NCBI GenBank assembly: GCA_944387055.1 | Contig: CALXDL010000003.1 | Coordinates: 1-35,024 of the forward strand | DNA: 35,024 nt | Direction: 5' to 3' | Origin: an uncultured Oscillospiraceae bacterium | GTDB taxonomy: Bacteria; Bacillota; Clostridia; Oscillospirales; Oscillospiraceae | Shown: piece after piece, positions 1-35,024 of the stretch | Layout of the letters: every line of letters begins with the position of its first letter | Position numbering within the stretch: the stretch's first letter is position 1 | Position numbers and translations under genes: made by a program | Notes under the pieces: generated by a model | What the model was told of the DNA's origin: nothing | Seen by the model: only the letters and a program-made list of their open reading frames with translations | Databases searched by the model: none

Positions 1-23
1 GCTACCTGGACGTCCGGGAATAA
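1..23 (+). CDS. 3' end of an upstream gene, probably the alpha subunit of the same 2-oxoacid:ferredoxin oxidoreductase
   Basis: The window opens with an open frame reading YLDVRE and a TAA stop at 21-23, followed at once by the AAGGAGGG ribosome site of porB. Only six codons are visible, so identity comes from context: porA, encoding the alpha subunit, normally lies directly before porB. The tight spacing implies co-transcription and probably translational coupling. Confidence 0.55.
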
Positions 24-38
24 GGAGGGAAAACAGTC

Positions 39-971
39 ATGGCATATAGTCTGAAAGAAAATCTGATGAAAGAGGACCGCCTGTCCGGCGGCCACAGAAT
101 GTGCGCGGGCTGCGGCTCTCCCATTGCCGTCCGTACGGTGCTGCGTGCCCTGAACCCGGAGGACAAGGCGGTGGTGTGCTCCGCCACCAGCTGCCTGGAG
201 GTCTCCACCTTCATGTATCCCTACACGGCGTGGAAGGACAGCTTCATCCACAATGCCTTCGAGAACGCGGCGGCCACCCTGTCCGGCGTGGAGACGGCGT
301 ACCGGGCCATGAAGAAGCGGGGCAAGCTGGATGACACGTACAAGTTTATCGCCTTCGGCGGTGACGGCGGCACCTACGACATCGGCTTCCAGAGCCTGTC
401 CGGCGCCATGGAGCGTGGCCACGACATGGTGTATGTCTGCTACGACAACGAGGCATACATGAACACCGGCATCCAGCGTTCCTCCTCCACTCCCCACTTT
501 GCCGACACCACCACCACGCCCCAGGGCACGGTGATCCCCGGCAAGCTGCAGCAGAAGAAGAACCTGACGAAGATCATGGTGGCCCACGGCATCCCCTATG
601 TGGCCCAGACCACGTTCATCGGGAACTTCAAGGACATCACGGAGAAGGCCCACAAGGCCATCTACACCGAGGGCCCGGCCTTCCTGAACGTGATGGCTCC
701 CTGTCCCCGCGGCTGGCGGTATCCCAGCGAGAAGCTGATGGAAGTCACCAAGATGGCGGTGGAGACCTGCGTGTGGCCGCTGTATGAGGTCATCGAGGGC
801 AAGTATGTCCTCAGCTACAAGCCCAAGGAGAAGAAGCCCGTTGAGGAGTATCTGAAGATGCAGGGCCGTTTCGCCCACATGTTCAAGCCCGGCAACGAGT
901 GGATGATCGAAGAGGCCCAGAAGGAAGTGGACAAAAACTGGGAAGAGCTCCTCAAGCTCTGCGAGATGTGA
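39..971 (+). CDS. porB: Pyruvate (2-oxoacid):ferredoxin oxidoreductase, beta subunit
   Basis: Thiamine-diphosphate-binding beta subunit of the enzyme that converts pyruvate (or a related 2-oxoacid) and CoA to acyl-CoA, CO2 and reduced ferredoxin in the cytoplasm of anaerobes. The 310 residues match the usual PorB length. Visible marks are the N-terminal CAGCG motif (Cys22, Cys25), a further Cys in SATSCLEV and one in APCPRGW, which together supply the four ligands of the PorB [4Fe-4S] cluster, and the TPP/Mg motif GGDGG at 107-111 followed by NEAYMNTG. The start is fixed by AAGGAGGG eleven bases upstream. It is the last gene of its operon, since a strong terminator follows. Substrate could be pyruvate or another 2-oxoacid; the alpha subunit lies outside the window. 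Confidence 0.95.
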   Translation: MAYSLKENLMKEDRLSGGHRMCAGCGSPIAVRTVLRALNPEDKAVVCSATSCLEVSTFMYPYTAWKDSFIHNAFENAAATLSGVETAYRAMKKRGKLDDTYKFIAFGGDGGTYDIGFQSLSGAMERGHDMVYVCYDNEAYMNTGIQRSSSTPHFADTTTTPQGTVIPGKLQQKKNLTKIMVAHGIPYVAQTTFIGNFKDITEKAHKAIYTEGPAFLNVMAPCPRGWRYPSEKLMEVTKMAVETCVWPLYEVIEGKYVLSYKPKEKKPVEEYLKMQGRFAHMFKPGNEWMIEEAQKEVDKNWEELLKLCEM

Positions 972-991
972 TCGTCTCCTGAAAGGATGAC

Positions 992-1032
992 AAAACGGCC
1001 CGCCCCTATCGTGATAGGGACGGGCCGTTTTT
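992..1032 (+). terminator. Rho-independent terminator after porB
   Basis: A 19-bp stem with one mismatch (left arm 992-1010, right arm 1013-1031) and a two-base loop runs into five T residues at 1028-1032. The A-rich 5' foot mirrors the T tract, so it may act in both directions. Confidence 0.92.
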
Positions 1033-1259
1033 GCAGGTATGCGTCTGGCCGGGGCGGGGAAAGGTAGCCGCCTGCCAAGTCTGATGTCCGGGACAGGGGC
1101 TCGGGAGGCACCAGTCTGCCTGATGGATAAGCGCAGTGTCCGGTGCTGTCTCGCGCCAGCGCCCCTCAGCTGTACCGGCTTCCGCAGCGGGATCCGCCTA
1201 TGGGAGACGAAAACAGAGCGGGATGAAAGGAGCATATGCGTTCCACAGTGAAGGAGCGC
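1033..1259. other. Intergenic stretch without a recognised feature
   Basis: This GC-rich stretch holds no frame with a credible ribosome site and family match. I compared it by eye with cobalamin and other common riboswitch cores and could not align any of them. It lies between the porB terminator and the promoter of the metal-binding lipoprotein. Confidence 0.5.
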
Positions 1260-1288
1260 TTGCGATCCCAGCCTCGTTGTGGTATCAT
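1260..1288 (+). promoter_or_regulatory. Sigma-A-type promoter of the metal-binding lipoprotein gene
   Basis: TTGCGA (1260-1265) and TATCAT (1283-1288) are separated by exactly 17 bases. The predicted transcription start falls inside the adjacent Fur-family box, which suits repression by metal. Confidence 0.7.
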
Positions 1289-1292
1289 AAAA

Positions 1293-1307
1293 TGAAAATT
1301 ATTCTCA
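1293..1307 (+). promoter_or_regulatory. Fur/Zur/PerR-family operator box
   Basis: TGAAAATTATTCTCA is a 7-1-7 inverted repeat with one mismatch between the arms, close to the family consensus TGATAATNATTATCA. It begins five bases after the -10 hexamer, so a bound repressor would block initiation. The neighbouring gene encodes a Zn/Mn-type binding protein, which makes a zinc (Zur) or manganese sensor likelier than an iron one, but the sequence alone does not decide. Confidence 0.7.
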
Positions 1308-1325
1308 TATCTGGAGGGGACACCT

Positions 1326-2312
1326 TTGAAGAAGCTCGTGACAGTGCTGATAGCCTCGATGCTGGCCGTCCTGCTCGTGTCTTGCGGAGCGGGTGGGCCG
1401 GCCGAGCAGGGAGAGAGCGGGAAGCTGAAAGTGGTGGCTACCATCTTCCCGGCCTATGATCTCGCGCGGGCCGCGGCGGGAGACGCCGCCGATGTGACGA
1501 TGCTGCTGCCGCCCGGGGCAGAGAGCCATACCTATGAGCCCACGCCGTCAGACATCCTGGCAGTCCAGGAGTGCGATCTGTTCCTATATCTGGGCGGCGA
1601 GTCGGACGCTTGGGTGGACACCATCTTGTCGTCTGTGGACTGGGACGGGGCTGCGCTGCGCATGGTGGACTGTGTGGAGCTGCTGGAGGAGGAGACTGTG
1701 GCAGGGATGCAGGAGGCGCCCGGCCATGATCACGCCGATTACGGCCACGGACCAGGAGAGGTGCGGGAGATGGACGAGCATGTGTGGACCTCGCCCCGAA
1801 ACGCCGCCGCCATCACCAGGACCGTCGGACAGACGCTGGCGGAGCTGGACCCGGACCACGGCGAGACGTATCGCGCCAATGCAGAGGCATACGCGGGCCA
1901 GATCGATGCTCTGGATCAAGCGTTCCGGTCGTTCTTCGAGACCGTGACCGACAAGACCATGGTGTTCGGAGACCGGTTTCCCCTGCGTTATTTCGCTGCG
2001 GAATATGACATTCCGTATTATGCTGCCTTCCCTGGCTGCAGCACACAGACAGAGCCGTCGGCTGCGACCATCGCATTCTTGACGGATAAGGTACGGACCG
2101 ATGGGATATCCACTGTCTATTATATCGAATTCTCCAATCATCTGGTGGCGGACAGCATCGCTGAGGCGGCAGGGGTCGAGACCGCTCTCTTCCACTCCTG
2201 CCATAATGTCTCCAAAGCGGAGATCGAAGCCGGAGCGACCTATGTTTCATTGATGGAAGGGAACCTGCGTACACTGGAAGAGACGATGCCCCACGCGGAA
2301 GGGACGGCATAG
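1326..2312 (+). CDS. znuA: Zinc/manganese ABC transporter substrate-binding lipoprotein (ZnuA/AdcA type)
   Basis: Predicted lipoprotein that captures Zn2+ (or Mn2+) outside the membrane for an ABC importer of the cluster A-I family. The signal peptide ends in the lipobox LVSC with lipidated Cys20. Typical features are the VVATIFPAYD strand, the first metal ligand His68 in AESHTYEP, a His/acid-rich loop with His134, His136 and His141, and His152 in DEHVW. Where family members usually have a third ligand histidine, this one reads FGDRFPLRYF, so the third ligand may be Asp or another residue. The start is a TTG six bases after GGAGGGG. No permease or ATPase gene is adjacent, so it is an orphan binding protein or partners with a distant transporter. 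A Fur-family box overlaps its promoter region. Confidence 0.9.
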   Translation: MKKLVTVLIASMLAVLLVSCGAGGPAEQGESGKLKVVATIFPAYDLARAAAGDAADVTMLLPPGAESHTYEPTPSDILAVQECDLFLYLGGESDAWVDTILSSVDWDGAALRMVDCVELLEEETVAGMQEAPGHDHADYGHGPGEVREMDEHVWTSPRNAAAITRTVGQTLAELDPDHGETYRANAEAYAGQIDALDQAFRSFFETVTDKTMVFGDRFPLRYFAAEYDIPYYAAFPGCSTQTEPSAATIAFLTDKVRTDGISTVYYIEFSNHLVADSIAEAAGVETALFHSCHNVSKAEIEAGATYVSLMEGNLRTLEETMPHAEGTA

Positions 2313-2384
2313 GCGCAGGGGGGTCACGCCGCAGGATGGGGCGTTGCTGGCTGGGAGATCGCGAAAAGAGATGCATCGAGGGAC

Positions 2385-2413
2385 TTGCGATCGGCCGCCG
2401 GATCACCTATAAT
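2385..2413 (+). promoter_or_regulatory. Sigma-A promoter of the diguanylate cyclase gene
   Basis: TTGCGA (2385-2390) and a perfect TATAAT (2408-2413) are spaced by 17 bases. The start of transcription near 2420 would fall in the palindrome ATTGATCAAT (2412-2421) and leave a leader of about 110 bases. Confidence 0.82.
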
Positions 2414-2470
2414 TGATCAATAAAGAAGTGAGTCCTCTGTGAGCCTGCACGCATCGAGATGTGCGAAGGG

Positions 2471-2509
2471 CTTGTCCGATACCTCTGTAGGCAGCGGCCG
2501 TCGGACGAG
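2471..2509 (+). promoter_or_regulatory. Hairpin in the leader of the diguanylate cyclase mRNA
   Basis: CTTGTCCGA (2471-2479) pairs with TCGGACGAG (2501-2509) with one G-U pair, closing a 21-base loop directly before the ribosome site at 2511-2518. Its position would let it affect ribosome access. I see no match to the c-di-GMP riboswitch classes, so any function is open. Confidence 0.3.
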
Positions 2510-2528
2510 GGAGGGAGGCGATCTGGGA

Positions 2529-4382
2529 ATGAGACGTGCAAGGACATGGGGTGTCCCCAAAACGATCCGGCGCAAGACGCTGATCGTGATGGCCGTCTGT
2601 CTAGCGCTGATGATCGTGCTGGTGGTGTGCTTGCTGCACATGTATCAGCGGGAAAATGAACAGATATTCGATTCCTTGGTGGAAGAGTCGGTGGTGAGTG
2701 CCCATAGATGGCAGACGAAGGAGGCCAGGCGGAACATCCAGGAGAGCATCCATGTACTGGAGGCCGTGGCGGCTGTTTACGGTACCTCCCAGGCGGGGCC
2801 CGCAGAGGTGTGGAGCACCTCCTATCTGGACGCTATCCGCGAACTAGATGATCTCTATGAGGTGACCTATTATCCGGCCAGAGAACTGCAGGCTACCATG
2901 GAGGATCCCGATGCGACTGCGCTGGACCTGGAGATGGCAGGCGGCTTGCTCTCTGGAGAGACCGTGATCTCGGATGTGGTGCAGTCCAGCCGGCTGGATG
3001 GTCTGTGTGTGTTCGGAGTGGCCGTGCCGGTGGTCCGGGACGGGCAGACCGTCGGCGCGATCAGCTGCCTGATGAAGGGGGAGCTGCTGCTGTGGCCGGC
3101 AGAACGACAGGAGAGCGACTATGTAGAGAACGTCCTGCTCACCAGCGACGGCGCGATCATCCTCAGTGGTGAAGCATATGGCGGCGGACAGACGGATATC
3201 CTGGAGGCGCTGCGGGCACGAGGTGCCAGTGAGGAGGATATCCTCCAGGTCCAGGAGGCCTTGGGGGAAGAGGAGTCCCAGCTGATCACGATCCACGGGC
3301 TGGAGGAGGGAGATGTCTTCCTCATGATGTCCGCTCTGGGGCATAACGATTGGGTGCTCCTTTCCTTCGCCCGGTCTGCGGATATCATGGGATATTCCAA
3401 GACGATCATGCGCAACACCACGACCTTGCTCGTCGCGCTGCTGGCCACGTTCTTCCTCTTGATGAGCGGGGGCTGGTTCGTCTACCGGCAGCAGAGGGAG
3501 AGCATCCTGCGCAGTCAGGCGCGCTATGACCTTTTGGCTGAATTCTCAGACACGGTCCTCTTCGAATACGATCACAGGGACCAGACGATGGTCTTCACGC
3601 CCAACATCGCAGCCCGTTTCCAGATCGAGAAGGCGGAGATGTTCCATCCGTTCGACAACAGCCGGCCGATGGCGGCGGTCCATCCGGAGGACGTGCCGCT
3701 GCTGCAGGCGTTCTTGCGGGATGCAGAGGAGATGACTGGAGACCAGGCAGAGCCGATCACGCTCCGGCTCCTCGACCGGGAGGGGACATATCGCTGGGTG
3801 AGCCTCCAAGGACAGCTGCTGCGTGATCAGAACGGCCGGCCGGCCATCTTGGTGGGCAAGCTCGCAGACGTGCATGAGCAGCACGTCAAGGAGCTGCGGC
3901 TGATCCAGCGCTCCTCCATCGACGGGATGACCGGCGCACTGAATCGGGAGACGACCCAAGACCTGATCGAGCAAAAGCTCCGGGAGATGGACAGCGGGTT
4001 CCTGTTCATGCTGGATGTGGATGATTTCAAAGCCATCAATGACAATCTGGGCCATTTGACGGGCGATCGCCTGCTGATGCGGCTGGTGGAGGAAGTCAAG
4101 CGTGCGTTCCGGTGCGAGGACGTGGTAGGCCGGATCGGCGGTGACGAGTTCATCGTCTTCATGGGGAACACCAGCGATACACAGGTCGCGGCACGGAAGG
4201 CCGAGATGCTGCTCCAGCGTTTCGCGGCGTGGAAAGAGCCGATGCTCTCGGCCAGCATCGGGATCGCATCCTATCCCGGAGACGGCAGGGACTATGAGAC
4301 GCTGTATGGGGCGGCGGATGCCGCGATGTACTGCGCGAAGCGGAGCGGGAAGAACCGCTGGCATATGGCGGGCCAACGTTGA
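2529..4382 (+). CDS. Membrane-bound diguanylate cyclase with extracellular sensor, PAS and GGDEF domains
   Basis: Makes cyclic di-GMP from two GTP in response to a signal sensed outside the cell. Order in the 617-residue protein: membrane helix about 17-38, an extracytoplasmic Cache-like sensor about 40-295, second helix about 297-318, a PAS domain about 330-455 ending in the typical YRWVSLQGQ...ILVGKLADV strand pattern, and a GGDEF domain to the C terminus. The active-site motif GGDEF is intact at 537-541, and RCED at 528-531 is a correctly spaced RxxD inhibitory site, so product inhibition is expected. The frame is open upstream to 2439, but the ATG at 2529 has GAGGGAGG ten bases before it and begins just ahead of the first helix, so it is preferred. 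No EAL or HD-GYP domain is present. It has its own promoter and a terminator follows. Confidence 0.93.
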   Translation: MRRARTWGVPKTIRRKTLIVMAVCLALMIVLVVCLLHMYQRENEQIFDSLVEESVVSAHRWQTKEARRNIQESIHVLEAVAAVYGTSQAGPAEVWSTSYLDAIRELDDLYEVTYYPARELQATMEDPDATALDLEMAGGLLSGETVISDVVQSSRLDGLCVFGVAVPVVRDGQTVGAISCLMKGELLLWPAERQESDYVENVLLTSDGAIILSGEAYGGGQTDILEALRARGASEEDILQVQEALGEEESQLITIHGLEEGDVFLMMSALGHNDWVLLSFARSADIMGYSKTIMRNTTTLLVALLATFFLLMSGGWFVYRQQRESILRSQARYDLLAEFSDTVLFEYDHRDQTMVFTPNIAARFQIEKAEMFHPFDNSRPMAAVHPEDVPLLQAFLRDAEEMTGDQAEPITLRLLDREGTYRWVSLQGQLLRDQNGRPAILVGKLADVHEQHVKELRLIQRSSIDGMTGALNRETTQDLIEQKLREMDSGFLFMLDVDDFKAINDNLGHLTGDRLLMRLVEEVKRAFRCEDVVGRIGGDEFIVFMGNTSDTQVAARKAEMLLQRFAAWKEPMLSASIGIASYPGDGRDYETLYGAADAAMYCAKRSGKNRWHMAGQR

Positions 4383-4418
4383 CCCATGGCGCAGCGGTAT
4401 GCCATCTGGAGGGAACAG

Positions 4419-4461
4419 GAGAGCCGGACGCTGTCCATCAGACAGCGCCCGGCTCTCTTTT
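4419..4461 (+). terminator. Terminator after the diguanylate cyclase gene
   Basis: A 17-bp stem with one internal mismatch (4419-4435 with 4441-4457) and a five-base loop is followed by TTTT. The convergent sleL gene ends about 180 bases further on. Confidence 0.88.
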
Positions 4462-4639
4462 CGTGGAGCGGACCACTTGCTGTCGGAGACCCTCCATGAT
4501 GCGTTGTGACAAGTGTCCTGGAAGCAGACGGAGGTCCTGTGAGAGGCGTCTTGCTCCGGACAGACGGATCGATCAGATGGATGGGGCCTGTGACAGAGCG
4601 GGGCTGGACTGGCCTGATCGACTGGCGGCGGGCATCCCT

Positions 4640-5917
4640 TCAAGGAAGGATGTCGTATAGGGAAGCCGTCACCAGCCACGTCTGGGAGAAGGGGCGCATC
4701 AGGTTCCAGAACCCAGCGCCCCGGACTCCATATCCAGCGATCAGCCGCAGTTTGGCATCCAGACTGCGGGCATCTTCGAACCAGACAGCGTGCTCTGTGC
4801 CGGTACCGTCCGTGTAATAGAAAAAGGGGGACTGGGCGGTCTCGTCATACTCGATCGCCACACCGTATTGGATCGCCAGCTCGATGGCCCGCTGGTTGGA
4901 GATGGACCGGGCCCGTGTGACGTCCTGGACGAAGGGGAGCGGCCAGTCATACCCGTAGTTGGGGACGCCCAGAAAGATCTTTTCAGGAGGGATCTCCATG
5001 ACGGCATAGTCCAGTACCGCGCGGACATTGGGCAGGGGCGCAACGGCCATCGGCGGCCCCGCCACATAGCCCCACTCGTAGGTCATCAACAAGACCGCAT
5101 CCACAGCGGCACCGACAGCGGCATAGTCGTGGCCTTCATACAGGAGGCCGGGCTGATCGGCGGAGGTCTTGGGGGCTAGCGCCGCCCAGAGGAAGCGGCC
5201 CTGGGCGTTCAGCAGCCGCCGTAAACGGCCGAGGAAAGCCGCATAAGCCGCTGCCAAGCTGCCGGGGAGATATTCGAAGTCCACGTCCAGCCCGGCATAG
5301 CCCCGGAGACGGATCGTCTCCAGCACCTGGTCGATGAGCTGCTCTTGGATGGCCTCATCCGTCAGGACCAGTACGGCCCGTCCTGTATCGAACTGCCCGC
5401 TCTCTGTCAGGGTGGACAGATGCATCACAGGACGGGCGCCCCGCTGTCGGGCGGCAGTGAGGAGCGCGTCGTCATCCAGGGGGAACAGGCTGCCGTCGGC
5501 GGTGATGCCGTAGGTGAAGGGAGTGAGATAGGTGAGGTAGGGCAGCTGAGCCGCCAAGAGCTGCTGATCCACGAAAGGATAGGCATAGCCATTGAAGGAA
5601 GCAGTCCCCAGACGCTCCTCGAAATATGCGATCGTCAGTACGTCGCCAGGCTGGAGGTCTGTGCTGCCGCCCAGAGGCCAATTGTTCTGCCAGAGCTGGC
5701 GGACGGTGATCCCGTAAGATGCTGCGATGGAGGAGAGCGTCTCCCCCTGGCGGACCGTGTGGAGGATCCGGGGGAAACGGAGCACTAGGGTCTGCCCTAC
5801 GGCCAAGGCGCCGTCGGGGGGGACCTCGTTGTCCGCCGCCAACCGGGTGGGATCGACTCCGTACCGCTCCGCGATGGTGCCGACGGTCTCGCCGGCTTGT
5901 ACGACATGGATGGTCAT
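4640..5917 (-). CDS. sleL: Spore cortex-lytic N-acetylglucosaminidase-like protein, two LysM domains plus GH18 (SleL/YaaH family)
   Basis: Predicted peptidoglycan glycosidase acting on spore cortex fragments during germination. The 425 residues match the usual length of about 430 for SleL/YaaH. Two LysM modules occupy about 2-47 (IHVVQAGETVG...) and 50-95 (ILHTVRQGETLSSIA...), followed by a glycoside hydrolase 18 barrel whose catalytic DVDFE lies at 211-215 with acid Glu215. The WNLMRPF strand near the C terminus is typical of the family. The frame stays open upstream, but the ATG at 5917 has an AGAGGTG ribosome site about ten bases away and begins right at the first LysM, with no signal peptide, as usual for this family. 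It is the main evidence in the window that the host forms spores. It stands alone and converges on the diguanylate cyclase gene. Confidence 0.9.
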   Translation of the reverse strand: MTIHVVQAGETVGTIAERYGVDPTRLAADNEVPPDGALAVGQTLVLRFPRILHTVRQGETLSSIAASYGITVRQLWQNNWPLGGSTDLQPGDVLTIAYFEERLGTASFNGYAYPFVDQQLLAAQLPYLTYLTPFTYGITADGSLFPLDDDALLTAARQRGARPVMHLSTLTESGQFDTGRAVLVLTDEAIQEQLIDQVLETIRLRGYAGLDVDFEYLPGSLAAAYAAFLGRLRRLLNAQGRFLWAALAPKTSADQPGLLYEGHDYAAVGAAVDAVLLMTYEWGYVAGPPMAVAPLPNVRAVLDYAVMEIPPEKIFLGVPNYGYDWPLPFVQDVTRARSISNQRAIELAIQYGVAIEYDETAQSPFFYYTDGTGTEHAVWFEDARSLDAKLRLIAGYGVRGAGFWNLMRPFSQTWLVTASLYDILP

Positions 5918-6071
5918 TCCAGCGTTCACCTCTTTCACGTCTTTCACACAGAGCCTATGCGCCTGGTGCGGCAGATAGAAGGGCAAGAGACAGTCGGTCC
6001 TTGGGGAGGAGGAGAGAACGGCGGGAAAGACGTCAGGAGGGCACAGAGACCGGCACGGCCATAAAAAAATC

Positions 6072-6119
6072 TTGCCTTTTCGACAGCCGTGCGATACCAT
6101 GAAGATGGTATTCTATAAT
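6072..6119 (+). promoter_or_regulatory. Promoter region and inverted-repeat operator before the LysR gene
   Basis: Two -10 candidates are visible: TACCAT (6095-6100), 17 bases after TTGCCT (6072-6077), and a perfect TATAAT (6114-6119) that lacks a good -35. A perfect inverted repeat ATACCAT-GAAG-ATGGTAT (6094-6111) overlaps the first and abuts the second, a position suited to autoregulation by the LysR protein. It lacks the exact T-N11-A spacing of the classic LysR box. Confidence 0.5.
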
Positions 6120-6186
6120 ATCTCGTTCATGACATTGGATATGAAGGATATGAATGACGAGGGATGAGGAGGCGAGCGGACCGCGT

Positions 6187-7068
6187 ATGAATATCAAGAA
6201 GTATGAGGCGTTCATCCGAGCCGTGGAACTGGGGAGCCTTTCGAAGGCTGCGGAAGAATTGGGATATACCCAGTCTGGCATCAGCCATATGATGCAGTCC
6301 TTGGAGGACGAGGTGGGGTTCCCACTGATGGTGCGCACGTCCGCAGGCATCCTGCCCAATCCGGAGGGGGAGATGCTGCTGCCGACCATCCGCCAGCTCC
6401 TGAGCACCAACGAGGCGCTGGAACAGTACATCGCCAAGATCAAGGGCGTGGACATCGGCCACATCCGGATCGCTTCCTATCCCAGTGTGGCAGCCTACTG
6501 GCTGCCCACGATCATCCGGAACTTCCAAAAGGATTATCCCAACGTGGATATCCAGATCATGGAGGCGGGCAGCGACACCATCGAAGATATCATGCGCCAC
6601 CGGGAGGCGGATTTGTGCCTGTACGCGGGAGGTGAGAACCAGGAGTTCGAGTGGCTGCCCCTGTGCCGGGACCAGCTGCTGGCCCTCGTCCCACCGGACC
6701 ACCCACTGACGGAACACAACGCCGTCCCGCTGGAGGCGTTCTCATCCGAGCCTTTCATCATGCCCATGCCCGGCTATGACGGAGAGGTCCACGACATCCT
6801 GGATCAGTTGGAACAGCGGCCCCATATCCGCTTCTCCGCATGCAGTGACTATACCATTATCTCGATGGTCGCCGAGGGATTGGGGCTGTCGATCTTGACC
6901 GAGCTGCTGCTGCGCAACTACCCCAACGATGCCGTGGCGCTCCCCATGGATCCGCCCCAGTATCGGATGCTGGGCATGGGTGTGCCGCAGATCAAGACCG
7001 CTTCTCCGGTGACCCGGAACTTCATACGATATGTCCAAGCCTATGTGAAGGGCCTCAAGCAGGGATGA
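6187..7068 (+). CDS. LysR-family transcriptional regulator
   Basis: DNA-binding regulator with the standard LysR plan in 293 residues: a winged helix-turn-helix at the N terminus (SLSKAAEELGYTQSGISHMM) and an effector-binding domain of the periplasmic-binding-protein fold from about 85 (GHIRIASYPSVAAYWLP) to 290. The start chosen puts the helix-turn-helix at the usual distance from the N terminus; AGGAGG lies fourteen bases upstream, longer than ideal, and an in-frame ATG at 6154 would add eleven residues. It sits 112 bases before the Mrp antiporter operon on the same strand with no clear terminator between, so it may regulate that operon, which is inference. The ligand is unknown. Confidence 0.88.
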   Translation: MNIKKYEAFIRAVELGSLSKAAEELGYTQSGISHMMQSLEDEVGFPLMVRTSAGILPNPEGEMLLPTIRQLLSTNEALEQYIAKIKGVDIGHIRIASYPSVAAYWLPTIIRNFQKDYPNVDIQIMEAGSDTIEDIMRHREADLCLYAGGENQEFEWLPLCRDQLLALVPPDHPLTEHNAVPLEAFSSEPFIMPMPGYDGEVHDILDQLEQRPHIRFSACSDYTIISMVAEGLGLSILTELLLRNYPNDAVALPMDPPQYRMLGMGVPQIKTASPVTRNFIRYVQAYVKGLKQG

Positions 7069-7106
7069 GGCACGGGCTGTTCCCCAGTGGGACAGAGACA
7101 AAACAG

Positions 7107-7147
7107 TTGACAGGATAGCGAAGGGTCTATTAAACTAAAGATAGTTT
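7107..7147 (+). promoter_or_regulatory. Promoter and small inverted repeat before the Mrp operon
   Basis: A perfect TTGACA (7107-7112) is followed after 18 bases by TAAACT (7131-7136); TATTAA at 15 bases is a second option. The inverted repeat AAACTA-AAGA-TAGTTT (7132-7147) covers the -10 element and could be an operator. The ribosome site GAGGAGGGG (7164-7172) follows. Confidence 0.55.
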
Positions 7148-7180
7148 GTTGACTTTCTACAAAGAGGAGGGGACAGCGGC

Positions 7181-7636
7181 ATGCCTGTACTGTTTTTCTT
7201 GATATGGCTGCTGCTGGCAGGGGAGATGACGCTGCGGACCTGTCTGTGGGGCGTAGCGGTCTCTGCGCTGCTCAGCTGGGCCTGCCGCAAGTTCCTCGGC
7301 CATCGCCGGCGGCCCTGGCGGGGCCTGGGGGAGATAGGCGCCTGCGTGTCGTATCTGTGGTATCTCCTGCGAGAGATACTCAAGGCGGGATTCGTGGTGA
7401 TGCGCCTCATCTATACGAAGGGCGCGCAGGTGGAGCCCAAGCTCATCTGGTTCGATACCACGCTCCGCAGTGACCGGGCCAGGACGGTGCTGGCGGATTC
7501 CATCACCCTCACCGCGGGGACCATCACCGTCACGGCAGAGGACGGCAGGTTCTGTGTCCACGCGCTGGACGCATCTCTGGCGGAGGGGATCGAGCACTGC
7601 GAGTTCCAGCGGCGGCTGGAGAAGCTGGAGGCCTGA
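7181..7636 (+). CDS. mrpE: Mrp-type Na+/H+ antiporter subunit E (MbhA-like)
   Basis: Small membrane subunit of the multisubunit Mrp cation/proton antiporter. The 151 residues begin with two closely spaced hydrophobic segments (7-35) and continue into the soluble domain typical of MrpE, with the family stretch SITLTAGTITV and an ending in EFQRRLEKLEA. It is the first gene of a ten-gene operon and has the strongest ribosome site of the group. MrpE is needed for full activity or assembly in studied Mrp systems. The next gene begins two bases after its stop. Confidence 0.92.
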   Translation: MPVLFFLIWLLLAGEMTLRTCLWGVAVSALLSWACRKFLGHRRRPWRGLGEIGACVSYLWYLLREILKAGFVVMRLIYTKGAQVEPKLIWFDTTLRSDRARTVLADSITLTAGTITVTAEDGRFCVHALDASLAEGIEHCEFQRRLEKLEA

Positions 7637-7638
7637 GT

Positions 7639-7953
7639 ATGGAGACGATCCGGAACTTGCTGCTGGATGGGACTACCGCCGTCCTATCGCTCCTGATATT
7701 GGCCACGCTGGTGCGGGCCATCCTGGGACCGCGCTTCACAGACCGCATCATCGCCGTGAACGTGATCAACACCCTGGTGGTGGCCATCCTGGCGATCTTG
7801 TCCGTGCGGATGCGGGAGGACTTTTTGGTGGATGTGGCCCTGGTCTACGCTCTGCTGAGCTTCTTGACGGTGGTGGTGGCCGCCCGGCTGGTGCGGCCCC
7901 GCCGGCAGGGGAAGGACGGCGGACACAAGAAGGGGGAGAGAAGGACTTCATGA
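7639..7953 (+). CDS. mrpF: Mrp-type antiporter subunit F (MbhB-like)
   Basis: Three-helix membrane subunit of the Mrp complex. The 104 residues contain three hydrophobic segments and the family pattern RAILGPRFTDRIIAVNVINT, followed by DFLVDVALVYALLSFLTVVV. The end is charged (RPRRQGKDGGHKK). It starts two bases after mrpE with GGAGG upstream, and its stop overlaps the next start in an ATGA, so it is translationally coupled on both sides. Confidence 0.93.
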   Translation: METIRNLLLDGTTAVLSLLILATLVRAILGPRFTDRIIAVNVINTLVVAILAILSVRMREDFLVDVALVYALLSFLTVVVAARLVRPRRQGKDGGHKKGERRTS

Positions 7954-8273
7954 TCGATGCTGTGGTGACGGCAGCGGGCCTGGCGCTGGTGCTGTTCGGC
8001 CTGTTCGTCTTTTTCTCGGCGGTGTTGGGCCTATACCGCCTGCACTATGTGCTGGACCGGATGCACGCGGCTGCCGTGGGAGATGCTCTGGGGATATTCT
8101 GCATCCTGGCCGGGCTGATCCTCCTGCACGGATGGAGCCTGGCGGCGGCCAAGACCCTGCTGATCATCCTGTTCTTATGGCTCACCAGCCCGGTGGCCAG
8201 CCATCTCATCGCGGAGATGGAGGTAGAGACCGTGCCGGATATCCGGCGGGAATGTGAGGTGGAGGAACGATGA
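7950..8273 (+). CDS. mrpG: Mrp-type antiporter subunit G (MbhC-like)
   Basis: Small membrane subunit of the Mrp complex, 107 residues with three hydrophobic helices. The family stretch YRLHYVLDRMHAAAVGDALG after helix one is the usual MrpG signature (R-hydrophobic-D-x-x-x-R-x-H-A). The start is the ATG at 7950, inside the mrpF stop overlap; an open reading upstream in this frame is only read-through of the mrpF region. Its own stop overlaps the next ATG, again as ATGA. Confidence 0.93.
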   Translation: MIDAVVTAAGLALVLFGLFVFFSAVLGLYRLHYVLDRMHAAAVGDALGIFCILAGLILLHGWSLAAAKTLLIILFLWLTSPVASHLIAEMEVETVPDIRRECEVEER

Positions 8274-8521
8274 TCGTCTTGGAATATATCCTGCTCATCA
8301 GCGTGGTGGTATGTGCGGTGGCAGCCCCTTTGTGCAAGCGGCCGCTGGTCATGGTCATCGTGTACATGGCGTTCTCCCTGATGATGGCCGTGCTTTGGAG
8401 CCTGCTCCAGAGCCCGGACCTCGCTATGACTGAGGCGGCCGTGGGCGCTGGCATCACCAGCATCCTCTTTTTCCTGACGCTCAAGAAGATCCATGCGCTG
8501 AAAGGTACGAAGGATGAGTAA
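8270..8521 (+). CDS. DUF4040 subunit, MbhD-like (equivalent to part of the MrpA C-terminal region)
   Basis: An 83-residue membrane protein with about three helices, carrying the motif PDLAMTEAAVGAGITSILFFLTL found in MbhD of membrane-bound hydrogenases and in the C-terminal extension of MrpA. Glu in MTEAAVG is the conserved charged residue thought to belong to the ion path next to the small subunits. A separate gene for this segment is the Mbh arrangement; in Bacillus-type Mrp it is fused to MrpA. It overlaps mrpG by four bases and the next gene by eight. Confidence 0.88.
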   Translation: MIVLEYILLISVVVCAVAAPLCKRPLVMVIVYMAFSLMMAVLWSLLQSPDLAMTEAAVGAGITSILFFLTLKKIHALKGTKDE

Positions 8522-9407
8522 CGGACCGGAGAAACAGGACTGGCGGACCCGCTTAGTGTCCTGGGTGGATGGAGACCGGGAACCCAAGGACCAGAGCCTG
8601 TTCGTGATGGAGCAGCGCCATCGCAGGCGCTTCCTGCCGACAGAGGAGGAACATGAGCGGCGGGAGAAGACCCGGCTGCACCGGTTCTTCAACTGGTATC
8701 CCGTGGCGGCAGTCTTCATCGCCTTGACACTGGTGACGGTACTGCTGGGCACAGTGCTCCAGATGCCGCTGTTCGGGCAAGAGAGCAACCCCATCAACAA
8801 CGAAGTGGCGGAGCACTATCTGGAGCATGGCGAAGAGGATACTGGCTCTTCTAACGCTGTGACGGCGATGATCCTCAGCTACCGGGGCTTCGACACGCTG
8901 GGAGAGAGCTGCGTACTGTTCCTGGCAGTGACCAGCGTGATGATGCTGTTGCTCAAAGATGGCGAGGACGAGGACGGGAAATTGGCCCGGCGCAGCGCGC
9001 GGGAAGCGGACCAAGAAGAGCATGGGGATATCATCCTGAAACGGACGGCCTGGGTGCTGACGCCTTTCATCTTCCTGTTCGCGATCTATGTGCTGCTCAA
9101 CGGTGAGACTTCGCCCGGCGGCGGCTTTTCCGGCGGCACGATCTTGGGGGCGGGACTGATCTTGTTCTCCTCTGCGTTCGGCCAGCGGAACGTGCGTGTC
9201 ATCATGGACCGCAAGACATACAGCTTCATACGGACCTTTGGCCTGATGCTCTATGCGCTTTTATACGGGGCATACATCTTCTTTGGCGCCAACGGATTGC
9301 CCAACTATCTGGCTGGGATGGCGCTGCTGATCGATCTGGCGGTGGGCCTGGTGGTGGCCTGTACGATCTACGGATTCTACGCGCTTTTCTCCACCGGAGA
9401 GATATGA
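8514..9407 (+). CDS. mrpB: Fused MbhE-like and MnhB/MrpB subunit of the antiporter
   Basis: This 297-residue protein joins two subunits that are separate in Pyrococcus Mbh. A cytosolic, charged N-terminal tail (1-60) leads into an MbhE-like part with a helix near 62-82 and the stretch VTAMILSYRGFDTLGES (about 117-133). After a charged linker (DGEDEDGKLARRSAR) comes a complete MnhB domain with ILKRTAWVLTPFIFLFAIYV and the signature GETSPGGGFSGGTILGAGL. The first methionine overlaps the end of the DUF4040 gene. The long hydrophilic tail of about 60 residues has no function I can name. Assignment to MrpB is secure; the MbhE part rests on position and the YRGFDTLGE motif. Confidence 0.87.
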   Translation: MSNGPEKQDWRTRLVSWVDGDREPKDQSLFVMEQRHRRRFLPTEEEHERREKTRLHRFFNWYPVAAVFIALTLVTVLLGTVLQMPLFGQESNPINNEVAEHYLEHGEEDTGSSNAVTAMILSYRGFDTLGESCVLFLAVTSVMMLLLKDGEDEDGKLARRSAREADQEEHGDIILKRTAWVLTPFIFLFAIYVLLNGETSPGGGFSGGTILGAGLILFSSAFGQRNVRVIMDRKTYSFIRTFGLMLYALLYGAYIFFGANGLPNYLAGMALLIDLAVGLVVACTIYGFYALFSTGEI

Positions 9408-9432
9408 TATCTTGGAAAGGCGGTCATTCGGG

Positions 9433-9807
9433 ATGCTGGAAACGATCTTACAGGACCGGTTCGCGGTGACAGCCGTGATCTTGTTCGGTATCGGTTTTAT
9501 GAACCTTATGCTGCAGCAGGACCTGCTGAAGAAAGTGGTGGGCTTCAACATCATGGATTCCGCCGTCTTCCTGCTGCTGGCATCCTTGGGGTATATCGAG
9601 GGGCACACCGCGCCGATCGTGGAGGAGGGGGCGGTCAACGCGTCCCTCTACATCAATCCGATCCCCAGCGGCTTGGTGCTCACTGGCATCGTGGTGTCCG
9701 TCAGCATCACCGCTTTTTCTCTGGCACTGATCCAGCGCATCTACCGCCGCTATGGGACCATCCAGCTGCGGGAACTGCTGGAGAAGGCCAAAAAGGAGGA
9801 AGACTGA
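9433..9807 (+). CDS. mrpC: Mrp-type antiporter subunit C (NuoK/MbhG-like)
   Basis: Three-helix subunit homologous to NuoK of complex I. The 124 residues hold three helices, the NuoK-like motif MLQQDLLKKVVGFNIMDSAVFLLL, and the third-helix run PIPSGLVLTGIVVSVSITAFSLAL typical of MrpC. The ATG at 9433 has AAAGGCGG nine bases upstream; a TTG at 9412 in the same frame is less likely because it leaves little room for a ribosome site after the previous stop. The stop shares bases with the next start (TGATG). Confidence 0.92.
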   Translation: MLETILQDRFAVTAVILFGIGFMNLMLQQDLLKKVVGFNIMDSAVFLLLASLGYIEGHTAPIVEEGAVNASLYINPIPSGLVLTGIVVSVSITAFSLALIQRIYRRYGTIQLRELLEKAKKEED

Positions 9808-11321
9808 TGCGGCCGCTGGTGGAGAATTTCCCGTTTTTCTGCATCTTCTTGGCCATCGTGGCTGGGATCCTCTCGGCGACGCTCTGCCACGGCCGGGTGG
9901 CCTATGGCCTGACGCTTGCCAGCAACGCTGTGATCGCAGTGCTGTCCGCTTACACACTGGGGTATGTGTGTACCACGGGGGAGAGCTTCGTCTATACCAT
10001 GGGGCGGTTCACCGCACCCTTCGGCAACGCGATCCGGTGCGGCCCGCTCCAAGCGATGATGGCGCTGGTGTTCACTCTGGTGATGGCCACGTCTCTGATC
10101 GGGGGACAGCGAGACCTGTTCCACGATGTAGCCCGCTCCAGGCAGCCATTCTATTTCACCATGGTCGATCTGCTGGAGGCGTCGCTGCTGGCGCTCGTCT
10201 ATACCGATGACGTGTTCACCGGCTACGTCTTCATCGAGATCAGTACCATCGCCGCCTGCGCGCTGGTGATGGCCAAGGACACCGGCCCCAACCTCATCGC
10301 CACTGTGCGCTATCTCTTCATGAGTCTGTTGGGATCCGGGCTGTTCCTCATCGGCCTGACCATCCTCAACAGCATCACGGGATACCTGCTGATGCCGCCT
10401 TTGGCGCAGGCGGTGGCGGCCCTGTGGGAGAGCGGGAGCTATCTCGTCCCGCTGACGGTGTCCGTCGGGCTGATCGTGGCGGGCCTTGGGATCAAGAGCG
10501 CCATGTTCCCCTTCCATATGTGGCTGCCGGACGCCCACGGCGGCGCCACCACGACGTCCTCTGCGATCCTCTCCGGTCTGGTCCTCAAAGGATATATCAT
10601 GCTGATGATGACCATGATGGTGCGAGTGTTCTCCATGGACCTCATGGAGGAGCTGGGCGTCACGGACGTGATGCTGGCCTTCGGCCTGCTGGGGATGATC
10701 TTCGGCTCTCTGGGGGCTTTGCGGGAATACCACATCAAGCGGATGCTGGCATATTCCTCTGTGGCGCAGATCGGGTACATCTTCATGGGCTTGGGCGTGG
10801 GTTCGACAGAGGGCGTGGTGGCCTCCTGCTTCCACGTCCTGGTCCACGCCTGCTGCAAGCCGCTGCTGTTCCTATGCGCTGGGCGGCTGTCGGCGGTCAG
10901 CGGCCATCACAGGAGCCTGAAGAACCTGCGCGGCAGTGCCTATCGGGACTTGGTGGCGGGACTGGGGTTCACAGTGGGGGCGCTGTCGATGATCGGCATC
11001 CCGCTGCTGGGTGGGTTCGTGTCGAAGCTCTACTTTGCCAACGCCTCCTTGCTGACGAACAAGACGGCGGTGGTCCTGCTGACCATCGCACTGTCCACCG
11101 TGCTCAACGCCCTCTACTATATTCCCGCGCTCCTTGGCATCTGGGTCAAGCCCGCTCCGGAGGAGACGGCCATAGTGGTGGCCGATGCGACGGCCGAAGA
11201 ACTGGCGTTCGACCGCTCCTTCACAGCGGCGGCCCTGGTGCTCATGGCCGCGATCTTCGTGCTGGGCATCTTCTATCATCCCATCACCGATGTGATCGAA
11301 TTGGGCGTGAGGCATTTTTGA
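9807..11321 (+). CDS. mrpD: Antiporter-like proton channel subunit 1 (MrpD/MbhH type)
   Basis: First of four paralogous antiporter-like subunits related to MrpA/MrpD and to NuoL, NuoM and NuoN. The 504 residues are almost entirely hydrophobic with about 14 helices. Residues expected in a working proton path are present: Glu144 in VFIEIST (helix 5), Lys230 in GIKSAMFPFHMWLPDAH (helix 7), Lys261 in LVLKGY (helix 8) and Lys407 in FVSKLY (helix 12). The signature MWLPDAHGGATTTSSAILSG marks the Proton_antipo_M family. It overlaps mrpC by one base. Its position directly after mrpC equals that of MbhH, so it is the best candidate for the true MrpD. Confidence 0.93.
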   Translation: MRPLVENFPFFCIFLAIVAGILSATLCHGRVAYGLTLASNAVIAVLSAYTLGYVCTTGESFVYTMGRFTAPFGNAIRCGPLQAMMALVFTLVMATSLIGGQRDLFHDVARSRQPFYFTMVDLLEASLLALVYTDDVFTGYVFIEISTIAACALVMAKDTGPNLIATVRYLFMSLLGSGLFLIGLTILNSITGYLLMPPLAQAVAALWESGSYLVPLTVSVGLIVAGLGIKSAMFPFHMWLPDAHGGATTTSSAILSGLVLKGYIMLMMTMMVRVFSMDLMEELGVTDVMLAFGLLGMIFGSLGALREYHIKRMLAYSSVAQIGYIFMGLGVGSTEGVVASCFHVLVHACCKPLLFLCAGRLSAVSGHHRSLKNLRGSAYRDLVAGLGFTVGALSMIGIPLLGGFVSKLYFANASLLTNKTAVVLLTIALSTVLNALYYIPALLGIWVKPAPEETAIVVADATAEELAFDRSFTAAALVLMAAIFVLGIFYHPITDVIELGVRHF

Positions 11322-11396
11322 CCGCCGGGACCTACGGCGGAGCGCTCCGGTGCACAGCGCCGGAACGGACGAACGACGAGAGACGGGAGGAGACCT

Positions 11397-12845
11397 ATGC
11401 TGTTGCTGCTGCCGGTCCTGGTGCCCATCCTGGGCGGGCTCTGGGTGTTCCATGTGAAAACTGAACAGGCACGCCAGCGCGTGATCCTGGGGATCCTCCT
11501 GGCAACGGCGGTCCTGACCCTTGTCATCTGTCTGCTGCCGGAACAGGCGGCAGACCTGTTGACCATCCAGGGAGAGCTGCGCCTGGCCCTGCGCAGCGAC
11601 TTGCTGGCCAAGTTCTTCATGGTGCTCTGCTGCTGCATCTGGGCACCGGTGACGTTCTTTGCCTTCCCCTATATCCAGCATGTGGGACACGAGAGACATT
11701 TCTTCACGTTCTACACCATGACTTTGGGCGTGCTGATGGGACTGGCCCTGGCGGCCAATTTCGTGACCATGTACATGTTTTTCGAGATGATGTCCCTGGC
11801 CACCGTACCCATGGTGCTCCACGGTGCCACGGCTTCGGCCCGGCGGGCGGGCTTCAAGTACTTAGGGTTCTCCGTTTTCGGTGCCGGCATGGCCCTGGCA
11901 GGCTATTTCTTCGTGGCCTATTATCTGGCGGTCCCGGATTTCGTCGCCGGCGGCACCATCGACGTGGAGCGGGCGGCGGCCCACGGGCCCATGCTGCTGG
12001 TGGTATACTGCCTGATGATCGTGGGGTTCGGCGCGAAAGCAGGCATGATGCCGATGCAGTCGTGGCTGCCTGCGGCCCACCCTGTGGCGCCGGCTCCGGC
12101 GTCAGCGGTGCTCTCCGGCGTCATCACCAAGGGCGGTGTGCTGGCGGTCATCCGCGTCACGTATTATATGTTCGGGCCGGAACTGCTTCGAGGCACTTGG
12201 CCGCAGGCGGTGCTGCTGATCTTAGCACTGAGCACCGTGTTCGTTGGCTCGATGCTGGCTTTTCGGGAGAAGCAGCTCAAGCGTCGGCTGGCGTATTCCA
12301 CGGTGAGCCAAGTCTCCTATGTACTCTTCGGCCTGCTGCTGCTCACTCCGGGGGGGGTGGCGGCGGCACTGCTGCAGATGGTGTTCCACGCGGTGGCCAA
12401 GGACCTGCTCTTCCTCTCTGCGGGCGCGGTCATCCACTCCACCAGCTATATGCGGGTGGATCAGCTGCGCGGGATCGGGCGCCGGATGCCGGTGACGATG
12501 TGGTGCTTCACGCTGGCTGCGCTCTCCATCATCGGCATCCCACCTATGGCCGGCGCCATCAGCAAGTGGTATCTGCTGACGGCAGGGATGGAGGCGGATG
12601 TGGGCGCCTTTGGCACGGCTGGCCTCGTGGTGCTGATCGTGTCCGCGCTGCTGACTGCCGGCTATCTGCTGCCGATCGTCACCAAGGGCTTCTTCCCGGG
12701 AAAGGATGTCATCGTGGAGCGGAGAGAGGTCGGACGCTGGATGCTCTGGCCCCAGGCGGTCCTGGCGGCGGCAGCCGTCCTGCTGGGGCTGTTCCCCGGC
12801 GGACTGATCGAATGGTTCAGCGGCTTCGCGGCGGGGCTGTTTTGA
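11397..12845 (+). CDS. Antiporter-like proton channel subunit 2 (MrpD/NuoM-like)
   Basis: Second antiporter-like subunit, 482 residues, about 14 helices. Helix 5 Glu130 in FFEMMSLATVP, helix 7 Lys214 in GAKAGMMPMQSWLPAAH, helix 8 Lys245 in VITKGGV and helix 12 Lys390 in AISKWYLL are all kept, so ion translocation is plausible. The motif HPVAPAPASAVLSG is shared with the fourth subunit, which suggests these two are closer to each other. The start follows GGGAGGAG by five bases; a 75-base spacer separates it from subunit 1, the second-longest gap in the operon. Confidence 0.9.
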   Translation: MLLLLPVLVPILGGLWVFHVKTEQARQRVILGILLATAVLTLVICLLPEQAADLLTIQGELRLALRSDLLAKFFMVLCCCIWAPVTFFAFPYIQHVGHERHFFTFYTMTLGVLMGLALAANFVTMYMFFEMMSLATVPMVLHGATASARRAGFKYLGFSVFGAGMALAGYFFVAYYLAVPDFVAGGTIDVERAAAHGPMLLVVYCLMIVGFGAKAGMMPMQSWLPAAHPVAPAPASAVLSGVITKGGVLAVIRVTYYMFGPELLRGTWPQAVLLILALSTVFVGSMLAFREKQLKRRLAYSTVSQVSYVLFGLLLLTPGGVAAALLQMVFHAVAKDLLFLSAGAVIHSTSYMRVDQLRGIGRRMPVTMWCFTLAALSIIGIPPMAGAISKWYLLTAGMEADVGAFGTAGLVVLIVSALLTAGYLLPIVTKGFFPGKDVIVERREVGRWMLWPQAVLAAAAVLLGLFPGGLIEWFSGFAAGLF

Positions 12846-12903
12846 GCCGCGGAGCATATCCAGCGGCGAAGACGTCCGCCGGTATCGAGAAGGAGGTGGA
12901 GAG

Positions 12904-14394
12904 ATGAGACAGATCCTGACGTTCCCCATCCTGGTCCCCATCGTGCTGGGGGTGATCTTGCTGACGTGGCAGCCCAAGCGCCGCGCCGTGCGCAGCGCCT
13001 ATATCCTCTCCGCCGTGGGGATCACTTCTGCGCTCTCCTTCGCCTGTATCTTCCTGACCTATTCTTTGGGCAGCGACGCGCTGGCCTGCGTGATGGTGCG
13101 CTTCAACGAAGCGTTCTCTATCTCGCTGCGCATCGACGGTGCATCGATGGTCTACGGCGCCATCGTCTCGTTCCTCTGGCCGCTGGTGACGGTCTATGCC
13201 CTGGAGTACATGTCACACGAGGGGCACGAGGAGCGCTTCTTCGCGTTCTGGCTGATGGCCTACGGTATCGTGATGGGGATCGCGTACGCAGAGGACTTCC
13301 TGTCGCTCTACCTCTTCTACGAGCTGCTGACTTTGTCCACACTGCCTCTGGTGATGCATGCCATGGACGAGAAGGCGCGCTACGCGGGGCGGAAGTATTT
13401 GATCTATTCGCTCTCCGGCGCGGCATTCGCTTTCATCGGGTTGGTGTTCCTGCTGAACTACGGCGTCGGACACCTGAACTTCACATATGGCGGTGTGCTG
13501 GATATGAGCCGCGTTGCGGGGCATGAGCAGACGCTCCTGCTGGTGTTCGTGGCCGCGTTTTTCGGTTTTGGCGTGAAGGCGGCCATCTTCCCCTTCTACT
13601 CCTGGCTGCCGGATGCCTCTGTAGCGCCGACGCCGGTCAGCGCTCTGCTCCACGCAGTGGCAGTGGTGAAGGCCGGGGCGTTCGCTGTGCTGCGGCTCAT
13701 CTATTTTGGGTTCGGCACGGACCTCCTCCGGGGGACCTGGGCACAGGATGTGGTGATGGCGGCCACCATCATCACGATCGTGTATGGCTCCGCCCGGGCA
13801 CTGCGGACGCCTCATCTGAAGCGCCGGCTGGCCTTCTCCACAGTCAGCAACCTCTCCTATATCCTGTTCGCCTTCACCCTGATGAGTCCGGCGGGGCTCA
13901 CGGGCGGGATGACGCACATGGTCTATCACGCCTTCATCAAGATCACGATGTTCTGCTGTGCCGGGGCCATCATCCACAAGAGCGGCCGGGAATATGTCTA
14001 CGAGCTGGAGGCTCTGGGCTATCGGATGCCGGTGGTGTTCGCCACCTTCACGATCTCCTCCTTCGCCCTGATCGGGCTGCCTCCCCTGGGCGGCTTCGCG
14101 GGGAAGTGGATGATCGCGGAGGGAGCGGTGGCCTCCGGTTCTCCGCTGGCTTATGTGGGCATCGGTGCGCTGATCTTGTCCACGCTGCTGACCACGCTCT
14201 ATCTCATCACCATCGTCGCCCGTGCCTATTTCCCGATCGGAGCGCTGGACCGGGAGGCGCTGGCACGGATCCACGATCCCGGCAAGACCATGACGGTGCC
14301 TCTGGCACTTCTGACGGCGTCCGGCGTGGTGCTGGCGCTTTGCTCGGATCATATCATCCGGTTCCTGGCCCTGGTGGGCCGCGGCCTGTTGTGA
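12904..14394 (+). CDS. Antiporter-like proton channel subunit 3 (NuoN/MrpD-like)
   Basis: Third antiporter-like subunit, 496 residues, about 14 helices. The conserved ion-path residues are Glu140 in LFYELLTLSTLP, Lys225 in GVKAAIFPFYSWLPDAS, Lys256 in HAVAVVKAGAFAV with His250 before it, and Lys401 in FAGKWMIAEG. The run VAPTPVSALLHAVAVVKAG is the version typical of NuoL/NuoN and MrpA-type subunits rather than MrpD. A consensus ribosome site AAGGAGGTGG stands just before the ATG. Ten bases separate it from the next gene. Confidence 0.9.
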   Translation: MRQILTFPILVPIVLGVILLTWQPKRRAVRSAYILSAVGITSALSFACIFLTYSLGSDALACVMVRFNEAFSISLRIDGASMVYGAIVSFLWPLVTVYALEYMSHEGHEERFFAFWLMAYGIVMGIAYAEDFLSLYLFYELLTLSTLPLVMHAMDEKARYAGRKYLIYSLSGAAFAFIGLVFLLNYGVGHLNFTYGGVLDMSRVAGHEQTLLLVFVAAFFGFGVKAAIFPFYSWLPDASVAPTPVSALLHAVAVVKAGAFAVLRLIYFGFGTDLLRGTWAQDVVMAATIITIVYGSARALRTPHLKRRLAFSTVSNLSYILFAFTLMSPAGLTGGMTHMVYHAFIKITMFCCAGAIIHKSGREYVYELEALGYRMPVVFATFTISSFALIGLPPLGGFAGKWMIAEGAVASGSPLAYVGIGALILSTLLTTLYLITIVARAYFPIGALDREALARIHDPGKTMTVPLALLTASGVVLALCSDHIIRFLALVGRGLL

Positions 14395-14404
14395 GGAGGA
14401 GACC

Positions 14405-16348
14405 ATGGGAGAGATGATGCTCTTGTTCCTGGTGCTGTTCCCGCTGGCGTCTGCGGCTGCGGTCTATCCCCTGCGCCGCCGGGGCAGAGATCTGCGGGAA
14501 TCCTATGTCCGGGTGATCCCGATGGTGGTGCTGGCGGGGGCGCTGCTCCTGTTGCTCTATCCACAGGCAAGCGTGGACCTGCCGTGGGTCTGTGGCCTCG
14601 GCCTGCGGTTCTCCGCAGGGGGGCTGCACTCTTTGCTGGTCCTGGTGGCGGCGTTCCTGTGGGCTATGACGGGATTGAACTGCCCAGCCTATTTCTTTGG
14701 TGAGGAAGGGTGCAACCGCTTCTATGTGTTCTGGCTGCTGACGCTGGGAGCGCTGATGGGCGTGTTTCTGGCGGCGGACCTGTTCACACTGTTCGTATTC
14801 TTCGAGATGATGTCTTTCACCTCCTACGTCTGGGTGGTCCAGAATGAGACGCAGGAGGCCCTACGGGCAGGGGAGACCTATCTGGCGGTGGCTGTCATCG
14901 GCGGCATGGCACTGCTCTCCGGTCTGGTGCTGCTCTCTGATCTCCTGGGTACACTGGAGCTGGAGGCGCTCTATCCGGCCGCTGCGGCGCTGCCGGCGGA
15001 CCAGCGGGGACGGCTGTATGTGGCAGGCGGGCTGTGCCTGGCGGGCTTTGGCGCCAAGGCAGGCATGTTCCCGCTGCACATCTGGCTGCCTAAGGCCCAT
15101 CCGGTGGCTCCGGCTCCTGCGTCCGCGCTGCTCTCCGGCATCCTGACCAAGAGCGGCGTGTTCGGTATCCTCATCCTCTCCCGGTACCTATTCTGGGCGG
15201 ATATCGCCTGGGAGCGGACGCTGCTGGCCCTGGGCGTCGTGACGATGGTGCTGGGCGCGGTGCTGGCGGTGTCCTCCATCGACCTCAAGCGGACCCTGGC
15301 CTGCTCCTCCATGTCGCAGATCGGCTTCATCCTGGTGGGTGTGGCCATGCAGGGTTTCCTGGACGGCGAGAACGCCCTGGCCGCCTGGGGGACCGTGCTC
15401 CATATGCTCAATCACAGCGTCATCAAATTGGTGCTCTTCGTTGCCGCCGGTGTGGTCTATCATGGGACACATTCCCTGGATCTCAACGAGATCCGCGGCT
15501 GGGGACGGGGAAAACCCTGGCTGGCAGTGACGTTCTTCATCGGGGCCGCTTCCATCGCGGGCGTGCCGGGCTTTTCCGGTTATGTCAGCAAGACGCTGCT
15601 CCATGAGAGCATCGTGGAATACATCCATGTGCTGGAGCATGCGGGTACTTCCGCTGCACCGTTCCAGGTGGTGGAGTGGCTGTTCCTGATCGCCGGCGGT
15701 CTGACCGCCGCCTATATGACCAAACTCTTCGTGTGCTTGTTCCTCTCGCCGCGGCCATCCGGGCAGCGGCCATCCGTGCGGGAATATATGTCCAGGGGGA
15801 CACAGGTGGCGCTGTTGCTGGGCGCCCTCATCCTGGTGGGCCTGGGGCTCACGCCGGGGAAGACCATGGAGCCTTTGGCCGCATGGGCAGCCGTCACGCT
15901 CCGGGCAGACTCCGGACATGCGGTCCACTATTTCACGTGGGTGAACCTGCAGGGCGCGTGCATCTCTTTGGGCATCGGCGCGCTGGTCTATCTGCTGGTG
16001 ATCCGCGGGCTGTTGAGCAAGCGGGAGAATGGAGCGCTGCGCTATCTGGACCGCTGGCCCAAATGGCTGGACTTGGAGGAGCTGGTCTACCGGCCGGTCC
16101 TGCGGGGCCTCTCTTTCGCAGGGGCGTTCTGTGCCCGTGCGGCGGCGTCTGTGGGAGACGTGTGCATCCTTTTGGGGGAGAAGCTGCTCTTCACCAAGGC
16201 GCCGGGCATCTTCGTGCCTAAGCGGAGCGAGAACTTCGGCGCATATGGGCGCAAGCCTCTGCGCTTCCGGGTGGAGGAGACGTTCTCCTTCGACCTTCTG
16301 GCGGCCGGTATCGGACTGGTGGTGCTGCTGGTGTATATCTTGCTTTAA
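14405..16348 (+). CDS. Antiporter-like proton channel subunit 4 with C-terminal extension (NuoL/HyfB-like)
   Basis: Fourth and longest antiporter-like subunit, 647 residues. The core keeps Glu134 in FFEMMSFTSYV, Lys218 in GAKAGMFPLHIWLPKAH, Lys249 in ILTKSGV and Lys396 in YVSKTLLHESIVE. After the core, about residues 535-647 add an amphipathic stretch (LRYLDRWPKWLDLEELVYRP and onward) and a final membrane helix ending VVLLVYILL, resembling the C-terminal extension of NuoL or HyfB, which runs along the other antiporter subunits as a lateral helix. GAGGAGGAG precedes the ATG. It closes the operon; no hydrogenase or dehydrogenase subunit follows. Confidence 0.9.
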   Translation: MGEMMLLFLVLFPLASAAAVYPLRRRGRDLRESYVRVIPMVVLAGALLLLLYPQASVDLPWVCGLGLRFSAGGLHSLLVLVAAFLWAMTGLNCPAYFFGEEGCNRFYVFWLLTLGALMGVFLAADLFTLFVFFEMMSFTSYVWVVQNETQEALRAGETYLAVAVIGGMALLSGLVLLSDLLGTLELEALYPAAAALPADQRGRLYVAGGLCLAGFGAKAGMFPLHIWLPKAHPVAPAPASALLSGILTKSGVFGILILSRYLFWADIAWERTLLALGVVTMVLGAVLAVSSIDLKRTLACSSMSQIGFILVGVAMQGFLDGENALAAWGTVLHMLNHSVIKLVLFVAAGVVYHGTHSLDLNEIRGWGRGKPWLAVTFFIGAASIAGVPGFSGYVSKTLLHESIVEYIHVLEHAGTSAAPFQVVEWLFLIAGGLTAAYMTKLFVCLFLSPRPSGQRPSVREYMSRGTQVALLLGALILVGLGLTPGKTMEPLAAWAAVTLRADSGHAVHYFTWVNLQGACISLGIGALVYLLVIRGLLSKRENGALRYLDRWPKWLDLEELVYRPVLRGLSFAGAFCARAAASVGDVCILLGEKLLFTKAPGIFVPKRSENFGAYGRKPLRFRVEETFSFDLLAAGIGLVVLLVYILL

Positions 16349-16363
16349 AAGAAGGACTTGTGT

Positions 16364-16478
16364 CAGGCGGGGCCGCACTATACGCAGCCCCGCCTGGGCA
16401 CCCCCTGGGAAGCCTTCCATGTTGGCTGCTATAGACATGCGGAGCGGGGCACTGGCGGGACACAGCCGCCAGTGCCCC
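16364..16478 (+). terminator. Two GC-rich hairpins after the antiporter operon
   Basis: The first hairpin has a 10-bp stem (16364-16373 with 16387-16396). The second has a perfect 13-bp stem and seven-base loop (16446-16458 with 16466-16478) followed by ACTTTGTACTT. Neither has a long T tract, but the second is strong enough to end transcription or stabilise the 3' end. About 180 bases beyond it hold nothing I recognise. Confidence 0.6.
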
Positions 16479-16658
16479 ACTTTGTACTTAAGTCTGAGCG
16501 GGGGACCTGCCGTGTGATGCTCCAGGCGCTCCATGCGGTGAGCCGAAAAAGGCCAGGCTGTCCTGCGGCCTGGGACGATGGAGACCGTGACCTTGGAGGC
16601 ATCCCAGCGGGACAGGCACCAATTTGACTGTTGGGTTTCCGGTCCCGTCCCACTGCCG

Positions 16659-16695
16659 GCAAAAGCCCGCCGCAAGACTTTGCGGCGGGCTTTTG
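16659..16695 (-). terminator. Bidirectional terminator between the antiporter operon and cstA
   Basis: A perfect 17-bp stem with a three-base loop, flanked by AAAA on one arm and TTTT on the other. Read on the minus strand it ends cstA 36 bases after its stop; on the plus strand it can stop read-through from the antiporter genes. Confidence 0.92.
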
Positions 16696-16730
16696 CTAAC
16701 GGAGAAGGAACATGGATCGAGACCTTTGAC

Positions 16731-18200
16731 TTATTTGTGGATCAGACGGTTGCAGCGCTTCTTGCCGTACCAGACGATGATGCCGACATAGGCCACCACA
16801 CAGACAGCGCCGACGGGATAGGCGATGCCCCAGGGCAGGTTGAAGCCGATGGCAGCATTGGAGATGTAAGTGGAGCAGATGAAGGTGTAGAAAGCGCCGG
16901 GGATCAAGGGGATCCAGGCGAACTTGCCCTTGCCGTTTTCGAACATCCATACGGAGATGGCCAGGAACGCGAACAGAGACAGCGTCTGGTTGGACCAGGC
17001 GAAATAGCGCCACAGGATGTTGAAGCCGTTGGGATTGACCTTGGCAAACACCAGGATCACAGCCACCAGAGCGAACACAGGGACCGCCAGAGAAAGGCGC
17101 TTGGCATTGGTGGACTGATCCAGGTGGAAGGTCTCAGACAGGGTCAGGCGCAGGCCGCGCAGAGCGGTATCGCCGGAGGTGACAGGCAGGACCACGACGC
17201 CCGCCAGAGCGATGATGCTGCCCACAGGGCCAAGGATGTCGCGGCAGACAGCGATGACGGTGCTGGTGGCGCTGGCAGTGGCCTCCTGTGCACCCAGGTT
17301 GAAGATACCCATGGCGGCAGCGGCCCAAACCATGGCGATGAAGCCCTCCAGGACCATCATGTTGTAGAAGGTCATGCGGCCCTGCCGTTCACTCTTCATG
17401 GTGCGGGAGATGATGGCCGTCTGCGTGGAGTGGAAGCCGGAGAGGATGCCGCAGGCCACGGTCACAAAGAAGATGGGGATGAAGTGGTTCTCGCCGAAGT
17501 AGTCGCCATAGGCGAAGATGGCACCGTTCCAGTCGTCCCAGATGTCCAGCAGGGGATAGCCCTTGATGAACAGACCGATGAACACGCCGATGGCGGAGAA
17601 CATCAGGATGGCACCGAAGATGGGATAGATCTTGCCGATGATGGCATCGATGGGGAACACGGTGGCGACCAGATAGTACGCAAAGATGCAGCCGTAGATG
17701 ACCCAGGTGGAGACGGAGGTCGCCGCGCCGTCGAAGCCGAAGATGCCGGTAGCGGCGATGTCGCCGGGGGTGTAGATGAACACGGCGCCCACCAACAGCA
17801 GCAGCACACACACGAAAATGTTGTAAATGGTGAAAATGCCCTTGTTGGAGTACTTGCGGATCATGGCGGACATCTGAGAGCCGCCGTCACGCAGGCAGAT
17901 CATGCCGCAGAAATAGTCGTGCATGGCGCCGCCGATGATGTTGCCGATGGGGATGGTGATGAACGCGATGGGCCCGAAGAGGATGCCCTGGATGGGCCCG
18001 AAGATGGGGCCGGTGCCCGCGATGTTGAGCAGGTTGATCAGAGCGTTCTTCCAGCAGCGCATGGGGACATAGTCCACGCCGTCCTGCTTGGAATAGGCCG
18101 GCGTCTCGCGGTCGTCGGGGCCGAAGACCTTTTCGCAGAACTTGCCGTAAATGGCAGCGCCGCCGAAAAGGATCACCAGGCCGATGATGAATGTTGCCAT
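16731..18200 (-). CDS. cstA: CstA-family carbon starvation transporter (short form)
   Basis: Polytopic inner-membrane transporter of the CstA/BtsT family, whose studied members import pyruvate or peptides. The 489 residues are shorter than the roughly 700 of E. coli CstA and correspond to the compact form seen in many anaerobic Firmicutes. Family marks include LINLLNIAGTGPIFGPIQG, GGAMHDYFCGMICLRDGGSQ, GFHSTQTAIISRTMKSERQG and VLPVTSGDTALRGLRL. The ATG at 18200 has AAAGGAG nine bases upstream; a GTG two codons earlier is not needed. The two-component genes lie directly upstream on the same strand, separated by a terminator and about 300 bases with palindromes, pointing to control by that system (inference). 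The substrate cannot be told from sequence. Confidence 0.92.
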   Translation of the reverse strand: MATFIIGLVILFGGAAIYGKFCEKVFGPDDRETPAYSKQDGVDYVPMRCWKNALINLLNIAGTGPIFGPIQGILFGPIAFITIPIGNIIGGAMHDYFCGMICLRDGGSQMSAMIRKYSNKGIFTIYNIFVCVLLLLVGAVFIYTPGDIAATGIFGFDGAATSVSTWVIYGCIFAYYLVATVFPIDAIIGKIYPIFGAILMFSAIGVFIGLFIKGYPLLDIWDDWNGAIFAYGDYFGENHFIPIFFVTVACGILSGFHSTQTAIISRTMKSERQGRMTFYNMMVLEGFIAMVWAAAAMGIFNLGAQEATASATSTVIAVCRDILGPVGSIIALAGVVVLPVTSGDTALRGLRLTLSETFHLDQSTNAKRLSLAVPVFALVAVILVFAKVNPNGFNILWRYFAWSNQTLSLFAFLAISVWMFENGKGKFAWIPLIPGAFYTFICSTYISNAAIGFNLPWGIAYPVGAVCVVAYVGIIVWYGKKRCNRLIHK

Positions 18201-18222
18201 AAACACACACTCCTTTTTTTGG

Positions 18223-18240
18223 GCTTCCCTATAGGGAAGC
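18223..18240 (-). promoter_or_regulatory. Perfect 18-bp palindrome in the cstA leader
   Basis: GCTTCCCTATAGGGAAGC is fully self-complementary. It would form a hairpin in the cstA mRNA 22 bases before the start codon, next to an A-rich stretch with the ribosome site, or serve as an operator in DNA. No T tract follows on the minus strand, so it is not a standard terminator. Confidence 0.6.
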
Positions 18241-18259
18241 GCTCCTTAGGTACCCTCTT

Positions 18260-18273
18260 ACGATAGCAGATAT
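18260..18273 (-). promoter_or_regulatory. Candidate extended -10 promoter of cstA
   Basis: Read on the minus strand this is ATATCTGCTATCGT: an extended -10 (TGC then TATCGT). The same ATATCTGCTAT occurs before the gene at 20522, and ATCTGCTAT in the two-component promoter. No convincing -35 is present, which fits an extended -10 or an activator-dependent promoter. Confidence 0.4.
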
Positions 18274-18319
18274 TTTTGGGCCGTGGCGTTAAGACAACTG
18301 GCATGGCAGCTAAAATATG

Positions 18320-18332
18320 TTAAGAGATATCT
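18320..18332 (-). promoter_or_regulatory. Candidate response-regulator site upstream of cstA
   Basis: TTAAGAGATATCT lies about 50 bases upstream of the candidate cstA promoter. A near copy, TTAACGATATCT on the minus strand (20367-20378), lies upstream of the two-component operon. A second GTTAAGA at 18288-18294 is 31 bases, about three helical turns, from GTTAAGA at 18319-18325. A shared regulator is a reasonable guess. Confidence 0.35.
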
Positions 18333-18349
18333 GAAAGATCGCCAATGAT

Positions 18350-18367
18350 CCGTAAAAATTTTTACGG
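18350..18367. promoter_or_regulatory. Perfect 18-bp AT-centred palindrome between the two-component genes and cstA
   Basis: CCGTAAAAATTTTTACGG is fully self-complementary. It is about 80 bases upstream of the candidate cstA promoter, a place for an activator or repressor site. As RNA it would make only a weak hairpin, so a DNA-level role is likelier. Confidence 0.5.
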
Positions 18368-18386
18368 GATGGATATCTATGGATGA

Positions 18387-18420
18387 AAAGAGGCCCGGCC
18401 CACTCCAGCGGGCCGGACCT
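18387..18420 (-). terminator. Terminator after the response regulator gene
   Basis: On the minus strand an 11-bp stem with one mismatch (18410-18420 with 18391-18401) and an eight-base loop ends in TCTTTTC. It separates the two-component operon from cstA, so the latter needs its own promoter. Confidence 0.82.
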
Positions 18421-18506
18421 TACGATATCTGGGGAAGTGGCATATGCCTTACGAAGATCGCCGCAGTCCCGGTGAGGCCGTGTGTCTGGTGCGATGGGAC
18501 TGTGCT

Positions 18507-19214
18507 TCAGTCGCCTTCTGCCATCCGGTAACCGACGCCGACCTCGGTGAAGAGATACTCCGGCTCTGCGGGATTCTTCTCGATCTTCCGGCGGATATTG
18601 GCCATGTTCACCCGCAAGATCTGGTTGTCACCACTGGCGCGGGGACCCCAGAGCTCCTTGATGATGAAATCATAGGTCAACACCTTGCCGGCGTACTTGG
18701 CCAGGAGCGCCACGATGCGGAACTCGCTGAGCGTCAGCTTCACGTTCTCCCCACGGACCAGTGCTTGGTGCTTATTGAAATCTACCGTCAGCTCCCCCAC
18801 GGTATAGGTCCCCTTCTGGGCGATCTCATCGTTCCCAGAGGTGGTACGGGTATGGCGGATCGCGGCGCGGACCCGCGCCAATAACTCGTCCGTGCCAAAA
18901 GGCTTGGTCAGATAATCGTCCGCGCCCAGGTCCAGAGCCTCCACCTTGTCACGCTCATGGGAACGGGCGGAGACCACGACGACCGGGAGACTGGACCAGG
19001 TACGCAGGTTCCGCAGGAGCTCGATGCCGTCCATGTCCGGCAGGCCTAAGTCCAGGATGATCAGGTCCGGACAGTGGGAGGAGATCATCGACTGGGCTTC
19101 GGCACCAGTGCGGGCCTGCATGGCCTCGTAACCGTTGGAAGTCAAGACGGTAGAAATGAAGTGGGAGATGGTCTTCTCATCTTCCACCACTAGGATCTTT
19201 TCACGGATATTCAT
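18507..19214 (-). CDS. kdpE: OmpR/KdpE-family response regulator
   Basis: Two-domain DNA-binding response regulator of 235 residues. The receiver domain has the acidic pocket at EDE (11-13), phospho-acceptor Asp55 in LIILDLGLPD, and the KPFG lysine; the C-terminal winged helix carries KLTLSEFRIVALLAKYAGKVLT and ends with LFTEVGVGYRM. Wording is closest to KdpE. The second of two in-frame ATGs is preferred because AAGGAG sits eight bases before it and only two before the first. That ribosome site overlaps the stop of the kinase gene, so the pair is coupled. No kdpFABC potassium pump is in the window; the nearest gene downstream is cstA, the likely target. Confidence 0.92.
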   Translation of the reverse strand: MNIREKILVVEDEKTISHFISTVLTSNGYEAMQARTGAEAQSMISSHCPDLIILDLGLPDMDGIELLRNLRTWSSLPVVVVSARSHERDKVEALDLGADDYLTKPFGTDELLARVRAAIRHTRTTSGNDEIAQKGTYTVGELTVDFNKHQALVRGENVKLTLSEFRIVALLAKYAGKVLTYDFIIKELWGPRASGDNQILRVNMANIRRKIEKNPAEPEYLFTEVGVGYRMAEGD

Positions 19215-19226
19215 GGACATCTCTCC

Positions 19227-20303
19227 TTAAGATAACGGCAGGCAGAAGGAGAACTCCGCGCCGTCCGCTAAGTTGGTCGCTTCCATCGTGCCGCCGTGCG
19301 CTTTGACGATGGCTTGGCATACAGATAGGCCCAGCCCCATGTTGCGCCGCCCGTCCCCGCGATGCTCCGCTTCCTGAGACCTCCAGGCGCCGTCGAAGAG
19401 GACCGGCAGCAGGGCAGGTTCGATGCCCTGCCCATCATCGATCACGGAGAAACGGGCCTTCTCTCCGTCCTGGCGGACGGAGAGAAGGATCTGCGTGGTG
19501 GTCTTGCCGTGGAACACGGCATTCTCCAGAAGATTGGAGAGCACCTGCTCGATCAAGATCACATCCATGGGGACGAACAAGAGTGTTTCAGGTGCCTCGA
19601 CCTTCACCTGGACCTGAGGGAACCGCTTGCGGAATTTGCGCACGGTCTCGCCTAGGACTTCCTCTGCCGCCTCAGGCTCTTTGGAGATGTGAGCGGGATC
19701 GTTCCCGATGCGGGTGATGGAGAGCAGGTTCTCCACGACCCGGATCAGCCACTGCGCTTCGCTCCGTGCATCCTCCAGCAGCTCCCGCTGTTCCTGCTGG
19801 GAGAGCGAGGGACCATCCAGCAGGGCGGAAGTGATGCCCACGATAGAGGTCAGGGGAGTGCGGATATCGTGGGAGACGGAGCGCAGCAGGTCAGAACGCA
19901 TCTTTTCCTTCTCGTTCTCCCTGAGCAGCCGGTCCTGCCGCTTGGCCTTCGTGGTCAGGGCACTGGTGATGACAGAGACCATCAACAGTGTCAAGAAAGT
20001 TAGGGGATAACCGGAGAGCGTGAAATTGATCGCCCAATAGGGGAACGTGAAGATGTAATTGATGGCGACGACACCTACCACAGCGGCCACCAGGCCGAAG
20101 AGATAGCCAGTGGTAAAGCGGGAGACCAGCAGCACGGCCAATACAAAGATCGGGGAAGCAAAGCCGTCACTAGTATCCGCCGTCTGGAGCAGGATACACA
20201 GTCCCGCCGCACAAAGCAGGATGCCGGCGGTGACTGCCAGGTCCCTCCAGGAAAAAGCCAGTAATGGCGAGCTGACGTTGTTCCGAGGCTTCGAGCCCTG
20301 CAT
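19227..20303 (-). CDS. KdpD-like sensor histidine kinase lacking the N-terminal KdpD and USP domains
   Basis: Membrane sensor kinase of 358 residues that should phosphorylate the response regulator downstream. It begins with a DUF4118-type four-helix membrane domain (about 18-110, with the VSRFTTGYLFGLVAAVVGVVAINYIFTFPYW pattern split over two helices), then HisKA with His145 in SVSHDIRTPLT, and a HATPase domain with the N box NLLENAVFHG, DDGQGI and GLGLSVCQAIVKAHGG. Full KdpD is about 900 residues and has cytosolic N-terminal domains that are absent here. The ATG at 20303 is preferred, with GAGAGG eight bases upstream; a GTG three codons earlier is possible. Confidence 0.9.
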   Translation of the reverse strand: MQGSKPRNNVSSPLLAFSWRDLAVTAGILLCAAGLCILLQTADTSDGFASPIFVLAVLLVSRFTTGYLFGLVAAVVGVVAINYIFTFPYWAINFTLSGYPLTFLTLLMVSVITSALTTKAKRQDRLLRENEKEKMRSDLLRSVSHDIRTPLTSIVGITSALLDGPSLSQQEQRELLEDARSEAQWLIRVVENLLSITRIGNDPAHISKEPEAAEEVLGETVRKFRKRFPQVQVKVEAPETLLFVPMDVILIEQVLSNLLENAVFHGKTTTQILLSVRQDGEKARFSVIDDGQGIEPALLPVLFDGAWRSQEAEHRGDGRRNMGLGLSVCQAIVKAHGGTMEATNLADGAEFSFCLPLS

Positions 20304-20335
20304 GACAGACACCTCTCCTCCATCTGCAATGATAC

Positions 20336-20354
20336 ATTATAGCAGATTATAACA
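20336..20354 (-). promoter_or_regulatory. Tandem extended -10 promoters of the two-component operon
   Basis: Two perfect TATAAT hexamers on the minus strand (plus-strand 20336-20341 and 20346-20351) lie ten bases apart, and each is preceded by TGn (TGC and TGT), the extended -10 element. Good -35 hexamers at standard distance are missing. One-helical-turn spacing could give two start sites from one upstream control region. Confidence 0.65.
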
Positions 20355-20437
20355 GATGGCATGTAAAGATATCGTTAAAAGTATATTACAAAAAACGCCC
20401 GTGATCTAACACGATATTGACGTAAGGCTGCTGGACT

Positions 20438-20470
20438 TTGACAGCAGCCAAACAGGATATCTGCTATGCT
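20438..20470 (+). promoter_or_regulatory. Candidate promoter of the PH-like membrane protein gene
   Basis: A perfect TTGACA (20438-20443) is followed by ATATCTGCTATGCT (20457-20470), whose TGC-TATGCT is an extended -10. The 21-base spacing is longer than the sigma-A norm, so either the -10 works alone or another element is used. Confidence 0.4.
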
Positions 20471-20521
20471 GGTGGCAGTATCCAAAGGACACCGAAAGCC
20501 TGGAAGGGAGCGTGCTGAAGC

Positions 20522-21097
20522 ATGGAGGATGAGGTGCGCAGCTATCTGCGCCCAGGTGAGCGTATCTGCTGGCAGGGGAAGCCTGCACCGTTCTTGCTGC
20601 TGGAGCAGGGGGCGAGAGAGCAGATCCTGCGCAAATGGGTCCTGGCATTGGCCGGTGCTGCCGGCGTCTTGGCAGTCTATCTGACGGCCAATGGGAGCTG
20701 GAACTTGGGATTCGTCGGACTAGTGATCCTGGCGGTGGCCGCGGTGATCGTCTCTCCGTTCACAGAGGCCAAGAGCCTGCGCGCATGCCACTACTGGCTC
20801 ACGGATCAGCGGGCGATTTTGATGACGAGAGACAAGACGTTCTATTTCATGGATCTCTCCGATATCGACGAATATCAAGTGGTGGAGCGTGCAGGCGGGG
20901 AGAAGTGCCTGGTACTGGGCGGCGAACTTTTCCCGGAGATCCACAAGCAGCTCCGCTGGCGTGCCTGCCATCCCAAGATGGACCTCCGGGAGAATGAAGA
21001 AGAGGACCGCGCACAGGGGATGATCTTCTATGAGATCCCGGACGCCGATGCTGTTGCAGAGCTACTTGAGCAGCGGCGGCAGGCCCGCATCGCCTGA
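20522..21097 (+). CDS. Small membrane protein with a PH-like cytosolic domain
   Basis: 191 residues of unknown function. A soluble start (EDEVRSYLRPGERICWQGKP) resembles the opening of bacterial PH-domain (YdbS/YdbT-like) membrane proteins. Two hydrophobic helices follow at about 39-57 and 60-80, then a soluble part with YWLTDQRAILMTRDKTFYFMDLSDIDEYQVVERAGG, the strand pattern of a bacterial PH fold. The rest is acidic and ends in a short helix. GGAAGGGAG lies about ten bases before the ATG. It is monocistronic, transcribed away from the two-component operon, and shares the ATATCTGCTAT promoter motif with cstA, hinting at common control. The PH assignment is by pattern only. Confidence 0.75.
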   Translation: MEDEVRSYLRPGERICWQGKPAPFLLLEQGAREQILRKWVLALAGAAGVLAVYLTANGSWNLGFVGLVILAVAAVIVSPFTEAKSLRACHYWLTDQRAILMTRDKTFYFMDLSDIDEYQVVERAGGEKCLVLGGELFPEIHKQLRWRACHPKMDLRENEEEDRAQGMIFYEIPDADAVAELLEQRRQARIA

Positions 21098-21128
21098 GCG
21101 GTGGGAAAGAGAGCGAACAGATCCGGAA

Positions 21129-21167
21129 AGGGCTGCGGAGGGAGACCCCTCCGCAGCCCTTCTTCTT
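21129..21167 (+). terminator. Terminator after the PH-like gene
   Basis: A perfect 14-bp stem (21129-21142 with 21147-21160) and four-base loop are followed by the T-rich TCTTCTT. Confidence 0.85.
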
Positions 21168-21410
21168 GCCGATACCCCTCCGCTCGGGCGTTTTTCTGGC
21201 AGGACTGGGAACTTTCTGCGCCTCTGGATCGTCTTCCATATAAAGACTGCATGTGCCGCCCAGCGGGAGAGAGCGGTGATGGGAACACAGGGACGGGCAA
21301 ACACGAAAACATGGAAGATATACCCTGTCAAGGAGATATCTTCCAGTTCCTGCAGTGGCCATAGGCAGATGCAGGCAGGCACACGCTGCTCCGCATTTGT
21401 TAGGGGAGAG
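21168..21410. other. Intergenic stretch without a recognised feature
   Basis: The stretch leading to the large SLH gene has lower GC than the genes around it. I found no convincing gene, RNA element or repeat until the tandem motif that begins at 21411. Confidence 0.45.
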
Positions 21411-21430
21411 TTGTTCATGGTTTGTTCATG
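21411..21430 (+). promoter_or_regulatory. Direct repeat upstream of the SLH protein gene
   Basis: TTGTTCATG occurs twice, at 21411-21419 and 21422-21430, in direct orientation with an 11-base period. Tandem half-sites spaced by one helical turn are typical of OmpR/PhoB-type regulators, one of which is encoded nearby. A TATAAG at 21470-21475 may be the -10. Confidence 0.45.
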
Positions 21431-21509
21431 ATTTCAGGCGCATTTTCGGCTATGGTACAAGTAGGCGTGTATAAGCAAAACAGGAAACTGGATAACGGAG
21501 GGAAGTTCG

Positions 21510-24500
21510 ATGAGAGGATCTTGGAAAAAGAGGGTGTCCGCGTCTGTGCTGGCAGTGGTCATGCTCATGAGTATGATGCCTGCGGCGATGGCGGCAGAGC
21601 ACCATTGGTCCGGAGCATGGACCAAGGATGAGAGCAGTCACTGGCATGCCTGCACTGACGCCGGATGCTCTGCGAGGAGCGATGAGGCGGCGCACGACTT
21701 CAGAGAGATATCCAACACACCTGCCACCTGCTATCAGGAAGGGCGCACGGTATATCGTTGCACGGTGTGCGGTTATGAGCAGACGGTGACGTCCAGCGCT
21801 ACAGGCCAGCATGTCTATGACGACCGCTGGACCTCTGACAACGACTACCATTGGCACGCCTGCACGACCAATGGCTGCACGGCTACTTCGGGCAAGGAGA
21901 GCCATGTGGCCAGAGGCGAGGGGCAGGTCAAAGATCCCACGTGTACAGAGGCGGGACAGATCACCTATACCTGTGAGATCTGCGGCAAGACCTATACCCG
22001 GCAGGGATCCCCTGCCATGGGCCACTCCTATGTCAACGGCAAGTGTACCCGCTGCGGCGCCTCCAATACTGTCAGCACCAGCGGCCAGAACATCTCTCTG
22101 GACGTGACGAACAGCAAGACAGTGGGCTCCACGCTGCGGACTGAGATGAACCGACTGTTCAAGAACGCCACGGGCAGCAACATGACCCGTGCCAGGTTCA
22201 CCAATCCCTCCGGCACCAGCTATGGGCGGCTGTACACCGACGATGATAAGACCTCGCTGAGCTCTTCCAGCTATTACTATTACAGCAGTTCCAGTTACGG
22301 GACCTATCCTATGTCGGGACTGTATTTCGTGCCCGGCAATTCCCGCGGCACTTATCGGGTCAGCTACACGGCCTATGATGAGAACGGCAACACGGTCTCC
22401 GGCACCGTATCGATCTACAACGGATCCTCCTCTGGCTCCGGCAGTACCATCAAGTACACGGTGAAGGCTGACGGAGAGGTCACCTTCGATGCGGATGACT
22501 TCATCGACGTCTACGAGGACGAGTACTCCGACTCTCCCCGCTGGGTGGAGTTCTCTACAGATGACACCCTCAGCACCTCGAAGGGCACGCTGTACTTCGA
22601 TTACGATGGAGCCGATGAAAAGACGTTCTCTGACAGCACGATCGACCACTATCGCTTCTACATCAGCCGCAGCAAATATGGCGATTACGATCTGGATGAT
22701 CTGTCCTTCGTGGCGGGCAGCTCCTCCCGTACGGTGACGCTGGAATACGCTGTCTATGGAGAGGACGATGAATATGTAGAGGGCGAAGTGGAGATCAAAG
22801 TCACTGGGAGCTCTTCCAGCCGGGGCGACATCACCTATGAGGTGTCCCCTGGCGAGGAGGTCCGCTTCGACGCAGATGACTTCGACGACTACTTCCAGGA
22901 TGAATACGGCGAGACGCTCCGTTGGGTGGAATTCTATACGGACGACACCCTTGACCGCTCTGTGGGCTACATCTATTATGACTATGACGGCGACGACGAG
23001 GAGCGTTTCGACGAGGACGACCTCGAGGACTACAGCTTCTATTACAGTTCCAGCAGATACGGTGATTACGCGCTGGACGATCTGTCCTTCGTGGCTGGGG
23101 ACGATTTCGAAGACGATATCGTTCTGGAATTTACCGCATACTATGATGAGGACGAGTATGTGGACGGGACCGTGGTGATCACTTCCAGTGAGGATACCGC
23201 TTCTTCCAGCAAAGAAGGCGACATCACCTACGAGGTGGCGCCGGGCGAAGAGGTCCGTTTCGATGCGGATGACTTCGATGACTACTTCCAAGATGAGTAT
23301 GACGAGACGCTCCGTTGGGTGGAGTTCTATACGGACGACTCCATGAGCCGCTCTGTGGGCTATGTCTATTATGACTATGACGGCGATGACGAGGAGCGCT
23401 TCGACGAGGAGACCATCTCGGATTGGAGGTTCTATTACCAAGACGAAGAGGACGGCGACTACGATCTGGACGATCTGTCCTTCGTGGCTGGAGATGATTT
23501 CGACGAGCCCATCACCTTGGAGTTCTCCGCGTATTACGATGAGGACGAGTATGTGGAGGGCGAGCTGGTGATCGCGCCGGAGGGCACCTTCTCTGCCGGA
23601 CAGGGCGACATCTTCTATTACACCACGTATAACAGCAATGTCCAGATCAACGCCAATGACATCGCCCGCTTCTTCGAAGAGGAGTATCCCAACGACACCC
23701 TCTCTTATGTGAGACTGGGCGGCGCGCCCTCCAGCGGCAGCCTGTATTATAACTATTACAGTGCCAGCAGCTACGGCGAGAAGCGGGAGCGTATCACCTC
23801 CAGCAATTACCGCAGCTTCACCCTGCACTACAGCCCCGATTCCACCGACGAATATGCCCTCAGCGAGTTGACCTATATCCCCAGCGGGTTCAACTACTGC
23901 GCCACCATCCCCTTCACGGCCTACGGCAGCGGTTCCCGCTCCGTGTCCGGCACCATCCTCATCAGCGTGAGCCAGAAGAGCACCGTGTCTGAAGTATACG
24001 GTGTCACGCCCAGGAACGGCTCTGTCACCTTCCCCGCTGCGGCGATCTCCATGGCGGTGAACGCGGCCAGCGGTCTGAGCTTGGACAGCATCCAGCTCCT
24101 CCAGCTGCCTGACCGCACGGTGGGTACGGTGTACGAGGGATCCGGCACCAGCACGCGGGCGGATACCAGCACCCGGTATACCTATTCCAGTGGCAGCCAC
24201 CGGATTAGCCAGCTCCGCTTCGTGCCGGCCAGCGGCTATACCGGCTCTGTGGAGATCCCGTACGTGGCATACCGGGACGGCGACGCCATCGCCAGCGGTG
24301 TGTTCAGTTTGGGCATCGTCACCAGCATCAAGGTGTTCACTGACGTGTCTTCCAGCACATGGTGCTACAAGTATGTGACGGAGCTGAGCGACGCGGACGT
24401 CATCGACGGCTATCAGGATGGCACGTTCCGTCCCAACAACAACGTCACTTATGGCCAGGCGCTGAAGCTGATCATGCTGGCCACTGGCTATCAGGAGCTG

Positions 24501-24824
24501 GCGCCCACGGGCAGCCATCCCTTCAGCGGGTATCTCAGCAGGGCCCAGCGGGACGGCCTCGTCTCCGGTACGGTGGATCTGGACGCTCCCATCACCCGCC
24601 TTGCGGTGGCCCAGATCGCGGCAAAGGCCATGGACCTGGATACGGAGGACCTCTCCAGCGTCAAGCCCTTTACGGATACCAACGACGTCTATGTCCAGGC
24701 GCTGAACGCGGCTGGCATCGTAGAGGGATATTTCTCCAATGGGACCAGCACATACCGGCCCGGCAATTATCTGACCCGCGGCCAGATCTCCGCCATCGTC
24801 TGGCGGATCCAGCAGGCCAGCTGA
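21510..24824 (+). CDS. Large secreted SLH-domain protein with Cys/His-rich N terminus and six related repeats
   Basis: A 1104-residue exported protein, probably held on the cell wall by its C-terminal SLH modules. A signal peptide (1-29, cut after AMA) is followed by a head with two HWHAC...GC units and CxxC pairs (YRCTVCGYEQ, YTCEICGKTY, GKCTRCGASN), likely zinc-binding. From about 193 to 938 there are six units of about 115-125 residues; each has a hydrophobic opening, a DDF or similar helix, a WVEF-like strand, a tyrosine-rich turn and a LSFVAG-like strand. Units 2-4 (about 311-690) are extremely acidic (DADDFDDYFQDEY, DYDGDDEERFDED), suggesting calcium binding. SLH motifs fill 940-1104 (FTDVSSSTWCYKYV, IDGYQDGTFRPNNNVT, ITRLAVAQIAAKAMDL, YRPGNYLTRGQISAI). 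GGAGGGAAG precedes the ATG. An adhesin or S-layer-associated role is inferred; I recognise no enzymatic domain. Confidence 0.9.
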   Translation: MRGSWKKRVSASVLAVVMLMSMMPAAMAAEHHWSGAWTKDESSHWHACTDAGCSARSDEAAHDFREISNTPATCYQEGRTVYRCTVCGYEQTVTSSATGQHVYDDRWTSDNDYHWHACTTNGCTATSGKESHVARGEGQVKDPTCTEAGQITYTCEICGKTYTRQGSPAMGHSYVNGKCTRCGASNTVSTSGQNISLDVTNSKTVGSTLRTEMNRLFKNATGSNMTRARFTNPSGTSYGRLYTDDDKTSLSSSSYYYYSSSSYGTYPMSGLYFVPGNSRGTYRVSYTAYDENGNTVSGTVSIYNGSSSGSGSTIKYTVKADGEVTFDADDFIDVYEDEYSDSPRWVEFSTDDTLSTSKGTLYFDYDGADEKTFSDSTIDHYRFYISRSKYGDYDLDDLSFVAGSSSRTVTLEYAVYGEDDEYVEGEVEIKVTGSSSSRGDITYEVSPGEEVRFDADDFDDYFQDEYGETLRWVEFYTDDTLDRSVGYIYYDYDGDDEERFDEDDLEDYSFYYSSSRYGDYALDDLSFVAGDDFEDDIVLEFTAYYDEDEYVDGTVVITSSEDTASSSKEGDITYEVAPGEEVRFDADDFDDYFQDEYDETLRWVEFYTDDSMSRSVGYVYYDYDGDDEERFDEETISDWRFYYQDEEDGDYDLDDLSFVAGDDFDEPITLEFSAYYDEDEYVEGELVIAPEGTFSAGQGDIFYYTTYNSNVQINANDIARFFEEEYPNDTLSYVRLGGAPSSGSLYYNYYSASSYGEKRERITSSNYRSFTLHYSPDSTDEYALSELTYIPSGFNYCATIPFTAYGSGSRSVSGTILISVSQKSTVSEVYGVTPRNGSVTFPAAAISMAVNAASGLSLDSIQLLQLPDRTVGTVYEGSGTSTRADTSTRYTYSSGSHRISQLRFVPASGYTGSVEIPYVAYRDGDAIASGVFSLGIVTSIKVFTDVSSSTWCYKYVTELSDADVIDGYQDGTFRPNNNVTYGQALKLIMLATGYQELAPTGSHPFSGYLSRAQRDGLVSGTVDLDAPITRLAVAQIAAKAMDLDTEDLSSVKPFTDTNDVYVQALNAAGIVEGYFSNGTSTYRPGNYLTRGQISAIVWRIQQAS
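22444..23580 (+). repeat. Three tandem acidic repeats within the SLH protein gene
   Basis: The three units start near 22444, 22824 and 23217. The second and third are nearly identical at DNA level over long stretches, for example GAGACGCTCCGTTGGGTGGA at 22910-22929 and again at 23303-23322, about 390 bases apart, which points to recent duplication or gene conversion. The first unit is more diverged, and the flanking units outside this span only resemble them in protein pattern. Confidence 0.8.
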
Positions 24825-24851
24825 TCAGAGGAACACGCGACCAGCGGACGC

Positions 24852-24886
24852 AGAGGGGACGCCAACGATCCGTTGGCGTCCCCTCT
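24852..24886 (+). terminator. Strong hairpin after the SLH protein gene
   Basis: A perfect 16-bp GC-rich stem (24852-24867 with 24871-24886) with a three-base loop lies 28 bases after the stop. It lacks a T tract but is the only plausible 3' end of this transcript. Confidence 0.7.
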
Positions 24887-25057
24887 CCATGTGGACCGCT
24901 GGTTATCTGCCGTACAGTTTCGGCAGAGCATCCCTGCCATGGAAGCGTCCGGATCTGCAGCGCAGGAAGGACTTGACTTGGAGTAGGGTCCAGGTGTTGA
25001 GCTGGATCCTGGAGAGGCATCCTATGGGACGGCCAGCCACGATAGGCATAAGCAGTC
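24887..25057. other. Intergenic stretch, possibly more of the degraded reductase gene
   Basis: No intact gene is visible. It precedes the recognisable aldo/keto reductase remnant, and could hold its further decayed 5' part, but I could not align any frame to the N-terminal half of the enzyme. Confidence 0.35.
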
Positions 25058-25253
25058 CTGCCAGTCCGTGCCGCGTTCGAAATGCGGCTGGACGATCCCG
25101 GCACCAGCTATCTGGACATCGGGATGATCCATTATGCGGATACGCTGCAGCTGTGGGGGGCCTGAAGCCTGGAGGATCTGGAGCGGTCTTCGGCTTATGA
25201 GGGACGCATCGGAGGAGGCGCGGGACTACGCGGCGGCCCTGCTGGGCCGGTGA
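25058..25253 (+). pseudogene. Remnant of an aldo/keto reductase gene
   Basis: Two fragments in different frames match the intact reductase at 33680. From 25058 the frame reads LPVRAAFEMRLDDPGTSYLD then IGMIHYADTLQLWGA and stops; the intact protein has LQRLETDHAEIGMIHYVDSLADWE. Next comes LEDLERSSAYE, then, after a frame change, DASEEARDYAAALLGR and a stop at 25251-25253; the intact protein has LEELKTSIAYEEAPAEERDYAAAF. The segment between the two fragments, about 150 residues in the intact enzyme, is deleted, and the iron-sulfur C terminus is missing. It is therefore a decayed gene. It lies 17 bases before the merR gene, which suggests the two were once a pair. Confidence 0.8.
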
Positions 25254-25270
25254 GAGAGGGGTGAGGATGG

Positions 25271-25648
25271 ATGACCATCACGGAAGTGAGCCGGCGATAT
25301 GGCCTGTCGGCGGATACTCTGCGGTATTATGAGCGCATCGGCCTGCTCCCGCCGGTGCCCCGGACGGCCGGCGGCATCCGCGATTACGACGAGACCTCCT
25401 GTCAATGGATCGAGCTGATGAAGTGTATGCGCTCCGCCGGTGTGCAGATCGAAGCGCTCATCGAGTATGTGGCCCTTTTCCGACAGGGAGACACGACCCT
25501 CGGCGCTCGGAAACAGCTGCTCATCGAGCAGCGGAGCCAGCTCATAGCGCGGATGGCGGAGATGCAGGCCTCGCTGGAGCGCCTCGATGATAAGATCCAA
25601 AGATATGAGCAGATGATCGCAGAGAAAGAAGCCCTGCCGCAGGGCTGA
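25271..25648 (+). CDS. MerR-family transcriptional regulator
   Basis: A 125-residue regulator. The N-terminal winged helix-turn-helix is typical (MTITEVSRRYGLSADTLRYY, ERIGLLPPVPRT, GIRDYDE), and the C-terminal half is a long coiled coil (about 80-118) for dimer formation. There is no cysteine cluster or separate ligand domain, so it belongs to the small-molecule or redox-responding group rather than the metal sensors. MerR genes of this kind often sit next to aldo/keto reductases in clostridia; here the neighbouring reductase is a remnant. Ends at a strong terminator. Its present target is unknown. Confidence 0.9.
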   Translation: MTITEVSRRYGLSADTLRYYERIGLLPPVPRTAGGIRDYDETSCQWIELMKCMRSAGVQIEALIEYVALFRQGDTTLGARKQLLIEQRSQLIARMAEMQASLERLDDKIQRYEQMIAEKEALPQG

Positions 25649-25657
25649 TACACCTGT

Positions 25658-25691
25658 AAAAGCACCGTTCCCAACTGGGAACGGTGCTTTT
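25658..25691 (+). terminator. Terminator after the MerR gene
   Basis: A perfect 15-bp stem (25658-25672 with 25677-25691), four-base loop, and a terminal TTTT that continues to TCTG. Confidence 0.92.
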
Positions 25692-25704
25692 CTGCATGAT
25701 GGCA

Positions 25705-25733
25705 TTGCATCTGATGGGGGATATTGGTATAGT
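25705..25733 (+). promoter_or_regulatory. Sigma-A-type promoter of the hybrid kinase gene
   Basis: TTGCAT (25705-25710) and TATAGT (25728-25733) are separated by 17 bases, about 100 bases before the start codon. Confidence 0.72.
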
Positions 25734-25834
25734 GGTATCATGTCGAGATCGCTGGATGCGCCGTCTCGCTGGAGGGGAGATGGCGGGAGGCATCTGTATA
25801 CGAGCGCGAGAGCACATGGAGGGAGATGGTTTTC

Positions 25835-28378
25835 ATGCAGAAGAAGACGATGCGTGCCCTGTGGGCCAGCCTGGCCGCAGTGCTGCTTCTCTGCATTGGC
25901 GTGTTCACCTGGATCACTACCTATATGATCCGAGAGAGCGATGAGGCGATCAACAAGGTGGGCGAGATATATATGTCCGAGATGAGCCGTCAGATCAAGC
26001 TGCATTTCAGCTCGATCATCGACTTGCGTCTCTCGCTGGTCAGGGGCATCGTGGAGAACACACCGCCGGAGACCGCGGTCTCCAGACGGGAACTGCGGGA
26101 GGAGCTGGCTGCCAGCGCCCAAGCACGAGAGTTCGGATATCTGAGCCTTTATTCCCGGGATGGCGTGGCCGATGTCATCCTGGGCGAGCCGATGACGATC
26201 GACGGGGAGCCTTCGTTCCTGGCCGCGCTGAACGCGGGGGAGGAGAACGTGACCTCTGGCGTCACCGCGTCTGGAGAGACGATGCTCCTTCTGGGCGTAT
26301 CCGTGGAATATCCAATGGAGGAAGGACAGGAGTGCACCGCTCTGGTGGCCGGTGTGCCCATCGATGCGATCAATCAGGCGCTCTCGCTGGAGATCGACGA
26401 TTCTCTCGTGTTCTCCCACATCGTCCGTCAGGATGGCGCATTCGTCCTGCGCAATGCGGATACCGTTGGACAGACGTATTTCGAATTCTTGAAAGAGCAC
26501 GGAACGTTCGACGGCGGGACGGCGGAAGAAGTGGTGGAGACGATGCAGCAGACGTTCGCTAGAGGCGATGACTTTTCCACTGTCCTGAAGGTAGATGGCC
26601 AGCGGCGCCATGTGTTCTGCACCATGCTGCCCTATTCGGATTGGTATCTGGTGACGGTCATGCCGCACAGCATCCTGGACGAGACAGTGGCGAGCTTGGG
26701 CAACCGGCGCATCTACACGGCCTTGGGCGGCTGTGCGCTGATCCTGGCGGCATTGCTGACGATCTTCGGGGCCTATTTCCGGCTCTCGCGCAAGCAGCTG
26801 CGCTCGCTGGAGGAGGCGAAGAGGGAGGCGGAACGGGCCAGCCGAGCCAAAAGCGAGTTCCTGTCCAATATGAGCCACGACATCCGCACGCCGATGAACG
26901 CGATCGTGGGCATGACGGCGATCGCGGCGGCGAACATGGATCAGCCAGACCGGGTGCAGGAGTGCCTGAAGAAGATAGCCCTCTCCAGTCGGCACTTGCT
27001 GGGGCTGATCAACGATATGCTGGACATGTCTAAGATCGAGAGCGGCAAACTGACGCTGAACATCGAGCGGATGTCCCTGCAGGAGGCGCTGGAGAGCGTC
27101 GTGGGCATCGTGCGGCCGCAGGTGAAGCAGAAGGGCCAGATGTTCGATATCGTGATCCAGGAGATCCAGTGTGAACAGGTATACTGCGATGGCGTGCGGC
27201 TCAATCAAGTCCTGCTGAACCTGCTGTCCAATGCGTTGAAGTTCACGCCGGAAGGCGGCCGGATCGATATGATGGTGAGCCAGGAGCCGTCGCCCAGGGG
27301 AACAGGGTGGGTACGGACCCATTTCCGGGTGAAGGACACAGGGATCGGGATGTCCAAGGAGTTCCAGAAGAAGATATTCGAGTCTTTCGAGCGGGAAGAC
27401 AGTGCCCGGGTGCAGAAGATCGAGGGGACAGGCCTCGGCATGGCGATCGTGAAGTACATCGTGGATGAGATGCAGGGACAGATTGAGGTGGAGAGCGAGC
27501 CGGAGAAGGGGACGGAGTTCCACATCGCCCTGGACCTGGAGATGGCGGAGACAGAAGAGGAAGAGATGTCGCTGCCGGGCTGGGACGTGCTGGTGGTGGA
27601 TGACGACAAAGAGCTGTGCCGGAGCGCAGCCGCCGCTCTGGGCGAGATCGGCGTCCACGGGGAATGGGCCCAGGATGGCCGCACGGCGGTGGAGATGGTG
27701 AAGGAACGTCACGCGCGTCAGGCGGATTATCACGTGGTCCTGCTGGATTGGAAGATGCCCGGCATGAGCGGGATCGAGACGGCCCGGGAGATCCGCCGCG
27801 AGGTGGGAGATACACTGCCCATCCTGCTGATCTCCGCGTACGACTGGAGCGATATCGAAGAGGAGGCGCGCGGCGTTGGGATCGACGGCTTCCTGCCGAA
27901 GCCCTTGTTCCGCTCCACGCTGTATCACGGGCTGAGCCGGTACGCAGACGGCCGGACAGCGGAAGAGCAGCCCACAGAGAGCGCATCGGACTACACCGGA
28001 CGCCGCCTGCTGGTGGCGGAGGACAACGACCTGAACTGGGAGGTGGCCCGGGAGCTGCTGTCGGTCTACGGATTCGAGATGGACTGGGCGGAGAATGGCC
28101 AGCAGTGCGTGGAGCTCTTCGAGGCTTCAGCGCCGGACCATTACGACGCGGTGCTGATGGATATCCGGATGCCGGTGATGGACGGCTGTGAGGCCGCCCG
28201 GCGCATCCGTGCGCTTCCACGAGACGACGCCAAGACCGTGCCGATCATCGCCATGACGGCAGATGCCTTCTCTGAGGACATCCAGCGCTGCCTGGACAGC
28301 GGGATGGACGCCCATGTGGCCAAACCGCTGGATCTGCGGGAACTGTTGCGTCAACTCCAGCGCTATCTCCAGCCTTGA
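25835..28378 (+). CDS. Hybrid sensor histidine kinase with extracellular Cache-like domain and two receiver domains
   Basis: An 847-residue membrane kinase. Order: membrane helix about 7-28, extracytoplasmic Cache-like sensor about 35-285, second helix about 292-314, HisKA with His348 in SNMSHDIRTPMNAIVGM, HATPase with NLLSNALKFTPEGG and GTGLGMAIVKYIVDEM, first receiver with Asp638 in VVLLDWKMPGMSG, second receiver with Asp776 in AVLMDIRMPVMDG and the KPLD lysine. There is no Hpt or DNA-binding domain, so a separate phosphotransfer protein must relay the signal or the output is protein-protein contact. The second ATG is chosen because GGAGGGAG lies nine bases upstream of it and only two from the first. 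It is monocistronic, with its own promoter and terminator. The upstream diguanylate cyclase has the same kind of sensor layout. Confidence 0.93.
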   Translation: MQKKTMRALWASLAAVLLLCIGVFTWITTYMIRESDEAINKVGEIYMSEMSRQIKLHFSSIIDLRLSLVRGIVENTPPETAVSRRELREELAASAQAREFGYLSLYSRDGVADVILGEPMTIDGEPSFLAALNAGEENVTSGVTASGETMLLLGVSVEYPMEEGQECTALVAGVPIDAINQALSLEIDDSLVFSHIVRQDGAFVLRNADTVGQTYFEFLKEHGTFDGGTAEEVVETMQQTFARGDDFSTVLKVDGQRRHVFCTMLPYSDWYLVTVMPHSILDETVASLGNRRIYTALGGCALILAALLTIFGAYFRLSRKQLRSLEEAKREAERASRAKSEFLSNMSHDIRTPMNAIVGMTAIAAANMDQPDRVQECLKKIALSSRHLLGLINDMLDMSKIESGKLTLNIERMSLQEALESVVGIVRPQVKQKGQMFDIVIQEIQCEQVYCDGVRLNQVLLNLLSNALKFTPEGGRIDMMVSQEPSPRGTGWVRTHFRVKDTGIGMSKEFQKKIFESFEREDSARVQKIEGTGLGMAIVKYIVDEMQGQIEVESEPEKGTEFHIALDLEMAETEEEEMSLPGWDVLVVDDDKELCRSAAAALGEIGVHGEWAQDGRTAVEMVKERHARQADYHVVLLDWKMPGMSGIETAREIRREVGDTLPILLISAYDWSDIEEEARGVGIDGFLPKPLFRSTLYHGLSRYADGRTAEEQPTESASDYTGRRLLVAEDNDLNWEVARELLSVYGFEMDWAENGQQCVELFEASAPDHYDAVLMDIRMPVMDGCEAARRIRALPRDDAKTVPIIAMTADAFSEDIQRCLDSGMDAHVAKPLDLRELLRQLQRYLQP

Positions 28379-28417
28379 CCGGGGGGGGCCGCCCCACGCC
28401 AATATCCTGGAACGAAA

Positions 28418-28456
28418 GGACCTGATGAGAGCACACGCTCCATCAGGTCCTTTTTT
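28418..28456 (+). terminator. Terminator after the hybrid kinase gene
   Basis: GGACCTGATG (28418-28427) pairs with CATCAGGTCC (28441-28450), extended by GAG/CTC inside, and runs into six T residues. Confidence 0.93.
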
Positions 28457-28742
28457 CCAGCGCATATCCAGACGGCATAGGTCCGGTATGTTCCGGCCTG
28501 GATCTCGCAGCCGATAGGGAGGACAGGCACTTTTCCATATCAGCCCATCCGCTCTGGCCCACCGGACCGATAGACACGGTGCCTGGAGGAGGCTGGGGGC
28601 CAGGGTCGAGAAAAAGCTTGAAATGGCGTGCGCTCCAGATCGTATCCTGCCGGGAAGGGCCTGCTGGAGAGCGCGGCAGACACGGACGCATCCCTTTGAC
28701 AGGTCCACGGGCCATGCCAGCTGCCCGCTGTTTCAACCTTTT
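28457..28742. other. Intergenic stretch without a recognised gene
   Basis: A minus-strand frame of about 100 codons crosses this stretch, but it has no ribosome site and no family pattern. A TTGACA at 28696-28701 has no matching -10. I see nothing else until the palindrome at 28743. Confidence 0.4.
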
Positions 28743-28798
28743 CGTTTCCACTTGGAAACGGATCGGAACTTCCGCATGGGGCTGGTTTTGATTACAAT
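28743..28798 (+). promoter_or_regulatory. Palindromic operator and -10 element before the lipoprotein esterase gene
   Basis: CGTTTCCACTTGGAAACG (28743-28760) is an 8-2-8 perfect inverted repeat. A TACAAT -10 lies at 28793-28798 with only a weak -35 (TTCCGC, 28770-28775) at 17 bases, so the palindrome may be an activator site just upstream of the promoter. The regulator is unknown. Confidence 0.5.
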
Positions 28799-28821
28799 GC
28801 TCTCATGAAAGGAGGAAGGCG

Positions 28822-29718
28822 ATGATGCTCTCATTCGAAAAGATCGTTCCTCTCCTGCTGGCGGCCGTCCTACAGACGGGGCTCACCGCCTGTGGAGACG
28901 CTGTGCAGCCGCAGACGGTCCCACCGCAGGGCCCAGCGCAGCTGGAAGAAGCCCGGGAGCCGGAGGAGACGGCAGAGGCAGCGTCCGGCAGCTACGTCAC
29001 ACCGGGGACGGAGTTTGACCGGGGGTTCTTGCTGGACAATATCCTCCATTCCCAGCAGGAAGGGGACATCCATTACCATATCTATGTCCCTGACAGTTAT
29101 GACGGCAGCGAGCCCTATGCGGTGTTCTTCACGCTGCCAGGCTACGAAGGGCTTTCCTTCCAGGGCGTGGGGGCGAACCTGCAAGAGGCGTTCGGCTTCG
29201 AGGCACTTGGATACGATGACCGGATGATCGTGGTGGCTCCGCAGCTGAACGACTGGGGAGAGACCTCGGCCCGCCAGACCATCGTGCTGGTGGACTATAT
29301 CCTGGACCACTATACCATCGACCGGGATCGCGTGTATGCCGAAGGATATTCCGGCGGTGGAGAGACCATGTCCCTGGTGATGGGGATGCGGCCGGATCTG
29401 TTCACTGCGTATCTCCATTGCAGTTCCCAGTGGGACGGGGCCTATGAGCCGGTCGTGGAGAGCCGGACACCGGTCTATCTGGTCGTCGGCGAAGGAGACG
29501 AATACTATGGCGCAGGTCCTACCCGGGACGCCTATGACCAGTTGCACGCGGCATATGAACAGGAGGGGCTGTCCGAAGAGGAGATCGACGCGCTCTTGGT
29601 ATTGGATATCAAAGACGCGGACTATTTCCGGGAAGGCGGCGCATCCAGCCAGCATGGCGGTGGGAACTTGTTCGCCCGGGACCCGGAGATCATGGGGTGG
29701 CTGTTCTCTCAAGGGTGA
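28822..29718 (+). CDS. Lipoprotein esterase, alpha/beta-hydrolase fold
   Basis: Predicted surface lipoprotein that hydrolyses an ester or similar bond outside the membrane. The signal peptide ends in LTAC with lipid-modified Cys24, then a low-complexity Pro/Glu linker to about 55. The hydrolase domain of the esterase/PHB-depolymerase type has the oxyanion region LPGYEG, nucleophile Ser177 in EGYSGGGE, a probable acid Asp226 in VGEGDEYYG and His278 in SSQHGGG. The 298 residues suit one domain. AAGGAGG stands seven bases before the ATG. A DUF4405 membrane protein follows 47 bases later and may be co-transcribed. Substrate unknown. Confidence 0.85.
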   Translation: MMLSFEKIVPLLLAAVLQTGLTACGDAVQPQTVPPQGPAQLEEAREPEETAEAASGSYVTPGTEFDRGFLLDNILHSQQEGDIHYHIYVPDSYDGSEPYAVFFTLPGYEGLSFQGVGANLQEAFGFEALGYDDRMIVVAPQLNDWGETSARQTIVLVDYILDHYTIDRDRVYAEGYSGGGETMSLVMGMRPDLFTAYLHCSSQWDGAYEPVVESRTPVYLVVGEGDEYYGAGPTRDAYDQLHAAYEQEGLSEEEIDALLVLDIKDADYFREGGASSQHGGGNLFARDPEIMGWLFSQG

Positions 29719-29765
29719 GAGATACCCGGAATTTTTCTTGAAAAGATAGCAGGAGGAAGAAGAGA

Positions 29766-30446
29766 ATGGGGAAAAAGTGGGCGGTAGATCTGGCTCTGAT
29801 AGCGGTCCTCCTGCTCCTGATAGGGTATTCCCTGATCGGCGAGGAGATCCATGAGTGGCTGGGCGTTGGTATGTTCCTCCTGCTGATTTTCCACCACGCC
29901 GTCAATGTGCCGTGGCTTCGGAATTTGAAGAAGGGACAGGATTCCCTCTACCGCTGTATGCAGACTGTGCTGACCGTCCTGCTCCTGTTTACAACGCTGG
30001 GCACGTTGCTCAGCGGCCTGGTCCTCTCCCAGTATGTGCTGGACTTCCTTCCTTTGCATGGGGGCAGCGAGCTGGCCAGAGCGCTCCATCTGCCCTGTGC
30101 CTACTGGGGATATCTCCTCATGGGGCTTCATCTGGGACTCCACTGGGGAGCGGTGATGAGCACGGTCCGCCGGACCACGGGGCTGCGTCTCCCATCCAAA
30201 TACCGGACGGCAGCGCCTCGGGTCCTGGCGGCGGCAGTTTCCTGTTATGGACTCTATGCCTTTTTCCACAACGATCTGCCGAATCACCTGTTGCTGCGCT
30301 CCCACTTCGTGTCCTTCCCGCCGGACCAGACTGTACCGCGGTTTCTGATGGACTATGCGGCGATCATGGGCCTGTTTCTGACCATTGCTCACTATGACGG
30401 GATTTTTCTGCGGCGCTGGTCCGCCGGAAACGCCGCAGAAAAATAA
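29766..30446 (+). CDS. DUF4405 / cytochrome b-like integral membrane protein
   Basis: A 226-residue membrane protein with five to six helices and histidines in pairs typical of haem-binding four-helix proteins: IHEWLG (first pair), LIFHHAVN, RALHLPCAYWGYLLMGLHLGL then HWG. This pattern fits the DUF4405 family, related to cytochrome b561-type electron carriers. If it binds haem, it may pass electrons across or along the membrane; whether this host makes haem cannot be told. AGGAGGAAGAAG lies before the ATG. It probably shares a transcript with the preceding lipoprotein gene, since no terminator or promoter is seen between them. Confidence 0.75.
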   Translation: MGKKWAVDLALIAVLLLLIGYSLIGEEIHEWLGVGMFLLLIFHHAVNVPWLRNLKKGQDSLYRCMQTVLTVLLLFTTLGTLLSGLVLSQYVLDFLPLHGGSELARALHLPCAYWGYLLMGLHLGLHWGAVMSTVRRTTGLRLPSKYRTAAPRVLAAAVSCYGLYAFFHNDLPNHLLLRSHFVSFPPDQTVPRFLMDYAAIMGLFLTIAHYDGIFLRRWSAGNAAEK

Positions 30447-30473
30447 GATATCTGCTTCCAGCAGACAGGCGAA

Positions 30474-30502
30474 TTGAGGAATTGAAGCTACATTGTTATA
30501 TC
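30474..30502 (+). promoter_or_regulatory. Promoter of the hydrolase/SLH-esterase operon
   Basis: TTGAGG (30474-30479) and TATATC (30497-30502) are spaced by 17 bases, 31 bases before the TTG start codon. Confidence 0.62.
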
Positions 30503-30533
30503 GTCTGGTCAGACAGCCGAAGGGGGCGTTTCT

Positions 30534-31451
30534 TTGGACCACAAATTCACAATGGATACACCGATCCAAACGGTGACCCACGACCCGGCCTTCGGCACTT
30601 TCGGCCGCCTGCTCTTTCCGGTGGACACCGGCTACTGGAGCGGAGCAACGCTGGGAAGTCTGAAATTGACCTGGTACAGCCATATTGACCCCAGCAAGAC
30701 CGTGGAGATCGTCAATACGCTCAAAGAGCGGGCCTTGGCAGGCGAAACGGTTTTCTACCACATCTATACAGACAAGGAAAAGGCCGCTGACCCGGCAAAG
30801 AAGAACACCGGGCTGTTTTTCTTCCGGGGCAAACCGGGGGCTCCCTTTGCCATTTGTAATGCCGGCGGCGCCTTTGCCTATGTGGCCGCCATCCACGACA
30901 GCTTTCCCCATGCCCTGGAACTGTCCCAAAAGGACTACAACGCCTTTGCGCTGATCTATCGCCCCAACGCCCAGAGCGCCTGTGAAGATCTGGCCCGAGC
31001 GATCTCGTTTATCTTTCAGCATGCGTCCGAATTGAAAGTGGACACACGCTGTTATTCCTTGTGGGGCGGATCAGCGGGTGCCCGAATGGTAGCGTGGCTT
31101 GGGACCTACGGCCCGGCGGCCTTTGGCGGAGGGCGTTTGCCTCACCCTGGTACGGTGGTCATGCAGTACACCGGCCTGGATGGATACAGCCCCGGAGATC
31201 CTCCCACCTTTGTATGCGTGGGAGACTCCGATTGGATCGCCCCTTGGCGGCTGATGAAAGCCCGTATAGACGCTATGTCTGCCTGCGGCATCGACACAGA
31301 GTTCCACTGCTACCCGGGCCTGGGCCACGGCTTCGGGTTGGGGACCGGTACGGCCGCAGAGGGGTGGCTGGATCTGGCGGCCCGATTCTGGGAGCGACAG
31401 ATAAAAACAGGAGCAAGATCTCAAGCAAAAAACCGAAAAATCAAGGAGTGA
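30534..31451 (+). CDS. Cytosolic alpha/beta hydrolase (esterase/lipase-like)
   Basis: A 305-residue protein without signal peptide. The fold is shown by the oxyanion stretch CNAGGAFAYVA, the nucleophile elbow LWGGSAGAR with Ser180, the probable acid Asp233 in VGDSDWIAP and His265 in PGLGHGFG. The start is a TTG eight bases after AAGGGGG; an in-frame ATG at 30552 has no ribosome site. It is the first gene of a two-gene operon: the ribosome site of the SLH-esterase overlaps its stop. Its base use, with more TTT and GCC codons, looks slightly different from the genes upstream. A role in the second step of ester breakdown is inferred from location. Confidence 0.85.
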   Translation: MDHKFTMDTPIQTVTHDPAFGTFGRLLFPVDTGYWSGATLGSLKLTWYSHIDPSKTVEIVNTLKERALAGETVFYHIYTDKEKAADPAKKNTGLFFFRGKPGAPFAICNAGGAFAYVAAIHDSFPHALELSQKDYNAFALIYRPNAQSACEDLARAISFIFQHASELKVDTRCYSLWGGSAGARMVAWLGTYGPAAFGGGRLPHPGTVVMQYTGLDGYSPGDPPTFVCVGDSDWIAPWRLMKARIDAMSACGIDTEFHCYPGLGHGFGLGTGTAAEGWLDLAARFWERQIKTGARSQAKNRKIKE

Positions 31452-31457
31452 TGGGCA

Positions 31458-33530
31458 ATGAGAGCAAAAAGGAAGATATTGGGCGTCCTATTGACAGCAT
31501 CGATCCTGTCAGCAGGCATCTCCGTAGCTGCGGCAGCTGATAGCGATACCGGCTTTACAGATGTGCCGGCCGGCGCCTGGTATGCTGACGCCGTGGAGTA
31601 TGTCCGGGACAACGGGCTGATGAATGGCACCACTGCCACCACCTTTGATCCGGACGGCACCATGACCCGCGCCATGCTGGCTCAGACCCTGTATCGGGCA
31701 GCGGGGAACCCCGGTGTTTCCGGCAGCGACAGCTTTACCGATACTGCCGACGGTACCTGGTACGCTGACGCCGTCCTCTGGGCTTCCCAGCAGGGTGTGG
31801 TCAGCGGCTATGGAAACGGGCTGTTTGGTGTTGACGATCCTGTGAGCCGCGAGCAGATTGCCGCCATCCTGTGGCGATATGCCGGCAGTCCCAGCGCAGA
31901 AGCTGGCCAGGACTTCGCAGATGAAAGCTCCATCTCCACCTATGCAGGGCAGGCCGTGGACTGGGCAAGGGCCAATGGCATTGTCAACGGTGCGGATGGC
32001 GATCGGTTCCTGCCCCAGGATCACGCCACTCGCGCCCAGGTCGCTACGATCCTGCGGAACTACCTGACGATGGATACGGCCAGCGGCGACGCCCAGGCAG
32101 ATGGTATCGTCCGCACCACCGCCGGCTTGGTGCAGGGCACCAATGAAGATGGCATCTATCGCTACTTAGGCGTTCCTTACGCTCAGGCTACAGAGCGGTT
32201 TGTCCCCGCTGAGGAAGTCACGCCTTGGGCGGGCGTGCGGATGGCGGATACCTACGGTCCTATGTCTCCACAGGGCTCGATCTCCGGCGTGGGCGGCAGC
32301 GGCGATCAGTCCGGCACCGACAACAACTGCCAGAACCTGAACATCTGGACTCCCGGCATTGATGACGGCCAGGCCCGGCCGGTGATGGTCTGGCTCCACG
32401 GGGGCGGCTTCTCCACCGGCTCCGCCAACGAGGCCGGCTATGACGGCGAGAACCTGAGCCGGGAGGGCAATGTGGTGGTCGTGTCTGTCAACCATCGGCT
32501 GAACACCTTCGGCTTCCTGGATCTGTCCGCCTACGGAGAGAAGTACCAGTATTCCGCCAATGTGGGCATGATGGACATCATAGATGCCCTGGAGTGGATC
32601 CAGGACAATATCGCGGCTTTCGGCGGCGACCCGGACAATGTGACGGTGTTCGGACAGTCCGGCGGCGGTGCCAAGGTGCTGGCCCTCATGTCCTCCCCCT
32701 ATGCGGAAGGGCTCTTTGACAAGGGCATCGTCCAGAGCGGCGCCACGGAGACCATGGGCGTGGTGTTCAACTCCCAGGAGGCCAGCACCGCCTTGACCGA
32801 GAATATCCTGGACATTCTGGGGATCACCGCCGAACATATCGAGGACATCCAGACCGTCCCTACAGACGAACTGCAGGCGGCAGCCACTCGGGCGCTCCAG
32901 CAGACGGGGCAGGAGCTGCAGCTCCCTGCGGCCCTGGGCGGCGGCTACTCCATGGACTGGGAGCCGGTGGTGGACGGCGACTTCCTGCCCACCGATCCGG
33001 TGACCGAGGACTCCTTTGCCGAGGCGGGCCGGGACATCCCTCTGCTGATCGGCAGCAACTTGAACGAGTGGAGCGGCTTCTTTGCCGCCGACCCCATCGA
33101 GGAGACGCCGGAGCTGGAAGCGGCTCTTCGGGCTGCCTATCCCAACAAGCCCGGCCTGACGGCCGACCAGGTGGATTCCACCACCATCCGTCTGCCTCTG
33201 CTGAAGATCATGTCCTACAAGGCGGATCAGGGCGGCGCGCCTGTATACGCCTATGTGTTCACTTATGGAAACTCTTACCATGGGGCGGAGATCCCCTATG
33301 TGTTCAACAATGTGGGAGGCACACAGGAGCAGGAGGTCCTGGCAGAGCAGATCAGCACTGCATGGATCAACTTTGCACGGAACGGTACTCCCAGCGCGAA
33401 CGGCTTGCCGGAGTGGAGACCCTACACCCGTGAGGGCGGCGCCACCATGATCCTGGATACTCAGTCCCGCCTGGCCCATCACCATGACCAGGCACTGATG
33501 GAGCTGCTGGCACCCGGCTATACATACTGA
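31458..33530 (+). CDS. Cell-surface carboxylesterase type B with three N-terminal SLH domains
   Basis: A 690-residue exported enzyme. The signal peptide (1-27, cut after AAA) is followed by three SLH modules at about 30-200 (FTDVPAGAWYADAVEYVRDN, FTDTADGTWYADAVLWASQQ, FADESSISTYAGQAVDWARA, each ending in a TRAM/SREQ/TRAQ motif), which bind secondary wall polymer. The carboxylesterase domain follows from about 215: the oxyanion VWLHGGGFSTGS, nucleophile Ser401 in FGQSGGGAK, acid Glu537 in NLNEWSGFF and His608 in SYHGAEIPYVF, with spacing that fits family members. Catalysis is therefore expected at the cell surface. It starts six bases after the previous gene with AAGGAG overlapping that stop. 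Such enzymes split esters of aromatic or acyl groups; the substrate is unknown. Confidence 0.93.
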   Translation: MRAKRKILGVLLTASILSAGISVAAAADSDTGFTDVPAGAWYADAVEYVRDNGLMNGTTATTFDPDGTMTRAMLAQTLYRAAGNPGVSGSDSFTDTADGTWYADAVLWASQQGVVSGYGNGLFGVDDPVSREQIAAILWRYAGSPSAEAGQDFADESSISTYAGQAVDWARANGIVNGADGDRFLPQDHATRAQVATILRNYLTMDTASGDAQADGIVRTTAGLVQGTNEDGIYRYLGVPYAQATERFVPAEEVTPWAGVRMADTYGPMSPQGSISGVGGSGDQSGTDNNCQNLNIWTPGIDDGQARPVMVWLHGGGFSTGSANEAGYDGENLSREGNVVVVSVNHRLNTFGFLDLSAYGEKYQYSANVGMMDIIDALEWIQDNIAAFGGDPDNVTVFGQSGGGAKVLALMSSPYAEGLFDKGIVQSGATETMGVVFNSQEASTALTENILDILGITAEHIEDIQTVPTDELQAAATRALQQTGQELQLPAALGGGYSMDWEPVVDGDFLPTDPVTEDSFAEAGRDIPLLIGSNLNEWSGFFAADPIEETPELEAALRAAYPNKPGLTADQVDSTTIRLPLLKIMSYKADQGGAPVYAYVFTYGNSYHGAEIPYVFNNVGGTQEQEVLAEQISTAWINFARNGTPSANGLPEWRPYTREGGATMILDTQSRLAHHHDQALMELLAPGYTY

Positions 33531-33552
33531 GGAAAACAGACATCTATCCCCT

Positions 33553-33588
33553 ACAGGGGCCGCCAGCAGGAGAGCTGACGGCTCCTGT
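33553..33588 (+). terminator. Weak hairpin after the SLH-esterase gene
   Basis: A 10-bp stem with one imperfect pair (33553-33562 with 33579-33588) and a large loop, with no T tract. It is the only 3' end candidate. Confidence 0.35.
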
Positions 33589-33613
33589 GTGTGCCTCGAA
33601 GTTGGTATGGATG

Positions 33614-33642
33614 TTGCACTGAGGTCTAAAATGCGATACAGT
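33614..33642 (+). promoter_or_regulatory. Promoter of the aldo/keto reductase gene
   Basis: TTGCAC (33614-33619) and TACAGT (33637-33642) with a 17-base spacer, 37 bases before the GTG start. Confidence 0.68.
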
Positions 33643-33679
33643 ATGAGAGAACAGAGATCGAGTATGGGAGGAGAAGCAC

Positions 33680-34828
33680 GTGGAATATCGTCAGCTTGGA
33701 AAGACTGGCCTGCTGGTCAGTGAGATCGGCATGGGGTGCGAGGGCTTTGTGGGCAAGCCCTATGAGCAAGTCAAGGAAATGGTGGATGCCATGGAGGCAG
33801 GCGGGGTCAACTGCATCGATCTCTACACCCCAAACCCGGAGTTCCGCTCCAACCTGGGCCGCGCCCTGCGGGGACGGCGGGAGAAATTCGTCCTCCAGGC
33901 CCATCTGTGCACCATCTGGAAGGACGGACAGTACAAGCGTACCAGGAACTTGGACGAAGTGAAAGAGGGCTTTGCCGATCAGCTCCAGCGATTGGAGACG
34001 GACCACGCGGAGATCGGCATGATCCACTATGTGGACTCCCTGGCCGACTGGGAGACAGTGTGTGCCGGCGGCGTGATGGACTATGCCAAAGAGCTGAAAG
34101 CACAGGGGACGATCCGTGCCATCGGTCTCTCCAGCCACAATCCGGAGGTGGCTCTGGCGGCCGCGAACAGCGGCATCGTCGAAGTGCTGATGTTCAGCGT
34201 CAACCCCTGCTATGACCTACAGCCCGCAGGCGAGGATGTGGAGCAGCTCTGGAACGAAAAAAACTATGAGCGGCCCCTCGTCAACATCGACCCCCAGCGG
34301 CAGGAGCTGTATGAGACCTGCCAGCGGCTGGGGGTGGGCATCACAGTGGTGAAGGCTTTTGGCGGCGGGGATCTGCTCAATGCCGAACTGTCTCCAGCCG
34401 GGAAGGCCCTGACTCTCTATCAATGCCTCCACTACGCCCTGACCCGGCCCGGCGTGGCCGCCGTCATGTCTGGAGCCAGGGATCTGGAGGAGCTGAAGAC
34501 CAGCATCGCCTATGAGGAGGCCCCGGCAGAGGAGCGGGACTACGCCGCCGCCTTCGCTGCCCTGCCCAAGATCAGCTGGGTGGGCCACTGTATGTACTGC
34601 GGACACTGTGCCCCCTGCCCGATGGGGATCGACGTGGCCAGCGTGACGAAATTCCTGAATCTGGCCCGGGCCCAGGGGGATGTGCCGGAGACCGTGCGGG
34701 AGCACTATGCGGTGCTGCCCCACCACGGCAGTGAGTGCATCTCCTGCGGGGCCTGTGAGAAGCGGTGCCCCTTCGGCGTCCCGGTGATGGAGAATATGCA
34801 CCGGGCGGCAGCGCTGTTTGGGATGTGA
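33680..34828 (+). CDS. Aldo/keto reductase with C-terminal 2x[4Fe-4S] ferredoxin domain
   Basis: A 382-residue fusion. The N-terminal barrel (about 1-285) is an aldo/keto reductase that would reduce carbonyl groups (MEYRQLGKTGLLVSEIGMG, NCIDLYTP with the position of the usual Asp and Tyr, IGMIHYVDSL, IRAIGLSSHNPE, RPGVAAVMSG). The tail has eight cysteines in two clusters: Cys304, 307, 310 and 313 (CMYCGHCAPCP) and Cys353, 356, 359 and 363 (CISCGACEKRCP), so two iron-sulfur clusters that could take electrons from ferredoxin. The first motif has two residues before its last Cys where three are usual. The start is a GTG after GGGAGGAG. A degraded homologue lies at 25058. Substrate unknown. Confidence 0.92.
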   Translation: MEYRQLGKTGLLVSEIGMGCEGFVGKPYEQVKEMVDAMEAGGVNCIDLYTPNPEFRSNLGRALRGRREKFVLQAHLCTIWKDGQYKRTRNLDEVKEGFADQLQRLETDHAEIGMIHYVDSLADWETVCAGGVMDYAKELKAQGTIRAIGLSSHNPEVALAAANSGIVEVLMFSVNPCYDLQPAGEDVEQLWNEKNYERPLVNIDPQRQELYETCQRLGVGITVVKAFGGGDLLNAELSPAGKALTLYQCLHYALTRPGVAAVMSGARDLEELKTSIAYEEAPAEERDYAAAFAALPKISWVGHCMYCGHCAPCPMGIDVASVTKFLNLARAQGDVPETVREHYAVLPHHGSECISCGACEKRCPFGVPVMENMHRAAALFGM

Positions 34829-34837
34829 GACGCAATG

Positions 34838-34871
34838 CGCGGACAGACGGATGAGTCTGTCCGCGTATTTT
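34838..34871 (+). terminator. Terminator after the aldo/keto reductase gene
   Basis: A perfect 11-bp stem (34838-34848 with 34855-34865) and six-base loop followed by TATTTT. Confidence 0.85.
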
Positions 34872-34873
34872 CC

Positions 34874-34902
34874 TTGCTATTTTCGCCGGAAAACAGTAAA
34901 AT
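34874..34902 (+). promoter_or_regulatory. Promoter of the second LysR gene
   Basis: TTGCTA (34874-34879) and TAAAAT (34897-34902) with a 17-base spacer, about 50 bases before the start codon. Confidence 0.65.
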
Positions 34903-34953
34903 AGTTCCCAAACAGGGCCCGATGGCGTGGGCGGAAAGGCGGTGGCGCGTGTG

Positions 34954-35024
34954 ATGTATAACCCCCAGCTGGAGACCTTCCTCCGGGTGGCGGACGCGGG
35001 GAGCTTCAACAAGGCGGCGGAGGA
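34954..35024 (+). CDS. LysR-family regulator, N-terminal part only (cut by the window end)
   Basis: The first 23 codons read MYNPQLETFLRVADAGSFNK AAE, the standard opening of a LysR helix-turn-helix. GAAAGGCGG lies about twelve bases before the ATG; a GTG directly before it is an alternative start. The rest lies outside the window. It follows the reductase gene with its own promoter. Confidence 0.85.
   Translation, partial: MYNPQLETFLRVADAGSFNKAAE

Follow-up and report, generated by a model that had tools for sequence, protein, structure and literature searches.

What would a membrane complex do with four antiporter-like subunits in a row, and does it work with a redox partner? The question is raised by ten genes at positions 7181-16348 of the window, which is the whole 35,024-nucleotide stretch of DNA analysed here and comes from an Oscillibacter-like MAG of a gut bacterium.

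Organization of the Ten-Gene Block

All ten genes lie on the + strand and, by their ORF coordinates, overlap or are separated by gaps of at most 75 bp. The order of Pfam domains is MNHE, MrpF_PhaF, PhaG_MnhG, MbhD, MbhE plus MnhB (in a single protein), Oxidored_q2 and four times Proton_antipo_M, with E values of 1.5e-51 to 1.7e-54 across the four antiporter-like subunits, D1-D4:

7181..7636, +, MrpE/MnhE-like subunit (MbhA homolog); PF01899, E 1.3e-30
7639..7953, +, MrpF-like subunit (MbhB homolog); PF04066, E 4e-15
7950..8273, +, MrpG-like subunit (MbhC homolog); PF03334, E 8.6e-23
8270..8521, +, DUF4040/MbhD-like subunit with conserved Glu55; PF13244, E 1.2e-19
8514..9407, +, fused MbhE + MnhB subunit; PF20501 and PF04039 within one protein
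9433..9807, +, MrpC/NuoK-like subunit; PF00420, E 5.1e-18
9807..11321, +, D1, first antiporter-like subunit; PF00361, E 1.5e-51; own clade across families
11397..12845, +, D2, first middle antiporter-like subunit; PF00361, E 3.1e-52; sister clade of D3
12904..14394, +, D3, second middle antiporter-like subunit; PF00361, E 3.7e-54, and PF00662; sister clade of D2
14405..16348, +, D4, last of the antiporter-like subunits, extended at its C terminus (TM15, long helix, TM16); PF00361, E 1.7e-54

The earlier note on this DNA had equated the gene order with mbhA-H, which is correct, MbhE and MbhF being fused in the window according to Pfam. The ORF translations put the start of MrpG at the ATG at 7950; for MrpC the most probable start is the ATG at 9433 and not the TTG at 9412, where the ORF tool opens. 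A lysR gene lies upstream of the block and cstA lies downstream on the opposite strand. The host genome (106 contigs, 85% complete) contains exactly four PF00361 matches, namely D1-D4.

Distribution of Window-Type Loci

Sixty-two loci of the window type were fetched, three pairs of which are duplicates, leaving 59 distinct loci; 56 of these carry all of D1-D4, and the other three lie at contig ends by their coordinates. The gene order deviates in a single locus, a five-unit array. Contig ends cut some loci, and all ten subunits are assigned by BLAST in 27 of the 59, tblastn assigning more; because BLAST left some small ORFs unassigned, n differs between the residue counts given below. Among the regions collected, L126, L159 and L160 overlap one another, and L071-L076 and L099-L118 were left out of the analysis. 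Judged from the sequences compared, the block with four D subunits is old. In each of the 55 window-type ORFs the fused MbhE-MnhB protein has a length of 282-391 aa, and a set of three-unit arrays has the two parts as separate genes. The fusion was considered as a hallmark of four-unit arrays and dropped: it also occurs in the two- or three-unit arrays L142, L149 and L150, and is therefore no sure mark of the window type.

Charged Residues and Fold of D1-D4

The Glu of helix 5 and the Lys of helices 7, 8 and 12 are present in all four subunits, as the earlier note had claimed: E144/K230/K261/K407 in D1, E130/K214/K245/K390 in D2, E140/K225/K256/K401 in D3 and E134/K218/K249/K396 in D4, the helix numbers being assigned via homology to solved MrpD and MrpA chains. 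The conservation extends to the window-type relatives, which keep all four residues in D1 (56/56), D2 (61/61) and D4 (58/58), and Glu5, Lys7 and Lys12 in D3 (62/62). The sole variable site is the helix-8 Lys of D3, which is kept in 57 of 62 relatives and is Asn in L013, L014, L033, L035 and L069; these counts predate the spotting of the three duplicate locus pairs. The Asn in D3 bears on the possibility that the extra subunits mainly enlarge or stabilize the complex, or that one serves as an inactive spacer, so that the H+:cation ratio would be that of a two-unit Mrp. Other arrays likewise have units in which one charged residue is missing, among them 12 three-unit arrays whose last unit has no helix-7 Lys, and this too favors the possibility. 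However, Glu5, Lys7 and Lys12, which a spacer would not need, occur in every unit of all aligned window-type relatives; the possibility as a whole is less likely than not.

The best solved match of all four subunits is MbhH. In an AlphaFold model of D4 (mean pLDDT 82.7, with the long helix at residues 557-595 at 54-68 and the last helix below 50), the best fold match is MrpA (7qru_A; 651 columns, TMq 0.77, rmsd 6.1), and the C-terminal extension resembles that of MrpA/NuoL.

Descent of the Four Subunits

Four recent copies of one gene, which the earlier note had named as an outcome that would refute its view, are ruled out: identity among the window subunits is 26-38%, and the tree places them in separate old clades, although D2 and D3 are sisters (support 100/99 and 100/100). 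Topologies that group D2 (or D3) with nothing but the middle subunits of three-unit arrays are rejected (AU p 0.0017 and 0.0028), the tested groups having been picked after the tree was known. These trees trace D2 and D3 to the duplication of a middle unit in 'group 3' Mrp operons. They are also sisters in a wider tree, where a second middle type (B) is present, so that the ancestral order may have been D1-A-B-D4, with the three-unit arrays as possible reductions. D1 forms its own clade across families, its joints to MrpD, MbhH and NuoN are weak, and its seat next to MrpC is deduced from the gene order.

The four-unit arrays L079, L080, L128 and L129 share with the window four units on an Mrp base, but their third unit, unlike that of the window, belongs to the B-type clade of the wider tree, and their expansion therefore looks separate. 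A single origin for all four-unit arrays was accordingly set aside in favor of at least two kinds, although the test speaks only weakly against joining the third unit of L079/L080 to D2 + D3 (AU p 0.035).

Search for a Redox Partner

Beyond the window type, related blocks contain one to seven antiporter-like units, and some of them adjoin redox genes. Genes for rnf lie beside 13 related blocks of two to four units; among one- or two-unit blocks, L119 and L139 adjoin NiFe-hydrogenase-like genes and L144, L147 and L148 adjoin complex-I-like NuoB/NuoCD-like genes. The Rnf-linked shares of 6/40 and 7/16 are not frequencies because the choice of regions was selective, the former having been hand-picked from listed MbhE matches with short reading frames and the latter taken from genomes with two MbhE matches. 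Such neighbors raise the possibility that the four-unit arm belongs to a redox pump as its membrane half, with a catalytic half (hydrogenase, complex-I-like or Rnf) encoded elsewhere, as does the presence of PF03116 genes (NqrB/RnfD/RnfE family) on two contigs of the host genome (G000:C24 and C62).

At the 62 window-type loci (54 + 8), queries with Nuo and Hyf of E. coli detect no adjoining redox genes apart from a stretch resembling NuoG where L068 ends; the queries were single E. coli proteins, by which distant homologs could be missed. Rnf profiles find no Rnf genes at any of the 62 in the stretches covered, which include at least 2 kb upstream in 52 of the 55 loci with mrpE visible; in L086 apbE alone lies downstream of D4. 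Adjoining redox genes, which the earlier note had named as an outcome speaking against it, thus occur in related blocks but, with the exception at L068, were not detected by these searches at the window-type loci. PF00346 (NuoD type) and PF01058 (NuoB type) have no match in the 85% complete host genome. Of 23 genomes that carry arrays or pieces of arrays, 21 likewise give no match, although many of these MAGs are incomplete (11 of the 23 reach 90% completeness with contamination of 5% or less); the matches in G046 and G094 are on a contig other than that of the array. Of 132 script-picked nearest flank ORFs, 129 were run against Pfam, three being omitted for size, and no family among the 25 of 156 listed occurs in more than five of the 129, so that rare redox families could hide among the rest.

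Rnf has been described as a Na+ pump in Acetobacterium, and it is a complete pump on its own, which argues against a need for this arm as its other half. Moreover, an Rnf/Nqr-type membrane gene (PF03116) occurs in 20 of 23 array hosts and in 128 of 150 genomes of the family sample, and because it is not enriched it provides no argument for a specific Rnf partnership of the window block. A catalytic half encoded elsewhere is therefore very improbable. The suggestion of the earlier note that the block may dock a distant complex-I or hydrogenase module finds no support in these genomes, whereas the trees and the charged residues agree with its view of a membrane arm that stands alone and has all four antiporter-like subunits intact.

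Residues of the Putative Cation Path

In window-type relatives, the Glu of MbhD is kept in 52/52, the Asp and Glu of MbhE in 55/55, MrpC Asp49 (at the place of MbhG D37) in 47/47 and the Pro and His of MrpG in 49/49. In MrpE, where the correspondence to T113/P114 was assigned by motif, the Thr of the Thr-Pro pair is present in 55/55, the His in 51/55 and the Pro in 45/55, Ala replacing it in the window and in 10 of the 55 relatives. One report terms MrpF Asp35 invariably conserved and sets it on the Na+ path (PMC7419157). Alignment to solved chains places Asn41 of the window MrpF at Asp35 of A. flavithermus MrpF, and Asn is found there in 45/46 window-type relatives and in 10/10 other aligned arrays; the histidine pair of MrpC is replaced by Ser/Thr/Ala and Phe/Tyr. 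Because of these replacements, which run across the lineage, the transported cation could be K+ or another, with a role in K+ or pH homeostasis instead of Na+ exchange. A TrkA_N domain in two of the 129 flank proteins scanned points the same way, but the flank domains listed give no consistent partner, and the window type retains the acidic residues known from the Na+-pumping MBH (the Asp of MrpC, the Glu of MbhD, the Asp and Glu of MbhE), so that exchange of K+ or another cation in place of Na+ is unlikely.

Comparison with Known Systems

Group 3 Mrp systems are described as having no fused mrpA gene and mrpD-type subunits only, sometimes several (PMC8415708). In the window, MbhD and MbhE are likewise separate from the four PF00361 proteins, and the small subunits E, F, G, B and C are present. 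The set and order of small subunits resemble those of the group 3 operons of P. furiosus (mrpEFGBB'CD) and the three-D operons of Peptoclostridium, Aminobacter and Natronorubrum, which likewise lack a fused MrpA and, in the stretches compared, carry no annotation for hydrogenase or complex-I genes (for P. furiosus, as described in PMC8415708); these operons have one or three antiporter-like subunits, and the window has four. D4 is MrpA-like in fold despite the group 3 membership of the block.

Group 1/2 Mrp (Bacillus pseudofirmus, Anoxybacillus, Dietzia) has homologous subunits, and D4 folds like the N-part of its MrpA; however, it has two antiporter-like subunits (PMC7419157), its MrpA is fused to the MbhD/MbhE part, which is encoded by separate genes in the window, and it differs at MrpF Asp35 and the MrpC His pair. 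MBH/MBS of Pyrococcus furiosus shares the mbhA-H order and the acidic residues of MbhD/E/G, but has a hydrogenase or sulfane-reductase module, of which none (PF00346, PF01058) was found for the window block. The membrane arm of complex I (NuoL/M/N) is a homologous row that also ends in a NuoL-like unit, but it has three units and a redox arm; for the four units of the window no such arm was found, and the searches of the genome and of the flanks revealed no NuoB, NuoCD or NuoH to go with them. The helix-12 Glu of the NuoM type (PMC7419157) is Lys in all four window units. Finally, in Rnf-linked Mrp clusters rnf lies beside mrpE and apbE downstream, whereas the block is flanked by lysR and cstA. 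Because no NuoB/NuoD-type gene was found, the block is read as a group 3 Mrp, itself a known kind, in enlarged form. In the titles, abstract openings and open-licence text passages searched there was no Mrp operon with at least four MrpD-type subunits and no rnf-mrp-apbE operon.

A Proposed Model of a Probable Enlarged Exchanger

As predicted from its genes, the product of the block is probably a cation/proton exchanger of the group 3 Mrp type, enlarged and working on its own, with Na+/H+ exchange as the preferred reading. E, F, G, MbhD, MbhE-MnhB and MrpC would form the cation-handling end, with D1 against it in the manner of MrpD/MbhH; D2, D3 (the duplicated middle unit) and D4 would lengthen the row of half-channels, and the MrpA/NuoL-like D4 would brace it with its C-terminal helix. 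Protons may pass each D unit via the Glu5-Lys7-Lys8-Lys12 axis, electrostatic coupling between adjacent D units would let the row power cation movement at the opposite end, and the complex may thereby interconvert proton and sodium gradients. A precedent is the stand-alone Mrp of P. furiosus, for which use of Na+ and an influence on the response to pH have been reported (PMC8415708).

How many protons pass per antiporter-like subunit, and how the subunits are coupled within the row, is a standing question for complex I and Mrp, and experiments have not fully settled the ratio of Mrp (PMC7419157). Arrays that differ chiefly in unit number and keep the charged axis mostly intact provide a natural ladder for the effect of each unit, in which no redox reaction and no helix-12 Glu of complex I interferes. 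Should named isolates confirm the rnf-mrp-apbE clusters, these would link a ferredoxin-driven pump genetically to an Mrp exchanger. More tentatively, Mrp complexes might be gear boxes, in which a cation end is combined with one to seven proton-channel units, added by duplication of middle units, and each unit adds a proton per cycle and so sets the H+:cation ratio. If so, the four-unit window type and the arrays of five and seven units would exchange ions at a high ratio, by which a weak proton gradient could be converted into a steep Na+ gradient, or the reverse.

Conservation of the Ten-Gene Block

The block under study consists of ten genes, assigned with Pfam:

7181-16348, + strand: MrpE, MrpF, MrpG, MbhD (DUF4040), fused MbhE-MnhB, MrpC, and the four antiporter-like subunits D1-D4

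D1, D2, D3, and D4 (504, 482, 496, and 647 aa) are all Proton_antipo_M proteins, with Pfam E-values for PF00361 (1.5e-51 to 1.7e-54) well beyond chance; no further PF00361 match was found across the host genome assembly (2.12 Mb, 106 contigs, estimated completeness 85%). Oscillibacter, Dysosmobacter, and other Oscillospiraceae are the closest named relatives, at 71-82% identity in D3. The block is flanked by lysR upstream and by cstA, on the opposite strand, downstream. Elsewhere in the window, S-layer homology domain proteins are encoded at 21510-24824 and 31458-33530, the second of which also carries a carboxylesterase domain.

In a scan of named genomes, the visible genes follow the window order in 36 of 40 loci (L005-L040, some of which are cut by contig ends). 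After further genomes were added, the set of loci sharing the four-unit design (window-type loci) reached 62, of which 59 are distinct; their hosts are Oscillospiraceae, Lachnospiraceae, and several other families of Clostridia. All of D1-D4 are present in 56 of the 59, the remaining three stopping at a contig end, and the sole deviation in order is the five-unit array L051 (G018:C44). This locus is the window's block with five units, the additional one being a second D1-type gene. Among 150 sampled genomes of the host family, 39 have any PF00361 match; the match list, read by eye, contains four matches in tandem on one contig in 18 genomes (one run being cut short), five in G018, three in G032, two in G010, and pieces on short contigs in G016, G025, G106, and G107.

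The charged axis of the D subunits (Glu on helix 5 and Lys on helices 7, 8, and 12) is conserved in the aligned window-type relatives. All four residues are kept in D1 (56/56), D2 (61/61), and D4 (58/58), and in D3 three are kept in 62/62 and the helix-8 Lys in 57/62.

Origin of the D Subunits

Two subunit trees, of 96 and 90 subunits, and a wider tree were built. In the first two, D1, D2, D3, and D4 form one clade each, every clade crossing families, and D2 and D3 are sister clades (support 100/99 and 100/100, respectively). Their nearest outside relatives are middle subunits of three-unit arrays, for example that of Peptoclostridium acidaminophilum, through a weak joint (89/39 and 87/42); the larger clade, to which the middle subunits of haloarchaea and Aminobacter also belong, is well supported (100/99 in the 96-subunit tree). 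Trees in which the three-unit middle subunits were held as a group with D2 or with D3 were rejected (AU p 0.0017 and 0.0028, respectively, the groups having been chosen with the tree already in view). Together with the sister position of D2 and D3, these rejections suggest that the array most likely grew by duplication of a middle unit, an event that would predate the spread of the sampled families. The joints between D1 and MrpD, MbhH, and NuoN are weak in both subunit trees.

At 282-391 aa, each of the 55 window-type MbhE_B ORFs is as long as a fused MbhE-MnhB protein, whereas MbhE and MnhB are two genes in the three-unit arrays compared with them; the fusion also occurs in some two- and three-unit arrays (L142, L149, L150). 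Another type of four-unit array (L079, L080, L128, L129) differs from the window type in the placement of its third unit in the trees, and the grouping of that unit with D2 and D3, tried for L079 and L080, was only weakly rejected (AU p 0.035). L145 and L146, from further families of the phylum, join the window type in the wider tree.

Array Length Across the Phylum

The design of the Mrp block is plastic across the phylum, according to an MbhE search that matched 139 of 398 genomes and from which 56 regions were fetched. The longest tandem run in the first 40 regions is three units in 22, two in nine, four in six, one in two, and six in one. The longest arrays hold seven units, namely L159 (overlapping L126 and L160), with that run of six and one more unit upstream, and L163, from another genus of the same family, whose last unit is cut at the end of the stretch; L162 holds five. 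Every subunit of these three loci carries the full Glu-Lys-Lys-Lys set. Their operons are reordered: (MnhB-)C-D-E-F-G-MbhD-MbhE comes first, then a further four or six antiporter-like genes, and each of the three lacks an assignment for one small subunit or another. In 12 three-unit arrays (L123-L125, L127, L130-L132, L149, L153, L155, L156, L158), the helix-7 Lys of the last unit is replaced by Asn.

Redox Genes Beside Mrp Blocks

In 13 regions (L121, L133, L134, L138, L154, L157, L161, L164, L165, L166, L170, L172, L174), rnf genes precede mrpE on its own strand, and the number of D units in these blocks is two to four. Twelve of the regions have homologs of RnfC, D, A/E, and B, with the last rnf gene at most 0.7 kb from mrpE; in L121 the confirmed Rnf parts are RnfC and an RnfD-G fusion only. 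An apbE homolog follows the block in 12 of the 13. By Pfam, L133 encodes RnfC, RnfD, an FMN-binding RnfG-type protein, two Rnf-Nqr proteins, an RnfB-like Fe-S protein, and ApbE. In L134 and L154, moaC lies between the RnfB-like gene and mrpE. The genomes of L159, L163, and L162 (G864, G750, G727) each also have an Rnf-linked three-unit block (L165, L164, L161).

NiFe-hydrogenase-like genes adjoin the one- or two-unit blocks L119 and L139, and NuoB/NuoCD-like genes adjoin the two-unit blocks L144, L147, and L148, whose first unit has Glu in place of the helix-7 Lys. In L120, a three-unit mrp block has NuoE/F/G-like genes and a molybdopterin oxidoreductase on its upstream side (3220-8169) and a second NuoE/F/G-like set on its downstream side (17113-19899).

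The earlier note had proposed that the window block, as a stand-alone four-channel membrane arm, could be an unusually high-ratio Na+/H+ exchanger or may dock a distant redox module. Profile searches of the host genome (85% complete) gave no match to PF00346 or PF01058. Among 23 genomes carrying arrays or fragments of them, neither profile matched in 21, and G046 and G094 have their matches and their array on separate contigs. Only 11 of the 23, these two included, reach 90% completeness with no more than 5% contamination. When nine Nuo and six Hyf proteins of E. coli were searched with tblastn against 64 loci and the window, the only matches beside window-type blocks were NuoK at MrpC itself and, at the edge of L068 (58-396, - strand) and ~3.6 kb downstream of D4, one NuoG-like stretch, the sole such match. 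In the eight window-type loci added afterwards, any Nuo or Hyf match was confined to the block's own subunits. Within the stretches examined, Rnf genes adjoin 0/62 window-type blocks, at least 2 kb upstream being visible in 52 of the 55 loci with mrpE in view. Of the 23 hosts, 20 have PF03116 (NqrB/RnfD/RnfE family), a share similar to that of the family sample (128/150). Near window-type blocks without adjoining Rnf, apbE homologs occur directly after D4 (L086:13605-14675) and several kb upstream (L056:168-1283).

D4 and the Cation-Side Residues

The predicted model of D4 is good overall (mean pLDDT 82.7) and weak in the long C-terminal helix (557-595, pLDDT 54-68) and the last helix (<50). 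Among solved folds it best matches MrpA of Bacillus pseudofirmus (TMq 0.77 and rmsd 6.1 over 651 columns), so that D4 most likely occupies the MrpA/NuoL place. A Glu of MbhD, an Asp and a Glu of MbhE, and an Asp of MrpC are conserved and align with the solved MBH chains. One Pro and one His of MrpG and a Thr of MrpE are also conserved, as is a His of MrpE (51/55), these residues being matched to published mutated ones by motif. Asp35 of MrpF is called invariably conserved in the available text of one report (PMC7419157); in MrpF of the window (7639-7953) and its relatives, this place is Asn in 45/46 window-type and 10/10 other arrays aligned, Gln in Aminobacter, and Asp in the group 1/2 references L077 and L078 and in MBH/MBS.

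Probable Working and Relation to Known Operons

The analysis establishes which genes make up the block, the order in which they stand, their conservation, and the sister pairing of D2 and D3; the searches described above turned up no catalytic genes. The window block is probably a stand-alone exchanger whose row of four proton half-channels would act upon a cation site located where MrpC and MbhD lie. The portions available of earlier reports describe related systems: the stand-alone Mrp of P. furiosus takes Na+ in and pumps H+ out on a pH drop (PMC8415708), and in Methanosarcina acetivorans the sodium gradient of Rnf is speculated to be exchanged by Mrp for a proton gradient (PMC3160891). A role beside Rnf would parallel this speculated pairing.

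Group 3 Mrp operons, which are without mrpA, can hold several mrpD copies (PMC8415708), as excerpts of further papers illustrate for Aphanothece, with two mrpD (PMC5703873), Nitrospira, with mrpD and then two NuoM/NuoL-like genes (PMC7784846), and a serpentinite MAG, with MrpEFGBBBCD plus MrpDD (PMC6305446). Three-D operons are annotated in the records of Peptoclostridium, Aminobacter, and Natronorubrum, which were inspected directly. No description of an Mrp operon with four or more D units was found in the open-licence full text searched, as far as that text was available, and the four-unit block therefore varies a known design. Taken alone it is of moderate interest, which rises when it is seen as one rung in a ladder of array lengths.
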